Assembly: GCA_037200385.1 (NCBI GenBank)
Contig: JBBCGL010000001.1
Coordinates: forward strand, 3,549,418 to 3,613,417
Reading direction: 5' to 3'
Source: Rhizomicrobium sp.
GTDB taxonomy: Bacteria; Pseudomonadota; Alphaproteobacteria; Micropepsales; Micropepsaceae
DNA length: 64,000 nucleotides
Position 1 is the first letter of the stretch. The number at the start of each line of letters is the position of its first letter. The position numbers were made by a program, and so were the translations under genes. Positions 1 to 64,000 of this stretch are shown piece by piece. The notes under the pieces were generated by a model, which did no database searches, was not told the origin of the DNA, and saw only the letters and a list, made by a program, of their open reading frames with translations.

Positions 1-498
1 GGCGTGCAGGCCGCGCCCGTGGTCATGCCGAAGCCGCGGCCGCCGCAGCCCGACGATCCGCCGGAGGTCGTCGCCGCGGTCGCGCCGCCGGCTCCCGCCG
101 GCATCAAGGTCGGCAGCCTGACCTGCAATGTCTCCAGCGGGTTCGGATTGATCTTCGGCTCCTCCAAGGAGCTCAAATGCACCTATGCGCCCAATAGCGG
201 CAGCGGCGAGCACTACACGGGCACCTTCTCCAAGTACGGAGTCGATATCGGATACGCCGATTCGGCCGTGCTGGTATGGGGCGTGGTCGCGCCGACCTCC
301 GACGTCCGGGCCGGCTCGCTGGAAGGGGACTACGCCGGCGCCACGGCGGGCGCGACGGTGGTCGTGGGCCTCGGGGCCAATGTCCTGATCGGCGGCCTCG
401 ACAAGTCGATCGCGCTGCAGCCGGTCAGCGTCCAGGGCAACACCGGCCTCAACATCGCCGCCGGCATCGGCGTGATCACGCTGAAATACCAGCCTTGA
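1..498 (+). CDS. DUF992 family protein (5' end outside window)
   Basis: The reading frame is open from the first base, and the only early start (GTG at 4) is followed by a Pro/Ala-rich stretch rather than a signal peptide, so the true start probably lies to the left. The C-terminal 130 residues have the DUF992 pattern: VGSLTCNVSSGFG, then a SSKELKCTY strand, a YTGTFSKYGVDIG segment and a Gly/Ala-rich C-terminus. DUF992 proteins are small, usually secreted alphaproteobacterial proteins of unknown function, and the paired cysteines fit a periplasmic location. No function is assigned beyond the family. Confidence 0.75.
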   Translation, partial: GVQAAPVVMPKPRPPQPDDPPEVVAAVAPPAPAGIKVGSLTCNVSSGFGLIFGSSKELKCTYAPNSGSGEHYTGTFSKYGVDIGYADSAVLVWGVVAPTSDVRAGSLEGDYAGATAGATVVVGLGANVLIGGLDKSIALQPVSVQGNTGLNIAAGIGVITLKYQP

Positions 499-969
499 AG
501 GCGGCCACCACCCTGCCGGAGCGCTGCGCACGCCGCGCTCCGGCAGGCATGGCGGTTTGTATCCGGACGGCTCCAATGCGGTTCGCGCCTCCGTCGGATT
601 GACGGAACGCCACACGACGCCGATCTGCGCCGGCCCTAGGGTCTGGACAATTGCATTGCAAGAAAGGTCGTCATGGGCGGGTTTAACCGCCCATCCATCC
701 GGCGCGGGTCTACGTGCCGAAAAGACTCTTGTGCGCCGGCAGACGCGGGCGCGATGGATGGACGCCTCAAGGGCGCCCATGACGGTAGGGGAGCAAGGCT
801 CCAATTGAGGACAGACCCGAGAGCGGTTTCGGTTTGAGAAACCTCGCCCCCAACCCGTGTCGCCCGCCTCATGCGGGCGACCCCAGTTTGTCTTGGCGCA
901 ACCGATCGCCCGGACAAGCCGGGCGATGACGGGTTTCGTGAATCCATTCGAGACAAAGCCGGCTCCAAA
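499..969. repeat. Intergenic region with REP-like hairpins
   Basis: No convincing gene in about 470 bases; the short ORFs have no RBS or family features. It holds three inverted repeats. One is an imperfect long-range pair (669-706 against 749-784) whose outer parts CGTCATGGGCG and TCCATCCATC match. The second is a hairpin at 859-881 (9-bp stem GTCGCCCGC, loop CTCAT). The third is a hairpin at 905-927 (9-bp stem ATCGCCCGG, loop ACAAG). These resemble dispersed REP-type elements common between alphaproteobacterial genes. Confidence 0.6.
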
Positions 970-1000
970 CAAAAAGGGCGGACCGTGAGGCCCGCCCTTT
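970..1000 (-). terminator. Rho-independent terminator of the ompA-like gene
   Basis: A 9-bp perfect stem AAAGGGCGG/CCGCCCTTT (973-981 with 992-1000) is followed on the minus strand by a T-run (TTTTTGTTT). It lies 26 bases past the stop codon of the OmpA-type gene and reads in the right direction. Confidence 0.85.
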
Positions 1001-1025
1001 CCGTATGCTTGAAGCGAGGTGCTGC

Positions 1026-2093
1026 TTAGCCGCCGAGGTCGATGACCGCGCGGCGGTTCTGCGGCTCGCGGACGCCCGGACCGGTCGGGACCAGCGGGTC
1101 GTGGAACGACTTGCCGACGATGTCGATGCCACCGCCGTCCAGACCTTCGCGGACCATCTCGTCCTTGACCGACTGGGCGCGACGGATCGACAGCGCCTGG
1201 TTGTAGCTGTCCGAGCCGACCGTGTCGGTATGGCCGGTGACCAGCACCTTCACGAAGCCGTTCGCCTTGGCGGTGCGAACCGCTTCGGCAACCACTTCCT
1301 GCGCCTTGTCGGTCAGGTTCGACTTGTCGAAGTCGAAGAAGACGATGAACGTCTTCACCGGCGGGGGCGGCGGCGGCGGGGGAGGCGGCGGGGGCGGCGG
1401 CGGCGGGGGAGGCGGCGGCGGAGCAGCTTCCTCCATGTACCAGCGGATGCCGATCATCGCGACATGCTCTTGCGCCTGCGAGATGTGGATCGGCTCGATC
1501 GCCGCGAAGTCCGACACGTAGTTGTGGTCGACTTCCGCCGAACGATAGCGGTAGTCGGCGAACAGCTCGACCGTCGGGTCGATCTCATAGTTCAGGCCGA
1601 GGATGCCCTGCCACATGAACTCGGTGTGCTGGCCGCGGAGGACCTTGAGGGGCCCGAAGAGCGAGTCCTTGACCGACAGGTCGAGCGCGCCGGCGCCGAT
1701 GCCGCCGCCGAACGACAGGCTCCAGCGATCGCCGAGATTCCAGTCATAGATGAAGTTGACCAGCGCGGATTTGAGCGCGTTCTGGCCGCTGAGCGTACCA
1801 ACGAAGGGAGGATTGTCCTTATGCTGGTCGTGCGAGTCGTAACCGACTTCGAATTCCAGGCGCAGATTGCTGGCCCACTTGTAACCGAACGAGCCGGTCA
1901 CCAAAGCCGTATCGGCCTGGCCGAGATCGGCATGAACGGAGCCCGGCGGCGCGGTGACAGCGGAGATCGGCTCCATATGGTCGTAACCGACACCGAGGCC
2001 GAGATACCAGCCCTGGGTATCATTGGCCAGTGCAGGGGAGGCGCTGAGCGCCGCCAGTGCGACGCCCGTCAAGGCGATCGAACGAAGTTTCAT
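1026..2093 (-). CDS. OmpA family outer-membrane protein with polyproline linker
   Basis: A 355-aa precursor. The ATG at 2093 is chosen because a GAGGA Shine-Dalgarno lies just upstream and a typical signal peptide follows (MKLRSIALTG through ASPALA). The mature N-terminal half is an OmpA-like eight-strand beta-barrel (GWYLGLGVGYD at its start, alternating aromatic strands). A run of exactly 21 prolines then precedes a C-terminal OmpA/MotB peptidoglycan-binding domain (FFDFDKSNLT, VTGHTDTVGS, RRAQSVKDEM, NRRAVIDLGG). It anchors the outer membrane to peptidoglycan. The gene is monocistronic, with its own terminator. The proline run is encoded by a tandem 27-base repeat (see findings). Confidence 0.92.
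   Translation of the reverse strand: MKLRSIALTGVALAALSASPALANDTQGWYLGLGVGYDHMEPISAVTAPPGSVHADLGQADTALVTGSFGYKWASNLRLEFEVGYDSHDQHKDNPPFVGTLSGQNALKSALVNFIYDWNLGDRWSLSFGGGIGAGALDLSVKDSLFGPLKVLRGQHTEFMWQGILGLNYEIDPTVELFADYRYRSAEVDHNYVSDFAAIEPIHISQAQEHVAMIGIRWYMEEAAPPPPPPPPPPPPPPPPPPPPPVKTFIVFFDFDKSNLTDKAQEVVAEAVRTAKANGFVKVLVTGHTDTVGSDSYNQALSIRRAQSVKDEMVREGLDGGGIDIVGKSFHDPLVPTGPGVREPQNRRAVIDLGG
1359..1421 (-). repeat. Tandem 27-bp repeat encoding the OmpA polyproline linker
   Basis: The 63 bases coding for 21 prolines consist of two identical 27-base units (1359-1385 and 1386-1412, nine codons each) plus a 9-base partial unit (1413-1421). The tract is G-rich on the plus strand (CGG/GGG/AGG triplets). 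Slippage or unequal exchange would change the linker by nine residues without a frameshift. Confidence 0.85.
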
Positions 2094-2498
2094 TTCTATC
2101 CTCGCTTCAAATACCGACGGGCAGGGACCCCCCCACCTAAACGTTCGGACGACAGTGGTCTTATAACGGCGCCGAATGCAGATGTCTCCCCTGCCCGTTT
2201 TGGGATTCATAGCTTTTGGCTACCGCCACGCCGATTTACACATGCCCTGTGACTGCACTGCAACAGCCCGGCGGTTTTTGGACGGCATTTCAAAGCATTG
2301 TGCGACATAAGCGCGACGCGCGGCATGAACGGCGCGCACAATTAATCCCATTGCAGGCGCTTCTACCCGGCGGCCGGGCGCCGTTGCGCGGCTTTGTCTC
2401 ACCGCGCCGGTCGTCCGCCTGCCCTTGACCCTTCGGGCGCAGTTGATCGATGCTCCTCGGCCCGATTCACGACGACGCGCTTCGCCGCCAGGGCTTTG
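2094..2498. other. Intergenic region between ompA-like gene and btaB; nothing identified
   Basis: About 405 bases upstream of the OmpA-type gene and downstream of btaB. It must hold the ompA promoter and leader, but I see no clear sigma-70 boxes, hairpin terminator or conserved small gene. The short ORFs here lack an RBS and any recognisable features. Confidence 0.4.
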
Positions 2499-3173
2499 TC
2501 AGAGGAAGGCCCCGCTCCAGAACGCCGCCTCGCGCCGCGCAGTCCAGACAAACGCATAGCGCGCGGGCAAAAGCGTCAGCGCGCCCCAATGTTTATGCCC
2601 GTCACCCGCCTCGATCGTGCGCAGCAATTCCTCGCGCGGCGCGACGTGGAAGAGCGACAGCCATGCCCGCAGCACATGTTCGGCGACGGGGCCCAGGCCC
2701 TTCAGGTCGCCGAAATCTACGACATGGACCGTTCCCCCGGGCGCCAGCGCGCCCTGTGCCGCATGCAAGGCCTTCTTCCAGTCCGGGATCATCGACAGCG
2801 AATAGGAGAACACGGCGGCATCGAACGGGTCGCTCTCGCCGAACAGGGACGGGCTGAGATCCTCGGCATAGGCCTGCACCAGCTTGACGCGATCCGCCAT
2901 CCCGGCCCGCGCGACCGAGGCATGCGAGCTGATCAGCATTTCCTGGGAGGCATCGAGGCCGAACAGCCTGGCATCGGGATAGGCCTGTCCGATCTTGACC
3001 AGGTTGCGTGAGGTGCCGCAGCCGATCTCGATCACCCGCGCACCCGGCTTCAGGCGCAAATCCCGGATTAGCCTGTCGCGGCCAAAAAGATAATATTTCC
3101 GTGTCAAATCATAGATATAGCGCTGCCGCCGATAGACCTTGTCCATCAACGCGGCGTGATCGGCGGCGCTCAC
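2499..3173 (-). CDS. btaB: Diacylglycerylhomoserine N-methyltransferase (BtaB type)
   Basis: 224 aa, class I SAM methyltransferase. The GTG at 3173 overlaps the btaA stop as GTGA, so the two are translationally coupled. The SAM-binding motif EIGCGTSRN is at residues 49-57, then the acidic residue of GLDASQEM and the post-motif FSYSLSMIPDWKKAL. BtaB trimethylates diacylglycerylhomoserine to the betaine lipid DGTS, a phosphorus-free membrane lipid. The adjacent btaA, which makes the substrate, supports the assignment strongly. An internal ATG at 3146 (MDKVYRRQ) is an alternative start but would remove the overlap. Confidence 0.88.
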   Translation of the reverse strand: MSAADHAALMDKVYRRQRYIYDLTRKYYLFGRDRLIRDLRLKPGARVIEIGCGTSRNLVKIGQAYPDARLFGLDASQEMLISSHASVARAGMADRVKLVQAYAEDLSPSLFGESDPFDAAVFSYSLSMIPDWKKALHAAQGALAPGGTVHVVDFGDLKGLGPVAEHVLRAWLSLFHVAPREELLRTIEAGDGHKHWGALTLLPARYAFVWTARREAAFWSGAFL

Positions 3174-4387
3174 GACAGCGGACGGCGGGCATAGACGTGG
3201 AAACCGCCATAGATCGAGGAGCGGTCCTTGCCGTGCCAGGCACGGCTTTCCTGCTCGAGATAGGTCCAGGGCGCCAGCACTTCGGGCGGCAGCTTGCGCG
3301 GCAGCGGCGAGTCGGGGCCTGCGGTCCGGAAGATCACCCGTGCGTCGCGGGCGTCGGCCGTACGGTCGATCTCGCGCCACAACGCCGTGATCTGGTCGTT
3401 GTTCATCCAGTCCTGTGCGTCGAGCAGCACATAGCGATGCAGCGATTGCGGCGCCTGGGCTTCGAGGAAATCGGTCAGCGAGGCGTGATGCACCTCGACC
3501 TTGCCGGTCCGCTTGCGGATGACGTCGTAGACGTCCTGCCGCAGATAGTCCGGCACGGCTTCCTTGTGCTCGACGTCGTAGCCGCGCCCGAAGGCCTGCC
3601 AGGCGAAATAGTTCTCGTTGATCGGGAAGTCGCAGGCCAGCCGCTCGACGCGCTCGCGCAGCACCGCGACCGGGTCGCCGGCGGCGACCAGTTCGTCGTA
3701 CTGCGCCGGCGGGATGCCGAGCGCATAGAGCGAGACCGGGCTCTTCGAGAGCAGTTTGATCGACTTGAACTCGAACAGCGGTGCGATGTCGCGCTCGAAC
3801 AGGCGGCGCTGCTCTTCCGGGGTGCGGGCCGAAAGGATCGGCTCGAGCTTCTTGCCGTGCAGCTTGGCGACGGTATGCAGGATGCCGATGAAGCGGCCGA
3901 GAAGACCGTAGCGATAGAGGTTCTTGCCGAACATGTTGATGCGCTTGCCGCGCAGCGGCCGTCGCTCTTCCCAGTACTCGCGCGTCTCCTCGTCGAGATG
4001 CTTGCGCAGGTACCTGTCATAGGCGCCGCGATTCGCCTTGTCGTTGGCGTGGCCGAAGAAGCGGAAGAAGGTCTCATAGTTCGGCAGATGCTCGAGCGCC
4101 GACAGCTTCAGCTTGGTCAGGGCGATGTGGTTGGGATTGAGATCCACCGCCACGATTTTCGCCGGATCGGCCGCGAGATAGTTGAGGACGTTGCAGCCGC
4201 CCGACGCGATGGTGATCAGCCGGTGCTGCGGCGCCAAGGCCAGCGCGGCCAGATCCACGACCGGGTCTTCCCAGATCTGGTTATAGACAAACCCTTGGAA
4301 CATAAGGGTAAAAAGGCGCTCCAACGCGCCCCGCTTCGTGTTGGCAGGCTTTTGATGCGCCGCCTTGTCGAGGAGCTGATTGGCCAT
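3170..4387 (-). CDS. btaA: S-adenosylmethionine:diacylglycerol 3-amino-3-carboxypropyl transferase (BtaA, DUF3419)
   Basis: 405 aa, start ATG at 4387. It transfers the 3-amino-3-carboxypropyl group of SAM to diacylglycerol, the first step of betaine lipid (DGTS) synthesis at the membrane. Visible DUF3419/BtaA features are the N-terminal FVYNQIWEDP segment, the SAM loop SGGCN at residues 62-66, VDLNPNH (81-87), and a C-terminal methyltransferase-like half with LLDAQDWMNNDQ. Length is as expected for the family. It lies first in a two-gene btaA-btaB operon, divergent from tesB. In known systems this operon is induced by phosphate limitation; I saw no clear Pho box here. Confidence 0.9.
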   Translation of the reverse strand: MANQLLDKAAHQKPANTKRGALERLFTLMFQGFVYNQIWEDPVVDLAALALAPQHRLITIASGGCNVLNYLAADPAKIVAVDLNPNHIALTKLKLSALEHLPNYETFFRFFGHANDKANRGAYDRYLRKHLDEETREYWEERRPLRGKRINMFGKNLYRYGLLGRFIGILHTVAKLHGKKLEPILSARTPEEQRRLFERDIAPLFEFKSIKLLSKSPVSLYALGIPPAQYDELVAAGDPVAVLRERVERLACDFPINENYFAWQAFGRGYDVEHKEAVPDYLRQDVYDVIRKRTGKVEVHHASLTDFLEAQAPQSLHRYVLLDAQDWMNNDQITALWREIDRTADARDARVIFRTAGPDSPLPRKLPPEVLAPWTYLEQESRAWHGKDRSSIYGGFHVYARRPLS

Positions 4388-4539
4388 GACAGTCCTTTGA
4401 AAAACCTTCTTTTTCGCCGTGCATGTAGGGAATGGCAAAGTTTTATGACGGAATGACGGATGCTGGCAAAGAATTTCCCGCGTCCGCTCCTCCTGCCGGC
4501 GATCTTGCACCCGCGAAGGAGCCCGCTTAAGGACGGCGC

Positions 4540-5421
4540 ATGACCAAGACAGCATCCGGCAAGACACCCATCGAGGACGTCCTCGACCTGCTCGACCTCG
4601 AAAAGATCGAGGAGAACATCTTCCGCGGCCAAAGCCCGGAGGACCGGATGCAGCGCGTCTTCGGCGGCCAGGTGCTGGGCCAGGCCCTGGTCGCGGCCAG
4701 CCGCACCGTGGAAGGCCGGGTCTGCCATTCCTTCCACGCCTACTTCCTGCGCGCCGGCGATCCCAAGGTCCCGATCCTCTATGAAGTCGATCGCGCCCGC
4801 GACGGGGCAAGCTTCACCTCGCGCCGCGTCGTCGCCATCCAGCACGGCAAGCAGATCTTCAACATGTCCGCGTCGTTCCAGGTGCCCGAGAAGGGGCTCG
4901 AACACCAGCTCGACATGCCGAAGGTCCCCGGCCCCGACGAACTCCTCGACGAGCACGAAGCGCGCAAGCGGTGGATGGACAAGATGCCGGAGGAGCAGAA
5001 GGCCTGGATGAGCCGGCCGCGCCCCATAGAGATGCGCCCCGTCGTGCTCGATGACTGGATGAACCGCGCGCCGCGCCCGCCTCTCGACAATGTCTGGATC
5101 CGCGCCACCGGCCCGGTGCCCGACGACGTGATCGTCCAGCAATCGGTCCTGGCTTATGCCTCCGACATGTCGCTGCTCGACACCGCGCTTCTGCCGCATG
5201 GTCGTTCGTGGCATTCGCCGATGCAGATGGCGAGCCTCGATCACGCCATGTGGTTCCACCATCCGTTCCGGATGGACGATTGGCTGCTCTATGCGCAGGA
5301 TTCGCCCAGCGCCGCCGGCGCGCGCGGCTTCAACCGCGGCTCGCTGTTCACGCGCGACGGCAAGCTCGTCGCCAGCGTGGTGCAGGAAGGCCTGATGCGC
5401 GTGCGGGAAAAGAAATCCTGA
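4540..5421 (+). CDS. tesB: Acyl-CoA thioesterase II
   Basis: 293 aa, ATG preceded by AAGGA at good spacing. It hydrolyses acyl-CoA to free fatty acid and CoA in the cytosol. The double hot-dog architecture of TesB is visible: N-terminal FGGQVLGQALVAASRTV and HSFHAYFLRAGD; C-terminal YASDMSLLDTALLPHG, SLDHAMWFH and FNRGSLFTRDGKLVASVVQEGLMR. The Asp of the second half (SDMSLLDT) and the Gln of VVQEG match the D-T-Q catalytic layout of the family. Single gene, divergent from btaA. Confidence 0.93.
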   Translation: MTKTASGKTPIEDVLDLLDLEKIEENIFRGQSPEDRMQRVFGGQVLGQALVAASRTVEGRVCHSFHAYFLRAGDPKVPILYEVDRARDGASFTSRRVVAIQHGKQIFNMSASFQVPEKGLEHQLDMPKVPGPDELLDEHEARKRWMDKMPEEQKAWMSRPRPIEMRPVVLDDWMNRAPRPPLDNVWIRATGPVPDDVIVQQSVLAYASDMSLLDTALLPHGRSWHSPMQMASLDHAMWFHHPFRMDDWLLYAQDSPSAAGARGFNRGSLFTRDGKLVASVVQEGLMRVREKKS

Positions 5422-5955
5422 TCAGGTTGCGCTGCGGGTGATCGTCGTGCTCCGCCGCGGCCGCGCGTAGAAATTCGACGTCATGTTGGTCGTGCCGGTC
5501 AGGTAGTCGGTGACCGGCGAATTGTACGGATAGGTCACCTCCACCAGGACCACGCTGCCGCCGCTGGTGATCACCCCGGTCGGCACGCTGACATTCGAAC
5601 CGACGGTGCGCGCCGTGGCGTTCTGCGCGTCGCTCCAGGTGACCTTGCCGCCGCCCGTGCCGTTGTCGACCAGGCAGGAGATCACGATCTTCAGCCCCGT
5701 CGCGGGGTAGGGATAGACGATCGAGTTGACCGCCGACTCGACATTGGTGATGTCGTTGTTGGTGACGTTGGTCTCCTGCGCGATCAGGTCGGCCGCGGTC
5801 GCCGACATCCCCGTGACCTTCTGCTGGCAGTCGAGTGCGTCCGCCAGCTCGATGCTGCCGAGGAACATCGCCGCCATGACCGGCGCCAGCATGGCGAATT
5901 CGATCGCCGCCAGTCCGTCCTTCGCACGCGCGAATCTGCGCAAGAGCGTCAGCAT
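5422..5955 (-). CDS. TadE/TadF-like pilus assembly protein
   Basis: 177 aa, ATG at 5955 overlapping the upstream gene's stop by 7 bases. N-terminal basic stretch (LLRRFARAKDG), then the pilin-like motif LAAIEFAMLAPVMAAMFLGSIELADAL: a cleavable or anchoring hydrophobic helix with the Glu typical of TadE-like pseudopilins. The rest is a Thr/Val-rich periplasmic domain. TadE/F are minor pilins required for Flp pilus assembly. The pair is divergent from the TadG-like gene at 6823. Confidence 0.8.
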   Translation of the reverse strand: MLTLLRRFARAKDGLAAIEFAMLAPVMAAMFLGSIELADALDCQQKVTGMSATAADLIAQETNVTNNDITNVESAVNSIVYPYPATGLKIVISCLVDNGTGGGKVTWSDAQNATARTVGSNVSVPTGVITSGGSVVLVEVTYPYNSPVTDYLTGTTNMTSNFYARPRRSTTITRSAT

Positions 5956-6533
5956 CCCGATATCACGTTCGTATAGGGCTCGTTGCGGAACGCCGCGGTC
6001 GCCGTGATCAGGTGATAGGCGCCGTTCGCATTGACGAGGAATTGCTGCAGCACCGGCGTCAGCACCTTCCAGGTATAGAAGGCGCGGACCAGCACGACGC
6101 TGCAGGGCGTGCCGGGCTGGTAGTTGTTGAGCGTGCTCTTCAGGTTGCCGTTCGCGTCCGTCGGCGAACTGAAGGTCGCGCCGGAATAGCCCGTATAGGC
6201 CTGCATGTCGATCTGCAGGTTCGAGTCGCAGGCGAGCAGCGGCGAGATGTCGTTGCAGATCATCGTGCGGAACTGGGTCTGCGTCATGCTGGTGGTCTGC
6301 GCCTGGCCGGTGCGGACGTAGCGCGCGGCGTTGTCGGTCGCATATTGCAGCGTCGAACCCGCGAAATAGATGATGCCGTTCTCGATGATGCCCATCAGCA
6401 GGACGAAGAACACCGGCGCGATGATGGCGAATTCGATGGCGGCGGATGCCCGTGTTCCTTCGCGGCGCATGCGGCGCACCGTCCCGGCCAGGCGCCTTCG
6501 CAACTTCCCGAATGTGGCTTTCACGCCGGTCAC
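5949..6533 (-). CDS. TadE-like pilus assembly protein
   Basis: 194 aa with GTG start at 6533 (AGGG upstream; an alternative GTG lies at 6524). After a strongly basic cytoplasmic segment (KLRRRLAGTVRRMRREG) comes the TadE motif ASAAIEFAIIAPVFFVLLMGI with its invariant-type Glu, then FAGSTLQYATDNAARYVRTGQ, characteristic of TadE. Two cysteines, in MICNDISPLLAC, may form a periplasmic disulfide. It is the first gene of a two-gene minor-pilin operon and probably acts with the Tad machinery at 11.8-21.4 kb. Confidence 0.85.
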   Translation of the reverse strand: MTGVKATFGKLRRRLAGTVRRMRREGTRASAAIEFAIIAPVFFVLLMGIIENGIIYFAGSTLQYATDNAARYVRTGQAQTTSMTQTQFRTMICNDISPLLACDSNLQIDMQAYTGYSGATFSSPTDANGNLKSTLNNYQPGTPCSVVLVRAFYTWKVLTPVLQQFLVNANGAYHLITATAAFRNEPYTNVISGC

Positions 6534-6822
6534 GGCCCTGTCTACTTAAGCCTCTTGCCCCGGCGCGTTCTACGGCGGCGGGCGCGCAACGCGAAGGATA
6601 TGCCACCCGTATGCTGACCAAAGGCTTAAATCCATGCGCTCGCTATGCCTCGAATGGTTACGATGCGCCGGCGGCGTTCATGTTTCGCTAATCTTCCTTT
6701 ATTTCGACTGGAATGTTCGCCGTATCGCTAACGAAGACCTAACCACGCCGCGGCTTTGGCGCGGCTTTCTTCACACCTTTGGTGGATGATGCAGTCCTGT
6801 CATTCCATTCCGGGTCCGTTCG

Positions 6823-8673
6823 ATGTCCCTGCGCGAGAAGTTTGGGTCTGCCTTGGAGCGCGTTCGCGCCCGCGCGCGGCGCTTTCTCCGCAACAACGAT
6901 GCCAATGTGGCGATGATCTTCGCGATCTCGATCATCCCCGTGACGATCGCCGCCGGCACGGGCCTCGACCTCGCGCGCGCCATGATCGTGAAATCCTCGC
7001 TCAGCGAGGCGCTCGACGCCTCCGCCCTGGCGGTCGCGAGCACGACCGGCCTCACGCAGGCACAGATGCAGACCGAGGCGCAGAACTACTTCAACGCCAA
7101 TTACAAGGCGGATTCGTCCTACGGGACCCCGGCCGCCGTAGCGGTGGTGCAAAGCGGCCAGCAGGTGACGGTGTCGACCACCGTGCCGATGCCGACCACG
7201 CTGATCAACGTCGCGGGCATCCACACGGTGAATGTCGCGTCGTCCTCGACCGTGGTGTGGGGCCAGAACAAGCTCTGGGTCAGCCTCGTTCTCGACAACA
7301 CCGGTTCGATGACGCAGACCGACTCCACGGGAACGTCGAAGATATCGGCGCTGCAGACCGCGACGCATCAATTGCTCACCATGCTGCAGAACGCGTCGTC
7401 GACGGCGGGCGACGTGCGCGCCGCGATCATCCCGTTCTCCAAGACGGTGAATGTCGGCACGGCGAATGCCGGCGCGACCTGGATCGACTGGACCGATTGG
7501 GAAGCGGCGCCCGCGGGCTCGACGCCGTCGGGCACCGTTGGCCCCGGCTCGAGCTGTCCTTACAGCTGGAGCAGCAATGGCTTCTACTGCGCGCCCAGCG
7601 CCACCAATGATGCCAACTGCTTCAACGGCCGTGGCGACGACTGCGCGGATACGATCCCGTCGAGCGGCCTGATCTGCCCCAGCGCGCCCTCGGCCAACGC
7701 CAGCACGGGCCTGGGCGGCCATTACTACAATGGCTGCTGGAACAGCGTGCGCTCGCAGACCAAGACCACCACGACCAACGTCACCACGGTGACGACCACC
7801 AAGCAGAGCTGTACGTCCAATACGAGCGGCGGCAATGTCAGTTGCAGCAACAAATCGGGCTATCCCAGCACCGCCAGCCCGACCACGACGAGCAGCAGCG
7901 CAACGACCAACGGCTATACCGGCGATTCCACCACCACCTCGTCCAACACCACGAGCGGCACGGTCGACGGCAGCAAGAGCTGCACCAGCAAGACCTGTTC
8001 GTGGACGCGCACCATCACCTCGACCAAGGTCGATCAGACCGTGGCCAAGACCGGCACCGGCAACTACAACCACACCTGGGTGGTGAACGATCATTCGACT
8101 TGGCACGGCTGCATCATGGACCGCACCCAGAACTACGACACGACCTTCACCACGCCGACCACCACGGCGACCAAGTTCCCGGCCGAGAACAGCCAATCCT
8201 GCGTGCCCAGTGTCCTGGGCACGCTGAGTTACGACTGGACCTCGCTCAACGCGCAGGTCACCGCCATGACCGCGGGAGGCTCGACCAACCAGACCATCGG
8301 CCTCGCCTGGGGCATGCAGGCGCTGACCATCGGCGATCCGCTGAACGCGCCGTCCCTGCCCGCCAACACCAAGCAGTACATCATCATCCTCAGCGACGGC
8401 CTCAACACCCAGAACCGCTGGGACGGCGACGGCTCGAACCAGGAAACCGACGTCGACGACCGCATGGCGATCGCCTGCACCAACGCCAAGACCGCCGGCT
8501 TCACGATCTATGCGGTGTTCGTGGATCTCAACGGAACCCAGGGCAACTCGAGCGTGCTGCAGAATTGCGCCTCGGATTCGAGCAAATATTTCGACCTGAC
8601 GACCTCGGGCGCCATCATCACCACGCTCAACGCCATCGGCCAGCAGATCACCAATCTGCGGGTGGCGCAGTAG
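6823..8673 (+). CDS. TadG-like pilus assembly protein with von Willebrand factor A domain
   Basis: 616 aa. A basic N-terminus and the TadE/G-type helix (NDANVAMIFAISIIPVTIAAG) anchor it in the inner membrane; LDLARAMIVKSSLSEALDASALA is the usual TadG continuation. A VWA domain begins near residue 153 with the MIDAS motif DNTGS (158-162) and resumes at IILSDGLNTQNRWDGDG. Within the VWA region lies an insert of roughly 110 residues (about 311-420) made largely of Thr, Ser and Cys. TadG-like proteins act in Flp pilus anchoring or assembly. The gene is divergent from the two TadE-like genes, and a leader of about 290 bases separates them. Confidence 0.87.
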   Translation: MSLREKFGSALERVRARARRFLRNNDANVAMIFAISIIPVTIAAGTGLDLARAMIVKSSLSEALDASALAVASTTGLTQAQMQTEAQNYFNANYKADSSYGTPAAVAVVQSGQQVTVSTTVPMPTTLINVAGIHTVNVASSSTVVWGQNKLWVSLVLDNTGSMTQTDSTGTSKISALQTATHQLLTMLQNASSTAGDVRAAIIPFSKTVNVGTANAGATWIDWTDWEAAPAGSTPSGTVGPGSSCPYSWSSNGFYCAPSATNDANCFNGRGDDCADTIPSSGLICPSAPSANASTGLGGHYYNGCWNSVRSQTKTTTTNVTTVTTTKQSCTSNTSGGNVSCSNKSGYPSTASPTTTSSSATTNGYTGDSTTTSSNTTSGTVDGSKSCTSKTCSWTRTITSTKVDQTVAKTGTGNYNHTWVVNDHSTWHGCIMDRTQNYDTTFTTPTTTATKFPAENSQSCVPSVLGTLSYDWTSLNAQVTAMTAGGSTNQTIGLAWGMQALTIGDPLNAPSLPANTKQYIIILSDGLNTQNRWDGDGSNQETDVDDRMAIACTNAKTAGFTIYAVFVDLNGTQGNSSVLQNCASDSSKYFDLTTSGAIITTLNAIGQQITNLRVAQ

Positions 8674-8739
8674 CGTCGGCGAAAGCATTGCGAAAGCTTT
8701 TGCCCGCTAGGCTCGAACGCAACAACGGATAGGACCCGA

Positions 8740-9558
8740 ATGCCTTTTCTCGGCGAAATCGTGACCGGCTTTGCGCATACGCTGATGCGCATCCTGCCCT
8801 ACATGGCGGTGATGGGCGTGGTGTTCGCCGGCCTTACGGTCTTCACGCCATGCAACCCGGGTGGGCCCTGGTGGAAGAAGCGCGGCCTCGTCACCGATCT
8901 CTGCTACTGGTTCATCGTGCCGGTGTTCACGCGCTATGCGCGGATCGGCTTTTCGGTGCTGATCACCGCCTATGTCCTGGGCATCACGACGGAAAAGGGC
9001 CTGATCGCCTTCTTCGAGTTCGGCCATGGTCCGGTCTCGCGCCTGCCGTTCTGGCTCCAATTCGTCCTCTACCTGCTGGGGACCGAGTTCCTGCTCTATT
9101 GGTCGCACCGCATGTTCCACGCCACCCGGCTTTGGAAATACCATGCCGTGCATCATTCCTCCGAAGACGTCGAGTGGATCTCGGCGGCGCGCTTCCACCC
9201 GGTCAACCTGCTGCTGGGCGCGGTTCTCGTCGACGTCCTCGCCCTGATGGTCGGCTTTTCGCCCGACATCTTCCTGATCATGGCGCCGCTCGACACGCTG
9301 ACCTCGGGCTGGGTGCACGCCAATCTCAACTGGACGCTGGGGCCGTTCAAATACATCTTCGCCGGGCCGGTGTTCCATCGCTGGCACCACACGCGCGAGC
9401 ACGACGGAAAGAATTTCGCCGGAACCTTCTCGCTGTTCGACGTGATCTTCGGGACGTTCTACATGCCCAAGGGCGAGCTGCCCGAGAATTACGGCGTCGA
9501 CGACAGCAACATGCCGGAGAGCTTCGGCATGCAGGTGATCTATCCGATCGTGAACTGA
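8740..9558 (+). CDS. Sterol desaturase / fatty acid hydroxylase family membrane protein
   Basis: 272 aa polytopic membrane protein with the di-iron histidine boxes of the fatty acid hydroxylase superfamily: HRMFH (123-127), HAVHH (135-139) and HRWHH (213-217). About four hydrophobic segments are visible (AVMGVVFAGLTVF, FSVLITAYVLGI, LQFVLYLLGTEFLLYW and VLVDVLALMVGF). Family members use O2 to hydroxylate or desaturate lipids such as sterols, hopanoids, carotenoids or fatty acids. The substrate cannot be told from sequence. No lipid genes are adjacent; it lies between pilus genes. Confidence 0.85.
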   Translation: MPFLGEIVTGFAHTLMRILPYMAVMGVVFAGLTVFTPCNPGGPWWKKRGLVTDLCYWFIVPVFTRYARIGFSVLITAYVLGITTEKGLIAFFEFGHGPVSRLPFWLQFVLYLLGTEFLLYWSHRMFHATRLWKYHAVHHSSEDVEWISAARFHPVNLLLGAVLVDVLALMVGFSPDIFLIMAPLDTLTSGWVHANLNWTLGPFKYIFAGPVFHRWHHTREHDGKNFAGTFSLFDVIFGTFYMPKGELPENYGVDDSNMPESFGMQVIYPIVN

Positions 9559-9585
9559 GAGCGGCCGGGCGATCCCGCCGGCCTA

Positions 9586-10026
9586 TTACGGGCTGGCGGT
9601 CTTGGTGCCGAAATCCTGGTGGGCCTGGACGTCGCCTTCGCGGTCCTTGTACCCGGAATCGCCGGGAATGGGCGACGCGTTGCAGCGCGGCCCGCTGCAC
9701 GACATCGTTACCTGCTGGGCGCCGTGGAACACCGTGACGGTCGAGCCGCGCGTCTCCGGCACGCTGACATAGGTGTTCGAGATCTCGCGGCCCGAGGAAT
9801 CGAGCGCGATGACGTTTGTGGTGCCGAAAGCCTTGCCCAGCACGAAGGCATGCCGGTTGTCGATCAGGTTGACGTCGGCGATGACGGAATTGCCGATATA
9901 GACCGTGGCGACCGGGCGGCCGAACGTGACGGTCCGCACTTCGTCCATCGGCACGCTCACCGCGCCGCCGAGCGCGGAGGTGCTCAGCAACCCGGCGGCC
10001 AGAACAGCGACAAGACCGTTACGCAT
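9586..10026 (-). CDS. Stand-alone pilus secretin N-domain protein (CpaC/RcpA N-terminal type)
   Basis: 146 aa with signal peptide (MRNGLVAVLAAGLLSTSALGGA). The ATG at 10026 is preferred over the GTG three codons upstream because AAGGGTGGG lies just before it. The mature part matches the secretin-associated pilus N-domain: VTFGRPVATVYIGNSVIADV, then GKAFGTTNVIALDSSGREI, like residues 45-115 of the full CpaC in this window. It lacks the secretin barrel. Two cysteines in the tail (SCSGPRC) may form a disulfide. It may be an accessory periplasmic partner of the Tad secretin; that role is inferred. Confidence 0.75.
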   Translation of the reverse strand: MRNGLVAVLAAGLLSTSALGGAVSVPMDEVRTVTFGRPVATVYIGNSVIADVNLIDNRHAFVLGKAFGTTNVIALDSSGREISNTYVSVPETRGSTVTVFHGAQQVTMSCSGPRCNASPIPGDSGYKDREGDVQAHQDFGTKTASP

Positions 10027-10098
10027 CGAACCCACCCTTATGTGTTTGCGGAAAGATAGCGCGCGCGGCGTAAAGGATGGCTTAAGCGCGCCGGTGTC

Positions 10099-11514
10099 TC
10101 ACCGCGCGGCACTGTCCCGAAATTGCACGACCGCGTAACGGTCGGCATAAAGCCGGTGCCAGCCGGGGCGGGCATCGAGCTCCGCGACGATCGGCGATGC
10201 GGGAGCGAGGATCGCCCAGCGGATGCCGTGACGGACGAGTTCCTCGTCCAGCGCCCGCGGATCGGGACGGATCAGCGCGGCATAGCGCTCGATCGCCGCC
10301 TCGCCGTACAGTTCGGCGCGGGAATCGATATAGGGCCGCACGCCCGCAAAGATCAGATAGCCGCCAAAGCCGTAGTCGTTCAGCACCGGCGCCGTCCGCA
10401 GCCCGGCCGGCACATGGGCCAGCGCGGTCATCGGCGCCACCGCGGCGTCGCCGCGCGTCAAGGGCAAGGCCAGCCGCACGGCGAACAACGCCGCCAGCAA
10501 GGCGATGGCGCCGGCGCCGAGCGCGCTCCAATTCGCCCGTGACCGGTCCCCGACGCCGAATGCCGCCGCCAACGGCTCCGCCAGCAGCAGCGGCGCCGCG
10601 ACGGCGAAGACGATCTGATGCCGCTGGTGCGCGATCGCCATGTACAGCAGCGCCAGCAACATGGCGGCGCGGACCCAGGAGACCCGCACGCGCCGCGTGA
10701 TGAGCACATAGAGCGCCGCCGCCGACACCGGCACGATCGGTTGGAAGGGCGAGAAGGCGGTCGCTTGCCACTCGCCGACATGGGCAAGCCCCGGCGTGGC
10801 CATCAGGGTCAGCGGAAAGATGACGCCGCCGATGAAATGCGGATTGATCAGCGCGGCGCCCAGTGCGCCCAGCCCGAACACGATCCAGGGACGCAGCGCC
10901 CGCACGCTGCGTTCCGCCGCCAGCGCCTCCAGCGCCAGTCCGCCGGCGAGCGCGAAGCCGAGCAGGAAACTCCCATGGATGTTGACCCAAAGCGTCATCA
11001 CCGGCAGCAGCGCAAGGGACGGCGCGCGTCTCTCTCGCCGCGCCCGCACCAGTTCCGCCGTCCACAAAGCCAGGAGCGGCAGCGCCAAGAGATGCGGCCG
11101 CGCCAGCAGGCTGCCCGTCATGCAGGCCAGCGCGAGTCCGGCGATCGCCGTCTGCGCCTTCGGCGCGAGCCATTGTCCAAGCGCGCGGGCGAGCACATAG
11201 GCCGTCGCCCCGGCGGCCGCGGCGAACAAGGCGACCAGGCCGGCCCAGCCGGCAGCCCGATAGGCCGACGCCATGGTGATCTCGGCCAGCCATTCATGCG
11301 CATCCCAGCGCTGCCCGGCGAACGTGTAGGAGAACGGATCGCTGAACAGGATCGCATGCTCTGCGAGCATGCGGCGGCCCGCCGCGATATGCAGGAAGGT
11401 GTCGCCGTCGTTCAGGACCTGCGGCGCAAAGGCGGTCACCGCAAAGGCCAGCACGGCGGCGCAAAGCGCGATCGCACGTCCCGGTCTCATCCGCACTGTC
11501 CCGGCCAAATCCAT
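10099..11514 (-). CDS. Polytopic membrane protein, glycosyltransferase-C-like, function unknown
   Basis: 471 aa. The ATG at 11514 is chosen because GGAAGGA lies about 6 bases upstream. Around ten hydrophobic segments are followed by a C-terminal soluble domain (DYGFGGYLIFAGVRPYIDSR, then RHGIRWAILAP). The opening pattern NDGDTFLHIAAGRRML...SDPFSYTFAG...DAHEWLAEI recurs in bacterial membrane proteins related to PMT/DUF2079-like glycosyltransferases, where acidic residues in the first periplasmic loop are catalytic. Enzymatic activity is not established. It is divergent from the Flp pilin, so it shares the regulatory gap. Confidence 0.6.
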   Translation of the reverse strand: MDLAGTVRMRPGRAIALCAAVLAFAVTAFAPQVLNDGDTFLHIAAGRRMLAEHAILFSDPFSYTFAGQRWDAHEWLAEITMASAYRAAGWAGLVALFAAAAGATAYVLARALGQWLAPKAQTAIAGLALACMTGSLLARPHLLALPLLALWTAELVRARRERRAPSLALLPVMTLWVNIHGSFLLGFALAGGLALEALAAERSVRALRPWIVFGLGALGAALINPHFIGGVIFPLTLMATPGLAHVGEWQATAFSPFQPIVPVSAAALYVLITRRVRVSWVRAAMLLALLYMAIAHQRHQIVFAVAAPLLLAEPLAAAFGVGDRSRANWSALGAGAIALLAALFAVRLALPLTRGDAAVAPMTALAHVPAGLRTAPVLNDYGFGGYLIFAGVRPYIDSRAELYGEAAIERYAALIRPDPRALDEELVRHGIRWAILAPASPIVAELDARPGWHRLYADRYAVVQFRDSAAR

Positions 11515-11838
11515 GCCCGATCCTTCCGGCGGCATGGGTAATGCAAAGCGATGACGGAATGATTGATCGCCGCACGGCGCGCGCCGTCCGCCGCGCCGTT
11601 AAACGCGAATTGCCGGCTTGCTTTCGTCCCGCTGGTTAAGAACGCGGAAACATTAATCTTAGCGACCGTCGAACGGTGCCGTTTCCGTGCCGTCGCGGGA
11701 CATGTTGCTGCATGCAACCCTCTCAGATTTAAGCCCGCATTAAGCTCGACCGCTTAGTATCACCATCAGTCCAGGTTGGTCTCTCGCCAAAATGATGCCG
11801 GCCGGACGTCCTAGGGTGTCATTATTGTGGAGGCTTAC
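11515..11838. other. Divergent regulatory gap upstream of the Flp pilin
   Basis: 324 bases with no gene between the membrane protein and the pilin. AT-richer than its surroundings, with several TTAA half-sites and one full TTAA-N7-TTAA palindrome at 11729-11743. No hairpin terminator seen. It most likely carries the pilin promoter and a leader. Confidence 0.6.
11729..11743. promoter_or_regulatory. CtrA-like binding site upstream of the Flp pilin
   Basis: A perfect match to the CtrA full-site consensus TTAA-N7-TTAA (spacer GCCCGCA), 96 bases before the pilin start codon. In Caulobacter pilA is directly activated by CtrA, so a site here fits. Actual binding is inferred. Confidence 0.65.
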
Positions 11839-12003
11839 ATGAACAATCTTCTCGCTCGCTTCGTGCGCGACGAGTCCGGCGCGACGGCCATCGAGTATGG
11901 CCTGATCGCCGCCCTCATTGCGGTCGTCATCATCGGTGCCGTGCAGGTCGTGGGTACCAACCTGTCGAGCACGTTCACCACGGTGTCGAACAAGATCAAG
12001 TAA
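11839..12003 (+). CDS. Flp/Fap-type major pilin
   Basis: 54 aa, too short for routine ORF listing. ATG with GGAGG nearby (GTGGAGGCTTAC before the start). It begins MNNLLARFVRDESGATAIEY: a basic leader, then the type IVb processing region in which cleavage is expected before the hydrophobic stretch, with the conserved Glu and Tyr. A hydrophobic helix GLIAALIAVVIIGAVQVVG follows and then a short hydrophilic tail. This is the structural subunit of the Tad pilus, processed by the prepilin peptidase encoded next. Confidence 0.93.
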   Translation: MNNLLARFVRDESGATAIEYGLIAALIAVVIIGAVQVVGTNLSSTFTTVSNKIK

Positions 12004-12034
12004 AGGCATTCGCCTCAAGCGGGTGTTTCGTGTG

Positions 12035-12060
12035 CGGCCGCTTCCTCGCGGGAGCGGCCG
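12035..12060 (+). other. Stem-loop between pilin and cpaA
   Basis: An 8-bp GC stem CGGCCGCT/AGCGGCCG (12035-12042 with 12053-12060) lies 32 bases past the pilin stop. There is no T-run, so it is not a classical terminator. It could protect the 3' end of pilin mRNA or partly attenuate transcription into the assembly genes. Confidence 0.5.
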
Positions 12061-12087
12061 TTCGCACGCCAGGCAAACGGAAGCTGC

Positions 12088-12585
12088 ATGCTCTTCATCG
12101 TCGTCTTCTCGATGTTGCTCGCTTCGGCGGCGGGCTGGGATATCGCCAGCTTCACGATTCCGAATTTCCTGCAGCTCGCGCTGATCGCCGCCTTCGCGCT
12201 CTTCGTGATCGCCGCCGGCATGGCGCCCGGCGCGATCTTCTATCACCTGCTGGCCGGCTTCGTCGGGCTGGCGATCGGCTTCACGCTGTTCGCCTTCGGC
12301 TATATCGGCGGCGGCGACGCCAAGCTTTTCGCCTGCATCCTGCTCTGGATGGGCTTCGCCAACCTGCTCGACTACACCCTGGTCGCCTGCGTAATGGGCG
12401 GTGCACTCAGCCTTCTCATCATCGGCATGCGTCGCCTGCCGCTGCCCAGGATCCTGATAAGCCAGGCCTGGATCGCGCGCCTGCACGATGCGAAGGGCGG
12501 CATTCCCTACGGCGCGGCGCTCGCGGCGGGCGTGTTCGCCATTCTTCCGCAGACGGAAGTTTTCAAAATTGCGACAACGATATAG
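12088..12585 (+). CDS. cpaA: Tad pilus prepilin peptidase (CpaA/TadV)
   Basis: 165 aa, an A24-family inner-membrane aspartic protease with about five hydrophobic helices and no N-terminal methyltransferase domain, as usual for TadV/CpaA. The two catalytic aspartates are visible: WDIASFTIPN near residue 18 and the GGGDAK motif near residue 78. It cleaves the leader of the Flp pilin encoded just upstream and probably of the TadE-like proteins. It starts 84 bases after the pilin stop, with GGAAG before the ATG. Confidence 0.9.
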   Translation: MLFIVVFSMLLASAAGWDIASFTIPNFLQLALIAAFALFVIAAGMAPGAIFYHLLAGFVGLAIGFTLFAFGYIGGGDAKLFACILLWMGFANLLDYTLVACVMGGALSLLIIGMRRLPLPRILISQAWIARLHDAKGGIPYGAALAAGVFAILPQTEVFKIATTI

Positions 12586-12630
12586 CGGTGCCGGCATTTC
12601 GGCCGCATGACTCGTTTGCACAGCATTTTG

Positions 12631-12645
12631 TTAAGCAAATTCTAA
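12631..12645. promoter_or_regulatory. Near-consensus CtrA-like box upstream of cpaB
   Basis: TTAA-GCAAATT-CTAA, one mismatch from the CtrA full-site consensus, in the 97-base gap between cpaA and cpaB. It could give the assembly genes a promoter separate from that of the pilin. Only the pattern is seen. Confidence 0.4.
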
Positions 12646-12682
12646 AGGGTTCTGTGGTCGGATCGCGGCCGAGGAGTGGCTC

Positions 12683-13507
12683 ATGAACATGCCGCGTATG
12701 TTGGTTCTGGGATTGGCTGTGGTCGCCGCGATTGCGGCGATCTTCGTGATGCGCAGCCTGATGGGCGGCGGCACGCCGAAGGCCGCGGCGATCGCGCCGC
12801 CGGCGCCGTCGGTGGAGGTCGCCGAAGTGCTCGTCGCTTCGCAGCCGCTGCAGCCCGGTCAGGCGCTCAACGCGACCGTGGTGCATTGGCAGAAATGGCC
12901 GAAGGCGGGCGTCGACGGCACCTTCATCACCCATGCCGACACCCCCAATCTCGAGACTGCGCTGACCGGCACCGTGGTGCGCGCGCCGATCGTCGAGGGC
13001 GAGCCGATCACCAACACGAAATTCGTCCATGGCGACGCCGCCGGCTTTCTTGCCGCGACGCTCGAGCCGGGCATGCGCGCCGTGTCGATCCCGATCACCA
13101 CCGAATCCGGCGCCGGCGGCTTCATCCTGCCCAACGACCGGGTCGACGTCATCATGTCGGAGCAGATCTCCGACAGTCCGCGGCGCTTCAGCGCCCGCGT
13201 CGTGCTCACCAATATCCGCGTCCTTGCGATGGACCAGACCTACAAGCAGGACAAGGACCAGAAGGTCGTGCTCGCCAAGAGCGCGACGCTGCAGCTCTCG
13301 CCGGCCCAGGCCAGCATGATCGTGAAGGCGCAGGCCGCCGGTCCGCTGTCGCTCGCGCTGCGCGCCCTCGGCGACAATTCCGGACCGGCGCCGCTCGCCG
13401 CGAACCAGCAGCCCGGCGACGACGATTCCGGCGCCGCCGGGGGCATGCCCCGGATCATCCGGTTCGGCGTCATGTCGACAGGTGCGCCGACCGGAAGGAA
13501 AGAGTAG
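12683..13507 (+). CDS. cpaB: Flp pilus assembly protein CpaB/RcpC
   Basis: 274 aa with an N-terminal membrane helix (MLVLGLAVVAAIAAIFVMRSLMG), a proline-rich spacer, then the SAF-like domain (VEVAEVLVASQPLQPGQAL, VVRAPIVEGEPIT) and the RcpC/CpaB domain (MRAVSIPITTESGAGGFILPNDRVDVIM). CpaB proteins sit in the periplasm and interact with the CpaC secretin. Strong RBS GAGGAG. It opens an unbroken run of eight genes on one strand with gaps of a few bases. Confidence 0.93.
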   Translation: MNMPRMLVLGLAVVAAIAAIFVMRSLMGGGTPKAAAIAPPAPSVEVAEVLVASQPLQPGQALNATVVHWQKWPKAGVDGTFITHADTPNLETALTGTVVRAPIVEGEPITNTKFVHGDAAGFLAATLEPGMRAVSIPITTESGAGGFILPNDRVDVIMSEQISDSPRRFSARVVLTNIRVLAMDQTYKQDKDQKVVLAKSATLQLSPAQASMIVKAQAAGPLSLALRALGDNSGPAPLAANQQPGDDDSGAAGGMPRIIRFGVMSTGAPTGRKE

Positions 13508-13509
13508 CC

Positions 13510-14970
13510 ATGCGCAAGGTCCTTATCGCCGCCGCGCTTGCTGCGCTCGGCTATGTCGCAAGCGCCGGCGCGACGCCGCCGCGCGGCGCCGACGCCGGCG
13601 CGCATGTCATTGCGGTCTCGACCAAGGGCGGAACCGTCACGCAGCGCGTGACGCTGGCGCTCAACAAGGCCATCGTCGTCCAGCTCGATGCGGATGCGCG
13701 CGACGTGCTCGTCTCAAGTCCCGACATCGTCGACGCAGTCGTGCGGACCCCGCGCCGCATCTTCCTTCTGGCGCTCAAGACCGGCCAGACCAATGCCTTC
13801 TTCTTCGATGCCGCCGGCCACCAGCTCGCGTCCATCGACATCCGCGTCGAGAAGGACGTGACGGATCTGGGCAGCATGATCCACGCCGACATGCCCAAAT
13901 CCAACGTCAAGGTCTCGGCGATGAACGACAATGTCGTCCTCACCGGCACGGTCGCGAGCGCCCAGGAGGCGGCCCGCGCCCAGGATCTCGCGGCGCGCTT
14001 CGCGGGCGATCCGGCCAAGGTCGTGAACATGCTGAAGGTCGCCGCCAGCGAGCAGGTGATGATCCGCGTCCGCGTCGCCGAGATGCAGCGCAACGTCGCC
14101 AAGCAGTTCGGCATCGATCTGGCGTCCGCCGCGATCGTCGCCGGCGTGCCGATCGCGGCCTCCTCGGCGCAGCAATTCGGCCTGGTCGGCCGTGCTCTCA
14201 ACGATCTGTCCGGCGGCCAGTTCGGCCAGGTCTGCTCCGGCGGCACCAATCCGCTCGCCGGCCCCTGCACGCTGGGACCCAACAACCTGCAGGGCACGCT
14301 GCATGCGCTCGAATCCGTCGGCCTGGTGCACACGCTGGCCGAGCCGAACCTGACCGCCGTCTCCGGCGAGACCGCCAAGTTCCTTTCGGGCGGCGAGTTC
14401 CCCGTGCCGTCGGGCCGCGACCAGCAGGGCAATGTGCAGGTCGAGTTCAAGCAGTTCGGCATCGGCCTGTCCTTCACGCCGGTGGTCCTCAGCGGCGGCC
14501 GCATTTCGCTGCAGATATCGACGGAGGTGAGCGAGCTCACCAACACCGGCTCCTTCACGCTGCAGGGTTCGGGCGCGGCGGCCGGCCTCACCATTCCCGC
14601 GCTGTCGGTGCGCCGCACCTCGACGACGGTGGAAGTGCCGTCCGGCGGCAGCTTCGCCATCGCCGGCCTGATGCAGCATGCGTCCAAGCAGGTGATCGAG
14701 GCGATGCCCGGCGTGAAGGACGTGCCGATCCTGGGCGCGCTGTTCCGCAGCCGCGACTACGAGAACGACGAATCCGAACTGGTCGTGATCGTGAGCGCCT
14801 ATCTGGTGACGCCCACGACCGCCGCCAATCTTTCGTCGCCGACCGACGGCTTCGTCACGCCGGCCGATCCGGAGACGCTGCTGCTCGGCCATCTCAACGC
14901 CATCCACGACAACAAGCCGGCGGGTGCCGCGCCGACGCCGTCGAGCGGCGTCGGCTTCATCGTTCAGTAG
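13510..14970 (+). CDS. cpaC: Tad pilus outer-membrane secretin CpaC/RcpA
   Basis: 486 aa, starting two bases after the cpaB stop. Signal peptide (MRKVLIAAALAALGYVASAGA), secretin N-domain (about 45-115, GKAIV-type strand and TNAFFFDAAGHQLASIDI), a BON/KH-like linker (NVKVSAMNDNVVLTGTV), then the secretin barrel: VMIRVRVAEMQRN, LAEPNLTAVSGETAKFLSGGEFPVP, and the C-terminal ESELVVIVSAYLV. It forms the outer-membrane channel for the pilus. Confidence 0.95.
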   Translation: MRKVLIAAALAALGYVASAGATPPRGADAGAHVIAVSTKGGTVTQRVTLALNKAIVVQLDADARDVLVSSPDIVDAVVRTPRRIFLLALKTGQTNAFFFDAAGHQLASIDIRVEKDVTDLGSMIHADMPKSNVKVSAMNDNVVLTGTVASAQEAARAQDLAARFAGDPAKVVNMLKVAASEQVMIRVRVAEMQRNVAKQFGIDLASAAIVAGVPIAASSAQQFGLVGRALNDLSGGQFGQVCSGGTNPLAGPCTLGPNNLQGTLHALESVGLVHTLAEPNLTAVSGETAKFLSGGEFPVPSGRDQQGNVQVEFKQFGIGLSFTPVVLSGGRISLQISTEVSELTNTGSFTLQGSGAAAGLTIPALSVRRTSTTVEVPSGGSFAIAGLMQHASKQVIEAMPGVKDVPILGALFRSRDYENDESELVVIVSAYLVTPTTAANLSSPTDGFVTPADPETLLLGHLNAIHDNKPAGAAPTPSSGVGFIVQ

Positions 14971-14981
14971 AGTCGAGGATC

Positions 14982-15665
14982 ATGCCGATGAACCCCAGCG
15001 CGAAAGATTTCCTCAAGGCGGCCTCGCTGCTCGCCGTGCTCGCGGCCGGAAGCTGCGCCGCGCCCGTCAATGACGGGAACGGCCTGATGGACGATCCGGT
15101 CGTCAACCATCCCATCCAGGTGCAGCCCAGCTATCGCGCGATCAAGCTGCCCTTCTCGGCGCCCGATGCCGGCCTGATGCCGGACGACGCCCAGCTCTTC
15201 GATGCTTTCGTCGCCGACTACATCCAGCACGGCAATGGCGCGATTTCGATCTCGGCGCCGGCCGGCCGCGATGCGTCGGCGACCATCGCCTATTTCGGCG
15301 AGCGCCTCGCCGCCGCCGGCGTGCCGCGCGAGCGCATCCTGGTCGGCACCCGCGCGATGCCCGACGGCAAGGTCGAGCTCGGCTATATCAGCTACGAGGC
15401 GTCGACCGCGCCCTGCGGCGACTGGTCGACCAACATGGCCGACACCGCCTCGAACCGCTCCTATCCCAATCTCGGTTGTGCCGTGCAGCACAACATCGCC
15501 GCCCAGGTTGCCGATCCGCGCGATCTGGTGACGCCGCAGCCGATGGGCTCGGGCGACGCGCCACGCCGCGCCACGGTCTACGACAACTACAAGAACGGCA
15601 AGCCGACCGGCGCCGAGAAGAACGCCGAACAGTCCGGCGCCATCGCCGACGTCGACAAGCAATAG
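14982..15665 (+). CDS. cpaD: Tad pilus lipoprotein CpaD
   Basis: 227 aa, ATG with GAGG upstream. Signal sequence ending in a lipobox-like LAAGSCA, consistent with a lipoprotein. The CpaD-family core is visible: an OmpA-like fold region (ISAPAGRDASATIAYFGERLAAAGVPRERILV) and the conserved C-terminal CGDWSTNMADTASNRSYPNLGCAVQHNIAAQVADPRDLV. CpaD is a pilotin-type lipoprotein for secretin assembly. Its place between cpaC and cpaE is standard. Confidence 0.92.
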   Translation: MPMNPSAKDFLKAASLLAVLAAGSCAAPVNDGNGLMDDPVVNHPIQVQPSYRAIKLPFSAPDAGLMPDDAQLFDAFVADYIQHGNGAISISAPAGRDASATIAYFGERLAAAGVPRERILVGTRAMPDGKVELGYISYEASTAPCGDWSTNMADTASNRSYPNLGCAVQHNIAAQVADPRDLVTPQPMGSGDAPRRATVYDNYKNGKPTGAEKNAEQSGAIADVDKQ

Positions 15666-15673
15666 AGGCGATC

Positions 15674-16930
15674 ATGGCGAAGTCCAACGAGCCCGAAGAG
15701 GAAGAAGCGTTCGGCGCCGCGCCGCACGAGCGTCCCGTGCCGCGCATCTCCATCGCCGCCTTCGTCGAGTTTCCCGACACCGGCGCCGCGCTGCAGCGCG
15801 CCGGCGCCGACCGCCGCCTCGCCAAGGCGCATCTGAACGTGCAGCTCGGCGGCATCAACGCCGCGGTCGAGCATTTCGTCGGCCAGGTGACGCCCAACCT
15901 CCTCATCGTCGAGACCCGCCTCAACGGCCAGGCCGCGCTCGAGGAGCTGGACCGCCTTGCCGAGGTCTGCGATCCGACGACCAAGGTGATCGTCGTCGGC
16001 CGGGTCAACGACGTCGAGCTCTACCGCGAGCTGATGCGGCGCGGCGCCAGCGAATATCTCGTCGCGCCGCTCAACCCGCTGCACCTGATCGAGGTCATCT
16101 CCGGCCTCTATCTCGATCCCGATGCCGCGCCGATCGGCCGCGTCATCACCTTCGTCGGCTCGCGCGGCGGCACGGGCGCCTCGACGCTCGCGCACAATGT
16201 CGGCTGGTGCATCGCCGAAGAGCTCGCCATCAACACGACGATCGTCGATCTCGACCTGCCGTTCGGGACGACGGGGCTGGACTTCAACGACGAGCCGAGC
16301 CAGGGCGTCGCCGACGCGCTCTCCGCGCCCGAACGCCTGGACGACGTTCTGCTCGATCGCCTGCTGGTGAAGCGCGGCGATCATCTTTCGATCTTCGCGA
16401 CCTCGGCGCTGATCGACCGGGAATACGAGGCGCCGGCCGACGCCTACGAATCCGTGCTCGATGCCGTGCGCCAGTCCACGCCCTGCGTGATCGTCGACCT
16501 GCCGCATCTGTGGGCGCCCTGGGTCAAGACGACGCTGATCGGCTCCGACGACATCGTGATCGTGGCGACGCCCGATCTCGCCTCGCTGCGCAACGCCAAG
16601 AACCTCGTCGAGCTGCTGCGCGCCAGCCGCCCCAACGACACGCCGCCGCGCCTGGTGCTGAACCAGACCGGCGTCGCCAAGCGTCCCGAGATTCCGGTCA
16701 AGGATTTCGCGGAGACCATCGGTATCGAGCCGGCGCTGGTCCTGCCGTTCGAGCCTGCGCTGTTCGGCCAGGCCCACAACAACGGCCAGATGATCAACGA
16801 GCTCGCGCCCAAGTCTCCGACCGCCGCCGGCATCCGCCGCCTCGCCGAGCTCTGCACGGGCCGCGTCCCGCAGGCGCAGCAGAAGACCCCGCCTTTCCTG
16901 TCGTTCCTGAAGGGAAAGAAGAGAGCATAA
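15674..16930 (+). CDS. cpaE: Pilus assembly ATPase-like protein CpaE/TadZ
   Basis: 418 aa. The N-terminal third is a receiver-like domain (VTPNLLIVETRL, TKVIVVGRVNDVELYRELMRRGASEYLVAPL), followed by a ParA/MinD-like domain from about residue 155. Its deviant Walker A motif SRGGTGASTLAHNV lacks the usual GK-T lysine, which is typical of CpaE/TadZ. VDLDLPFGTTGLDF and CVIVDLPHLW follow. TadZ/CpaE proteins localise the pilus apparatus at the pole. Starts 8 bases after cpaD. Confidence 0.93.
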   Translation: MAKSNEPEEEEAFGAAPHERPVPRISIAAFVEFPDTGAALQRAGADRRLAKAHLNVQLGGINAAVEHFVGQVTPNLLIVETRLNGQAALEELDRLAEVCDPTTKVIVVGRVNDVELYRELMRRGASEYLVAPLNPLHLIEVISGLYLDPDAAPIGRVITFVGSRGGTGASTLAHNVGWCIAEELAINTTIVDLDLPFGTTGLDFNDEPSQGVADALSAPERLDDVLLDRLLVKRGDHLSIFATSALIDREYEAPADAYESVLDAVRQSTPCVIVDLPHLWAPWVKTTLIGSDDIVIVATPDLASLRNAKNLVELLRASRPNDTPPRLVLNQTGVAKRPEIPVKDFAETIGIEPALVLPFEPALFGQAHNNGQMINELAPKSPTAAGIRRLAELCTGRVPQAQQKTPPFLSFLKGKKRA

Positions 16931-16933
16931 TTG

Positions 16934-18397
16934 ATGTTCGGCAAGCGCAACGCGACGACTGACGCTGCTCCGCGCCCGGCCATGCCGGCGCCGCCGCCGC
17001 CGCTCGCCGGCGCCGCGCCGCCCAAGGCCGAAGGCGCGCAGTCGGCGCCGCAGCGCAGCGCCCCGCTCCTGGTCACGCCGACGCCCAAGGCGCAGGCCGC
17101 GCGCGTCCTCGCCGACACGCGCTCCGAAGACTATTACCAGATCAAGACGACGATCTTCTCGGCCCTGATCGACACGATCGACCTCGCCCAGCTGGCGCAG
17201 CTCGATCCGGATTCGGCCCGCGAGGAAATCCGCGACATCGTCAACGAGATCATCTCGATCAAGGCCGTGGTGATGTCCATCGCGGAGCAGGAACACCTGC
17301 TCCAGGACATCTGCAACGACGTCCTGGGCTACGGTCCGCTCGAGCCGCTGCTGGCGCGCGACGACATCTCCGACATCATGGTCAACGGCGCCAACCGCGT
17401 CTTCATCGAAGTCGCCGGCAAGGTGCAGCTCACCAATATCCGCTTCCGCGACAATGCGCAGCTGATGAACATCTGCCAGCGCATCGTCAGCCAGGTCGGC
17501 CGCCGCGTCGACGAGAGCTCGCCGATCTGCGACGCGCGCCTGCTGGACGGTTCCCGCGTCAACGTGATCGCGCCGCCGCTGGCGCTCGACGGTCCGACGC
17601 TCACCATCCGAAAGTTCAAGAAGGACAAGCTCACCCTCGACGATCTCGTCAAGTTCGGCTCCATCTCGCCGGCCGGGGCGCGCGTGCTGGGCGTCATCGG
17701 ACGCTGCCGCTGCAACGTGCTGATCTCCGGCGGCACGGGCTCGGGCAAGACCACGCTGCTGAACTGCATGACCGGCTATATCGAGGCGGACGAGCGCGTC
17801 ATCACCTGCGAGGACGCCGCCGAACTGCAATTGCAGCAGCCACATGTCGTGCGTCTCGAAACCCGCCCGCCCAACCTCGAAGGCCAGGGCATGATCTCGA
17901 TGCGCGACCTGGTGCGCAACTGCCTGCGCATGCGTCCCGAGCGGATCATCGTGGGCGAGGTGCGCGGACCCGAGGCCTTCGACCTGCTGCAGGCGATGAA
18001 CACCGGCCATGACGGCTCGATGGGCACGCTGCACGCCAACACCCCGCGCGAGGCGATGTCGCGCCTCGAATCCATGATCACCATGGGCGGCTTCTCGCTG
18101 CCCACCAAGACCATCCGCGAGATGATCGTCGGCTCGATCGACGTGATCCTCCAGGCCGAGCGCCTGCGCGACGGCTCGCGCCGCATCACGAAGATCACCG
18201 AGGTGGTCGGCACCGAAGGCGAGGTCGTGATCACCCAGGACCTGATGACCTACGAGATCTCCGGCGAGGACGAGACCGGCCGGCTCAAGGGCAAGCATAT
18301 GGGCACCGGCATCGTGCGGCCCAATTTCTGGGAACGGGCTCGGTATTACAATCTGGAACGCGAGCTGGCCGAGGCGCTCGACGCGTTGCAGGCGTGA
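16934..18397 (+). CDS. cpaF: Tad pilus secretion ATPase CpaF/TadA
   Basis: 487 aa; ATG at 16934, with an in-frame TTG one codon earlier. A Pro/Ala-rich N-terminal extension precedes the VirB11-like ATPase. Visible motifs are [21 protein letters not shown], Walker [10 protein letters not shown] (266-274), the Asp box CEDAAELQL, and Walker B-like [33 protein letters not shown] with the His box. It is the hexameric cytosolic motor for pilus extension and retraction, acting with TadB/TadC. Confidence 0.96.
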
Positions 18398-18405
18398 GGC
18401 GATAG

Positions 18406-19371
18406 ATGCTCTTCGTGCTCGCCGCGATGTTCACGATGCTGGCGCTGGGCGGCGCGGTCTACGCGTTCAGCGGCGGCAACGGCTCCGCCAAGCGCGTGAG
18501 CGCGATCGCCAAGCCCCAGGCCCAGGCGCGCGGCGGAAAGACCCCGGATACCGCGGCGCTGAAACGCAAGAACGTCCAGGCCCTGCTCAAGGAGATCGAG
18601 AGCAAGCAGGCGGAAACGAAGAAGAAGATCACGCTGCGCCAGCGCCTGGACCAGGCCGGCCTGCCCAACGTCTCGAACCGCAATTTCTGGATCGCCTCGG
18701 GCGTTTCGGCCTTGCTGGCGCTGTTCTTCTGCTTCATCTCGGGGCAGACGATCTATGTCGACCTGGGCGCCGCGCTGACCTTCGGGCTCGGCCTGCCGCG
18801 CTGGGTGCTCAGCTTCCTGAAGGCGCGGCGGGAAAAAGCCTTCACCAACGAATTCGCCAACGCCATCGACGTCATCGTGCGCAGCGTCCGCTCCGGCCTG
18901 CCGACCAACGAAGCGCTGCGCATCGTCGCCCGCGAGGTTCCCGATCCCTGCGGCGGCGAGTTCGCCCGGCTGTGCGAAAGCCTCAAGGTCGGCGTCACGC
19001 TCGAGCAGGGCGTGAAGAAGATGTTCGAAAGCATGCCGACGCCGGAGGTCAGCTTCTTCGGCATCGTCATGACCATCCAGCAGAAATCGGGCGGCAACCT
19101 GTCGGAGGCGCTCGGCAATCTCTCGGCGGTCCTGCGCGACCGCAAGCGCCTGGTCGGCAAGATCCGGGCGATGTCGTCCGAGGCCAAGGCGTCCGCCGGC
19201 ATCATCGGTTCGCTGCCGCCGGGCGTGATGGGCATCGTCTATGTCACCACGCCCGACTACATCAAGCTGCTGTTCACCGAGAAGGCCGGCAACCTGATGC
19301 TGGCGGGCTGCGCCGTCTGGATGGGGCTCGGGATCTTCGTGATGCGCAAGATGATCAACTTCAAATCCTAG
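18406..19371 (+). CDS. tadB: Tad pilus inner-membrane platform protein TadB
   Basis: 321 aa type II secretion F-domain protein. N-terminal membrane helix (LFVLAAMFTMLALGGAVYAF), a basic cytoplasmic region, two further helices, the GspF-like domain (FTNEFANAIDVIVRSVRSGLPTNEALRIVARE, NLSEALGNLSAVLRDRKRLVGKI), and C-terminal helices. It forms the platform with TadC around the CpaF motor. Starts 8 bases after cpaF. Confidence 0.93.
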   Translation: MLFVLAAMFTMLALGGAVYAFSGGNGSAKRVSAIAKPQAQARGGKTPDTAALKRKNVQALLKEIESKQAETKKKITLRQRLDQAGLPNVSNRNFWIASGVSALLALFFCFISGQTIYVDLGAALTFGLGLPRWVLSFLKARREKAFTNEFANAIDVIVRSVRSGLPTNEALRIVAREVPDPCGGEFARLCESLKVGVTLEQGVKKMFESMPTPEVSFFGIVMTIQQKSGGNLSEALGNLSAVLRDRKRLVGKIRAMSSEAKASAGIIGSLPPGVMGIVYVTTPDYIKLLFTEKAGNLMLAGCAVWMGLGIFVMRKMINFKS

Positions 19372-19381
19372 GGGACGCGCC

Positions 19382-20359
19382 ATGTCCAGTGTCGGGATCC
19401 TCGACATCCTGTTCGACAAGACCTTCCTCGCCACGCTGGCGGCGGCGATCTTCGCCTTCGCGACCATCGTGACGCTGGGCCTGCCGCTCGCCAACCGCGA
19501 CGGTCTCGGCCAGCGCCTGAAGGCCGTGGCGGCGCGGCGCGAGGAATTGCGCGCCAAGCATCTCGCCGCCCTGACCGCCAAGCGCGGCGCGCTGCGCAGC
19601 GCGCCGGTCGGCTACATGAAGACCACGCTGGACCGCTTCAAGCTAGGCAATCTGCTCGAATCCGAGGACTCGCGCGAGAAGCTGGCGCGCGCCGGCTATC
19701 GCGGCCAGGGCCCGATCGTGACCTTCATGTTCTTCCGTTTCATCATGCCCTTCGCCGTGTTCGCCTTCGCGCTGTTCTATCTGTTCGTCATCGCCCATTT
19801 CCACTGGACGTCGACCATGAAGGTCACGGTCAGCGTCGGCATGGCGCTGCTCGGCTTCTATCTGCCGGATCTGTTCCTGAGCAACGCGATCTCGCGCCGC
19901 CAGCAGTCGATCATGCGGGCCTTTCCCGATGCGCTCGATCTGCTGCTGATCTGCGTCGAATCCGGCATGTCGGTGGAAGCGGCATTCCAGCGCGTCGCCT
20001 CCGAGATCGGGGTGCAGTCGACCGAGCTGGCCGAGGAGTTCGGCCTGACGACCGCCGAGCTCTCCTATCTTCCCGACCGCCGCATGGCCTTCGAGAACCT
20101 TGCGGCGCGCTGCGGCCATTCCGGCGTCAAATCGGTCGCCACCGCGCTGAACCAGGCGGAGCGCTACGGCACGCCGATGGGCCAGGCGCTGCGCGTCGCG
20201 GCGCAGGAAAATCGCGAGCTGCGCATGTCGGAAGCCGAGAAGAAGGCGGCGTCCCTGCCTGCCAAGCTCACGGTCCCGATGATCGTATTCTTCCTGCCCT
20301 GCCTGTTCGTGGTGATCCTCGGCCCCGCGATCATGAAGATCATGCACATGCACCATTGA
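19382..20359 (+). CDS. tadC: Tad pilus inner-membrane platform protein TadC
   Basis: 325 aa type II secretion F-domain protein and partner of TadB. An N-terminal helix, a central pair of helices (FIMPFAVFAFALFYLF and VSVGMALLGFYLPDLFL), the F-domain (RAFPDALDLLLICVESGMSVEAAFQRVASEIG, GVKSVATALNQAERYGTPMGQALRVAAQE), and a C-terminal helix (VPMIVFFLPCLFVVILG). Last gene of the run; the next gene is convergent. Confidence 0.93.
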   Translation: MSSVGILDILFDKTFLATLAAAIFAFATIVTLGLPLANRDGLGQRLKAVAARREELRAKHLAALTAKRGALRSAPVGYMKTTLDRFKLGNLLESEDSREKLARAGYRGQGPIVTFMFFRFIMPFAVFAFALFYLFVIAHFHWTSTMKVTVSVGMALLGFYLPDLFLSNAISRRQQSIMRAFPDALDLLLICVESGMSVEAAFQRVASEIGVQSTELAEEFGLTTAELSYLPDRRMAFENLAARCGHSGVKSVATALNQAERYGTPMGQALRVAAQENRELRMSEAEKKAASLPAKLTVPMIVFFLPCLFVVILGPAIMKIMHMHH

Positions 20360-20397
20360 AGCCGGTCTTCGCGCCGGACGGTGCTTCGGCGAAGCCT

Positions 20398-21351
20398 TCA
20401 GGGCTTGCTGGCGTCGGCCGTCATGCGCAGCGCCGGGATATGGTCCTTGACCGGTGCGCTGGTCTTTGCCGCTTTCGCGGGTTTGGGCGTCGCGCCGTCG
20501 GCGGCGAGCCGCTTGGCCGGATGGCCGGCCTTCGCGAGCTTGGCGGGCTTGCCTTTCACCGTCCGGGCTTCGCGCCCGACCGGCCCGGCCTTGGGATCGA
20601 AGGGCACGGCCTGCATCACGACATCGGCGCCGCCGCTGCGGCCGAGCGCGCGGGGTGCGCCCTGGGCCGGCGGCGACAGCAGCGTGCTCGCGACCACGGG
20701 GCTGCGCGGCGCGGCCGTCGCAAAACCGGATGCCGTGGGCGCGCCGGCGAGGGACGGTGCCATGCGGTCGAGAAGGGCGATGTTGGCGGCGATCTTGGGA
20801 TCGCTCGCGCCGCTCGCCTGGGCCTGCATCAGCAGCGTGCGCGCCCCGACCGTATCGCCGGCCAGCATCCGCGACATCGCATAATTGTTCAGCACCGCGC
20901 CCTCGCCCGGCTTCATCGCCAGGGCGTGCTCATAGGCGAGCTTGGCATTCGCCGGATCGCTCTGCTTGTCATAGGCGACGCCCAGCGCCGAATAGAGCGT
21001 CCAGTCGTTCGGCTGCAGCTGGATGGCGCGCTGCAGGAACTGCACCGCATCGGCGGTCTGGCCCTTCTGCACGAGGAGCTTGCCGTATTCGCCGACCACG
21101 CGCGGATCGTCCGGCTGCATCAGCATGAGCTGGCTCAGGACCCTGGTCGCACCGTCGAGGTCGCCCTTGGTGCGCAGCATCTGCGCCTGGCGAACCGCTG
21201 CGGCCATGTCGAGCGGGATCGGGGCCGCATCGTCGCTGCTGTGCGTGCTGGCGGGGGCGGCCGCCGTGCTGTCGCCACCCATCATGCCGCAGCCGCCGAG
21301 CAGGGCCGTGCCCAGCGCCAATCCCGCGATCTGGAGAGCCAAACGACGCAT
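20398..21351 (-). CDS. TPR lipoprotein, TadD-like
   Basis: 317 aa. The ATG at 21351 gives a lipoprotein signal (RRLALQIAGLALGTALLGGC) with lipobox LGGC. About four tetratricopeptide repeats follow (residues roughly 50-190: MAAAVRQAQMLRTKGDLDGA, VGEYGKLLVQKGQTADAVQFLQRA, LYSALGVAYDKQSDPANAKLAYEHA, LNNYAMSRMLAGDTVGARTLL). The C-terminus is Ala/Lys/Pro-rich and low complexity. TadD is a TPR lipoprotein of Tad loci that helps secretin assembly; position next to tadC supports the call. Confidence 0.82.
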   Translation of the reverse strand: MRRLALQIAGLALGTALLGGCGMMGGDSTAAAPASTHSSDDAAPIPLDMAAAVRQAQMLRTKGDLDGATRVLSQLMLMQPDDPRVVGEYGKLLVQKGQTADAVQFLQRAIQLQPNDWTLYSALGVAYDKQSDPANAKLAYEHALAMKPGEGAVLNNYAMSRMLAGDTVGARTLLMQAQASGASDPKIAANIALLDRMAPSLAGAPTASGFATAAPRSPVVASTLLSPPAQGAPRALGRSGGADVVMQAVPFDPKAGPVGREARTVKGKPAKLAKAGHPAKRLAADGATPKPAKAAKTSAPVKDHIPALRMTADASKP

Positions 21352-21550
21352 CGATGATTCCTCTTGCCGGACGAAAACGCTCCGCCGCAGCATGGCCGCA
21401 TCCCCCTCAACAAACCCTTAAGCATATTGCGCCATAACGAGATAAAGGCCTGCAGCGGTTGGCCGAAGTCGCGTTTGGGGCAGGCTGGAACTTCTTTCCT
21501 TCGCAGGGGCGTCCAATTGCTGACGCAATGATGGGCTGGATTCTCGCGTC

Positions 21551-22612
21551 ATGAGGTTGCGCCGGACGACAGGGATCGCGGTAGCCGCTTTGGCCCTCCC
21601 GGTCCTCGGCGCGCTGCTGCTTGCCGTCTATTTCACGCCGGCCGAGGCGCTCTCCCAGCGCATCGCGTTCCAGATTTTGACCGGTTCGACCGGCGGCACC
21701 TATTTCCCGGTCGGCCAGCTCATCGCGGGCCTGCTCAGCCACCCGCCCGGCGTCGACCGTTGCGAGGGGGACAGCGTCTGTGGTCCGCCGGGGCTCATCA
21801 TCACCGCGCGCACATCGGAGGGTGCGGTCGCCAATGTCCTCGCGGTCAATGCCGGCCGGGCCGAGTCCGGGCTCGCCCAGGGCGATGTGGTCGCGCAAGC
21901 CGTCGCCGGCCAGGGCGCCTTCCGCAAGGCGGGCAGGCAGTCGTCCATCCGCGTGATCGCCGATCTGTTCCCCGAAGACGTCCACCTTCTGGTCGCGCGC
22001 AAGGCAAAGATCGCGGGCGTCGGCGACCTCAAGGGCAAGCGGGTCTCGCTGGGTGCCGACGGCTCGGGCACCGGCGTGACGGCCCGCGCCGTCCTCGCGG
22101 CCTATGGCATCGCCGAATGGCGGATCAAGGCGCGCCACGACGCCGCCGATGTCGATGCCCAGCTGATGCAGCAGGGCCAGCTCGATGCGTTCTTCTTCGT
22201 CGGCGGCCGTCCGGTCGGCCTGGTCGACGACCTCATCGCCCGCGGTGTCGCGCGGCTGGTGCCGATCGACGGCAAGGGCCGCGACAAGCTGATCAAGGCC
22301 GTGCCCAGCCTGTCGCCGGCCGTCATCCCTGCCGGTACCTATCGCGGCGCACCCGCGGTGCAGACGGTCGGTCTGCGCGCCTTGTGGATCGTCAACGCCG
22401 CGCAGCCGGAGGCTTTGGTCTACGGCATCGCCAAGGCGCTGTTCGCGCCGGGCAACCGCGGCGCGCTGGACGAGGGCGTCCGCGCCACCGGCCAGATCCG
22501 GCTCGACACCGCGGCGCGCGATCTTCCCGCGCCGCTGCATCCCGGCGCGCTGCGCTTCTACCGCGAAGCGGGGCGCCTGCCGAAGCCGAACACCAAGGCC
22601 GGGAAGATCTAG
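21551..22612 (+). CDS. TAXI-family TRAP transporter solute-binding protein
   Basis: 353 aa with an N-terminal signal/anchor (GIAVAALALPVLGALLLAVYF). TAXI-family motifs are clear: ILTGSTGGTYFPVGQLIA, VANVLAVNAGRAESGLAQGDVV, VHLLVARKAKIAGVGDLKGKRVSLGADGSGTGVTARAVL, and QGQLDAFFFVGGRPVGLVDDL. It should bind a dicarboxylate- or amino-acid-type ligand in the periplasm. No TRAP membrane component is encoded nearby, so it is an orphan receptor here. Its stop codon overlaps that of the convergent GST gene (CTAG). Confidence 0.87.
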   Translation: MRLRRTTGIAVAALALPVLGALLLAVYFTPAEALSQRIAFQILTGSTGGTYFPVGQLIAGLLSHPPGVDRCEGDSVCGPPGLIITARTSEGAVANVLAVNAGRAESGLAQGDVVAQAVAGQGAFRKAGRQSSIRVIADLFPEDVHLLVARKAKIAGVGDLKGKRVSLGADGSGTGVTARAVLAAYGIAEWRIKARHDAADVDAQLMQQGQLDAFFFVGGRPVGLVDDLIARGVARLVPIDGKGRDKLIKAVPSLSPAVIPAGTYRGAPAVQTVGLRALWIVNAAQPEALVYGIAKALFAPGNRGALDEGVRATGQIRLDTAARDLPAPLHPGALRFYREAGRLPKPNTKAGKI

Positions 22613-23271
22613 GCGGCGCCCGTGTCGACTTCCTTCTGCGCCGCATCGCCCCATTCGCGCATCGCGGGCAACGCCATCACGCGCGCGATGTAGTCCTGCA
22701 CCGCGGGCGGCACCGTGACGCCATAGGTCGCGAAGCGCGACACCACCGGCGCATACATGCAGTCGGCGATCGAAAATCCGCCGAACAGGAACCCGCCCTC
22801 CGCGCCGAAGCGCTCCAGGGCCGACGACCACGCCTCGATGACGCGCGCGACCTGCGCCTTCGTCGCGTCGCGCAGCTCCGGCAAGGGATGACGCCGCGCG
22901 AAATCCATCGAGAGCTGGTCGCGCAGATCGGGAAAGCCCGAATGCATCTCCGCCGCATAGGATCGCGCCTCGGCCCGCGCAAAGGGATCGTCCGGCCACA
23001 GCTTGGCCTCCGGATGCCGCTCGGCCAGGGTCTCGCAGATCGCGAGGCTGTCCCACACCGTGACCTCGCGTCCATCCTGCTCGATCTTGAGCACCGGCAC
23101 GCGGCCCGCCTTGGAATAGCGCTTGATCTCGTCGCCGGTCAGCGGCTGCCGGCGCAACGTCACCACGATCTCGACGAAAGGCGCCCGCGTCGCGTGCAAC
23201 GCCAGGAAGGGCCGAAGGCTCCAGCTCGACCAGTCCTTGGTCCCGACGATCAGCGTGTAGCGTGCGGCCAT
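22609..23271 (-). CDS. Glutathione S-transferase family protein
   Basis: 220 aa from ATG 23271. N-terminal thioredoxin-fold domain (YTLIVGTKDWSSWSLRPFLAL, then SKAGRVPVLKIEQDG and VWDSLAICETLAERHP, where the Pro-Val and the Asp-Ser of the GSH site are visible). A helical C-terminal domain includes GGFSIADCMYAPVVSRF with the N-capping-box Asp. The WSSWS segment supplies a serine near the GSH thiol. Substrate unknown; transcribed alone and convergent to the TAXI gene. Confidence 0.88.
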   Translation of the reverse strand: MAARYTLIVGTKDWSSWSLRPFLALHATRAPFVEIVVTLRRQPLTGDEIKRYSKAGRVPVLKIEQDGREVTVWDSLAICETLAERHPEAKLWPDDPFARAEARSYAAEMHSGFPDLRDQLSMDFARRHPLPELRDATKAQVARVIEAWSSALERFGAEGGFLFGGFSIADCMYAPVVSRFATYGVTVPPAVQDYIARVMALPAMREWGDAAQKEVDTGAA

Positions 23272-23354
23272 AGGCGGTTCTCCACCTGTGCGAGATTGCG
23301 TCGACTTCCCGCCCGTCCTATTCCATCCCCACACGAACCGAAAGGCGCCCCGCG

Positions 23355-24731
23355 ATGCATTCCAGCCTGGTCAAGGCTGCGCGAAACGCAATCCCGCTCC
23401 ATGCCGTCGCGGTCGCCGACCTCGAGCGCTTCCTGGCGCGGCGCGACAAGCGCGAGGCGGCCATTCTCAAAGCCACCGCTTTCAAGGCCGGCGAGGGTGA
23501 ACTCAGGCTGATCGTCGATGCCGCGGGCAAGATCGGCAGTGCCGTGCTCGGCCTGGGCAAGAACAGCGATATCCTGGCGCTCGCGACCTTCTCGGAGCAG
23601 CTTCCGGCCGGAACCTACCGCTTCGCGGACATTCCCGGCGACGTCGGCGAAGCGAATGGCGCGCTCGCCTGGGTGCTCGGCACGTATCAGTTCACCCGCT
23701 ACAAGAAAGGCAAGGCGCTGGCCGCCAAGCTCGTGCTGCCCGGCGGCGTCGATGGCGAAGAGGTCTCGCGCATCGCGGCCGGCGTCTTTCTCGCTCGCGA
23801 CCTGATCAATACGCCGCCCAACGATATGGGACCGGCGGAACTGGCCGATGCGGCGCGCGCGCTCGCCAGGACGCATGGCGCGAAATTCGCCGTCGTCACC
23901 GGCGACGCGCTTCTCAAGCAGAATTATCCGCTGATCCATGCCGTGGGCAAAGGCTCGGAGCGCAGTCCGCGCCTGGCGAGCTTCATCTGGGGCCGCGCGA
24001 ACGCGCCCAAGGTCACGCTGGTCGGCAAGGGCGTTTGCTTCGATACGGGCGGCTACGACCTCAAATCCGCTTCGGGCATGCTCGCGATGAAGAAGGACAT
24101 GGGCGGCGCCGCCACGGTGCTCGGTCTCGCCGGCATGATCATGGACGCGAAGCTCGATGTGCGCCTGCGCGTCCTCGTCCCGGCGGTGGAGAATTCGGTG
24201 TCCGGCTCCGCCTTTCGGCCCAGCGACGTTTTTCCCTCGCGCAAGGGCCTCACGGTGGAGATCGGCAACACCGACGCAGAAGGCCGTCTCGTCCTGGCCG
24301 ACGCTCTGACCGAGGCCGACGCGGACGCACCCGATCTTCTCATCGACATCGCCACCCTCACCGGCGCCGCCCGCACCGCGACGGGTTTCGAGCTGCCGCC
24401 CTTCTTCACCGACGATGAGGCCCTCGCGGCCGAGCTGATGACGCACAGCGCCCGGGTCAACGATCCGATGTGGCGCCTGCCGCTGTGGCGCGGCTATGAG
24501 CCGGTGCTGAGCTCCACCGTCGCCGACCTCAACAACAATCCGAATTACGGCTATGCCGGCGCGATCACCGCCGCGCTCTTCCTGGGCCGCTTCGTGGAGA
24601 AGGCGAAGAGCTGGGTGCATCTCGACATCGCCGCCTGGGTCGACCGCCCCCGCCCCGGCCGCCGCACCGGGGCGGAAGCGACCGCCGCGCGCGCGCTCTA
24701 TTCGCTGATCAGCGCCCGCTACGGCAAATGA
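23355..24731 (+). CDS. M17 family leucyl aminopeptidase
   Basis: 458 aa. The C-terminal catalytic domain has the M17 signature NTDAEGRL (305-312), the metal-binding run VGKGVCFDTGGYDLKSASGM with catalytic Lys/Asp, MKKDMGGAATVLG, and the active-site Arg within AEGRL. The N-terminal regulatory domain is divergent from PepA. Di-zinc cytosolic exopeptidase releasing N-terminal residues. Overlaps the next gene by ATGA, so the two are co-translated. Confidence 0.93.
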   Translation: MHSSLVKAARNAIPLHAVAVADLERFLARRDKREAAILKATAFKAGEGELRLIVDAAGKIGSAVLGLGKNSDILALATFSEQLPAGTYRFADIPGDVGEANGALAWVLGTYQFTRYKKGKALAAKLVLPGGVDGEEVSRIAAGVFLARDLINTPPNDMGPAELADAARALARTHGAKFAVVTGDALLKQNYPLIHAVGKGSERSPRLASFIWGRANAPKVTLVGKGVCFDTGGYDLKSASGMLAMKKDMGGAATVLGLAGMIMDAKLDVRLRVLVPAVENSVSGSAFRPSDVFPSRKGLTVEIGNTDAEGRLVLADALTEADADAPDLLIDIATLTGAARTATGFELPPFFTDDEALAAELMTHSARVNDPMWRLPLWRGYEPVLSSTVADLNNNPNYGYAGAITAALFLGRFVEKAKSWVHLDIAAWVDRPRPGRRTGAEATAARALYSLISARYGK

Positions 24732-25513
24732 GCGATCCGCGCACCACGCCGATGAAGGACGGGGCCGTCGTGGCCGGCGGCGAAACGCAGACCATCGCGC
24801 GCGGCCGTGTCGCGCTGCGCCACGCGCCCTCGCAGGACGCCGTGCAGGACAACGAGCTCCTCTTCGGCGAGGTCTTCATGGTGTTCGCGCGCAAGGACGG
24901 TTGGGCCTGGGGCCAGGCGGCGTCCGACGGCTATGTCGGCTACATCCACACCATCGCGTGCCACGAGCCCTTCGTGCCGGATCATCGCGTGACCGCGATC
25001 GCGACGCCGGTGCTGGCCGGGCCGGACGTCAAGCAGCCCTCGCGTGACCTCCTCCCGCTCGGCGCGCGGGTCAAGGTCCAGGACCGCGTCAAGGGGTTCG
25101 TGCGGATCGCGCCGGACGGCTATGTCTTCGCCGGGCATCTTGCGCCGCTGGAGCAGCGGGTCGGCGACTGGGTCGCCACGGCCGAGCGGTTCGTCGGCGC
25201 GCCCTATGTCTGGGGCGGCAAGACGCATGCGGGGATCGACTGCTCCGGCCTCGTGCAGCTCGCCCTCGCCACCGCCGGCATCGCCGCGCCGCGCGACACC
25301 GACCAGCAGGAAAGAGCGCTCGGCCTGGACTGCCCCGATCCCAAGCGCCGGCGCGGCGATCTCGTCTTCTGGGACGGCCATGTCGGCATCATGCTGGACG
25401 AAAGCCGTCTCATCCATGCCAACGCCTTCCACATGCAGGTGGAGATCGAGCCGCTGGCCGATGCCGTCGCGCGCATCGCGCCCGGGCCGGTGACGGCGAT
25501 CCGGCGGCTATAG
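24728..25513 (+). CDS. NlpC/P60 family cell-wall peptidase with SH3-like domains
   Basis: 261 aa. Two SH3b-like segments (about 20-75 and 90-135) precede an NlpC/P60 domain. Catalytic residues are Cys172 in GIDCSGLVQLAL and His218 in GHVGIML, with a third polar position near IHANAFH. Such dipeptidyl endopeptidases cleave gamma-D-Glu-diamino acid bonds in peptidoglycan peptides. No signal peptide is visible, so a role in muropeptide recycling in the cytosol is likely. Coupling with the M17 peptidase by a 4-base overlap supports a shared peptide-breakdown task. Confidence 0.88.
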   Translation: MSDPRTTPMKDGAVVAGGETQTIARGRVALRHAPSQDAVQDNELLFGEVFMVFARKDGWAWGQAASDGYVGYIHTIACHEPFVPDHRVTAIATPVLAGPDVKQPSRDLLPLGARVKVQDRVKGFVRIAPDGYVFAGHLAPLEQRVGDWVATAERFVGAPYVWGGKTHAGIDCSGLVQLALATAGIAAPRDTDQQERALGLDCPDPKRRRGDLVFWDGHVGIMLDESRLIHANAFHMQVEIEPLADAVARIAPGPVTAIRRL

Positions 25514-25553
25514 AGCGCGTTCGAAACGGCGGCTGCCGCCGGACTCGCGACGA

Positions 25554-26381
25554 TCAGGGAACCTGCGGCAGGCGCACGCTGCAGATCGACGTATAGCCGC
25601 GGCCTTCGCGGTCGACCAGGGCGGCGGCCTCGGGGCTGAGCTTGGCCGGATCCAGGCAGGCTTGCACATCGCCATAGGTGGCGCGCCAATCCGTACCCCA
25701 GCGCGTGTCCGGGAAGGTCTTCAGCGGCGGGAATTCCTCATAGTCGTAGTCGAGCGCGGCCAGCGCGCTTTGCAGCATCGCGGGATCGTAGCGTTCCGCG
25801 CGATAATCCCATTTCGCCACCAGCGGCCGCAGGTTGCGCTTCACCGCATCGCGCCAGTTCCGGGTTTTTGCGACGCGGCTCGCGCCATAGGCGTCATAGG
25901 CGGCCTGTTGCATCTGCTTGAGCGAGGGGATGTCGCCCTGTCCCGGGGGATAGTTGTCCTCGAAGATGAAATTCGCGAAGCCCCAGGCGCGGCCCTGCAT
26001 CAGCCGCTCGAACGCGTTCACATGGTCGTCGAAGAACAGGACGGTCTTCGTCTTGGGCAGGGCGCTGAGGTCGAGATGCGAGAAATCGATGTCGACATAT
26101 TTAGCACGCTTGGAGATGTAGGCGCGGTTCCCCAGTTCGAGATCGACCGAAATGATGTCGGCATTCGTCGCCTGCTCGATCAGCCAGGTCGACTGCCCGC
26201 GCCAGATGCCGCTTTCGAGAACGACCTCCGGCTCGCTCTCGCGGATGAAGACCCAGGTCGCGAACATGTGGGGAAGCAGCATGCCGCCCGCATTGCTGGT
26301 GATGGGGCGTCGCTTGTAGATGTCGAAAAACTCTTCGAACAGGGCGTCGTAAGCCCTCGTCCGCGTGACAACTCTCATCAT
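25554..26381 (-). CDS. Hypothetical protein, SAM-methyltransferase-like fold
   Basis: 275 aa; ATG at 26381 with GGAG upstream. I do not recognise a named family. LESGIWRGQSTWLIEQAT followed by DIISVDLELGNRAYIS, and later KTVLFFDDHVNAFERLMQ, resembles the Rossmann core of class I methyltransferases or cephalosporin-hydroxylase-like proteins, with a glycine-poor motif I. No membrane segments. Encoded downstream of, and on the same strand as, the D-2-hydroxyacid dehydrogenase gene, with a 48-base gap, so co-transcription is possible. Confidence 0.5.
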   Translation of the reverse strand: MMRVVTRTRAYDALFEEFFDIYKRRPITSNAGGMLLPHMFATWVFIRESEPEVVLESGIWRGQSTWLIEQATNADIISVDLELGNRAYISKRAKYVDIDFSHLDLSALPKTKTVLFFDDHVNAFERLMQGRAWGFANFIFEDNYPPGQGDIPSLKQMQQAAYDAYGASRVAKTRNWRDAVKRNLRPLVAKWDYRAERYDPAMLQSALAALDYDYEEFPPLKTFPDTRWGTDWRATYGDVQACLDPAKLSPEAAALVDREGRGYTSICSVRLPQVP

Positions 26382-26429
26382 CGGGCTCCGTCGGCTGCGG
26401 GGCGACACTAAACGGCATCTCGCGGGGAA

Positions 26430-27371
26430 TTAATACCCGCGGCTCAGGTCGACGACGTTTTTCGGCGCCTCGCCGCGTTCCATGTCCGCGATGCCGCGGA
26501 GGATCGAACGCACGGCATGCAGCGGCGAGGTGATCGCCGCGATGTGCGGCGTGGCGACGATCCTGGGATGCTTCCAGATCGGATTGTTCTGCGGCAGCGG
26601 CTCGGTCTCGAACACGTCCAGCGTCGCGCCGGAGAGATGGCCGCTGTCCAGCGCCGCGATCAGGTCGGGCTCGTTCACATGTCCGCCGCGCGCGATGTTG
26701 ATGACATAGGCGCCCTTGGGCAGCTTGGCGAAGGCCGCCGCATTCAGGATGTGCCGCGTCTCCGGCGTCAGCGGCAGCACGCAGATCACGAAATCGCAGC
26801 CTGCGAGGAACGCGTCGAGTTCCTCCATGCCCGCGAAGCTCTTCACGCCGTCGACGCGCTTGCGCGTGCGGCTCCAGCCGCTGACGGCGAAGCCCAGGTC
26901 GCGCAGCCGCTCGGCGCAGGTTGTGCCGATTTCCCCAAGTCCGAGGATGCCGACCCGCGTCTGCGCCGTCGCGCGCGGCAGCATGCGCTGCCGCCATGCG
27001 CCCTCGGCCTGGGCCGCGGCGAAGAATGCAACCGTGCGGTGCTGCATCAGGACATGCAGCACCGCGAACTGCGCCATCTCGCCCGACAGCGAATCGTCGA
27101 CGAAGCGGATCAGCGGGATCTGCCTGGGAAAGTCCGGATCGAGCAGGAAGCCGTCGACGCCTGCGCCCAGCGAGAACACGGCCTTGAGCCCGGGCAGCGA
27201 TTTGAGAAGGCCCGGCGGCGGCCGGAAGCTCACCGCATAATCGATCTGCGCCGGATCATAGGCGTCGACGCCATGGGCGTAGACCGTGGTTCCGCCGTCC
27301 GCCAGCGGCTGCTGCCACAGCCCGCCCCAGCCGGGCGGCACGAGCAGGAGGATCGACGGTTGCGCACTCAT
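26430..27371 (-). CDS. D-2-hydroxyacid dehydrogenase, glyoxylate/hydroxypyruvate reductase A type
   Basis: 313 aa. NAD(P)-binding motif VGILGLGEIGTTCAERL, then the basic pair in GWSRTRKRV suggesting NADPH preference, the catalytic-domain Arg in INIARGGHVNEPDL, the Glu in VFETEPLP, and His in TPHIAAITSP. The layout and length match GhrA-type enzymes that reduce glyoxylate or hydroxypyruvate. The FSLGAGVD segment near residue 66 is typical of the family. Specific substrate not provable from sequence. Confidence 0.85.
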   Translation of the reverse strand: MSAQPSILLLVPPGWGGLWQQPLADGGTTVYAHGVDAYDPAQIDYAVSFRPPPGLLKSLPGLKAVFSLGAGVDGFLLDPDFPRQIPLIRFVDDSLSGEMAQFAVLHVLMQHRTVAFFAAAQAEGAWRQRMLPRATAQTRVGILGLGEIGTTCAERLRDLGFAVSGWSRTRKRVDGVKSFAGMEELDAFLAGCDFVICVLPLTPETRHILNAAAFAKLPKGAYVINIARGGHVNEPDLIAALDSGHLSGATLDVFETEPLPQNNPIWKHPRIVATPHIAAITSPLHAVRSILRGIADMERGEAPKNVVDLSRGY

Positions 27372-27429
27372 GCCGGGACGCTCACGCGTTTGCGCCGTGG
27401 GTGCAAGCCCACAACCGCAGTCGGCGCCG

Positions 27430-28023
27430 CTACTTCTTCGTCGCGTCCGGTTTGGCCGGTGCCGCGGCGGGAGCCGGCGCGGGGATCGGGGCCGGCGTGT
27501 CTTCCTGCGTGCGCAGATAGGCCAGCAGGTTGATGCGGTCGTCCGGGCTGCGCAGGCCGGCGAAGGTCATCTTGGTGCCCGGCACCTCGCCCTGCGGCGA
27601 CTTGATGAACTTGAACAGCTTGTCATAGGTCCACGGATTGTGGTCGGCGCTCATCGCGCTGGAATAGTCGAAGCCCGGATGCGTCGCGCGCGGCCGGCCG
27701 ATCAGGTCCCACAGATTGGGGCCGACCTTGTTGGGGCCGCCCTTCGACAGGTCGTGGCACTGCTCGCAGCGGGTCGAGATCGCCTTGCCCGCCGCGACGT
27801 CCGCCTTGGGCAAGACGGTGCCGAAATCGGGCAGCGCTTCCACCGCCGGTCCGGCCGCGGCGCCGCCGGCCGAAGCCGTCTCGGTCACGCCCTCGACGTG
27901 ATAGGCCTCCTTGGCGGGCTTCTCCGGCTCGAACAGCGCCTCGGTCCCGAACTTGATGGCAAGGATGAGGATCAGCGTGCCCAGGACCGCTCCGGCGATC
28001 TTGTTCCACTCCCAGGAATCCAT
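27430..28023 (-). CDS. Membrane-anchored c-type cytochrome (CycM/c552-like)
   Basis: 197 aa. An uncleaved N-terminal helix (IAGAVLGTLILILAIKFG), an Ala-rich linker, and a class I cytochrome c domain: heme-binding CEQCH near residue 86, KVGPNLWDLIGRP, and the axial Met in PGTKMTFAGL. The tail is Ala/Pro-rich. It matches the membrane-tethered cytochrome c of alphaproteobacteria that passes electrons from the bc1 complex to cytochrome oxidase. Confidence 0.88.
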   Translation of the reverse strand: MDSWEWNKIAGAVLGTLILILAIKFGTEALFEPEKPAKEAYHVEGVTETASAGGAAAGPAVEALPDFGTVLPKADVAAGKAISTRCEQCHDLSKGGPNKVGPNLWDLIGRPRATHPGFDYSSAMSADHNPWTYDKLFKFIKSPQGEVPGTKMTFAGLRSPDDRINLLAYLRTQEDTPAPIPAPAPAAAPAKPDATKK

Positions 28024-28132
28024 AAGGTCACGCTCCGCTTAAGCTGGCAGAAATGCCGGGCGACATTACCCATGGGCTGGGAACCGTCATTGCGGCGAAG
28101 CGTCGCGGAGTCCAAGGAATTCAAGGGTTTCG

Positions 28133-28870
28133 ATGAAACCGATCGTGCTTATCCCCGCCCGCATGGCCTCGACGAGGCTGCCCGGCAAGCCGCTGGCCGA
28201 TATCGCGGGCCGTCCGATGATCGTGCGCGTCTGGCAGCAGGCCGTGGCGGCGGGCATCGGGCCGGTGCTCGTCGCCGCGGCCGAAGCCGAGATCGTCGCG
28301 GCGGTCGAGGCTGCGGGTGGCCGGGCGGTGCTCACCGACCCGGATCTGCCCTCCGGTTCGGACCGCATCTTCCAGGCGCTTCAGAAGGCCGATCCGCAAG
28401 GCGCGCATGACGTGGTCGTCAACCTGCAGGGCGATCTGCCGGCGCTCGATCCGGCCTATGTGCGCGCCGTCGCGGACGCGCTGGCGGCGAGCGGCGCCGA
28501 CATCGCCACCCTGGCGGCGCAGATCGACGATCCCGCCGACTACGACAATCCCGCCGTGGTGAAACCCGTCGTGGCCTGGGACGGCGCGCGCGGCCATGCG
28601 CTCTACTTCACCCGGGCGCGCGCGCCATCGGGCGACGGCGCGCTGTTCCATCACATCGGCATCTATGCCTACACGCGCGCCGCGCTCGCGCGTTTTGTCG
28701 CGCTGCCGCCGTCGCCGCTCGAGACGCGCGAGAAGCTCGAGCAGCTGCGTGCGCTCGAGGCGCGCATGAGCATTGCAGTGGCGCGCGTGGACAGCGTTCC
28801 GCTCAGCGTCGATACTCCCGCCGACCTCGAAAAAGCGCGGCGCGTATTGGGAGTGAAGGCATCGTCATGA
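28133..28870 (+). CDS. kdsB: 3-deoxy-manno-octulosonate cytidylyltransferase
   Basis: 245 aa. It activates Kdo with CTP to CMP-Kdo for lipid A-core synthesis. Motifs: the nucleotide-binding IPARMASTRLPGKPLADI, LTDPDLPSGSDRIFQAL, VNLQGDLPALDP, and HIGIYAYTRAALARFVALPPSPLETREKLEQLR with SVDTPADLEKAR. Normal length. Overlaps pheA by ATGA. Confidence 0.93.
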   Translation: MKPIVLIPARMASTRLPGKPLADIAGRPMIVRVWQQAVAAGIGPVLVAAAEAEIVAAVEAAGGRAVLTDPDLPSGSDRIFQALQKADPQGAHDVVVNLQGDLPALDPAYVRAVADALAASGADIATLAAQIDDPADYDNPAVVKPVVAWDGARGHALYFTRARAPSGDGALFHHIGIYAYTRAALARFVALPPSPLETREKLEQLRALEARMSIAVARVDSVPLSVDTPADLEKARRVLGVKASS

Positions 28871-29733
28871 GTGGTTCGGCAATTCACGATGCCCGGCGCG
28901 TCGCCTTCCAGGGCGAGCCCGGCGCCTACGCCAATCTCGCGGCCCGCGAGGCGCTGCCGCACGCGCAATACATTCCCTATCCGACCTTCGACCAGGCGGT
29001 GGAGGCGGTGAAGCGCGGCGAGACCGACCTGTGCATCATCCCGGTCGAGAATTCCCTGATGGGCCGCATCGCGGACATCCATCACCTGCTGCCCGAGGCC
29101 GGCCTGCATATCGTGGGCGAGCACTTCCTGCGCATTCGCCACCAGCTTCTGGGCATCAAGGGGGCGACGCTCGCGGGCCTCAAAAGCGTCTACAGCCAGG
29201 GCCCGGCGCTGGCGCAATGCCTCAAGGTCATCCGCGACCTGAAGCTGAAGGCCGAGAACTGGCACGACACCGCCGGCTCGGCCAAATACATCGCGGAACT
29301 CAAGGATCCGGCGCGCGCCGCGATCGCCTCGAAGATGGCGGGCGAACTCTACGGCCTCGAGATCCTCAAACCCGATGTCGAGGATGCGCATCACAACCAC
29401 ACCCGCTTCCTCATCATGTCGCGCGCGCCCGACGATGCGCCCAATGACGGGCGCCGGATCGTCACCACCTTCGTCTTCCGCGTCCGCAACCTGCCCGCCG
29501 CGCTCTACAAGGCGCTGGGCGGCTTCGCGACCAATGGCGTGAACATGACCAAGCTGGAAAGCTACCAGCTCGGCGGCTCGTTCAACGCGACGCAGTTCTA
29601 TGCCGACATCCAGGGCCATCCCGACGATCCGGCGGTCAAGCGCGCGCTGGAGGAACTGGCCTTCTTCACCTCGAAGCTCAGCGTGCTGGGCGTCTATCCG
29701 GCGCACGAATTCCGCGACGACATGCCGGATTAG
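28867..29733 (+). CDS. pheA: Prephenate dehydratase
   Basis: 288 aa, monofunctional (no chorismate mutase domain). Converts prephenate to phenylpyruvate in phenylalanine synthesis. The PDT domain starts VAFQGEPGAYANLAAREALP; ENSLMGRIADIHHLL and HNHTRFLIMSR are also visible. A C-terminal ACT domain (about 200-275) has LYKALGGFATNGVNMTKLESYQLGGSFNATQFYADIQGH for Phe feedback inhibition. Translationally coupled to kdsB. Confidence 0.93.
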   Translation: MSGSAIHDARRVAFQGEPGAYANLAAREALPHAQYIPYPTFDQAVEAVKRGETDLCIIPVENSLMGRIADIHHLLPEAGLHIVGEHFLRIRHQLLGIKGATLAGLKSVYSQGPALAQCLKVIRDLKLKAENWHDTAGSAKYIAELKDPARAAIASKMAGELYGLEILKPDVEDAHHNHTRFLIMSRAPDDAPNDGRRIVTTFVFRVRNLPAALYKALGGFATNGVNMTKLESYQLGGSFNATQFYADIQGHPDDPAVKRALEELAFFTSKLSVLGVYPAHEFRDDMPD

Positions 29734-29769
29734 GGCGTGGACTCAATTGGGGGCAGCCTCATCAACAAC

Positions 29770-29900
29770 TTGTCATGGCCCGCGACTGCGGGCCACCCAG
29801 CCGGGTTCTGCAAAATGCCGATTATCTTGTGACGCCTGAGAAAGCATTGCCGAATTTCTCAGGGTTTCACCTGGGTGGCCCGCATTCGCGGGCCATGACA
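29770..29900. repeat. Paired REP-like inverted repeat (family A)
   Basis: Two 30-base arms in inverted orientation (29771-29800 and 29871-29900) with one mismatch, about 70 bases apart. Each arm is itself a hairpin with stem GGCCCGC/GCGGGCC. The same family occurs at 35316-35444. Located between convergent pheA and the GNAT gene. Confidence 0.8.
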
Positions 29901-29923
29901 CTCGGGATTATCCAGTAGGGATC

Positions 29924-30430
29924 CTATCCGGCGCGCCGCCAGCGGTAATAGACCCGCGGCGCGTCCCAGCCGTCCTGCATCACCTCGTCCTCGCGCACGA
30001 AGCCCTCGCGCTCGTACCAGGCGATCGCGCGATGGTTGCGGGTGTCGGCCCGCAACAGGATCTCGTCCGGCAGATGGGTGCGGACGAACGCCAGAAGCAT
30101 CTTGCCGATCCCGCGATGCTGATGGCCGGGCGCGACGAAGATCTGGTCGAGGTAATTGTCGCGCGTCCGGAACGCCAGCATGGCCGCGATCGCGCCGCCA
30201 TCGTCTGCGACGTAGAGCTGCCAGCCATTCTCGATCTCGCGCGGGATGCGCGCGCGCAACATGTCGAAGTCCGCGCCCCCCAGCCCGGTCGTCTCATGAC
30301 TGGCGATCCAGACGCGCGCGACCGCATCGAATTCGTCGTCGCGGGCGGGACGGATGGGAATGCCGCTGCTCATGAAACCCAACTTGCCGGCCGCCGCCGG
30401 GAAAACGGATTCGATTTCATCCCGATCCAT
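29924..30430 (-). CDS. GNAT family N-acetyltransferase
   Basis: 168 aa from the ATG at 30430, which has GGAG 8 bases upstream; a later ATG at 30373 (MSSGIPIRPA) would give a 150-aa protein that still holds the whole fold. Acetyl-CoA-binding motif A is visible in YLDQIFVAPGHQHRGIGKMLL, followed by LRADTRNHRAIAWYEREGF. Substrate unknown. No operon partner. Confidence 0.82.
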   Translation of the reverse strand: MDRDEIESVFPAAAGKLGFMSSGIPIRPARDDEFDAVARVWIASHETTGLGGADFDMLRARIPREIENGWQLYVADDGGAIAAMLAFRTRDNYLDQIFVAPGHQHRGIGKMLLAFVRTHLPDEILLRADTRNHRAIAWYEREGFVREDEVMQDGWDAPRVYYRWRRAG

Positions 30431-30534
30431 GATGCGTTCTCCGCGCCCCGATATTTGTCGGCTCAATCGGCGACCAGGGAAGACCGGTGGCCTTCCATCC
30501 GATTAGAACAAGTTGCGATCGATCTTAAGAAAAA

Positions 30535-30649
30535 TGTCATCCCGGCCGACCCCGGCCTTGAGCCGGGGGAGAGCCGGGACCCATCGAGACGCTTGCGCAA
30601 TGGGTCCCGGCGCGGCGCGATGCCGACGCATCGCTTGGCCGGGATGACA
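30535..30649. repeat. Paired REP-like inverted repeat (family B)
   Basis: Element with inverted ends TGTCATCCCGGCC and GGCCGGGATGACA and inner arms GCCGGGACCCAT / ATGGGTCCCGGC. It lies in the 284-base gap between the GNAT gene and the alpha/beta hydrolase. The sequence differs from family A, but the design is the same: two GC hairpins facing each other. Confidence 0.8.
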
Positions 30650-30714
30650 GTCGTGATTCAAACGGATCACAACAGATTCTAAAGCGGTTGCCGTTCAAAT
30701 GGAATCGCGAGCGA

Positions 30715-31590
30715 TCACCCTTTTGCCCGCGTCAGTCCCCGGCACTGGAGGAAATCGAGAATGGCTGCCGCCTGCCCGCGCAGGAAATGCCCCTGCTCTT
30801 CCAGCCAGCGGATTTGTACATGGGGCACCGCCTGCTCCAGCCGCCGCCGGGTCCCCGCGCTGTCGATCATCGCATCCTTGCCGCCGAGGATCGCCAGCAC
30901 CGGCATGGCGAGGCGTCGCAGCGCGTCATCGCCGATCACCGGAAGCCGCTCGCGGCGCACGCGGAAATTCTTGTAGATGAGATCGAGGAAGTCGCGCACC
31001 GCGGCCGGCATCTGCGGCGCGTCCGGCGCCTTCGGCCCCGCGATGATCGCGCTCACCTTGCGCCGTCCCCACGGCCCGAGCAGCAGCAGCGGCAGTGCCC
31101 ACAGCAGCACATTCCTGTGCCGGCCCACGCCGCCGGGGCACAGGACGACGAGCGCGCGCACGCGCTCGGGCCGCCGCGTCGCATAGTCGAGCGCCAGCCA
31201 GCCGCCCAGCGACAAACCGACCAGCGCGGTCGTCTCGATCGCCAGCCCGGCGAGCACATCATCGAGCCATCCCGGATAGGCACCGCTCGCCAGCGTCGGC
31301 CGCGACGGCGCCGACAGGCCCGGCTCGCCGATGATGTCGACCGCATGGACGCGGAAATGCCGCGACCACAGCGCCGCATCGCCCATCCACATGAAGGCGT
31401 TCGACGCCGAGCCATGCAGCAGCACCAGCGGCGGCGCGTCCTCGGGTCCGCAGGACACCACGAACGTATCGCCTTCGCGCGTCGGCACGGTGACCTGCCG
31501 GTTGGGCTGCGGCCAATGCTGCAGGATGGCGCGATAGCGGGCCTCGACTTCGGCCGCGCCTTGCGACGTCTTCCAGATCGTCAGCGTCAC
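30715..31590 (-). CDS. Alpha/beta hydrolase
   Basis: 291 aa; GTG start at 31590 overlaps the upstream regulator stop (GTGA). Alpha/beta-hydrolase fold: oxyanion segment LVLLHGSASNAFMW, nucleophile elbow GLSLGGW, acid ILGGKDAMID, and catalytic His in EEQGHFLRG. A hydrophobic lid region (LLWALPLLLLGPWG) suggests a lipophilic substrate such as an ester or lactone. Co-transcribed with an HTH regulator. Confidence 0.87.
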   Translation of the reverse strand: MTLTIWKTSQGAAEVEARYRAILQHWPQPNRQVTVPTREGDTFVVSCGPEDAPPLVLLHGSASNAFMWMGDAALWSRHFRVHAVDIIGEPGLSAPSRPTLASGAYPGWLDDVLAGLAIETTALVGLSLGGWLALDYATRRPERVRALVVLCPGGVGRHRNVLLWALPLLLLGPWGRRKVSAIIAGPKAPDAPQMPAAVRDFLDLIYKNFRVRRERLPVIGDDALRRLAMPVLAILGGKDAMIDSAGTRRRLEQAVPHVQIRWLEEQGHFLRGQAAAILDFLQCRGLTRAKG

Positions 31591-32012
31591 GGCTCCGCCA
31601 GCGCCTTGATCGATGCCAACACGACGCGCGTGCTGTCGATGCTGCCGTTCACGATCACCTTCAGCCGCGCCCGCTCCTCGTCATAGATCGTGTCGATCCG
31701 CAACGGCGCGTCGCCGGCGGGGCGGCCCTGTGCCGATGCGGTCAGGACGGTGGTGAGGCGATAGGCGGTGTCCTTGTCGACCGCGTCGATGTCCACGACG
31801 CATCCGACCTCGACATGGCGGTGCCGCCGCACCGGTGCGGGGGTGCGCAAGGCGGCCCCGGTCAGCGTCTCGAGGTCCGCGCGCGCGATGCGATAGGACT
31901 TGCCGATCCGCACGGCCTTGAGGCGGCCGTCCCGCACGAAGTTGCGGATGGTTTTCACGTGCAGGCCAAGGAGGCGTGCCACTTCGTCGACGGTGTAGAG
32001 GTCTTGTGCCAT
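31587..32012 (-). CDS. Excisionase-type helix-turn-helix regulator
   Basis: 141 aa from ATG 32012. The N-terminal 55 residues form a winged helix of the MerR/excisionase type (YTVDEVARLLGLHVKTIRNFVRDGRLKAVRIGKSYRIARADLETL). The C-terminal 75 residues (VDIDAVDKDTAYRLTTVLTASAQGR...RLKVIVNGSIDSTRVVLASIKAL) look like a small ACT- or ferredoxin-like alpha/beta domain that could bind a ligand. Translationally coupled to the hydrolase, so it probably controls that gene; an inverted repeat just upstream is a candidate operator. Confidence 0.8.
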   Translation of the reverse strand: MAQDLYTVDEVARLLGLHVKTIRNFVRDGRLKAVRIGKSYRIARADLETLTGAALRTPAPVRRHRHVEVGCVVDIDAVDKDTAYRLTTVLTASAQGRPAGDAPLRIDTIYDEERARLKVIVNGSIDSTRVVLASIKALAEP

Positions 32013-32018
32013 ATATTG

Positions 32019-32065
32019 CTCTCTATACTTCCCAATGAAACACCACAATAGGGAATTATAGGGAG
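32019..32065. promoter_or_regulatory. Candidate operator of the HTH regulator
   Basis: Inverted repeat of two 15-base half-sites (32019-32033 CTCTCTATACTTCCC and 32051-32065 GGGAATTATAGGGAG) matching at 13 of 15 positions, 17 bases apart. The distal half contains TATAAT on the minus strand, so binding would cover the regulator's own -10 box. It lies 7 bases upstream of the regulator start codon and in front of the divergent ThDP-enzyme gene. Confidence 0.6.
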
Positions 32066-32131
32066 TATCGTCGGGGCTGGCCTCGACCGCGGAAAAGGCG
32101 GAAAACGTCCGGACTTCCGGGGAGAACGAGC

Positions 32132-33679
32132 ATGAATGGGGCGGAAAGCCTGGTGCGCACGCTGGTGGCGTCGGGCGTCGAGGTCTGTTTCTCCAATCCC
32201 GGCACCTCCGAGATGCATTTCGTCGCCGCGCTGGACCGGGTCGACGGCATGCGCGCGATCCTCGGTCTGTTCGAAGGCGCCGTCACGGGGATGGCGGATG
32301 GCTATGGCCGCATGGCGGAGAAGCCGGCCTGCACCCTGCTGCATCTGGGACCGGGCCTCGCGAACGGCCTCGCCAATCTGCACAATGCCCGCCGCGCCGC
32401 GACGCCGATCGTCAACGTCGTGGGCGACCACGCGACCTATCACGCGCAATACGACGCGCCGCTCACCTCCGACATCGCGGGCTTCGCGCGGCCGGTCTCG
32501 GCCTGGGTGCATTCCTCGCCGAGCGCATTGACCGTCGCCGCCGATGGCGCGCGTGCCGTGCGGGCGGCGCTCGAGCCGCCGGGCCAGGTCGCGACGCTGA
32601 TCCTGCCGGCCGACACGGCATGGAACGAGGCGGAAGGCGCGGCGCCCGCACTGCCGCGTCCCGCGCCATCGCCCGTCGGCGACGACGCCGTCACGCGCGC
32701 CGCGCTGGCGCTGCGCAACGGCAAGCGGACGACCGTGCTGGTCCGCGGCGCTGCGCTGAAGGAACGCGGTCTCGCCGCCGCCGGCCGCATCGCCGCCGAG
32801 ACCGGCGCGCGTCTCGCCTGCGATACCTTCACCGCCCGCATCCAGCGCGGCGCCGGCCGCGTAGCGCTGGCGCGCATTCCATACTTCGCCGAACAGATCG
32901 TCGAGTTCTTCCAGGACACCGAGCAGCTCATCCTGGTCGGCGCCAAGCCGCCCGTGTCGTTCTTCGCCTATCCCGGCAAGCCGAGCTGGGGCCTGCCGGA
33001 GGGTTGCGCGATCCACTATCTCGCGCAGGCCCATGAGGACGGAACGCAGGCGCTCGAAGTCCTTGCCGACGTGCTGGGCGCGCCCAAGGCGCCCGCCGGC
33101 GTCGCGGCGCTGAAACGTCCGGAGGGCATCGCCGACAAATTCGATCAATACTCGATCGGCCAGGTCATCGCCCGCCATCTGCCCGAAGGCGCCATCCTCT
33201 CCGACGAAGCGGCGACCTCGGGCGCGGGCATCGCACTCGCCACCGTCACCGCCGCGCCGCACGACCAGCTCAGCCTGATGGGCGGCTCGATCGGGCAGGG
33301 CCTGCCGGTCGCGACCGGCGCCGCCGTCGCCGCGCCGGGCACCAAGGTCGTCTGCGTCCATGGCGATGGCGGCGCGATGTACACGCTGCAGGCGCTGTGG
33401 ACCCAAGCGCGCGAGAATCTCGACGTCACGACGGTGATCTTCGCCAACCGCTCCTATGCGATCCTCAATATCGAGCTCGCCCGGGTCGGCGCGGGCAATC
33501 CGGGGCCCAAGGCGCTTTCGATGCTCGACCTGCACCGGCCGGACCTCGACTGGACGAAGCTGGCGAGCGGCATGGGCGTGGAAGCGTCGCGCGCCAGCAA
33601 TATCCGCGATTTCGAAAGCCAGTTCGCGGCGGCGATGACGCAGACCGGGCCGCGCCTGATCGAAGCCGTCCTGGGCTGA
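32132..33679 (+). CDS. ThDP-dependent enzyme, acetolactate synthase / benzoylformate decarboxylase type
   Basis: 515 aa. Three-domain ThDP fold: N-terminal PYR domain (GAESLVRTLVASGVEVCFSNPGTSEM with the activating Glu in LFEGAVTGMADGYGRM), a central domain, and a C-terminal PP domain with the ThDP motif GDGG (411-414) and Asn439. Annotated often as acetolactate synthase large subunit, but no small subunit is present and the FAD region is weak, so a decarboxylase or other carboligase is equally likely. Divergent from the HTH regulator, so possibly regulated by it. Confidence 0.8.
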   Translation: MNGAESLVRTLVASGVEVCFSNPGTSEMHFVAALDRVDGMRAILGLFEGAVTGMADGYGRMAEKPACTLLHLGPGLANGLANLHNARRAATPIVNVVGDHATYHAQYDAPLTSDIAGFARPVSAWVHSSPSALTVAADGARAVRAALEPPGQVATLILPADTAWNEAEGAAPALPRPAPSPVGDDAVTRAALALRNGKRTTVLVRGAALKERGLAAAGRIAAETGARLACDTFTARIQRGAGRVALARIPYFAEQIVEFFQDTEQLILVGAKPPVSFFAYPGKPSWGLPEGCAIHYLAQAHEDGTQALEVLADVLGAPKAPAGVAALKRPEGIADKFDQYSIGQVIARHLPEGAILSDEAATSGAGIALATVTAAPHDQLSLMGGSIGQGLPVATGAAVAAPGTKVVCVHGDGGAMYTLQALWTQARENLDVTTVIFANRSYAILNIELARVGAGNPGPKALSMLDLHRPDLDWTKLASGMGVEASRASNIRDFESQFAAAMTQTGPRLIEAVLG

Positions 33680-33772
33680 ATCTGCCGCCTGCGCGCATTT
33701 GACCGCACCCCCGCCGCGTCGCCCGAAAAGGATTGCTTGACGGAATGCCCTGAAATTTCGTCACATTTCGCG

Positions 33773-35290
33773 ATGCAGCATGACGCGCTGGCGCATACGG
33801 AAGATTTCGGGGGGCCTGACCAGCATCAGCCCACCCGAACCTGCGTCCCCGGCCGCGATGCGCCCTACGAGCAATACGCGCTGGGCAAGGCCTATGACGA
33901 GATGTTCTTCGCCGACGGCACGGTGCGGCCGCACTATGCCGCGCTCGACGGCCGCCTGACCACGCTGCCGGCCGGCGAGCTGCTGCGCCGCCAACAGGCC
34001 TGTGAATTGTCCTTTCTGCACCAGGGCATCACCTTCACCGTCTACAACGACAACCAGGCGACCGAGCGGATCATCCCGACCGATCTGCTGCCGCGCATCG
34101 TCACCGCCCAGGAATGGTCGCGCATCGAGCGCGGCCTCGAGCAGCGCATCCGCGTCCTCAACCTCTTCCTGCGCGACATCTATGGCGATGCGCGCGTGCT
34201 GAAGGACGGCGTGATCCCGCGCTCGATGATCTACGGCTCCAAGCATTACCGCCGCGAGATGCGCGGCCTGCCCGTGCCGCACGGCGCCTATGTCAATGTC
34301 TGCGGCAGCGATCTCGTGCGCAACGAGGCCGGCGATTTCGTCGTGCTGGAGGACAATCTGCGCGTTCCCTCCGGCGTCTCCTACATGCTCGCCAACCGCG
34401 ACGTGGTGCGCCGCGCCTTCCCGGCGGTGTTCCGCTCCATGGGCGTGCGCCAGATCGAGCACTATCCCAACGAGCTGCTGGCGACCCTGCGCAGCCTCGC
34501 GCCGTTCCATGAGGACGTCTCGATCGCGGTCCTGACGCCCGGGGTCTTCAACTCCGCCTATTTCGAGCATGCCTTCCTCGCCCGCCAGATGGGCGTCGAG
34601 CTGGTCGAAGGCCGCGACCTGCTGGTCAACGACAATGTCGTCTATGCCCGCACCACCTCGGGCCTCAAGCGGATCGACGTGATCTACCGCCGCATCGACG
34701 ACGATTTCGTCGATCCCCTGATCTTCCGCGAGGATTCCTCGCTCGGCGTGCCCGGCCTGTTCAACGCCTATCGCGCCGGCAATGTCGTCGTCGCCAATGC
34801 CCTTGGCACCGGCGTCGCCGACGACAAGGCGGTCTACGCCTATGTCCCGCGCCTGATCCGCTATTACCTCTCCGAAGAGCCGGTCCTCGACAATGTCGAG
34901 ACCTATCTGTGCCGCGAGGAGAAGTCGCTGCACCACGTCCTCGCCAATCTCGACAAGCTGGTGGTGAAGGCGGTGGGGGAGAGCGGCGGCTACGGCATGC
35001 TGGTCGGCCCGCACGCCACCAAGGCGGAGCGCGACGCCTTCGGCGAGAAGGTGAAAGCCGACCCCGACAACTACATCGCCCAGCCCACGATCCAGCTCTC
35101 GACCGCGCCGACCTTCGTCGATGGCGGGGTCGAGCCGCGCCATGTCGATCTGCGGCCGTTCATCCTGCATGGCGAGCACACCACGATCGTGCCCGGCGCG
35201 CTGACCCGCGTCGCGCTCAAGCGCGGCAGCCTGGTGGTGAACTCCTCCCAGGGCGGCGGCTCGAAGGACACCTGGGTGCTGAGCGAATGA
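33773..35290 (+). CDS. Circularly permuted ATP-grasp protein (DUF404/DUF407)
   Basis: 505 aa from the ATG at 33773; a TTG at 33737, preceded by AAAAGGA, is a credible alternative start adding 12 residues. Family features: [70 protein letters not shown], and the nucleotide-binding C-terminal half [17 protein letters not shown]. Members are predicted amide or peptide ligases and almost always sit beside an alpha-E protein and a transglutaminase, as here. The product is unknown. Confidence 0.88.
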
Positions 35291-35315
35291 GGCTCCGCTC
35301 TCCGCCCCTCCACGG

Positions 35316-35444
35316 TTGTCATGGCCCGCGAATGCGGGCCACCCAGGTGACGTCTGCACCGTCGGTGCAAGGTTGTGTGCGCCCCCAACCTACGTATGCC
35401 GTGCCGCTTTCACCTGGGTGGCCCGCATTCGCGGGCCATGACAA
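35316..35444. repeat. Paired REP-like inverted repeat (family A, perfect arms)
   Basis: Two perfectly complementary 35-base arms (35316-35350 and 35410-35444) with a 59-base spacer. Each arm also folds on itself through GGCCCGC-GAAT-GCGGGCC. Same family as 29770-29900. It sits between the ATP-grasp and alpha-E genes, which are otherwise expected to be one operon. Confidence 0.85.
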
Positions 35445-35471
35445 CCTCTATTTCAGTTCACGCGTGCGAGC

Positions 35472-36413
35472 ATGCTGAGCCGCGTCGCCGACTCGCTCTA
35501 CTGGATGGCGCGCTATATCGAGCGCGGCGAGCACACCGCGCGCGTCGTCGCGGTGAAGCTCGAATCCATGGTCGAGCAGAGCAGAGAGGACGCCGACGCC
35601 GCCTGGCACCGCGTCGTCGAGGCGCTCTCGGCCGAGGAGTTCGCGCCCAAGGCGCACGACGCCTATGTCATCACCCAGGCGCTCGCTTTCAACCGCGTGA
35701 ACCCGTCCTCGCTGGTCGCCTCGCTGCGCCTTGCGCGGGACAACGCCCGCCAGGTGCGCGAGCATCTCACCACCGAAGTGTGGGAGCATCTCAACAAGCT
35801 CTATCTGCGGCTCCAGCCGGTGACGACCGACGCGGTCTGGGGCCATCATCCCGCCCGCGTCTTCCGCGAGGCGCTGGAGGACTTCCACACCCTGGAAGGC
35901 GTCGTCTATTCGACGCTCAGCCACAATGAGGGCTGGCATTTCATCCAGCTCGGCCGCCATATCGAGCGCGCCCAGCTCGTCAGCCGCCTGCTCGACATGC
36001 ATTTCCGCGCCACCCCCGGCTCGCAGCCGCCGAAATATTTCGACTGGCTGGTGCTGCTCAAATTCTGCACCGCCTTCGAGCCCTATAGCCGCGCCTACAC
36101 GGCGCAGATCCGGCCCGAGAAGATCGCCGAGTTCCTGGTGTTCGACGCCGAATTCCCGCACTCGCTGCGCTTCGCGGTCGACCGCATCGTCGACGCGCTG
36201 GGCAAGGTCGCGGCCGCCGCCCCGCCGGCCCGCCGCGCCGGGGTCGAGCGCCTCGCGGGCAGGCTCAAGGCGACGGTCGATTTCGGCCAGATCGAGGAGC
36301 TGATGGCCGGCCAGCTCGTGCCCTTCCTCGCCGACATCACGCGGCAATGCGAGCAGATCCACGAAAGCGTCCACCTCGCCTACATCGCCTATGGCGCGGA
36401 GACGGTGCTGTGA
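35472..36413 (+). CDS. Alpha-E domain protein (DUF403)
   Basis: 313 aa, all-helical. It opens with the family hallmark LSRVADSLYWMARYIERGEHTARVV; later LVASLRLARDNARQVREHLTTEVWEHLN and WHFIQLGRHIERAQLVSRLLDMHF match the alpha-E repeats rich in E-R pairs. Members are encoded with circularly permuted ATP-grasp ligases and transglutaminases in predicted peptide-modification clusters. Biochemical role unknown. Middle gene of the trio. Confidence 0.88.
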   Translation: MLSRVADSLYWMARYIERGEHTARVVAVKLESMVEQSREDADAAWHRVVEALSAEEFAPKAHDAYVITQALAFNRVNPSSLVASLRLARDNARQVREHLTTEVWEHLNKLYLRLQPVTTDAVWGHHPARVFREALEDFHTLEGVVYSTLSHNEGWHFIQLGRHIERAQLVSRLLDMHFRATPGSQPPKYFDWLVLLKFCTAFEPYSRAYTAQIRPEKIAEFLVFDAEFPHSLRFAVDRIVDALGKVAAAAPPARRAGVERLAGRLKATVDFGQIEELMAGQLVPFLADITRQCEQIHESVHLAYIAYGAETVL

Positions 36414-36430
36414 TGGCGGGCTTGTTTTTT

Positions 36431-36555
36431 CCTCCCCCGTGGTTACGGGGGAGGTGGATCGCCTGCGCAGCAGGCGAGACGGAGGGGGCCGGTGGCTCCC
36501 CCTCCACCACATCGCTTCGCGATGCGGTCCCCCTCCCCCGTAACCACGGGGGAGG
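36431..36555. repeat. Paired REP-like inverted repeat (family C)
   Basis: Two perfect 24-base inverted arms (36431-36454 and 36532-36555) built on CCTCCCCCG...CGGGGGAGG, each arm a hairpin in itself, with further short hairpins (TCGCCTGC/GCAGGCGA, ATCGCTTCGCGAT) between. Located between the alpha-E and transglutaminase genes. Confidence 0.85.
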
Positions 36556-36583
36556 AATTCGACGGCGCGGGAGCGGCTTCTGA

Positions 36584-37546
36584 ATGTTCTACTCCATCCG
36601 CCACGTCACCCGTTTCCGCTACTCCCGCCCGGTGCGCGAGAGCGTGATGGAGCTGCGCATGCAGCCGCGCTCCGAAGGGCCGCAATCGCTGCGCAGCTTC
36701 CAGCTCGCCACCAATCCGCGCGCCCAGCTTTATGCGTATACGGATCATCTCGGCAACGCGGTCTACCACTTCAACGTGCTGCGCGATCACGAGGAGCTGC
36801 GGATCGAGGCCCAGGCCGTGGTCGAGATCGGCGTCATCCCCGCTCTGCCCGAACGCGCCGACGCGCTCGAATGGGGCCGTTTCAACGCCTACAACCTGAC
36901 GGACGAGCATTTCGACCTCATGGAGTCCTCGACCTATGCGACGCTGACGCCGCTGCTGCGCGGCTTCATCGCGGCGCATGGCCTGGACAAGCCGCAAGGC
37001 GATCCGCTGAGCGCGCTCAAGCATCTGCGCAAGGTCATCTACGATTCCTTCGAATACACCGCCGGGATCACCGACGCGCACTCGCCGATAGACGTGGCGC
37101 TCAAGGCGGGGCGCGGCGTCTGCCAGGATTTCGCGCACATCATGATCGCCGTCGCGCGCAGCTGGGGCATCCCCTGCCGCTATGTCTCGGGCTATCTGCA
37201 CCATGGCCGCGGCAGCGACCGCTCGGGCGAGGACGCGACCCATGCCTGGGTCGAGGCCTATCTGCCCAGCCTCGGCTGGGTCGGGCTGGATCCCACCAAC
37301 GACATCATGCCGGCCGAGCGCCACATCCGCGCCGCGGTCGGCCGCGACTATGCCGATGTGCCGCCGACCCGCGGCACCTACAAGGGCGGCGCCGAGAGCG
37401 AGCTCGCCATTGCGGTCGCGGTCGAGCCGACCCAGGCGCCGGTGCGGCACGAGGATTTCCTGCGCGTCGCCCGCCCGATGAGCGCCCCGCGCCCGACACC
37501 CTCGATGCCGGAGCACCTCTATCACCAGCAGCAGCAACAGCAGTGA
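36584..37546 (+). CDS. Transglutaminase-like cysteine protease family protein
   Basis: 320 aa. N-terminal bacterial transglutaminase-associated domain (FYSIRHVTRFRYSRPVRESVMELRMQPR), then the transglutaminase core with Cys180 (GRGVCQDFAH), His220 (THAWVEAY) and Asp236 (GLDPTND). Members of this fold act as peptidases or amide transferases. It ends in a run of six glutamines. Third gene of the ATP-grasp/alpha-E/transglutaminase trio; the proteasome-like peptidase found in some such clusters is not present here. Confidence 0.88.
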   Translation: MFYSIRHVTRFRYSRPVRESVMELRMQPRSEGPQSLRSFQLATNPRAQLYAYTDHLGNAVYHFNVLRDHEELRIEAQAVVEIGVIPALPERADALEWGRFNAYNLTDEHFDLMESSTYATLTPLLRGFIAAHGLDKPQGDPLSALKHLRKVIYDSFEYTAGITDAHSPIDVALKAGRGVCQDFAHIMIAVARSWGIPCRYVSGYLHHGRGSDRSGEDATHAWVEAYLPSLGWVGLDPTNDIMPAERHIRAAVGRDYADVPPTRGTYKGGAESELAIAVAVEPTQAPVRHEDFLRVARPMSAPRPTPSMPEHLYHQQQQQQ

Positions 37547-37660
37547 TCGTGCGTGCTTCGAGGCCCGCCTGCGGCGGGCACCTCAGCATGACGAGAGGGG
37601 GGCTTGTAAGATCCCGTCAAGCTGAGGTGCTCTGCGAAGCGGAGCTCGAAGCACGCACGA
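37547..37660. repeat. Paired REP-like inverted repeat (family D)
   Basis: Arms at 37547-37593 and 37615-37660. Their outer 16 bases (TCGTGCGTGCTTCGAG) and inner 15 bases (CACCTCAGCWTGACG) pair, with a diverged middle. It begins at the base right after the transglutaminase stop codon. Confidence 0.8.
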
Positions 37661-37771
37661 CACCACGCCAGATGCCGGCTCCTCAGGACGCGGGAGGATA
37701 AGACGGTGCGTCCCGTAGGCAGTCGGACCCGACGGCAGTATAAAAAGTTCGAATCAGCGGCAGGGACCATC

Positions 37772-38011
37772 ATGACGACACGCGCGGCAATACTGGCGAT
37801 CGGGCTGACCCTGCTCCTGGGCGGTTGCACCGATGTCGATCTGTTGGGCGACGATGACGCCGCCTCGAATGCTCCGGCCGCCAATGGCTGCACCGCGCAG
37901 GGCTGCCCGCAGGCGGCGCAATTCTGCGTCGCGCGCGGCTATCACCCCGGCTCCGACGGCTACAATCGCTGCCTCGTCTCGGTGGAAGAGAACCTGCGCA
38001 AGGGGCATTAG
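37772..38011 (+). CDS. Small lipoprotein, function unknown
   Basis: 79 aa. ATG at 37772 with AGGGA upstream. Lipoprotein signal (TTRAAILAIGLTLLLGGC) with lipobox LGGC, an Asp-rich stretch after the acylated Cys, then four more cysteines (NGCTAQGCPQAAQFCVARGY and RCLVS) that could form two disulfides. I do not recognise the family. Confidence 0.72.
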   Translation: MTTRAAILAIGLTLLLGGCTDVDLLGDDDAASNAPAANGCTAQGCPQAAQFCVARGYHPGSDGYNRCLVSVEENLRKGH

Positions 38012-38069
38012 GGTCTGTATTCAATAAACACGTTGTTGGTTAGGCCGATGCCAACGAGTACAGACCCTG
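38010..38069. repeat. Inverted repeat after the small lipoprotein gene
   Basis: Ten-base arms AGGGTCTGTA and TACAGACCCT enclose a second pair (CGTTGTTGG / CCAACG). No strong T-run on either strand; it may end transcription for both converging genes. Confidence 0.5.
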
Positions 38070-38091
38070 CAGCGCCGAGCGTTGTCGGCCT

Positions 38092-38436
38092 CTACCGCCC
38101 GCCGAACAGATATCGCCCCACTAGCATCCAGACACCGAACACGATCGCCGTCGTGCTGGTCACCACCGCGATGAACTGCGCGTCGTCGAGCCCGTGACCG
38201 GCGGCGCTCAGCGCCACCTGCGCCCCGGCGAAGGCGAACAGGAAGACCAGCCAGCACATCGTCACGACGAAGGCCCGATCGGCGAAGACCCGCCGCTGTC
38301 CCATGTCCTGTACCCGCTCGCGCAGGATCTGCGCCGCCAGCGCGGGCTCCGGCACGCCTATGCCATCGACAGGGCGTGCCGCTCCCGGCTTGGCCGTCAC
38401 CGTCCGACTTATCCACGCGCGCGTTTCGAGGACCAT
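38092..38436 (-). CDS. Small two-helix membrane protein, function unknown
   Basis: 114 aa from ATG 38436. A cytoplasmic N-terminal half (ALAAQILRERVQDMGQRRVFADR) is followed by two hydrophobic segments, FVVTMCWLVFLFAFAGAQVAL and FIAVVTSTTAIVFGVWMLVG, and a basic end. I do not recognise a family; holin-like size is noted but there is no phage context. Confidence 0.6.
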   Translation of the reverse strand: MVLETRAWISRTVTAKPGAARPVDGIGVPEPALAAQILRERVQDMGQRRVFADRAFVVTMCWLVFLFAFAGAQVALSAAGHGLDDAQFIAVVTSTTAIVFGVWMLVGRYLFGGR

Positions 38437-38622
38437 AAGGCGATCAAGCGTATAGCATCTCGGCGCAGAAGATAAGTATATTTTCCTTTTATCCTCGGAC
38501 CGAAGAGTGAATTCGCCAAATATTCCTACCGAGCACAATCCTAGGAATCGCAGCATGGCGACCGCAACTTCCTGCGCGCGACGCGCGTGCCGGCGCGGCG
38601 TGCCTGCGAGGTAGGCCGGGTT

Positions 38623-40383
38623 TTACGCCGTGCGTTTTTTCACGAATTGGGCGAGCTCCGCGGCGACGCGCGGGATCAGTGCGCTCCAATCCCCGAACGT
38701 CTCGGGCGAGAACACGGGCGCCTTGCGATACCAGGGATACTCGTCGCTCCCGAGCTGCGGCCAGGTGCGGCCCGCCGTCAGGAACCAGACCTCCGTGCCC
38801 ACCGCGCCGGCATTCGCCGCCGCCGCCGTGGGCGCCGAGATCGCGAGATCGAGCGCCGCCGACAAAGCCGCCGCGCCGTCGATGTCGTCCTTCAGATCGA
38901 CCTCCATCGCATGGATGGTCACGCCGAACGCGTCCCGCACCCGCGCCAGTTCGGCGGCGCAGTCGCCATATTGCAGGTTCACGAAGGTCGCGCCCGGCGT
39001 CTTCAGGATCGGCTCCCACATGTCGAGCGCGCTGTAGTATTTCGCCCGCTTGGCCGCCAGCATCATCGAGCGCCAGCAGACGCCGATATAGGGACCCGGC
39101 CCCTTGTCCTTCAGCGCATCGCGGAAGGCTTGCACGCGCTGCGGATCCGGCACCAGGAACGCTTCGTGCGGAAACGCCGCGACGTCCTTGCGCAGATATT
39201 GCAGCGCCGAGCCCATCGGAATCCAATAGTCGGGCTCGCGCACATCCGTGATGAACTTCACGAAGCGCAGCGGCTTGTTGCCGTCGGGATCGAGCAGCGT
39301 GCGATCGTCGTAGGCGCCGACATCGGCCTTGGGAAAGGAGCGCTGGAACAGCGTCACCAGCCGTCCGTCGACCGCGATCTGCAGCTTGCCCGTGTCGCCG
39401 ACCATGCGCTGGAGATCGGGCAGGATGTTGGCGAACATGAATTCGTCGCCCAACCCCTGCTCGCCGATCACGGCGATCCGCTTGCCGGCCAGGTCTTCGC
39501 CCGTCCACTGCGGCGCCTTGATGAGGTGGTTCACATAGGCGCGGAAGCGCGGATTGTTGCGCGTCTCGAATTCGCGGAAGCCTTCCGCCAGCCGGCCCAT
39601 GCCGATCAGGCAGATCGAACGCGAATGCTCGGTCTCCAGCCTTTCGGCCGGATCGGTGGCATGATGGAGCGCGGTCTCGTAAGCCTCGAAGGATTTGTCC
39701 AGCAGGCCCAGATGGGCATAGGCATAGCCCAGATTGTGATGCAGCCGCGCAAAGCTCGGATCGAGCCGGACGGACTCGTTGTAGAAGACCAGGCTCTCCT
39801 CGGCGCGGCCTTCTTCGGCCAGCACGGTGGCCAGCGCGTTCCACAGGATCGGCTCGGCCGGCATGCGGAAGATCGCGGCGCGCAGCGTCTCGATCGCATC
39901 CTCCGGCTGTCCCATGTCGCACAGGATGGAGCCGAGATTGTTGTAGCCCAGGGGGCTGTCGGGACAGGCCTGGATGTAGAGGCTGAACATCCGCGCCGCG
40001 CCGTCGTTCTGCTTCAGGTTCCAGGCGATCAGGCCCAGATTGATCAGCAGCTCCGGATCGTCCGGATCGAGCTCGAAGGCGCGCTCATAGGTGACGAGCG
40101 CCTTGTGGACATGCCCCATGCGCTCCAGCGCCATGCCGAGCACATGATAGGCCTTGGCGTTGCTCTCATCGAGCGTGCTGGCGGCGAGGGCGAGCTGTCC
40201 GGCGCGCGTGATGTCGCCGCGCCGCCAGGCCTTGATCCCGCGCCGCAGCGCGCCGTTCGACTTCTTGCGCGCCAGCAGTGCGTCCGTCTCTTCCTGCAGC
40301 TGCTCGAGCTTGGCGAGCGCGGTCATCTTGGCGTCCATGCCGGACAGGCTGTCGAGGGAGGGAAGGGGTTGGGGCTGCGCCAT
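38623..40383 (-). CDS. TPR-glycosyltransferase fusion, FlmG-like
   Basis: 586 aa. The N-terminal half (about 40-265) is a string of tetratricopeptide repeats (AYHVLGMALERMGHVHKALVTYERAFELDPDDPELL and similar). The C-terminal half (about 290-586) is a GT-B-like glycosyltransferase domain with IAVIGEQGLGDEFMFANILPDL, GPYIGVCWRS and DLAISAPTAAAANAGAVG. This matches the architecture of Caulobacter FlmG, the flagellin O-glycosyltransferase whose TPRs bind flagellin. It is divergent from flbT-flaF and the flagellins, which supports a flagellin-modifying role. A paralogue with the same layout is at 54232-55749. Confidence 0.8.
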   Translation of the reverse strand: MAQPQPLPSLDSLSGMDAKMTALAKLEQLQEETDALLARKKSNGALRRGIKAWRRGDITRAGQLALAASTLDESNAKAYHVLGMALERMGHVHKALVTYERAFELDPDDPELLINLGLIAWNLKQNDGAARMFSLYIQACPDSPLGYNNLGSILCDMGQPEDAIETLRAAIFRMPAEPILWNALATVLAEEGRAEESLVFYNESVRLDPSFARLHHNLGYAYAHLGLLDKSFEAYETALHHATDPAERLETEHSRSICLIGMGRLAEGFREFETRNNPRFRAYVNHLIKAPQWTGEDLAGKRIAVIGEQGLGDEFMFANILPDLQRMVGDTGKLQIAVDGRLVTLFQRSFPKADVGAYDDRTLLDPDGNKPLRFVKFITDVREPDYWIPMGSALQYLRKDVAAFPHEAFLVPDPQRVQAFRDALKDKGPGPYIGVCWRSMMLAAKRAKYYSALDMWEPILKTPGATFVNLQYGDCAAELARVRDAFGVTIHAMEVDLKDDIDGAAALSAALDLAISAPTAAAANAGAVGTEVWFLTAGRTWPQLGSDEYPWYRKAPVFSPETFGDWSALIPRVAAELAQFVKKRTA

Positions 40384-40548
40384 CGCGGGGGGATCCGTGG
40401 GGTTTATCCGCGCGATGAAAGCCGATCATGCTTAAGCCGGAGTGAACGTGGAGCCTTCAATCGCAAGCACTTTGTTAACCACGGCCGCCTTAAGGTCGCC
40501 TCCGTCGACGCGCGGCCGCCCTCCGCGGCGCGCCGGGGAGCTGAAACG

Positions 40549-40974
40549 ATGCCGCTGAAACTGTCGCTCAAGCCTGGCGAGAAATTCGTCCTCAACGGCG
40601 CCGTGATGACCAATGGCGACAAGCGCGCCAGCCTCGTGATCCAGAACAAGGCCTGCGTGCTGCGCGAGAAGGACATCATGCAGCCGCAGGATGCGACCAC
40701 GCCGGCGCGGCGTATCTATGTCCCGATCATGATGATGTATCTCGATCCGGACGAATCCGACCAGTACTACAACGAATTCGCGCTCCGCATGACCGAGTTC
40801 ATGGGAGCGGTCCAGAACCGCCAGACGCTGTCCACCTGCATCGAGATCAGCCGCGACGTCATGGCGGCGTCCTACTACAAGGCGCTGATCTCCTGTCGCA
40901 AACTTTTCGATTTTGAACAGGAACGCTTGAACTATGACCCTGAGAGCCTACCAAAATACGCAGCGGGTTACTGA
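40549..40974 (+). CDS. flbT: Flagellin mRNA regulator FlbT
   Basis: 141 aa; the in-frame ORF extends far upstream but the ATG at 40549 starts the conserved protein (PLKLSLKPGEKFVLNGAV). IPIMMMYL-like core (YVPIMMMYLDPDES) and YNEFALRMTEFMGAV are FlbT signatures. In Caulobacter FlbT binds the 5' leader of flagellin mRNA and destabilises it until the hook is complete. Its last 41 bases overlap flaF. Confidence 0.93.
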   Translation: MPLKLSLKPGEKFVLNGAVMTNGDKRASLVIQNKACVLREKDIMQPQDATTPARRIYVPIMMMYLDPDESDQYYNEFALRMTEFMGAVQNRQTLSTCIEISRDVMAASYYKALISCRKLFDFEQERLNYDPESLPKYAAGY

Positions 40975-41284
40975 AGACCCGCGCGCAACCGAATACCGGT
41001 TGTTCGGTCAGGTCACCGGCGCCCTCATCGAAGCGCAGAAGCGCGGTGTTGCCGGCGGACCGCTGGCAGAGGCCGTGGACTGGAACCGCACGCTGTGGCG
41101 AACCCTCGCCGCCGACTGCATGGACGACCGCAATTCGCTGACCCAGGACGTGCGCGCGAAGATCGTCTCGCTGTCGCTGTGGATCACCAAATACTCCAAG
41201 CAGGTCACCCGCAACGGTGCCTCGCTCGATCCGCTGATCGAGATCAACCGCACCATCATGCAGGGCCTGCAAGGCGCGGCCTGA
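40934..41284 (+). CDS. flaF: Flagellin biosynthesis regulator FlaF
   Basis: 116 aa. Starts within flbT in another frame (41-base overlap). FlaF features are AYQNTQRVTEDPRATEYRLF, WNRTLWRTLAADCMDD and LSLWITKYSKQV. FlaF acts with flagellin as a secretion chaperone and counteracts FlbT. Followed at once by a strong terminator, so flbT-flaF form a two-gene unit separate from the flagellins. Confidence 0.93.
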   Translation: MTLRAYQNTQRVTEDPRATEYRLFGQVTGALIEAQKRGVAGGPLAEAVDWNRTLWRTLAADCMDDRNSLTQDVRAKIVSLSLWITKYSKQVTRNGASLDPLIEINRTIMQGLQGAA

Positions 41285-41300
41285 CAATGGCGACAAAGGA

Positions 41301-41337
41301 AAAGAGGCCGGCGGTGACGCCGGCCTCTTTCGTTTTT
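41301..41337 (+). terminator. Rho-independent terminator after flaF
   Basis: Perfect 13-bp stem (41301-41313 with 41318-41330) closed by loop GTGA, followed by CGTTTTTG. It separates flbT-flaF from flagellin 1. Confidence 0.92.
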
Positions 41338-41432
41338 GCCGGTCGGCAATTCATGCCTAACATGCGGCGCGGCGCGCTCTCAAATAACACAGCACTACCA
41401 GTGGCTTAGAGGGTTTACGAGACGTCCTTTCC

Positions 41433-41447
41433 TGGCACGGCGCTTGC
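41433..41447 (+). promoter_or_regulatory. Sigma-54 promoter of flagellin 1
   Basis: TGGCACG-GCGC-TTGC matches the RpoN -24/-12 consensus exactly (GG and GC ten bases apart). It lies 75 bases before the flagellin ATG, leaving a leader of about 60 bases. Flagellin genes in Caulobacter-type bacteria use sigma-54 with FlbD. Confidence 0.88.
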
Positions 41448-41498
41448 GAAACCGCGAGCGGGGCCGTCGCGCCCCGGACGCGCAGAACGCCGTCGCCC

Positions 41499-41509
41499 AC
41501 CAGAATGGA
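41499..41509 (+). promoter_or_regulatory. Conserved leader element of flagellin 1 mRNA
   Basis: ACCAGAATGGA, shared with the leader of flagellin 2 (ACCAGAACGGA, 42617-42627), while the rest of the two leaders is unrelated. It lies just upstream of the RBS GGAGAAAG. A candidate FlbT target; the role is inferred. Confidence 0.45.
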
Positions 41510-41521
41510 ATGGAGAAAGTC

Positions 41522-42349
41522 ATGTCCTTCAGCGTCAACACGAACAGCGGCGCACTTGTCGCGCTGCAATACCTCAATGCCACGCAATCGCAGCTCACGA
41601 CCACCCAGAACGCGATCAACAGCGGCCTGAAGGTGGCATCCGCCAAGGACGACGGCTCGACCTACGCCATCGCCCAGAATCAGCGCGGCGCGGTTGCCGG
41701 CTATTCCGCCGTCACCGACAGCCTCAGCCGTGGCTCGTCCGCGATCGATGTTGCGCTGTCCGCGGGACAGTCGATTTCGGACTTGCTCATCCAGCTCAAG
41801 ACCAAGGCGCTCGCCGCCGCGGACACCTCGCTGGATACGACGAGCCGTCAGGCCCTGAATCAGGACTTCGTCGCGCTTCGCGACCAGATCACGACCATCG
41901 TGAAGAATGCCGTGTTCAACGGCATCAACCTGGTTGACGGCTCGACGACCCAGATCACGGCCCTGGCGTCTTCGGACGGCACGCGCCGCATCACGACCTC
42001 GGCCCAGAAGCTCGCGCTTTCGGGTACGATCGTGACGCTGACGCAGACCGCCTCGATCTCGACGCAGACCAAGGCGTCGACCCTGGTGGCGACCATCCAG
42101 GCGTCGCTCACCAACGTGAACTCCGCTCTCGCCAAGCTTTCCGCCGGCGCGAAGAAGTTCTCGATCCAGGCGACCTTCACCGGCAAGCTGTCGGACACGC
42201 TGACCGCCGGTATCGGCCAGCTGGTCGATGCCAACATGGCGCAGGAAAGCGCCATGCTGCAGTCCTTGCAGGTCAAGCAGCAGCTCGGCGTCCAGGCTCT
42301 GTCGATCGCCAACCAGGCGCCGCAGACCATCCTGTCGCTGTTCAAGTAA
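41522..42349 (+). CDS. Flagellin 1
   Basis: 275 aa, a short flagellin without the variable outer domains. N-terminal D0/D1 helix (SFSVNTNSGALVALQYLNATQSQLTTTQNAINSG) with SAKDDGSTYAIAQNQRG, a Thr/Ser-rich centre (ISTQTKASTLVATIQASLTN), and the C-terminal helix ending NQAPQTILSLFK. No signal peptide, as expected for export through the flagellar system. The Ser/Thr-rich centre offers sites for O-glycosylation by the FlmG-like enzymes. Own promoter and terminator. Confidence 0.95.
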   Translation: MSFSVNTNSGALVALQYLNATQSQLTTTQNAINSGLKVASAKDDGSTYAIAQNQRGAVAGYSAVTDSLSRGSSAIDVALSAGQSISDLLIQLKTKALAAADTSLDTTSRQALNQDFVALRDQITTIVKNAVFNGINLVDGSTTQITALASSDGTRRITTSAQKLALSGTIVTLTQTASISTQTKASTLVATIQASLTNVNSALAKLSAGAKKFSIQATFTGKLSDTLTAGIGQLVDANMAQESAMLQSLQVKQQLGVQALSIANQAPQTILSLFK

Positions 42350-42372
42350 GCCCAAGGTGTTTTCAGGGAAGG

Positions 42373-42405
42373 GGAGCGGCGCGCAAGCGCCGCTCCTTCT
42401 TTTTT
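42373..42405 (+). terminator. Rho-independent terminator after flagellin 1
   Basis: 10-bp perfect stem GGAGCGGCGC/GCGCCGCTCC (42373-42382 with 42387-42396), loop GCAA, then TTCTTTTTT. Confidence 0.92.
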
Positions 42406-42552
42406 GCCCGGCAATTTCTTCCTGCCGCTAGGCAGGAATTTCCCGGTCGGCGGAAGAAAATGCCTAATGGCGACGAATTGCGGAAAATTCGACCGGGTCG
42501 GTATTTTCCCTCCGCCCCGGGAATCGATGGTTAGAACTTTCTGAACTCCGTT

Positions 42553-42567
42553 CGGCACGCCGCTTGC
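42553..42567 (+). promoter_or_regulatory. Sigma-54 promoter of flagellin 2
   Basis: CGGCACG-CCGC-TTGC, one base from the RpoN consensus with the invariant GG and GC at correct spacing, 68 bases before the second flagellin ATG. Confidence 0.83.
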
Positions 42568-42616
42568 CAACAGCCTGGCGTGGGCAAAAAGCCTGCGAGC
42601 AAGCTGCTCAAGCCTA

Positions 42617-42627
42617 ACCAGAACGGA
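42617..42627 (+). promoter_or_regulatory. Conserved leader element of flagellin 2 mRNA
   Basis: ACCAGAACGGA, 10 of 11 bases shared with the flagellin 1 leader; here it runs into the RBS (ACGGAG), so a protein bound to it would block translation directly. Candidate FlbT site, inferred. Confidence 0.45.
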
Positions 42628-42634
42628 GACGACC

Positions 42635-43462
42635 ATGTCTTTCAGCGTCAATACCAACTCCGGCGCACTCGTCGCGCTGCAATACCTCAATGCCACGCAG
42701 TCGCAGTTGAACACCACGCAGGCCGCCATCAACAGCGGCCTCAAAGTCGCGTCGGCGCGCGATGACGGCTCGACCTACGCCATCGCCCAGAACCAGCGCG
42801 GCGCGGTTGCCGGCTATTCCGCCGTCACCGACAGCCTCAATCGCGGCGCGTCCGCCGTCGATGTGGCCCTGTCCGCCGGCCAATCGGTCTCGGACCTGCT
42901 CATCCAGCTCAAGACCAAGGCGCTCGCCGCCGCGGACTCCTCGCTGGATACGACGAGCCGCCAGGCCCTCAACCAGGACTTCGTTGCCTTGCGCGACCAG
43001 ATCACGACGATCGTCAAGAATGCGACGTTCAACGGCATCAACCTGGTCGACGGTTCGACGACCCAGATCACGGCGCTGGCCTCGGCCGACGGCGCGCGCC
43101 GCATCACGACCGCGGCCCAGAAGCTTTCGCTTTCGGGTACGATCGTGACGCTGACGCAGACCGCTTCGATCTCGACCCAGGCCAAGGCGTCGACCCTGGT
43201 GGCGACCATCCAGTCCTCGCTGACCAATGTGAACTCCGCTCTCGCCAAGCTGTCGTCCGGCGCGAAGAAGTTCTCGATCCAGGCGACCTTCGCCCAGAAG
43301 CTGTCGGACACGCTGACCGCGGGTATCGGCAACCTGGTCGACGCCAACATGGCGCAGGAAAGCGCGTTGCTGCAGTCCCTGCAGGTCAAGCAGCAGCTCG
43401 GCGTCCAGGCTCTGTCGATCGCCAACCAGGCGCCGCAGACCATCCTGTCGCTGTTCCGTTAA
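42635..43462 (+). CDS. Flagellin 2
   Basis: 275 aa, same length as flagellin 1, with about 20 substitutions, mostly conservative and several swapping Ser/Thr with Ala (for example near residues 102, 150-164, 182 and 208). Same N- and C-terminal helices. A recent tandem duplicate, or a pair kept alike by gene conversion, but with a separate promoter and terminator. The Ser/Thr changes may alter glycosylation sites. Confidence 0.95.
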   Translation: MSFSVNTNSGALVALQYLNATQSQLNTTQAAINSGLKVASARDDGSTYAIAQNQRGAVAGYSAVTDSLNRGASAVDVALSAGQSVSDLLIQLKTKALAAADSSLDTTSRQALNQDFVALRDQITTIVKNATFNGINLVDGSTTQITALASADGARRITTAAQKLSLSGTIVTLTQTASISTQAKASTLVATIQSSLTNVNSALAKLSSGAKKFSIQATFAQKLSDTLTAGIGNLVDANMAQESALLQSLQVKQQLGVQALSIANQAPQTILSLFR

Positions 43463-43471
43463 GCCTATCGG

Positions 43472-43515
43472 GAGCGGCGGGGCGAACGGCCCGCCGCTCT
43501 TGCCGTTTTCCGAAG
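43472..43515 (+). terminator. Likely terminator after flagellin 2
   Basis: 10-bp stem GAGCGGCGGG/CCCGCCGCTC (43472-43481 with 43490-43499), loop of 8, then TTGCCGTTTTC; a weaker T-tail than after flagellin 1. Confidence 0.75.
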
Positions 43516-43573
43516 GAATCGAAGAATCGATCCTTCGCCCCGAGGCGTGGGGGACTGACTATCGGTGGGTTAG

Positions 43574-43612
43574 AAAAAGCGAACGGACGGCGGTCTTCGG
43601 GCCGCCGTCCGT
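43574..43612 (-). terminator. Terminator of the sugar operon (after the GH57-like gene)
   Basis: 11-bp stem ACGGACGGCGG/CCGCCGTCCGT (43583-43593 with 43602-43612), followed on the minus strand by TCGCTTTTTC. Seven bases past the stop of the GH57-like gene. Confidence 0.85.
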
Positions 43613-43618
43613 ATCGTC

Positions 43619-45577
43619 TCAGGCGCCGACCAGGCTGAAACGGAAACGGCGTGGCCCCGCCGCATAGGCGCTGGGCTTGCGCGTGTCGTCGAGCTCGAGC
43701 GCCGACAGCAGGAACTGGCAGAACAGCCGTCCGCCGCTCACCCGGTGCGTCAGCATGCCGAGAAGGCCGGCGGTCGAACGGTCCACTTCGATCCGAACCC
43801 GCGTCGTGCCGTCGCCGATCTCGGCCCAGCCTTCGGTCAAGCCGAGCCCTTGCGAGGACGACACCAGGAACGACACCGGCGCGCCGTGCTCGATGCTCTG
43901 GCCGGCCAGCGCGAAACGCTCCACGGCGTGTCCGCCGTTCTTCGTCGTCAGCGACAGCCGCGTCACGTCGAACGCGTCGCCGAGCAGGGTGACATGGCCG
44001 AGCCGCAGGCTGCCCTTGCCCCAGTCGCTCCAGTGGAACGTCAGATCGAAATCGATGCGCGGCTCGTGCGCCGCGAAGCATAACGTCTTGTCGATCGGTC
44101 CCTTCGCGGTCTCGATCCGGCCGTGCACGAACACGTCGCCATTGTCCGCTGTCCAGCGCCGCGTCGCCGCCCATTCGAGGTCCGTGATCTTATGCTCGCC
44201 GGGCGCCTCGAAGACGCAATCGCCGGTGTACCAGTCGGCCTGCAGCGCGATGTCGTCGAAATGGCCATGCGGCACGCCGCCCAGCGCCGGTCGCGCGTGG
44301 CCGGCGAAGTGCACGCTCTCGAGCGCCAGGCCGCGCCGCCGGTCGAGACGCGCGGCGAGCATGGGAGTCGCGACATCGATCTGTCGCGCCTCCACGGCTT
44401 CTCCCTGCGGCGCAATCACCCCGGGCGCCGGTGCGCTCCAGCGGGCTTCCGCCAGGCGCAACCGCGTACAAAAATCGTTCCAGCGCAGGTCGGTGATGTG
44501 GGTGCGGAAATCGCTCGACCACAGGAAGCAGAGTTCGCGCCACGCCGCGTCGTCTGCGCCGCCGCTGGTCATGCCGCGATAGATCCGCTCGCAGGCGGCA
44601 TTGACGCCAAGGTCGTCGCGGCCGGTCACGGCCCAGCGCGCCAGATTGTATTTGCGCTGTTTCTTCACCGGGATGGGACTTGCCGCCGTCTCCAGCCGCA
44701 AGATCTGCCCGGCCTGCGGCCCGTCCTGCAGCGCGAGAACGTCCGACGGCGCTATTAACGCGAATTCGGCGCCCAGCCGCGCAAAGGCCGCTTCCATGCG
44801 AACCCATTCCGACTCGCCGGTCAGCTTCTCCTCGGTCTTGTAGCGCCCGGGGCGGAAGTCGAAGATCTCGGCGTCGCTGGCATAGACGCACAGCGCCCGC
44901 TGCGCCGGCGCCGCGCAGCCTCGGACATAGTCGAGATAGGGCTCGATCGCGATATCGCGATGCACGAAGCGTTGCAGCTTCTGGAAGGCCACGGTGTTGG
45001 TCCACAAAAGCCCGATGCTGCGTCCGTCGGCGCCCAGCGCGCGTTGCGGCAGATAGCGGGTCTCGGCGGTCCAGTCGGGATGGGCCGTGCCGGGATTGTC
45101 CCAATCCATCGCCAGCGCGCGATAGCCGGCGTCGAGATAGAGCCCGACCAGGCCGCCCGCATAGGCCTGCTCGTTGACCAGCGCGATGGCGGGCGTCGCG
45201 CCCAGCAGGCGCCGATAGACTTCGTTGCCCAGCCGCAGGTTGGCCTCGGTGACCGGGGCCGGCACCAGCGGCCCGATCATCTGGGAATAGCCCGAGCCGA
45301 TCAGCTCGATGCGGCCCGCGCCGAGCAGCGCGCGCGCCTCGGCGATCCAGGCCGGATCGCGCGCCGCGATCTCTTCCAGCGTAAAGCCCGTCGCTTCGAT
45401 GCCGATCGGCCCGTATCTCTCCGCCAGCCGCAGCAGCGGCCAGTAGCAGCGATCGATCACCGCGCCGCGCTGCGCTTCCTCGATGGAGGAGAAGGCGAGA
45501 TTGAGGTGGAACAGCGCGAAGAGCCGCAGCGTTCCGCTCGCCGCGGCGATCTCGCGCTGGCCCAGCGGCGCATTCAT
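43619..45577 (-). CDS. Glycoside hydrolase family 57-like protein
   Basis: 652 aa. The N-terminal 300 residues have a GH57/polysaccharide-deacetylase-like (beta/alpha)7 barrel pattern: LFALFHLNLAFSSIEEAQR, LLGAGRIELIGSGYSQMIGPLVP (Glu in a catalytic-like position) and DAGYRALAMDWDNPG. The rest is a beta-rich C-terminal region with FDLTFHWSDWGKGSLRLGHV. No signal peptide, so cytosolic. Last gene of the minus-strand operon; overlaps the ATP-grasp gene by ATGA. It may trim, transfer or epimerise a sugar intermediate; exact activity unknown. Confidence 0.7.
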   Translation of the reverse strand: MNAPLGQREIAAASGTLRLFALFHLNLAFSSIEEAQRGAVIDRCYWPLLRLAERYGPIGIEATGFTLEEIAARDPAWIAEARALLGAGRIELIGSGYSQMIGPLVPAPVTEANLRLGNEVYRRLLGATPAIALVNEQAYAGGLVGLYLDAGYRALAMDWDNPGTAHPDWTAETRYLPQRALGADGRSIGLLWTNTVAFQKLQRFVHRDIAIEPYLDYVRGCAAPAQRALCVYASDAEIFDFRPGRYKTEEKLTGESEWVRMEAAFARLGAEFALIAPSDVLALQDGPQAGQILRLETAASPIPVKKQRKYNLARWAVTGRDDLGVNAACERIYRGMTSGGADDAAWRELCFLWSSDFRTHITDLRWNDFCTRLRLAEARWSAPAPGVIAPQGEAVEARQIDVATPMLAARLDRRRGLALESVHFAGHARPALGGVPHGHFDDIALQADWYTGDCVFEAPGEHKITDLEWAATRRWTADNGDVFVHGRIETAKGPIDKTLCFAAHEPRIDFDLTFHWSDWGKGSLRLGHVTLLGDAFDVTRLSLTTKNGGHAVERFALAGQSIEHGAPVSFLVSSSQGLGLTEGWAEIGDGTTRVRIEVDRSTAGLLGMLTHRVSGGRLFCQFLLSALELDDTRKPSAYAAGPRRFRFSLVGA

Positions 45578-46791
45578 GCGGTGACGATCCTCAGGCAGGC
45601 CAGCGCGTCGTTGGCGGCGGCCAGGGCGGCCTCGCGCGACGGGCCGGTCGTCAGCACCATCGCGGCGGAAGGTCGCTTGTCGCCCGCCGCCGGGATGACG
45701 TCGCCGGGCGCGGCCGTCACGATCAGCTCCGCGACGCCCGCGATGCTGCGCGCCGCTTCGGCGCCTTCGACCGAGACGACGCGTCCGGCGGCGGGAAAGG
45801 CGTAGCGTTGGATCACCGGCGTGACATGGACCGGTTCGAGCTCGGCCGCCGTCACCGTCTCGCCGAGCGCGAGCCTGATCGCGGCGCCGACGAAATCGAC
45901 GCCGGTGTTGAGCGGGATCTCCCGCGTGCAGAAGAAGCCGCCCGACAGCCGCGCCGCAAGCTCGATCACATAGGGCTCGCCCTTATGGACGACGATATCG
46001 CCCTTCACCGTGCCGTTGGTCACGCCCAGCGCGGCCGCGGCGCGGGCCACGACGTCCTTCACCTTCGCCTGGATCTCGGCCGACAGATGGCTGGGCAGGT
46101 CGCCGCCATTCTCGATGAAGAACGGCGCATAGCGCTCGAGATATTCGTAGTTGCGGTCGGAGAACCCCGGCGTGAAGCAATGCCCGTCCACGACAACCGA
46201 TTCGGTCGAGACCTGCGGTCCGTCGAGATATTGCTCGACCATCACGCGTTCGCTCGGCGAATGCGAGCGGGCGAACAGGAATGCCTTGTCGAGGTCGGCG
46301 ACTTGCGCGACGCGCTGCACGCCGCGCGAGCCGCGGCTGTCCACCGGCTTGATCACCAGGTCGCGGCCGCGCGCGATGGCGACGCGCTGCAGATCCTGCG
46401 GTGTCGCCACTTCCGCGAACCACGGCACCGGCACGCCGCATTCGGCAAAGCGTCGCTTCATTGCAAGCTTGTCGCTCGCGAGCTCTGCCGTGGCGCGTGA
46501 AATGCCAGGCAGGCCGAGGCGCTGCGCCACCGTCGCGGTGGTGACCGGTGCGTCGGCGGCGACGCAGATGACGCCATCGATCTTGCGGATCTTGCGGTTG
46601 TAGCGTTCCGCCGCGGCAGCGGTCTCCGTCGCGCCATAGACGTCTGCGATCAGGCAGGAATCGGCGAAGGCGAAGCCCGGCGCATGCGGATCGCGGTCGG
46701 AAACCACGACGGTGTGGCCCATCTCCTTGGCGCGTCTGGCGGCGTCGGCTGCTTCGATTCCACCCGAGATGATCAGGAGCGTCTTACCCAT
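45574..46791 (-). CDS. ATP-grasp ligase (carbamoyl-phosphate-synthase-like)
   Basis: 405 aa. Preceding Rossmann-like domain (LLIISGGIEAADAARRAKEMGHTVVVSDRDPHAPG), then the ATP-grasp fold: DKLAMKRRFAECGVPVPW, DLVIKPVDSRGSRGVQRV, VMVEQYLDGPQVSTESVVVDG, and GTVKGDIVVHKGEPYVIELAARLSGGFF carrying the metal-binding Glu. Such enzymes join an acid and an amine. In this operon it could aminoacylate an amino sugar or make an amide on the glycan precursor; that is inference. Confidence 0.85.
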   Translation of the reverse strand: MGKTLLIISGGIEAADAARRAKEMGHTVVVSDRDPHAPGFAFADSCLIADVYGATETAAAAERYNRKIRKIDGVICVAADAPVTTATVAQRLGLPGISRATAELASDKLAMKRRFAECGVPVPWFAEVATPQDLQRVAIARGRDLVIKPVDSRGSRGVQRVAQVADLDKAFLFARSHSPSERVMVEQYLDGPQVSTESVVVDGHCFTPGFSDRNYEYLERYAPFFIENGGDLPSHLSAEIQAKVKDVVARAAAALGVTNGTVKGDIVVHKGEPYVIELAARLSGGFFCTREIPLNTGVDFVGAAIRLALGETVTAAELEPVHVTPVIQRYAFPAAGRVVSVEGAEAARSIAGVAELIVTAAPGDVIPAAGDKRPSAAMVLTTGPSREAALAAANDALACLRIVTA

Positions 46792-46806
46792 GCGAGGATT
46801 GGCCCA

Positions 46807-47559
46807 TCAGAAATACAGCCCGCCATTGACGTTGATGGTCTGCGCGGTGATGTAGGATGCCGCATCGCCGGCCAGGAAGACGACGGCGTCGGCGACCTCG
46901 TCGGTGCGCCCCAGGCGCTTCAGGATGATGCCCTCCGCCGCCTTCTGGACGCTCGCCGCCTGCAAACCCGCATTGCCCATGTCCGATGCGATCAAGCCCG
47001 CCGCCACGACGTTCGAGCGCACATGCGAGGCCGCGCCGAACCGGGCGATGACCTGCGCGAGCGAGATCAGACCGGCCTTCGACGCCGCATAATGCGCGGT
47101 GCGCGGCCCGCCATACTGGCCGCTGACCGATCCGACATGGACGATCGAGCCGCCGCCCGCATCCGCCAGCAGCGGCAGGAACACCTGGGCGCAGATGAAC
47201 GGGCCTTTCAGGTTCGTGTCGACGATCAGGTCCCAGTCCGCGTCCTCGATCTTGTCGAAGTCGGTCGGTTTGTTGATCCCGGCATTGTTCACCAGGATGG
47301 AGATCGGCCCGAAATTTCGGGCTTCCTTCGCCATCGCCTCGACGCTGGCCCGGCTGGTGACGTCCATCGGCAGCGCCAGCGCGCGGCGCCCGAGCTTGAC
47401 GATCTCGGCCGCGACGGTATCCGCCTCGACCCGTTTCTCGCGATAGCTGAACACCACGTCCGCGCCGGCCTGTGCCAGGCCGATCGCGATGGCGCGCCCG
47501 ATGCCGCGGCTGCCGCCGGTGACGACGGCGTTCCTGCCGGAAAGCGAGAAGCGGTTCAT
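46807..47559 (-). CDS. Short-chain dehydrogenase/reductase
   Basis: 250 aa, classical SDR. Cofactor motif VTGGSRGIGRAI, NNAGIN, catalytic Ser in VHVGSVSGQYGG, YAASK with catalytic Tyr and Lys, and a typical C-terminus ITAQTINVNGGLYF. FabG-like, but in a sugar operon, so a ketosugar or aldehyde reductase is plausible. Overlaps the transketolase C-subunit gene by 4 bases (ATGG region 47556-47559). Confidence 0.88.
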   Translation of the reverse strand: MNRFSLSGRNAVVTGGSRGIGRAIAIGLAQAGADVVFSYREKRVEADTVAAEIVKLGRRALALPMDVTSRASVEAMAKEARNFGPISILVNNAGINKPTDFDKIEDADWDLIVDTNLKGPFICAQVFLPLLADAGGGSIVHVGSVSGQYGGPRTAHYAASKAGLISLAQVIARFGAASHVRSNVVAAGLIASDMGNAGLQAASVQKAAEGIILKRLGRTDEVADAVVFLAGDAASYITAQTINVNGGLYF

Positions 47560-48530
47560 GGCCGCGCCGTCTTGCGGGCGATCACGCGCCGCACCGCCTC
47601 GGCGATATGGCCGGCACCGATGCCGAAATGCTCGGCAAGCTCGTCCGGCTCGCCCGAGGCGCCGAACACGTCCTTCACGCCGACGAATTCGATTGGGGCG
47701 GGATGCGTCGCCGCGAGGGCTTCCGCCACCGCGCCGCCGAGGCCGCCATGGATGTTGTGGTCTTCCGCCGTGACGACGGCGCCGGTCTCGGCGGCGCAAC
47801 GGGCCAGGAGTTCGCTGTCGATGGGCTTGATCGTCGGCATGTTGACGACCCGGACCGACAGGGATTCGCCGGCCAGCCGCTCGGCCGCCTCCAGCGCGCG
47901 GCCGACTTCGACACCGCAGGCGACGATGGTCGCGTCGCTGCCGTCGCGGATGATCTGGCCCTTGCCGATCTCGAATCGGTGGTCGTCGCCGAACAGCCGC
48001 TTGGCCGGGCTGCGGCCGGTGCGCATATAGACCGGTCCGTCGAATTCCAGGATCGCGCGGGTCGCCAGCGCCATCTCGATCGGATCGGCGGGCGAGATCA
48101 CCGTCATGCCGGGGATCGCGCGGAACGCGGCGATATCCTCGAGCGCCTGGGCCGAGCCGCCGTCGGGCCCGACGTCGAGGCCGGGATGGCTGGCCACGAT
48201 CTTGGCATTGCGCCGCGCATAGGCGAGGGACAGCCGCGCCTGCTCGATCGCGCGCAGGCAGAACACCGCGAAGGTCGTCACCACCGGGATAAGGCCGGTG
48301 GCGGCAAGCCCGCCGGCCGCCGCCATCATGTTCTGCTCGGCGATGCCGAATTGCAGCAGGCGCTCGGGGTGGCTCTTGCGGAAATGATGCACGCCGGTGC
48401 CGCCGGCGATGTCGGCATCGAGCACGACGACCTTGGGGAATTCGTCGGCGAGGGCCGACAGCGTCTTGCCGAAGGCTTCGCGCAGGCTGTCGCCGTTCGA
48501 GCCGATCAGGGCAGGGGCTTCAGCAGCCAT
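47556..48530 (-). CDS. Transketolase C-terminal subunit (split transketolase)
   Basis: 324 aa with the pyrimidine-binding and C-terminal domains: VVVLDADIAGGTGVHHF, RLLQFGIAEQNMMAAAGGLAATGLIPVVTTFAVF (activating Glu in AEQN), SHPGLDVGPDGGSAQALEDIAAFR, and DATIVACGVEVGRALEAAE. It needs the separately encoded N-terminal subunit. Split transketolases are common in secondary-sugar clusters, where they move two-carbon units. The 11-base overlap with its partner gene supports a complex. Confidence 0.88.
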   Translation of the reverse strand: MAAEAPALIGSNGDSLREAFGKTLSALADEFPKVVVLDADIAGGTGVHHFRKSHPERLLQFGIAEQNMMAAAGGLAATGLIPVVTTFAVFCLRAIEQARLSLAYARRNAKIVASHPGLDVGPDGGSAQALEDIAAFRAIPGMTVISPADPIEMALATRAILEFDGPVYMRTGRSPAKRLFGDDHRFEIGKGQIIRDGSDATIVACGVEVGRALEAAERLAGESLSVRVVNMPTIKPIDSELLARCAAETGAVVTAEDHNIHGGLGGAVAEALAATHPAPIEFVGVKDVFGASGEPDELAEHFGIGAGHIAEAVRRVIARKTARP

Positions 48531-49416
48531 CGAGCAGATCCTTGATTTCGCCGCGGCCGGCGCCCAGCGATTGCAGCGCCTCTTCGGCCTGCTCGCGCGT
48601 CAGCTTCACGCTGCCGTGCCAGGCGGGCACGTTTTCCATATACTTCACGCCCTTGCCCTTGACGGTATGGGCGATGATCACGGACGGGCGGCCCTGCGTG
48701 ACGCCGGCGCGCCGCAAGGTCGAGAGGATTTCGGGAATGTCGTGCCCGTCGATCTCGGCGATGCCCCAGTCGAAGGCGCGCCACTTCGCCGCCAGGGGCT
48801 CCAGCCGCATGATCGCGGCGTTGCGGTTGTCGCTCTGCAGCTTGTTGTAGTCGATGATGACGCACAGATTGTCGAGGCCGTGATGGGCCGCGCACATCGC
48901 GGCCTCCCACACTTCGCCCTCCTGCAATTCGCCGTCGCCGAGCAGCGTGTAGACGCGGGCCGGGATGTTCTGCAGCTTCAAGCCCATCGCCATGCCCAGC
49001 GCGACCGAGAAGCCCTGGCCGAGGGAGCCGGTGCTGGTCTCCACCCAGGGCAGGTCGAGCACATGGGGATGGCCCTGGAACGGGCTGTTCAGCTTGCGCA
49101 GCCGCAGCGCGGCCTTGGCGTCGCAGAAGCCGTAATGCGCCGCCACCGCATAGAGCGCGGGCGCCGCATGGCCCTTGGAGAGCACGAAGCGGTCGCGCGC
49201 CGGATCGTCGATCGCCGAGGGCCAGAAGTTCAGCTCGGCGCCGAACAGGCAGGCGAGGATATCGGCGGACGACAGCGCGCCGCCGGGATGGCCCGAGCCG
49301 GCGTGGTAGATCGACGCGATCGTGTGCTTGCGCACGAAGGCGGCGGCGATCGCGAGCTTGGTCTGGAGATCCTGCTCGGTCGTCGTCTCGGTGATGGATT
49401 TGAGCGTCAGCGCCAT
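48520..49416 (-). CDS. Transketolase N-terminal subunit (split transketolase)
   Basis: 298 aa ThDP-binding half: ASIYHAGSGHPGGALSSADILACLF, FVLSKGHAAPALYAVAAHYG, GSLGQGFSVALGMAMG, and the ThDP motif GDGELQEGEVWEAAMCAAHHGLDNLCVIIDYN. Partner of the next gene. Housekeeping transketolase is a single chain of about 660 aa, so this split pair is more likely dedicated to the sugar made in this cluster. Confidence 0.88.
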   Translation of the reverse strand: MALTLKSITETTTEQDLQTKLAIAAAFVRKHTIASIYHAGSGHPGGALSSADILACLFGAELNFWPSAIDDPARDRFVLSKGHAAPALYAVAAHYGFCDAKAALRLRKLNSPFQGHPHVLDLPWVETSTGSLGQGFSVALGMAMGLKLQNIPARVYTLLGDGELQEGEVWEAAMCAAHHGLDNLCVIIDYNKLQSDNRNAAIMRLEPLAAKWRAFDWGIAEIDGHDIPEILSTLRRAGVTQGRPSVIIAHTVKGKGVKYMENVPAWHGSVKLTREQAEEALQSLGAGRGEIKDLLDGC

Positions 49417-49424
49417 GCGTGCTC

Positions 49425-50597
49425 CTACGCCGCCAGGCGCATGCGCGCCTGGGCGATGAGATCCGTGTAGAGGATGATTTCCGCGCCGGGCGTCAGGCGG
49501 GTCACTTCGTCCGCGATCTCACCGGCGAAGTCGCGGCTCATCACCACCACCACCCCGGGATCGGCCCCGGCGAGCGCCTCCGGGCCGGCCAGGGTGCAGC
49601 CATGCCGCTCGCCGACATGCGCCTTCAGATGCTTGTCGATCAGCAGCGTCAGCATCGTCGCGTCGAACCGTCCATGGGTCACGAGGCTGTCGAACAGCCG
49701 TCCGGCGCCCCACATCGCGACGCGGCGCGGCGCCAGCCGCAGCAACTCGCTCGCCACCGCGATCAGCGCCGCCATGTTGCGGGCGCGGTTCGCCATATAG
49801 GTCGCGATCAGATCCCGGGCGCGGCCGGCCTCGTCGAGATCGACCCCCGCATGGCTCGGTGCGCGCGCCGTCTTCCGCGCGACGAAGAAGAGGTTGCTGC
49901 GATCCTTGGGATCGGGGCGTTCCAGGATCGTGAACCCTGCCGCCGTGATCATCCGCGTCAGGGTACGCTCGGAGAAATGATAGAGATGCTTGTCGATGAA
50001 CCACTCCTCGACGATGTCGTCGCTCGCCAGCAGGGCGGTGTTGGGCGCGTCCAGGACGAGGAGGCCGCCATCCTTCAGGGTCCTGTGGTGGTCGGCCAGC
50101 GTGCGCGCCGGATGGATCAGGTGCTCGATGGTGTGGCAGGAGTGAATTGCGTCGAAGCGGCGCGTCTCGAACGCCGTGTTCTCGATGCGCGCCTGGATCA
50201 ACTCGGTGCGCGGCAGGCCGGCGCAGGCGGCGGCAACGCGCTCGTCGGGCTCGACGGCGGTGAGACGGATGTGCGGCGCGGCGTCCAGCAGCGCGTGCGC
50301 GAAGCTGCCGCGGTTGGAGCCGACGTCGAGCAAGGTGGATTCTGCCGTGAAATCGCCGTGGCGGCGCAGGGCGTCGATCGCGATCTGGGTGCGGAAACCC
50401 TTGCCATAGCGGACATTGCCCCAGTCGGCACCCGCCGAGACGGCCGCCGGCGCCCGCGCGGCGCGGTCGACGCGCGGCAGGCTCTGCAACAATCCGCACG
50501 CCGCACAGAGATAGACCGTCAGGCCGCGGGGAGAGCGTTCCGGCTTATAGACGGGTTCGAGCGCCGCACGCAGGCAGAGCTCGCAGGTGTCGCCCAT
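49425..50597 (-). CDS. C-methyltransferase-like protein (zinc-binding N-domain, SAM core, Rossmann C-domain)
   Basis: 390 aa. A four-cysteine N-terminal segment (CELC near residue 5, CAAC near 32) is like the putative zinc-binding domain of sugar C-methyltransferases. The SAM core follows (LLDVGSNRGSFAHALLDA, DAIHSCHTIEHLIHPARTL, KDGGLLVLDAPN). A C-terminal Rossmann-like domain (VAMWGAGRLFDSLV, VVVVMSRDFAGEIADEV) is like the C-methyltransferase C-terminal domain. TylC3/NovU relatives methylate keto-sugars at carbon. It precedes the split transketolase genes by 8 bases. Confidence 0.8.
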   Translation of the reverse strand: MGDTCELCLRAALEPVYKPERSPRGLTVYLCAACGLLQSLPRVDRAARAPAAVSAGADWGNVRYGKGFRTQIAIDALRRHGDFTAESTLLDVGSNRGSFAHALLDAAPHIRLTAVEPDERVAAACAGLPRTELIQARIENTAFETRRFDAIHSCHTIEHLIHPARTLADHHRTLKDGGLLVLDAPNTALLASDDIVEEWFIDKHLYHFSERTLTRMITAAGFTILERPDPKDRSNLFFVARKTARAPSHAGVDLDEAGRARDLIATYMANRARNMAALIAVASELLRLAPRRVAMWGAGRLFDSLVTHGRFDATMLTLLIDKHLKAHVGERHGCTLAGPEALAGADPGVVVVMSRDFAGEIADEVTRLTPGAEIILYTDLIAQARMRLAA

Positions 50598-50645
50598 GGG
50601 TTTGGCCCCAGAAGTATTCCGGTAACCATCTTCGGACGGGCTTGG

Positions 50646-51557
50646 TTAATAATTCACCACATATTCGGGGCGCTCGGCATAGCCGAGCTGTCGTTGCATC
50701 GGCGCCGCGATCCGCTCGAAGGATTCGCGCTCCCGCGCATCGAGCAGGCGGTCCTCCGGCCGGTTGACGTTGTGCGGCCGGGCGAAAGCGGCAAAGGCCG
50801 CGTCGCGATAGGGAAGGCCGAGGAATCCATAAAGCCCCTTCACCGCCTCCGGCGACGCCTGCAGCTCCTCGAGCCGGACGAACATCTGCCGCGCGCGCGG
50901 CAGGCGGGCGAGTTCGGCCAGGATGACGCGATTGATCTCGGCCCAATGCCAGCAGATGCGTCCGAACTGGTCGAAGCCGCGGAACGGTCCGGCGGCGGGA
51001 TCGCCGCGGCGCGGCACCGGCCACCAATATTTCTTCTCCGGCGGCGGTGTCGGCACACTCGACGGATCGTCGCAATGCGCCTGCAGGATCGCCGTCGAGC
51101 GGTCGTCGTAGCACTCGTCGCCCAGCTTGCGGAAATAGGATCCCGCGACCTTGCGCCCATCGCGCACGAGATGGACGAACTTCGCCGCCGGCAGGACCTG
51201 TGCCAGCTCCGGGATCAGCCAGGAGAGCTTGTTCGACGAATCGCCCCAATGCGCCGCCTCGCTGTAATGGACCGCGGCCGCATGTGTTTCGGTCAGTATC
51301 TCCCGGGCCTGGGCATCCGTCGCCAGGCCCAGATAGCGCCGGACGGCGAGCGGCTGCGCGATCTGCACCATGTACTCGTGCTGCATGTCCATGCCGGGCA
51401 CCGCCGACAGCACCTTGTGCAGCATGGCGGTGCCGGAGCGACCGCTCGACACGATGAAGAAGGGCTGTGTCGTCTTGCTCAAGGCTGGGCCGCCGGGATC
51501 GTCATGTCCGCAAATTCGGCGCCCATGGGCGCCCCTTGTTAACGCTCTTTTAGCCAT
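50646..51557 (-). CDS. Sulfotransferase family protein
   Basis: 303 aa from ATG 51557; the first 25 residues look non-native and neither start has a good RBS, so a TTG at 51482 (278 aa, beginning SKTTQPFFIV) may be the real start. PAPS-binding 5' loop FFIVSSGRSGTAMLHK, the 3'-phosphate region KFVHLVRDGRKVAGSYF, and a C-terminal FLGLPY segment are visible. It would transfer sulfate from PAPS to an acceptor, possibly the glycan of this locus. Upstream member of the minus-strand operon, divergent from the neuB-like gene. Confidence 0.8.
   Translation of the reverse strand: MAKRALTRGAHGRRICGHDDPGGPALSKTTQPFFIVSSGRSGTAMLHKVLSAVPGMDMQHEYMVQIAQPLAVRRYLGLATDAQAREILTETHAAAVHYSEAAHWGDSSNKLSWLIPELAQVLPAAKFVHLVRDGRKVAGSYFRKLGDECYDDRSTAILQAHCDDPSSVPTPPPEKKYWWPVPRRGDPAAGPFRGFDQFGRICWHWAEINRVILAELARLPRARQMFVRLEELQASPEAVKGLYGFLGLPYRDAAFAAFARPHNVNRPEDRLLDARERESFERIAAPMQRQLGYAERPEYVVNY
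51539..51553. promoter_or_regulatory. Degenerate CtrA-like box between the divergent sugar operons
   Basis: TTAA-CGCTCTT-TTAG, one mismatch from TTAA-N7-TTAA, between the sulfotransferase and the neuB-like gene. Weak evidence alone; noted because perfect boxes occur at two other divergent promoters in the window. Confidence 0.3.
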
Positions 51558-51594
51558 GACCGATTTAGAAAACGTTAAGTTTAGGGAGCGTCGC

Positions 51595-52467
51595 ATGACG
51601 CCACGCACGCCGATCTTCATCGCCGAAGCCTCCAGCAACCACGACCGCGATCTCGGCCGCGCGCTCGCCTTCGTCGACGCCGCCGCCGCCGCCGGCTGCG
51701 ACGCGGTGAAATTCCAGCTCTTCAAGATCGACCGGATGTTCGCGCCCGAGATTCTCGCGCAGAGCGCAAAGCATCGCGCCCGCCGCCAGTGGGAGCTGCC
51801 GCCGGCCCATCTGGCGCCGCTGGCCGAGCGCTGCCTGGCGCGGGGCATCCAGTTCTCCTGCACGCCCTTTTATCTGGAGGCGGTCGAGGAATTGCGGCCC
51901 TTCGTCGCCTTCTACAAGGTCGCGTCCTACGAATTGCTGGTGACGCCGCTGCTCGAGGCCTGCGCCGCGACGGGCAAGCCGGTGGTCCTGTCGACCGGCA
52001 TGGCGACGATGGACGAGATCGCGGCCGCCGCGGACACGCTCAAGCGCGCCGGCGCCTCCGACATCACCCTGCTGCATTGCGTCTCGGCCTATCCGACCCC
52101 GGCGGCGGAGGCCAATCTCGCGGCGATCGCCGCGATCCGCGACGCGACGGGCTGCAAGGTCGGCTGGTCCGACCATACGCGCCGTCCCGCCGTGGTCGAG
52201 CGTGCCGTGCATCGCTGGGGCGCGGCGGCCGTCGAATTCCATCTCGATCTCGAAGGCGAGGGTGCCGAATACGCCGCCGGCCATTGCTGGCTGCCGGGCG
52301 AGATCGCGCCGGTCATCGCCCGCATCCGCGAATCCGCCGTCGCCGACGGTGCCGGATTCAAGGGCCCGCAGCCTTCCGAACTCTCGGACCGCGACTGGCG
52401 CGCCGATCCCGTCGACGGCATGCGCCCGCTCCGCGCCATCCGTGCCGTATGGGAGCCCGCCGCGTGA
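51595..52467 (+). CDS. NeuB/PseI-family nonulosonate synthase lacking the SAF domain
   Basis: 290 aa; ATG at 51595 with AGGGAG upstream. TIM-barrel NeuB domain: FIAEASSNHDRDLGRALAFVDAAAAAGCDAVKFQ, FSCTPFYLEAVEEL, FYKVASYELLVTPLLEACA, VLSTGMATMDEI, LLHCVSAYPTPAAEANL, and GWSDHTRRPAVVERAV. These enzymes condense PEP with an aldose to give nonulosonic acids (sialic, pseudaminic or legionaminic). The usual C-terminal SAF/antifreeze domain (about 60 residues) is absent. Translationally coupled (GTGA) to the fused activating enzyme. Confidence 0.85.
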   Translation: MTPRTPIFIAEASSNHDRDLGRALAFVDAAAAAGCDAVKFQLFKIDRMFAPEILAQSAKHRARRQWELPPAHLAPLAERCLARGIQFSCTPFYLEAVEELRPFVAFYKVASYELLVTPLLEACAATGKPVVLSTGMATMDEIAAAADTLKRAGASDITLLHCVSAYPTPAAEANLAAIAAIRDATGCKVGWSDHTRRPAVVERAVHRWGAAAVEFHLDLEGEGAEYAAGHCWLPGEIAPVIARIRESAVADGAGFKGPQPSELSDRDWRADPVDGMRPLRAIRAVWEPAA

Positions 52468-54248
52468 GCGCACAGCCCCGCATCGTCGCCATCATCCAGG
52501 CGCGCATGGGTTCGACGCGCCTGCCCGGCAAGGTCCTGCGTCCCATCGCGGGTCATCCGTTGCTCTGGCACATCGTCCACCGCCTGAAGAAATCGCAGCG
52601 GATCGACGCGGTCGCGGTCGCCACCACGACCAACCCGCTCGACGACGCGATCGCCGAATTCGGCCGCGACAACGGCGTCGCCGTCATCCGCGGTCCGGAG
52701 GACGACGTGCTGGCGCGCTTCGCCCTCGCTGCCGAGGCGACCGGCGCCGATGTCATCGTCCGGGTCTCGTCGGATGCGCCCTTCATCGACGCGGCCTTCG
52801 TCGACCACCTGCTGACGGCCCTGCTGGAACAGGGCGGCGACTTCGTGCTCATGGAGGAGGGCGCGACGACCGCGCATGAGGGCGTCGATCCCTTCACCCG
52901 CCGCGGCCTCGACAAGCTGATGATGGACGCGCACGCCGATCCGGTGGCGCGCGAGCATGTCACCGGCTATTTCAAGCTGCATCCGGGCTTCGTGCCCATC
53001 GCCCGCGCACCGGCCTATCCGCGGCTGGCGCGCGAGGGCGGGCGCCTGACGATCGACACGCCGGACGATCTCGCCTTCATCGAAGCCGTCCATGTCCGGC
53101 TGGAAGCCAAGGCGGGCGAGGCCTCGCTTAGCGACATCCTGATGCTGCTGGAGCGCGAACCGGCGCTGCGCGGCATCAACGCCCATGTGCGGCAGAAGCC
53201 GATCGCGGTCCGCGGTGGCTTGGCGCTGATCCGCTGCGACGGCGGCGGCGCGTTCGGCTACGGCCATGTCAAGCGCATGGTGGCGCTGGCGCGGGCCTTG
53301 CGCGACGCGCAGGGTATCGGCGCAGTGTTCGCGCTCAACGGATCCGAAGACGCCGGCACGCCCATCCGCAATGCCGGCTTCGCGGTGACCCGGCTGGGTC
53401 GAGAGGGTCTCGAAAGCCTCATCGGCGTCCATGCTCCCGACCTGCTGCTGCTCGACGGCCGCGAAGGTCCGGATCGCGAGGGGCTTGCCGAGCTGGCGCG
53501 GCGCGTCCCGCTTACCGCCGTGATCGACGACGGCGCGGACCGCCGCCTCGCCGCCGATCTGGCCTATTATCCGCCGGTGCCGCAGGCCTTTGCGCTGGAT
53601 TGGACTGCGTCGCGCTGCGTGCCGCGCATCGGCTGGGAATGGTCGATCCTGGGTTCGAACCCGGCAGCGAGTCGTCCGCGCCCGAACGGCCGGCCGGTGC
53701 TGCTCGTGACCATGGGCGGCAGCGATCCGTTCGGCTTGACGCTGCGCAGCGCCCGCGCCCTGGCGCGGCTCGATCCGCTGTTCCGCGCCCGCTTCGTCAT
53801 CGGGCCGGGCATGGCCGGGCGCGGCGCGGTGGCGCGGCAGATCGTGTCCCTCAATCCCAATTTCGAAACCATCGAGGGCGCCGCGGGCCTCGCCACGGAG
53901 TTCGCCGCTGCCGATCTCGCGCTGACGGCGTTCGGGGTCACGGCCTATGAACTCGCCGCGGCCGGCGTGCCTGCGCTCTATCTGGCGCTCAATGAAGACC
54001 ATGCCCGCTCGGCCTCTGCTTTCGAGAAAGCGGGCATCGGCCTGTCGCTGGGCGTCGCGGCGGATGTCGACGACGCAACGATCGCCCGCGCGGTCGCGCG
54101 CCTCCTGGGCGATACGGCACGCCGCCGCGCGATGCGTACCGCGGGCCTCATGACGATCGACGGCAACGGCGCGGGCCGCATCGCGGCCGACCTGGCTGCC
54201 GCCCTGGCCGAGCGCCGCGCGGGCGTGCCGCTCACAGCCGCGCGATAG
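52464..54248 (+). CDS. Fusion of SpsF/PseF-type cytidylyltransferase and PseG-type nucleotide-sugar hydrolase
   Basis: 594 aa with GTG start overlapping the neuB-like stop. Residues 1-245 are a sugar nucleotidyltransferase (IIQARMGSTRLPGKVLRPI, DVIVRVSSDAPFIDAAFVDHLL, GRLTIDTPDDLAFIEAV). Residues 250-594 are a GT-B-like PseG/SpsG domain (LIRCDGGGAFGYGHVKRM with the catalytic-type His268, LLLDGREG, LVTMGGSDPFGLTLR, FAAADLALTAFGVTAYELAAAGVPALYLAL). PseG hydrolyses a UDP-sugar to the free sugar, and PseF charges the nonulosonate with CMP, so one chain would act before and after the synthase encoded upstream. Confidence 0.88.
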   Translation: MSAQPRIVAIIQARMGSTRLPGKVLRPIAGHPLLWHIVHRLKKSQRIDAVAVATTTNPLDDAIAEFGRDNGVAVIRGPEDDVLARFALAAEATGADVIVRVSSDAPFIDAAFVDHLLTALLEQGGDFVLMEEGATTAHEGVDPFTRRGLDKLMMDAHADPVAREHVTGYFKLHPGFVPIARAPAYPRLAREGGRLTIDTPDDLAFIEAVHVRLEAKAGEASLSDILMLLEREPALRGINAHVRQKPIAVRGGLALIRCDGGGAFGYGHVKRMVALARALRDAQGIGAVFALNGSEDAGTPIRNAGFAVTRLGREGLESLIGVHAPDLLLLDGREGPDREGLAELARRVPLTAVIDDGADRRLAADLAYYPPVPQAFALDWTASRCVPRIGWEWSILGSNPAASRPRPNGRPVLLVTMGGSDPFGLTLRSARALARLDPLFRARFVIGPGMAGRGAVARQIVSLNPNFETIEGAAGLATEFAAADLALTAFGVTAYELAAAGVPALYLALNEDHARSASAFEKAGIGLSLGVAADVDDATIARAVARLLGDTARRRAMRTAGLMTIDGNGAGRIAADLAAALAERRAGVPLTAAR

Positions 54249-55749
54249 TCTTCTCGAACGCGCTCGTCCAATCGCCGCGGACGTCGGGCATCATCAATTC
54301 GCAAGCCGGTGCGAAAGGCTCGCGGCCCTGGCCCAGCGCCGTCCAGCTCGTATCGTAGAGCACCTTGTAGGTGTCGACGCCGGTTCCCGCCGCCAGCCAG
54401 GAGACGGCGGTCGGCGCGCTCACCACGACATCGAGCGACGCCAGCAGCGCGGCGGTCCGGTCGAGCGCGTTCTTCTGGTCCAGGTCCGGAAGCATGACGA
54501 TAGTGCGGCCGCTCTGCGCCGCCAGCGCTTCGACCTCGTCGTCCGAAGCATCGTATTGCACGCTGATCACCGTGCCGGGCACTCGGGCGATAAAGGCCGC
54601 CCACGCCTCTCGCGGCGCATATTGCAAGGCGCGATGGCCCAGCACATTGCCGCTGCGCCAGCACACGCCGATGAACGGCCCCGGTCCGAAGCCCGTAAGC
54701 AAGCCGCCCCAGCGGGCCATGTCCATCGGGTCCGGTTTGAGGAAATCGTTGGCCTTCGGGAACGCCTCGAGGCTGCCGCGCAGGATTTTCGGCAGGCTGC
54801 CCATCTCGGTGAAGGCATTGGCGCCGCCCGCCTGCTTGAGCCAGCCATAGCGCGCCCGATGGACGGCGCCCCTGGTCTCCATGTCGGACGGATGCACCGC
54901 GACGCCGGGAAACGAGCGCGCGAACAGGCCGACGAGGCGCGGCTCGCATTCCAGCACGATCGCGCCGCCGTCGCGCGCCGCGCGCGCGGCAAGGTCGGGA
55001 ATCATGCTGGCGAACAGGATCTGGTCGCCGATGCCTTGTTCGGCGGTCACCAGAAGCCGCGTGCGCTTGAGGCTGCCGCCGGTCCAGCGCGTCAGCTTGT
55101 GGTCGGGCACCGGGACCTTGGCGAGGTTCAGCCGCGCGCCGTAATCGCGCCAGCCGTCTTTCAGGTTTCCCGCCAGCAGATGCAGGATGGCGCGATTCAA
55201 GCGCGCCTGGGCGTTGTCGGGCTCGTGGGCGATCGCCTTGCTGTAGAGCGCGAGCGCCTCGCCGGTCTCGCCGGCATCGGTCAGGATATCGGCAAGATTG
55301 CTCAGCGCCGCCGCATAGTCCGGCTTGCGGGCCAGCGCTTCGCGGTAATGCACGGCCGCCCGCTCGAAATCGCCCATCTCGCGCCAGGTCGAGCCCAGCG
55401 TCAGCCACAATTCGGGCGCCTGCGGGTCGCGCGCCAGGGCCGGTGCCAGCAGCGCCTGTGCCGCTTGCGGCTGTCCTTCGGCGCGCAGCAGATTGGCGAG
55501 GCTGACGATGGCTTCGAGCCGCGCCGGGTCCCGGTGCAGCACCCGGCGATAGAATTCCGCTGCGGGACCCGCCATGCCCAGCGCGCGCGCCGTGTTGCCG
55601 AGCGCGAACAGCACCCGCGCATCGTCCGGCTTTGCCGACAGCGCCTGCTCGTACCGCGAAATGGCTTCGGCGTGACGGCCGAGACCGGAGAGTTTCAGGC
55701 CCTGCTCATAGGGATCGGCGAATGCATGCATGTACGGACTTTGGCCCAT
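54232..55749 (-). CDS. TPR-glycosyltransferase fusion, second FlmG-like paralogue
   Basis: 505 aa. TPRs over about residues 5-205 (ARVLFALGNTARALGMAGPAAEFYRRVLHRDPARLEAI and similar), then a GT-B-like C-terminal half: LLVTAEQGIGDQILFASMIPDL, GPFIGVCWRSGNVLG, LASLDVVVSAPTAVSWLAAGTG. These are the same landmarks as in the protein at 38623-40383, with 80 fewer residues. Its 3' end overlaps the SpsF-PseG gene by 17 bases on the opposite strand. Likely a protein glycosyltransferase with its own target choice through the TPRs. Confidence 0.8.
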   Translation of the reverse strand: MGQSPYMHAFADPYEQGLKLSGLGRHAEAISRYEQALSAKPDDARVLFALGNTARALGMAGPAAEFYRRVLHRDPARLEAIVSLANLLRAEGQPQAAQALLAPALARDPQAPELWLTLGSTWREMGDFERAAVHYREALARKPDYAAALSNLADILTDAGETGEALALYSKAIAHEPDNAQARLNRAILHLLAGNLKDGWRDYGARLNLAKVPVPDHKLTRWTGGSLKRTRLLVTAEQGIGDQILFASMIPDLAARAARDGGAIVLECEPRLVGLFARSFPGVAVHPSDMETRGAVHRARYGWLKQAGGANAFTEMGSLPKILRGSLEAFPKANDFLKPDPMDMARWGGLLTGFGPGPFIGVCWRSGNVLGHRALQYAPREAWAAFIARVPGTVISVQYDASDDEVEALAAQSGRTIVMLPDLDQKNALDRTAALLASLDVVVSAPTAVSWLAAGTGVDTYKVLYDTSWTALGQGREPFAPACELMMPDVRGDWTSAFEKTIARL

Positions 55750-55755
55750 GCCGTG

Positions 55756-55770
55756 TTAAGGCCCGCTTAA
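55756..55770. promoter_or_regulatory. Perfect CtrA-like box in a divergent promoter
   Basis: TTAA-GGCCCGC-TTAA, an exact full-site match, between the second TPR-glycosyltransferase (start 55749) and the beta-propeller flagellar protein (start 55849). It is placed to activate the plus-strand gene and cover the start region of the other. Confidence 0.65.
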
Positions 55771-55777
55771 GCACGTT

Positions 55778-55792
55778 TGGCCGCGAATTAGC
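55778..55792 (+). promoter_or_regulatory. Possible sigma-54 promoter of the beta-propeller protein
   Basis: TGGCCGC-GAAT-TAGC: the invariant GG and GC have the right ten-base spacing, but other positions deviate. It lies 57 bases before the start codon and 8 bases after the CtrA-like box. Confidence 0.35.
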
Positions 55793-55848
55793 CGTGCGTT
55801 AAGGCGCATCGGGCAAAACTTCGGCATCGTTCCGTAAAGGCTGCCTGC

Positions 55849-58617
55849 GTGTCCGTCGGTCTCGATCCCAACCTGCTGCTCAGCTTCTACCAGGCGAAGC
55901 TTGGAAGCACCGCGACGCCGGCGTCCGCGGCGCCGCAACAAGCAGCGACGAGCACGAACAAGAGCGCGACCGCGAACGACGCGCCGCCCTGGGAGGCCTC
56001 GCAGCCCGACCAGACGGTGATGGACGCCAAGGTCCTGTCGACCACGAACTTCCTCGACACCAGCAATGTGCCGCTCAGCACGTCGATCAGCACCGACGCG
56101 AAGACCGAGCAGGACAACCAGAAGCTCTTCTCGCTCTACAGCGCGGTCAACACGCTTGCCTATATCGCCAAGATGGGCCAGCGCGACGGCACGACGGCAG
56201 GGCAGCTCGCCGGCCTCGACACTCGCTTCCAGGCCGGCCTGCAGCAGGTCGAGAGCTATATCTCGAAGACGAGCTTCAACAATTTCACCCTGCAGGCCGC
56301 GATCCCCGCGGCGAGCGTCACATCGAGCGTCGTCGTCCCGTTCGGCTCGTTCGACTACCAGACCAAAACGCTCGTGAACAACGCGAATTTGGGCAATGCG
56401 CTGCCGGGGCTTTCGGCGTCCGACAGCTTCACGATCGCGGTGAAGAAAGGCGTGACGACGACCAATGTCGACATCGACCTTTCCCAGATCCAGGGGCCGC
56501 TGACCCTCGACAACGTCGTCTCCTATGTGAACCAGACGCTGTCGACCGACGGCTTCAAGACGCGCTTCCAGAAGGTGCTGACCGCCGGCTCGGTGCTCGA
56601 CCCGACCACGGCGACCTATGGCCTGCAGGTCTCGCCGGGCGCGAACGAGACCGTGAATCTCTCTTCCGCGGACGCGACGCCGGCTCTCTATCTCGCCGGC
56701 TCGATGGGCCAGGCGTCCGCCGTCACCACCGTCGCGAACGGCACGACCACAAGCTCGACCGTCGCCGACCAGCAAGGCCGCCTGATCAAGCTCTCCGACC
56801 TCGATGGCGATCCGGTCAGCACGGGAAGCGCCAGCGCGCAGCCGACGACGGGCACGACCACGGCGCAGTCGACCGTGGTGGATGCGAGCGGCAACGTTTA
56901 TGTGCTCGGCAACGCCACCGGAGATTTCGGCAACCAGGTCAACCAGGGCACCCAGGACGCCTACCTGACCAAATACGATTCCGCCGGCAACGTGCTGTGG
57001 ACGCGGATGCTGGGCAGTGCCGGCTCCGCCAGCGGCACGTCGCTGGCGCTCGATCCGACCGGCGGCGTGGTGATCGCCGGATCGAGCACGGCGCAGCTCG
57101 CCACGACATCGGTCACCAACGGCAACACCGATACCTTCGTCGCGAAATACGATGCCGACGGCAACCAGACCTGGATCAGGCAGATCCAGACCCTGGCGCA
57201 AAACCAAGCCGCCGCGGTGAGCGTCGACGCCTCGGGCAATGTCTTCATCGGCGGCCAGGTCTCGGGCGGCGTGATCGGCGCGGGCCAGACCAAGGTCGAC
57301 GGCCAGGACGCCTATCTCGCCAAGCTCGATAACAAGGGCAAGGTCGTCTACGAACGGCAATTCGGCACGACGGCGAGCGATACGGTCGCGGCGACCGCGA
57401 CCGGCGCCGACGGCAGCCTCTATGTCGCGAGCACGCAGGACGGCCACGCCATCATCTCCAAATACGCCAATGGCGACGCGACCGGCGCCCCGGTCTGGCA
57501 AAGCGATCTCGGCGACCTGCAGGCCGGCGGCGCGATCGGCGGCCTCACCGTCTCGGGCAACCAGGTCTACGTGTCCGGTACGACCGCCAACGGCAATCTC
57601 ACCGCGGGCGGCGCCGCCGGCGTCGCGCAGGCGAGTTCGGGCGGCACCGATGCGTTCGTCTTCAAGCTCACCGATCAGGGTACGACGGCGGCCGCGAATT
57701 TCGTCTCCTATGTCGGCACCAGCGCCGCCGACAAGGGTGGCGCGGTCACCGTCGGCGGCGACGGCACGGTCTATCTCACCGGCTCGACCACCGGCACTTT
57801 CGCCGGCCAGTCGCGCAACATCGCCAATGTCAGCAACATGTTCGCGACTTCGATGGCGGCGGACGGCACGGTGAACTGGACGCGGCAATATGGCGGGCTC
57901 GACGGCATCTCCAGCGGCGCCGGCATCGCGGTGGACGCCAGCGGTTCGAGCGTGCTGGATGCGCTGGGGCTGCCGCGCGGCACGGTCAATCCGAACCAGT
58001 CCGTCGACCTGACGGCCCAGACCACGCTGCGCGCCGGCGACTCGTTCCAGATTCAGCTCCAGGGCATCGCGGCCCGCACCGCGACCATCACGATCGACAA
58101 GGGCGAGACGCTGCAATCGCTGGTCAGCAAGATCAACATCCAGCTGCAATCCTACGGCAAGGCCTCGGTCGCCTATACCAATGGCGCCGAAGGGCTCACG
58201 ATCGCGGTCAATCCCGGCGTGACCATCGGGCTGGCGTCGGGGCCGGCGAATTTCGACGCGTTGTCGCGCCTGGGCATTCCGCCCGGCAATCTCTCCGCGC
58301 CGGCCACGAAGAACTCCGACGGCAGCGCCAATACGACCTCGTCGAGCACCGACACGCCGTCCTTCGGTCTGGGACTGACCGGCAGTTTCGATCTGACGAC
58401 CAAGACCGGTGCCGACATGGCGCGTTCGCAGCTGCTCGGCGTGCTGTCCAAGATACAAAGCGCCTATCAGACGACGAATGCGCCCGCGACACCGGCGGCG
58501 ACGCCGGGCAACACGTCCGGAGCCGCGCCCGCCTATCTCACCTCGCAGCTCTCCAATTACAGCCTCGCGCTGAGCATGCTCGGCGGCAGCACGTCGTCAT
58601 CGTCCCTCGTCGCCTGA
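55849..58617 (+). CDS. Flagellum-associated beta-propeller protein with flagellin-IN-like segments
   Basis: 922 aa, GTG start, no signal peptide. Residues 1-340 include a helical part and a segment DSFTIAVKKGVTTTNVDIDL...LDNVVSYVNQTL. Residues about 340-685 carry SBBP-type beta-propeller repeats (GNVYVLGNATGDF..DAYLTKYDSAGNVLWTRMLG, GNVFIGGQVSGG..DAYLAKLDNKGKVVYERQFG and more). Residues 720-830 hold ARTATITIDKGETLQSLVSKINIQL, close to the flagellin hook-IN motif of flagellins and FliD. Very rich in Ser, Thr, Gly and Ala, poor in Cys. Context (CtrA-like box, flgI operon next door, glycosylation genes upstream) suggests a flagellar-exported surface protein. Function unproven. Confidence 0.7.
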   Translation: MSVGLDPNLLLSFYQAKLGSTATPASAAPQQAATSTNKSATANDAPPWEASQPDQTVMDAKVLSTTNFLDTSNVPLSTSISTDAKTEQDNQKLFSLYSAVNTLAYIAKMGQRDGTTAGQLAGLDTRFQAGLQQVESYISKTSFNNFTLQAAIPAASVTSSVVVPFGSFDYQTKTLVNNANLGNALPGLSASDSFTIAVKKGVTTTNVDIDLSQIQGPLTLDNVVSYVNQTLSTDGFKTRFQKVLTAGSVLDPTTATYGLQVSPGANETVNLSSADATPALYLAGSMGQASAVTTVANGTTTSSTVADQQGRLIKLSDLDGDPVSTGSASAQPTTGTTTAQSTVVDASGNVYVLGNATGDFGNQVNQGTQDAYLTKYDSAGNVLWTRMLGSAGSASGTSLALDPTGGVVIAGSSTAQLATTSVTNGNTDTFVAKYDADGNQTWIRQIQTLAQNQAAAVSVDASGNVFIGGQVSGGVIGAGQTKVDGQDAYLAKLDNKGKVVYERQFGTTASDTVAATATGADGSLYVASTQDGHAIISKYANGDATGAPVWQSDLGDLQAGGAIGGLTVSGNQVYVSGTTANGNLTAGGAAGVAQASSGGTDAFVFKLTDQGTTAAANFVSYVGTSAADKGGAVTVGGDGTVYLTGSTTGTFAGQSRNIANVSNMFATSMAADGTVNWTRQYGGLDGISSGAGIAVDASGSSVLDALGLPRGTVNPNQSVDLTAQTTLRAGDSFQIQLQGIAARTATITIDKGETLQSLVSKINIQLQSYGKASVAYTNGAEGLTIAVNPGVTIGLASGPANFDALSRLGIPPGNLSAPATKNSDGSANTTSSSTDTPSFGLGLTGSFDLTTKTGADMARSQLLGVLSKIQSAYQTTNAPATPAATPGNTSGAAPAYLTSQLSNYSLALSMLGGSTSSSSLVA

Positions 58618-58638
58618 AGCCGGCGAAAAGCGGCGCCG

Positions 58639-59061
58639 TCACACCACGCTGTTGAACACCATCGCCCGCGCCGGCTTGCCATAGGTGGCGGCGCGCGGAT
58701 CATAGGTCCGCGTCGGCGCGGCGCGGCGGTCGACCTCGGCGGCGATCGCCTTGATCATCCCCTCGCTGGCATTGCGCACCCGCGTCAGCATGCGGCCATG
58801 CAGTTGCAGCAGGTCGCGGAATCTGTTCGTGACGTCGACGAAGCGCGCCCGCAACGGCGCCGGCGCGGCTTTCGCCGCGTCGGGCGTCAGGCCATGCGCC
58901 TCGCGGCCATACAGCGCCGACAGCCGCTGAATCTCCGGGTCGGTCGTGCGCATCTGCTGCGGCTTGCCCGCCTTCAAGGCCGCGATGTCGGCCTCGATCG
59001 CCTCGATCAGGCGTTCGGCCAGCTTGACCAGGCGCTCGATGCGTTCGCTCTCCGCGCTCAA
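58639..59061 (-). CDS. FlgN-like flagellar export chaperone
   Basis: 140 aa, start TTG at 59061 overlapping the stop of the rod-binding gene (TTGA). Mostly helical: RIERLVKLAERLIEAIEADIAALKAGK then LRARFVDVTNRFRDLLQLHGRMLTRVRNASEGMIKAIAAEVDRR, ending in a flexible tail (TYDPRAATYGKP). FlgN chaperones deliver hook-filament junction proteins; the size, helices and position after flgI and the rod-binding gene fit, but sequence similarity within FlgN is low. Confidence 0.6.
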   Translation of the reverse strand: MSAESERIERLVKLAERLIEAIEADIAALKAGKPQQMRTTDPEIQRLSALYGREAHGLTPDAAKAAPAPLRARFVDVTNRFRDLLQLHGRMLTRVRNASEGMIKAIAAEVDRRAAPTRTYDPRAATYGKPARAMVFNSVV

Positions 59062-59375
59062 TGGACGGCCTCCTGGGTCTTCAAGAGTTCGCGCTGCACG
59101 GCCTGGGAGAGGCCGAAGCCGCCCTGCGACACGATCTGCTTGCCGTATTCGTCGACCATGAGGGAGCGGAACATCTCTTCGCCCTGGCCGCCGCCGAACG
59201 GCCCGTCGGTCGAGATCCCGGCGAACATCTCGCCGAGGAACTGGTTGATGAACACGCCCTCGAACTGCTCGGCGGCCTTCTTGGCCGCGGCCGGGTCGCT
59301 GGTGCGGCTCGGCATCGCGACCGGCGCGGATTGCAGCGCGGTCATCGCGCCGGTGGTGTCGATGGCCCCGCTCAT
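59058..59375 (-). CDS. Rod-binding protein (FlgJ N-terminal / CheL type)
   Basis: 105 aa, ATG overlapping the flgI stop (ATGA). Family core AAAKKAAEQFEGVFINQFLGEMF, then GGGQGEEMFRSLMVDEYGKQIVSQGGFGLSQAVQREL. It is the rod-capping half of FlgJ without the muramidase domain, as usual in alphaproteobacteria. Helps rod assembly in the periplasm. Confidence 0.88.
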   Translation of the reverse strand: MSGAIDTTGAMTALQSAPVAMPSRTSDPAAAKKAAEQFEGVFINQFLGEMFAGISTDGPFGGGQGEEMFRSLMVDEYGKQIVSQGGFGLSQAVQRELLKTQEAVH

Positions 59376-60499
59376 CCGATCACCTGGATGTCGGCCTGCA
59401 GCGCGCCGGCCGCCTTGATCGCCTGGAGGATGGAGATGATGTCGCGCGGCCCCACGCCCAGCGCATTCAAGCCGTCGACCAGGCTCTGCAGCGAGACGCC
59501 CTCGTGCAGCACGACCATCTTGTTGCCCTTGCCTTCGTCGACGCTGATCTGGGTGCGCGGAACGGTCGTCGTCGTGCCGCCGCTGGAGAAAGGTTGGGGC
59601 TGGCTGACCTGCGGCGTCTCGGTGACGCGGATGGTGAGATTGCCCTGTGCGATGGCGACGGTGGATATCCGCACATCCGCGCCCATCACGATCACGCCGG
59701 ACTGCTCGTCGATCACGACGCGCGCCGCCTCGTCGGGATCGACCTTGACCTGTTCGAGATCGGTCAAGAGGCCCATGACGCCGCGCGGATAGCCGTCCGG
59801 CACGGTGAGGCGCACGGTGGACGGATCGGTCGCCTCCGCCACGCCGCCGCCCATATAAGCATTGACCGCGGTTGCGATGCGCGACGCGGTGGTGAGATCG
59901 GGATTGCGCAGCGACAGGCGCAGCGCGCGCTGCGAGGCGAGGTTGAACGGGATCTCGCGCTCGACGATCGCGCCGTTCGCGATGCGCCCGGCGGTCGGCA
60001 CGCCGCGCGTCACGCTGGCGGCATCGCCGCTGGCGGCAAAGCCGCCGATCGCGACAGGCCCCTGGCCGACCGCGTAGATCTGGCCGTCGGCGCCGAACAG
60101 CGTCGTCGCCAGCAAGGTGCCGCCCTGCAGGCTCTTGGCGTCGCCCATGGCGCTGACCGAAATGTCGATGCGGGTGCCTTGCGCCGAAAAGGCGTGGAGG
60201 TTGGCGGTCACCATCACGGCGGCGACGTTCTTGGTCTGCATGGTCGTGCCATGGGTGTTCACGCCCATGCGCTCCAGCATGGTCTGCAGGCTTTGCTGGG
60301 TGAACGGCGCGTTCTTGAGGCTGTCGCCCGAGCCGTTGAGACCGACGACCAGGCCGTAGCCGATCAGCATGTTGTCGCGGATGCCCTCGACGTCGACCAG
60401 GTCCTTGACCCGGCTGAAGGCGAGCGCGGGGAACGGCGCCGCGGCGAGGCTCGCCCCCAGGAAGAGGCAGGCAATTCTTATATAGAGTGCGCGGCGCAT
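59372..60499 (-). CDS. flgI: Flagellar P-ring protein FlgI
   Basis: 375 aa. Signal peptide (RRALYIRIACLFLGASLAAAPFPALAFS), then RVKDLVDVEGIRDNMLIGYGLVVGLNGSGDSL, MLERMGVNTHGTTMQTKNVAAVMVTANL and the C-terminal LVDGLNALGVGPRDIISILQAIKAAGALQADI, all FlgI hallmarks. It forms the P ring around the rod. First gene of a three-gene operon with the rod-binding and FlgN-like genes. Confidence 0.96.
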   Translation of the reverse strand: MRRALYIRIACLFLGASLAAAPFPALAFSRVKDLVDVEGIRDNMLIGYGLVVGLNGSGDSLKNAPFTQQSLQTMLERMGVNTHGTTMQTKNVAAVMVTANLHAFSAQGTRIDISVSAMGDAKSLQGGTLLATTLFGADGQIYAVGQGPVAIGGFAASGDAASVTRGVPTAGRIANGAIVEREIPFNLASQRALRLSLRNPDLTTASRIATAVNAYMGGGVAEATDPSTVRLTVPDGYPRGVMGLLTDLEQVKVDPDEAARVVIDEQSGVIVMGADVRISTVAIAQGNLTIRVTETPQVSQPQPFSSGGTTTTVPRTQISVDEGKGNKMVVLHEGVSLQSLVDGLNALGVGPRDIISILQAIKAAGALQADIQVIG

Positions 60500-60531
60500 T
60501 CTGCTCTCTGACGCTTGTCCGGGCATTCTCT

Positions 60532-60547
60532 TGCCAGTTTCGTGCCG
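60532..60547 (-). promoter_or_regulatory. Candidate sigma-54 promoter of the flgI operon
   Basis: On the minus strand CGGCACG-AAAC-TGGCA: the -24 GG and -12 GC are at the right distance and GCACG matches, with one deviation in each box. It lies 34-48 bases before the flgI ATG. Confidence 0.55.
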
Positions 60548-60628
60548 CGGTTGGCGCGGAGATTCTCCTTTCCATTCAGTGGGATAGGGAGGCGCTCGCG
60601 GGCGCCCGGCAAGTTCTTCCCGGCAGTT

Positions 60629-61900
60629 TCAGGCCGGCGCCATCCGGCGTCCGGCGATGAACAGCGAGGCGAGGGCGGCGCCCAGTGCGACCAGCCCGGC
60701 GGCGACGAATGCTTCGAGATAGGAGCCGCTGGCGGAGCGCGAGGCGCCGGCCAGGAAGGCGGCGGTCGCGGCGCCGATCTGGTGGCTGGCCGAGATCCAG
60801 CCGAAGATCACCGGCGCCTGCGCCTCGCCGAACGCCTTGTTCGCCAAGGCCAGCGTCGGCGGCACGGTGGCGATCCAGTCGAGGCCGTAGAACACCGCGA
60901 AGAACGACAAGCCGTAGAAGGTGAAATCGGCATAGGGCAGGTAGATCAGCGACAGGCCGCGCAGCGCGTAATAGGCGAAGAGCAGCTTGCGCGGATCGAA
61001 GCGGTCGGTCAGCCAGCCCGACGCGGTCGTCCCCACCAGGTCGAACAATCCCATCATCGCGAGCAGGCTGCCCGCCGTCACCTCGGCCAGGCCGTGATCG
61101 GAGCACAGCGCGATCATATGCGTGCCGATCAGCCCATTGGTGGTGAGGCCGCAGACGAAGAAGGTGCCGGCCAGCAGCCAGAAATCGCGGCTCCGTGCGC
61201 CCAGGGCGAGACCCTCGAAGGCGGTGCGCAGCGGATTGGCCTTGCTTGGCGGCGGCGGGACATGCGTTGCGTCCGCGCCGAACGGGGCTTCGCCGACATC
61301 GCCCGGCCGCTCGGGCAGGAAGAACGCCACCAGCGGGATCAGCGCGGCGAGCCCGAGCGTCACGACGATCACGACCGGCTTCCAGCCGCCGCGCTCGACG
61401 ATGGCGGAGAGCAGCGGGAAAAACACCAGCGTGCCGGTCGAGGTGCTGGCGGCGAACAGCCCGGTGACGAGGCCGCGATTGGTGACGAACCAGCGATTCG
61501 CGATGGTGGCGGACAGCACATTGGCGATGCAGCCGCTGCCGACGCCCGACAAGACGCCCCACAGCAGGACGAGCTGCCAGGCCTGCGTCATCGCCAGGCT
61601 CAAGCCCGTCGATGCGCTCATCAGCACCAGCGCCGCCAGCACGGTGCGGCGGATGCCGAAGCGCTGCATCGCAGCCGCCGCGAAGGGACCGGTGAGGCCG
61701 AACAGGAAGATGCCGGTCGCCGCGGCGAAGGAGACGGTGGCGCGCGACCAGCCGAACGCATGTCCCCACGGCACCATGAGCACGGCCGGGGTCGAGCGCA
61801 GCCCGGCCGCGGCCAGCAGGGAAACGAACACGATGCCGACGACGACCAAGGCATAAGGCCGGCCGAACGGTCCGCGGCGGAGGAGGAGAAGAGAGCGCAT
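60629..61900 (-). CDS. MFS transporter, monocarboxylate/oxalate-formate antiporter-like
   Basis: 423 aa with about twelve hydrophobic helices. The opening VPWGHAFGWSRATVSFAAATGIFLFGLTGPFAAAAMQRFGIRRTV and the internal NRWFVTNRGLVTGLFAASTSTGTLVFFPLLSAI are typical of the MFS group that includes monocarboxylate transporters; TASGWLTDRFDPRKLL is the loop motif of the second half. Proton-coupled transport of a small organic acid is likely but the substrate is unknown. Not part of the flagellar operon. Confidence 0.85.
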   Translation of the reverse strand: MRSLLLLRRGPFGRPYALVVVGIVFVSLLAAAGLRSTPAVLMVPWGHAFGWSRATVSFAAATGIFLFGLTGPFAAAAMQRFGIRRTVLAALVLMSASTGLSLAMTQAWQLVLLWGVLSGVGSGCIANVLSATIANRWFVTNRGLVTGLFAASTSTGTLVFFPLLSAIVERGGWKPVVIVVTLGLAALIPLVAFFLPERPGDVGEAPFGADATHVPPPPSKANPLRTAFEGLALGARSRDFWLLAGTFFVCGLTTNGLIGTHMIALCSDHGLAEVTAGSLLAMMGLFDLVGTTASGWLTDRFDPRKLLFAYYALRGLSLIYLPYADFTFYGLSFFAVFYGLDWIATVPPTLALANKAFGEAQAPVIFGWISASHQIGAATAAFLAGASRSASGSYLEAFVAAGLVALGAALASLFIAGRRMAPA

Positions 61901-62050
61901 CCGGAGAAGATGGCGCGGGCACCGCCCGTGTCAAAGGCGCTGGACGCATGGCCCGCGTGCGCGAATACCCGCACGCCGGAAGGAGGATTGGACATGCTAG
62001 AGTCCGCTTCCTATTTTCCTTTCACGCCGCATCCGTAATGGGAACTCTTG

Positions 62051-63616
62051 ATGTCCGCCGCCCCATCCTCTTCGCGTCCGCGTCCGGCGGTTCTGTGCAT
62101 TCTCGACGGCTGGGGCTGGCGGCCCGATCCCACCGACAACGCCATCGCGGCGGCGCGCACGCCCAACTACACCCGGATGCTCGCCGATTCGCCGCATGCG
62201 CTGCTCGCGACCTCCGGCCATGCCGTCGGCTTGCCGGCGGGCCAGATGGGCAATTCGGAAGTCGGCCATATGAACATCGGCGCCGGCCGCGTGGTGAGCC
62301 AGGACCTGCCGCGCATCGATCTGGCGATCGAGGACGGCAGCCTCGCGCGGCGCCCCGCGCTGGTCGATCTCATCGCCGGGGCGCGTGCCGCGAAGGGCGC
62401 GGTGCATGTGATGGGGCTGCTCTCGCCGGGCGGCGTGCACAGCCACCAGTCCCACATCACCGCCCTGGTCCACGCGCTGGCCGCCGCCGAACTGCCGGTC
62501 TTCGTCCACGCCTTCCTCGACGGCCGCGACACGCCGCCCAAGAGCGCGGAGGGCTATCTCGGGACCTTCCTCGATTCGATCGCGGGTCTCGCGGGCGTCC
62601 GCATCGCCACGGTGTCGGGCCGCTATTACGCGATGGATCGCGACAAGCGCTGGGATCGCGTGAGCAAGGCCTATGAGGCGCTGGTCGATGCGCGGGGCGA
62701 CAAATTCGCCGATGCGCTCCGCGCCGTCGAGACGTCATACGAGAGCGATGTGACCGACGAATTCGTCTTGCCTTGCGTGATCGGCGATTATGCCGGCATG
62801 GAGGACGGCGATGCCTTGCTGTTCGCGAATTTCCGCGCCGACCGGGCGCGGGAGATTTCGCTGGCGCTGCTCGACAGGGGATTTGCCGGCTTCGCGCGCG
62901 AGCGCATGGTGGCGTTCAGCGCCGCGGCCGGCATGACCGAATATTCCGACGACCTGAACAGGCTGATGACCGCGCTGTTCCCGGCCGAGAACATCACCGG
63001 CACGCTGGGCGAGATCGTCGCGGCGCGCGGCCTCAAACAGCTGCGCATCGCCGAGACCGAGAAATACGCCCATGTCACCTTCTTCCTGAATGGTGGGCGG
63101 GAGGATAAGTTCGACGGCGAAGACCGCATCCTCGTCCCCAGTCCCAACGTCGCGACCTACGACGTCAAGCCAGAGATGAGCGCTTTCGAGGTGACGGCCA
63201 GGCTGGAAGACGCCATTGCCTCGGGGATCTACGATCTCATCGTCGTGAACTTCGCCAATCCCGACATGGTCGGGCACACCGGCGTGATGGCGGCAGCGAT
63301 CGAAGCCGTCGACACCATCGACACCTGTCTCGGCCGTCTGCGCACCGCGGTGGAACGCGCCGGTGGCGTGCTGCTGGTCACGGCCGACCACGGCAATGTC
63401 GAATTGATGAAGGATCCCGTGACGCATGCGCCGCACACCGCGCATACCACGCTCGACGTCCCGATCATCGCGATCAACGCGCCGTCCGGAACGAAACTCG
63501 GCAATGGCCGTCTCGCCGACGTCGCGCCGACGCTGCTGGAGCTGATGGGCCTGCCGCGGTCGCCGCAGATGACGGGGCGTTCCCTCGTCCGGCATGCGAC
63601 GGAGAGCGCCGCCTGA
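62051..63616 (+). CDS. gpmI: 2,3-bisphosphoglycerate-independent phosphoglycerate mutase
   Basis: 521 aa; ATG at 62051 (a TTG one codon earlier is in frame). Alkaline-phosphatase superfamily enzyme interconverting 3- and 2-phosphoglycerate in glycolysis. Metal-binding start LCILDGWGW, catalytic Ser in GQMGNSEVGHMNIGAGRVV, VHAFLDGRDTPP, LFANFRADRAREIS, NFANPDMVGHTGVMAAAIEAVDTID, and VTADHGNVE..APHTAHTTLDVP. Normal length. An EnvC-like gene follows at once. Confidence 0.96.
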   Translation: MSAAPSSSRPRPAVLCILDGWGWRPDPTDNAIAAARTPNYTRMLADSPHALLATSGHAVGLPAGQMGNSEVGHMNIGAGRVVSQDLPRIDLAIEDGSLARRPALVDLIAGARAAKGAVHVMGLLSPGGVHSHQSHITALVHALAAAELPVFVHAFLDGRDTPPKSAEGYLGTFLDSIAGLAGVRIATVSGRYYAMDRDKRWDRVSKAYEALVDARGDKFADALRAVETSYESDVTDEFVLPCVIGDYAGMEDGDALLFANFRADRAREISLALLDRGFAGFARERMVAFSAAAGMTEYSDDLNRLMTALFPAENITGTLGEIVAARGLKQLRIAETEKYAHVTFFLNGGREDKFDGEDRILVPSPNVATYDVKPEMSAFEVTARLEDAIASGIYDLIVVNFANPDMVGHTGVMAAAIEAVDTIDTCLGRLRTAVERAGGVLLVTADHGNVELMKDPVTHAPHTAHTTLDVPIIAINAPSGTKLGNGRLADVAPTLLELMGLPRSPQMTGRSLVRHATESAA

Positions 63617-63621
63617 CGGCC

Positions 63622-64000
63622 TTGCGCCCGCGCGCCTTGCTGGTCGTGGCGCTGGCGGCCGCTGTCCTCCTTGCGGGCGCGCGCAAGCCGCCGCACACGA
63701 GCCCGCATCTGCGGCCCCGCGCCAAGCCCGAAGCCGTGCAGACTGCGCCGGCGCCCCCTGTTATCGAGCCGACGGTCGAACCGCTGCCGGATCTGTCCCA
63801 TGCGCTGCCGGCGCGCGACGCCGGGCGCTTGCCGTCGACTGCAGACCAGTTCAAGCACCTCAAAGGCGACATCGCGAAAACCAGACCTGCGGTGGATTCG
63901 GCCAAGGCGCATAGCGCTGCGTTGAAGGCGCAAGCGCGCGCCTTGCAGCGACGACTGATCGACACCGCGCGCATGGTGCAGACGCTGGAGCGCGAGAAGA
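63622..64000 (+). CDS. Murein hydrolase activator EnvC-like protein (3' end outside window)
   Basis: Frame open to the right edge, at least 126 residues. The TTG at 63622, five bases after the gpmI stop, gives a signal-like stretch (LRPRALLVVALAAAVLLAGA); other starts are possible. A Pro-rich spacer follows, then a coiled-coil beginning near residue 78 (KHLKGDIAKTRPAVDSAKAHSAALKAQARALQRRLIDTARMVQTLEREK), like the N-terminus of EnvC/NlpD-type LytM regulators. In alphaproteobacteria gpmI-envC-ctpA is a common gene order, which supports the call. The catalytic-like LytM domain is not in the window. Confidence 0.65.
   Translation, partial: MRPRALLVVALAAAVLLAGARKPPHTSPHLRPRAKPEAVQTAPAPPVIEPTVEPLPDLSHALPARDAGRLPSTADQFKHLKGDIAKTRPAVDSAKAHSAALKAQARALQRRLIDTARMVQTLEREK

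Follow-up and report, generated by a model that had tools for sequence, protein, structure and literature searches.

A nine-gene block set among flagellar genes in Rhizomicrobium sp. on balance probably serves, together with a distant pseBC pair, to make a CMP-activated nonulosonate of the pseudaminic type bearing a long polyhydroxy, O-methylated and perhaps sulfated N-acyl group; this sugar would be placed on flagellin by FlmG-like enzymes. The block lies in assembly GCA_037200385.1 (contig JBBCGL010000001.1, positions 3,549,418–3,613,417 of the forward strand); this whole stretch of 64,000 nt is referred to as the window. The original prediction of an extended, possibly sulfated nonulosonate locus, probably for flagellin and off the standard Pse and Leg gene lists, is judged right in outline. 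It had placed the extension in the chain or a branch; extension as such stands, and its site is most likely the N-acyl substituent, not the backbone or a branch.

Gene content of the locus

An ORF check recovered all nine block genes at the predicted places, on the predicted strands and in the opposed arrangement, with refined starts (Table 1); neighbours are separated by −17 to +48 bases. Pfam and NCBIfam profiles, used for domain assignment of the block proteins, support the labels split transketolase, ATP-grasp, SDR, GH57-like, sulfotransferase and NeuB. The label C-methyltransferase was not supported: at E ≤ 1 the protein matched general SAM-methyltransferase families, bar one weak Anamorsin_N match, and C-methylation of the sugar was rejected because no specific family was matched at this threshold.

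Table 1. Genes of the block and neighbouring features, in window coordinates
Feature	Position	Strand	Domains and remarks
GH57-like protein, 652 aa	43619..45577	-	PF03065, E 3.3e-11
ATP-grasp amide ligase, 405 aa (putative)	45574..46791	-	ATP-grasp + LAL_C2 (L-amino-acid-ligase C-terminal domain)
Short-chain dehydrogenase/reductase (SDR), 250 aa	46807..47559	-	PF13561/PF00106
Transketolase C-terminal half (TktC), 324 aa	47556..48530	-	PF02779 + PF02780; IAEQN loop
Transketolase N-terminal half (TktN), 298 aa	48520..49416	-	PF00456; thiamine-diphosphate motif GDG-x28-N
SAM methyltransferase, 390 aa	49425..50597	-	PF13489, E 3e-19
Sulfotransferase (Sulfotransfer_3)	50646..51557, alternative start 51482	-	PF13469, E 1.5e-17
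NeuB-type synthase without SAF, 290 aa from 51595	51595..52467; upstream ATG 51556	+	PF03102 only
Fused cytidylyltransferase (PseF/SpsF-like) and PseG-like UDP-sugar hydrolase, 594 aa	52464..54248	+	PF02348, E 3e-34
FlmG-like TPR protein, candidate flagellin glycosyltransferase	54232..55749	-	N-terminal TPR repeats; label from architecture and place
Second FlmG-like TPR protein	38623..40383	-	TPR repeats; homologous to 54232-55749
Flagellin 1, probable acceptor	41522..42349	+	Named by eye; start per tblastn match
Flagellin 2, probable acceptor	42635..43462	+	ORF; named by eye

Among PDB sequences, the ATP-grasp protein is best matched by the L-amino acid ligase BL00235 (3vot, E 7e-20) and TktC by the split transketolase of Carboxydothermus (6yaj, E 2e-87). 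The next best match to TktN in the genome, at 33% identity, is a second gene of the transketolase type with an open frame of 821 aa; on this ground a housekeeping role for the transketolase pair was rejected. The PseG-like part of the fused protein scores 79 bits against TIGR03590, below the cut-off of 153.55, and carries a GxGHxxR stretch, GYGHVKR, at position 265. For the GH57-like protein, a comparison with PDB sequences gave nothing at E ≤ 0.1; its residues E136, D235 and E237 are invariant across 17 aligned homologues, and it has no place in the pathway proposed below.

Conservation of the block and its NeuB clade

The conserved-neighbourhood check suggested with the original prediction was made on relatives (18 NeuB-bearing loci, up to 20 kb of sequence each): in 15 of them the genes for ATP-grasp, GH57-like protein, SDR, TktC and TktN have kept their order and run opposite to NeuB and the fused gene, and the remaining three keep SDR, ATP-grasp and NeuB with a different TPP enzyme. 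The methyltransferase of the window's type is found in 11/18 and the sulfotransferase in 9/18.

The window NeuB is the sole NeuB match of its genome and falls in a separate clade with 100/100 support and a long branch to other NeuBs. It reaches 165 bits against the PseI model (cut-off 340.25), its NCBIfam scores being less than half of the cut-offs. The SAF domain, which in ordinary synthases extends into the active site and whose arginine mutant R322A inactivates the Caulobacter NeuB (PMC7591256, accessible part), is absent from all 49 clade members compared and present in 13 of 31 other NeuBs; 18 of those 31 likewise have no SAF. The clade also holds NeuBs of four Shewanella genomes other than S. 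oneidensis. When 299 genomes drawn from the phylum were searched for NeuB at E ≤ 1e-60, the window's own genome was the sole match, which suggests that the block is rare or patchy there.

Neighbouring genes separate this clade from other NeuBs. An ATP-grasp ligase lies beside NeuB in 34/49 clade loci versus 1/31 others, and a GH57-like protein in 27/49 versus 0/31. Among non-family loci that have 8 kb or more of sequence on each flank (21 clade, 17 other), ATP-grasp occurs in 18 versus 1 and any TPP enzyme in 14 versus 3; seven of these 21 clade loci have no TPP enzyme and three no ATP-grasp. Chance neighbourhood was ruled out by these counts and by the repeated association in relatives, in Solidesulfovibrio, where the same kinds of genes adjoin PseC-PseB, and in far loci.

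Similar blocks with exchangeable, putatively chain-building enzymes were found across several bacterial phyla. The transketolase slot is taken in other loci by an IlvB-type or DXS-type TPP enzyme: an IlvB-type enzyme replaces the pair in three loci of the same genus (L086–L088; SDR, ATP-grasp and NeuB in 3/3, GH57 in 2/3), and a DXS-type enzyme holds the TPP position in Shewanella L103. Methylomicrobium L126 has a glucuronate isomerase and an SDR there, which is another route to a sugar acid, and some clade loci carry a glucuronate isomerase or class-III aminotransferase with no TPP enzyme in view. We tentatively suggest, as an idea with somewhat less than even chances, that these loci represent a widespread and so far unnamed nonulosonate branch, in which exchangeable cassettes, based on a split transketolase, an IlvB-type or DXS-type enzyme, a uronate isomerase or an aminotransferase, would build the N-acyl group, a dedicated ATP-grasp ligase would attach it and NeuBs of the SAF-less clade would accommodate it; the flagellar acyl chain would then be predictable from the cassette of a genome.

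PseB, PseC and PseH

PseB and PseC had been reported as absent from the window, which is correct; the genome encodes both, over curated cut-offs, at C1:4577645-4579784, about 1 Mb away. The genes around this pair look by eye like sugar-nucleotide and sulfate-activation genes rather than flagellar genes. PseC-PseB adjoin the block in 10 of the 18 loci from relatives and lie beside it in several far loci. Within the family (96 genomes, 61 with clade-type NeuB), PseC lies no more than 20 kb from the ATP-grasp gene in 33 genomes, out of 36 that have both on one contig and 55 that have both at all. This proximity and their presence here suggest that PseB and PseC belong to the system. Across the wider NeuB comparison, PseB (22/49 clade versus 9/31 others) and PseC (17/49 versus 16/31) are not significantly enriched beside NeuB; at a stricter score PseB is (21 versus 3). 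Seven of the 61 family genomes with clade NeuB have neither PseC at E ≤ 1e-90 nor PseB at E ≤ 1e-30; completeness is 93% or higher in five of them, and in all seven the amino sugar must have another source.

PseH exceeded its cut-off in 0/96 family genomes, with sub-cut-off matches in 68/96 that make the model a weak test; the FlmH of Caulobacter shares just 26% identity with PseH (PMC7591256, accessible part). Over cut-off it was found in 1/15 genomes with other NeuBs and 1/27 clade genomes, and in one genome (G023) a PseH-like match lies at a distance of 3 kb from PseC.

A proposed pathway and its alternatives

In the pathway that we favour, PseB and PseC would yield UDP-4-amino-4,6-dideoxy-L-AltNAc. 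The ATP-grasp enzyme, proposed to acylate the 4-amino group, would stand in for PseH acetylation by joining this group (N7 of the later nonulosonate) in amide linkage to a short carboxylic acid with an aldehyde function, either present already or formed from it later. Onto that aldehyde the two-part transketolase could transfer a two-carbon ketol unit, the SDR would reduce the new ketone, and the methyltransferase would O-methylate the chain. Removal of UDP by the PseG-like domain, PEP addition by the SAF-less NeuB and CMP-sugar formation by the cytidylyltransferase domain would follow, with FlmG-like enzymes as the candidate transferases to flagellin. Gene content, conservation, the NeuB clade, the TPP-enzyme swaps and the presence of pseBC in the genome are observed; each enzymatic step, the ligase-first order, the N7 linkage and flagellin as the acceptor are inferred from them. 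In Shewanella, deletion of the ligase gene alone leaves cells motile with a smaller flagellin mass shift (PMC3765264, accessible part), which fits a ligase-first order.

Several lines of evidence argue for this N-acyl pathway: PseC-PseB beside the same kinds of genes in Solidesulfovibrio and many family genomes, the tie of the SAF-less NeuB clade to ATP-grasp and TPP enzymes, the TPP-enzyme swaps (L086–L088, L103) with the L126 isomerase, the closeness of the ATP-grasp protein to an amide-forming ligase, the PseH result in the family, and the Shewanella sfm genes and glycan formula (PMC3765264, accessible part). We counted against it the genomes without PseB/PseC, the weakness of the PseH test, the sub-cut-off PseG score, the unplaced GH57-like protein, the SAF-less NeuBs outside the clade, the non-enrichment of PseB/PseC and the clade loci without TPP enzyme or ATP-grasp.

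Transketolase, SDR and methyltransferase might instead build an aldose for NeuB, giving a backbone-extended or branched ulosonic acid, with PseB/PseC serving another glycan or feeding only some species. The seven family genomes that keep clade NeuB without PseB or PseC matches speak for this reading, as do the distance of the clade from other NeuBs, its low NCBIfam scores and its missing SAF. We nevertheless regard it as unlikely, given that PseB/PseC adjoin the block in many relatives and several far loci, and that a glucuronate isomerase or class-III aminotransferase appears in some clade loci with no TPP enzyme seen. The Shewanella glycan, which is made with a NeuB-domain protein equal in size to the window's, also argues against it, having the formula of a mono-N-acetyl diamino nonulosonate with the extra carbons in a separate nitrogen-free part: the pseudaminic-like core (ion C11H19N2O6+) has one N-acetyl and one basic nitrogen, and the substituent is C9H16O7 with 0–2 extra CH2 and O-methyl, 236–264 Da (PMC3765264, accessible part). 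Our own mass calculation agrees with these formula sums.

Production of ordinary pseudaminic acid, with transketolase, ATP-grasp, methyltransferase and sulfotransferase decorating it after transfer or serving an unrelated pathway, appears improbable. In its favour, the genome encodes PseB, PseC, NeuB, a cytidylyltransferase and a PseG-like domain, but genes for ATP-grasp, the GH57-like protein, the methyltransferase and TPP enzymes accompany this NeuB clade far more than other NeuBs, and in Shewanella the loss of TPP enzyme, SDR or methyltransferase alone leaves flagellin at its predicted unmodified mass (PMC3765264, accessible part), which is unexpected for late decoration.

Flagellar setting

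Flagellins and FlgI-type genes enclose the block, and FlmG-like genes bracket it (flagellar names by eye). The two flagellins are 92% identical, the two FlmG-like proteins 30% over 498 aligned positions; no Pfam transferase match was found in the C-terminal part. That the product is destined for LPS, capsule or exopolysaccharide is very improbable: sulfotransferases are common in polysaccharide loci and the surroundings of pseBC would suit such a fate, but the block itself sits among flagellar genes, fetched relatives have flagellin matches (14/18) and FlmG-like genes (16/18) beside it, and flagellar neighbours, by eye or weak match, occur in Shewanella L103, Methylomicrobium L126, Desulfocapsa L115 and the Firmicutes bin L100. 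Flagellin is the probable acceptor of the putative N-acylated nonulosonate.

Comparison with known systems

Of the canonical Pse5Ac7Ac pathway, this genome has PseB and PseC, and it has no PseI with a C-terminal SAF. The Caulobacter system shares PseB/PseC, a PseG-like protein, NeuB, a cytidylyltransferase and a TPR-type FlmG-like gene beside flagellins; it differs in that there is here no clear FlmH/PseH, the NeuB has no SAF, and ATP-grasp, transketolase, SDR and methyltransferase are added. The flagellin glycan of Treponema denticola, of 450.2 Da, reportedly contains a pseudaminic-like 274 Da residue with an N7 2-methoxy-4,5,6-trihydroxyhexanoyl group; such a chain is of the kind expected from ligase, transketolase, SDR and methyltransferase. 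The Carboxydothermus hydrogenoformans split transketolase (6yaj, 6yak) has two chains, as does the window pair, which differs in belonging to a sugar locus.

In a literature search combining transketolase, nonulosonic acid and flagellin, transketolase appeared only as a pentose-phosphate gene, and within literature outside subscription only PMC3765264 was judged relevant as an earlier account of such a cluster or of an ATP-grasp enzyme in nonulosonate synthesis. That paper presents a studied pathway whose genes nearly coincide with this set; the original prediction could name no characterised one. It describes, in its accessible part, sfmABCDE of S. oneidensis (SO_3261-SO_3265) as a flagellin modification pathway encoding a NeuB domain protein (290 aa), an IlvB-type TPP enzyme (SfmB), an SDR (255 aa), a SAM methyltransferase (395 aa) and an ATP-grasp protein (412 aa); sfm deletions shift flagellin mass. 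The same part of the paper has PseB/PseC in the genome and no clear PseF or PseG. If the proposed pathway is true, it would give roles to four sfm operon enzymes left open in 2013 and candidates for the PseF, PseG and PseH functions missing in Shewanella. It would also mean transketolase chemistry lengthening an amide-bound chain on a sugar nucleotide, and would allow the side chain of a flagellar glycan to be predicted, across several phyla, from the genes present. Near the NeuB of S. oncorhynchi (L103) are genes for a GH57-like protein and for a cytidylyltransferase fused to a PseG-like part. The window differs from sfmABCDE in its two-part transketolase, its added sulfotransferase and its FlmG-like proteins, where Shewanella has IlvB-type SfmB and Maf-type transferases. 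SDR, methyltransferase and ATP-grasp stand together in one block in both, and where an IlvB-type enzyme replaces the split transketolase the gene set is that of sfmABCDE, judged by the sizes and domains in the accessible part of PMC3765264.

Organization and conservation of the locus

The original prediction of an unusual nonulosonate locus is borne out: its genes are present, closely packed and conserved. Seven minus-strand genes, encoding a GH57-like protein, an ATP-grasp protein, an SDR, the C and N halves of a transketolase, a methyltransferase and a sulfotransferase, are opposed by two genes, NeuB and a cytidylyltransferase/PseG-like fusion; neighbors are separated by -17 to +48 bases. 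Two flagellins lie to one flank of the block, which is bordered on both flanks by FlmG-like TPR genes; the two FlmG-like proteins share 30% identity over 498 positions. The transketolase N half has a thiamine-diphosphate (TPP) motif, the C half an IAEQN loop, and the PseG-like part of the fused protein a GxGHxxR stretch, all of catalytic importance. GC and GC3 of the block genes resemble those of four other window genes and thus give no sign of recent import. The NeuB is the sole NeuB match in the 5.0-Mb, single-contig genome. A protein with SBBP beta-propeller repeats also lies amid the flagellar genes (table).

A NeuB of the same clade was found in 61 of the 96 Micropepsaceae genomes; these carry ATP-grasp in 58, GH57-like in 59 and PseC in 51 cases, versus 9, 8 and 12 of the 35 genomes without it. 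Among 20 family regions of up to 20 kb, 18 contain NeuB, and in these the TPP slot is filled by the transketolase pair (15) or an IlvB-type enzyme (3; L086, L087 and L088); 10 of the 18 also show PseB or PseC, 14 have flagellin matches and 16 have FlmG-like genes. The NeuB-less regions L095 and L096 hold ATP-grasp relatives at 55% and 45% identity, and no other block genes were found there save a weak SDR match in L096. A single stop codon lies across the NeuB match in each of G056:C10, G068:C1 and G011:C78, reflecting decay, sequencing error or a match overrunning the gene end.

A NeuB clade with characteristic neighbors

A scan of the species-genome collection confirmed at least 529 NeuB relatives, of which the best 80 were analyzed. 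Identity to the first query row splits these 80 of at least 529 into 49 loci at 46-66% and 31 at no more than 40%, and an 85-row tree, which omits one clade row, L144, for length, separates the former group by a long branch supported at 100/100. Clade rows carry labels from more than 10 phyla, though many are metagenome bins and may be mislabeled; two such bins, L121 and L139, are titled Helicobacter pylori PMSS1 and Bifidobacterium breve, probably in error. Within the best 80 of at least 529, the SAF domain (Pfam) was detected in 0/49 clade NeuBs versus 13/31 others.

In the same best 80 of at least 529 loci, including those with short flanks, with 9 of the 49 clade loci from the window's own family and the 31 controls chosen by likeness to the query rather than at random, clade and control NeuBs are neighbored by ATP-grasp in 34/49 versus 1/31, GH57-like proteins in 27/49 versus 0/31, transketolase or IlvB-type enzymes in 28/49 versus 4/31, methyltransferases in 34/49 versus 6/31, PseG-like proteins in 42/49 versus 10/31 and PseF-like proteins in 5/49 versus 13/31; differences for PseB (22/49 versus 9/31) and PseC (17/49 versus 16/31) were not significant, and at 80 bits or more PseB stood at 21/49 versus 3/31. 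A stricter subset of these 80 of at least 529, with the family excluded and at least 8 kb on each side (21 clade, 17 control), gave 18/21 versus 1/17 for ATP-grasp, 14/21 versus 0/17 for GH57-like and 14/21 versus 3/17 for any TPP enzyme.

The gene order on a Solidesulfovibrio carbinolicus plasmid is PseC-PseB-GH57-ATP-grasp-methyltransferase-TktC-TktN-SDR-methyltransferase-PseG-PseF, with NeuB opposed. This plasmid, pDCAR1, carries a second transketolase pair and radical SAM genes together with its nonulosonate block. Across the loci compared, NeuB, ATP-grasp and GH57-like proteins are mostly constant while the TPP slot varies, so the slot enzymes look like exchangeable ways of making a carboxylic acid for one ligase; no TPP enzyme was matched within the region of L126 in view.

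Slot enzymes of the compared loci and positions of other features
Locus	Feature	Coordinates	Basis
Window; Solidesulfovibrio; L110	TPP slot: split transketolase		L110 by match
L086, L088	TPP slot: IlvB-type		Pfam
L087	TPP slot: IlvB-type		75% identity to L086
L112	TPP slot: IlvB-type		
L115	TPP slot: IlvB-type		40% identity
L103 (Shewanella)	TPP slot: DXS-type		above DXS cut-off
L102, L113, L116, L145	TPP slot: DXS-type		43-63% identity
L126 (Methylomicrobium sp. wino1)	TPP slot: glucuronate isomerase + SDR	5716-7964	isomerase 576 bits, above cut-off
L120	isomerase		77% identity to that of L126
L107	class-III aminotransferase		
L103 (Shewanella oncorhynchi)	GH57-like; fused cytidylyltransferase/PseG-like	17017-20632	
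Window's genome, contig C1	PseB, PseC	4577645-4579784	above curated cut-offs
L032 (NZ_CP026539.1, S. carbinolicus plasmid pDCAR1)	second transketolase N/C pair; several radical SAM genes	519-2235 and 19993-24501	
Window	922-aa SBBP-repeat protein	55849-58617	E 3e-6

PseB, PseC, PseH and the GH57-like protein

The window's genome encodes PseB and PseC about 1 Mb from the block, where an aldo/keto-reductase-like gene accompanies them and sulfate-activation genes are close by (both labeled by eye). PseC and the ATP-grasp gene are no more than 20 kb apart in 33 of the 55 family genomes with both, and in 33 of the 36 with both on one contig. Seven clade-NeuB genomes (G031, G043, G050, G051, G060, G062 and G095) yielded neither PseC (E<=1e-90) nor PseB (E<=1e-30), the PseB search recovering positive controls G035 and G029; the remainder of the block is complete in two of them (L080 in G031, L094 in G051). 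These seven genomes count against the mechanism proposed below. PseH exceeded its cut-off in 0/96 family genomes, with weaker matches in 68/96, and in 1/27 clade-NeuB genomes versus 1/15 with other NeuBs (covering 42 of the 80 loci); with few passes in either group and many weaker matches, the PseH model is too stringent to establish that the enzyme is missing. In the match table, G023 is the one clade-NeuB family genome in which a weak PseH-like match falls no more than 20 kb from the block.

The GH57-like protein, which keeps E136, D235 and E237 in 17/17 aligned sequences, is a close companion of clade NeuB and of PseC, lying within 20 kb of the latter in 39 of 41 genomes with both on one contig (57 have both). 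It occurs without clade NeuB in G054, G083, G077 and G047, and in the first three shares a contig with PseC; it may therefore go with PseB/PseC and not with the acyl cassette.

Relation to the Sfm pathway

In Shewanella oneidensis, the products of sfmABCDE are a NeuB-domain protein (290 aa), an IlvB TPP enzyme (581 aa), an SDR (255 aa), a methyltransferase (395 aa) and an ATP-grasp protein (412 aa); the organism also has PseB and PseC, with no clear PseH, PseG, PseI or PseF according to the authors (PMC3765264). On gels, flagellin from sfmA-D deletion mutants runs at the mass predicted for the unmodified protein, and sfmE deletion gives a slightly smaller shift with motility retained (PMC3765264). 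In S. oncorhynchi locus L103, a GH57-like and a fused cytidylyltransferase/PseG-like protein lie near sfm-type genes including NeuB; the fused protein shares 25% identity with the window's over 598 aligned positions and has GLGHYKR, with no match to the PseG model. Both are candidates for the missing Shewanella PseF and PseG.

The S. oneidensis glycan is a 274-Da residue (ion C11H19N2O6+) with one N-acetyl and a basic nitrogen, bearing a C9H16O7 unit that lacks nitrogen and has O-methyl and up to two additional CH2 (PMC3765264). Computed sums of 510.206, 524.222 and 538.237 compare with the measured 510.209, 524.230 and 538.240 (PMC3765264). The free acid of the unit, C9H18O8, has one computed double-bond equivalent, and an open-chain polyhydroxy acid therefore fits. 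The Treponema denticola glycan (450.2 Da) reportedly combines the 274-Da residue with 2-methoxy-4,5,6-trihydroxyhexanoyl, C7H12O5. Subtracting this acyl from the Shewanella unit leaves exactly C2H4O2, which would correspond to one two-carbon ketol unit. The original prediction was well judged in expecting an extension, which probably sits on the N-acyl group.

We propose that the ATP-grasp ligase substitutes for PseH. With the ligase acting first, its loss would let the bare amine proceed, giving a smaller shift and motile cells, and TPP-enzyme, SDR or methyltransferase mutants would end with an incomplete chain that later enzymes reject, giving no modification. This order fits the Shewanella mutant phenotypes, but the steps could also run in another sequence. 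In the mass spectrometer, a 4-hydroxyacyl amide could lactonize and release its chain, leaving the basic amine seen in Shewanella. A Caulobacter study describes NeuB mutated at its SAF arginine (R322A) as inactive (PMC7591256); the missing SAF in clade NeuBs may free space for a bulky acyl group. The GH57-like protein has no place in this mechanism, which counts against it. The block is genuine and conserved, and is best read as a variant of the Sfm-type flagellin nonulosonate pathway; no description of such a variant was found in the literature searched.
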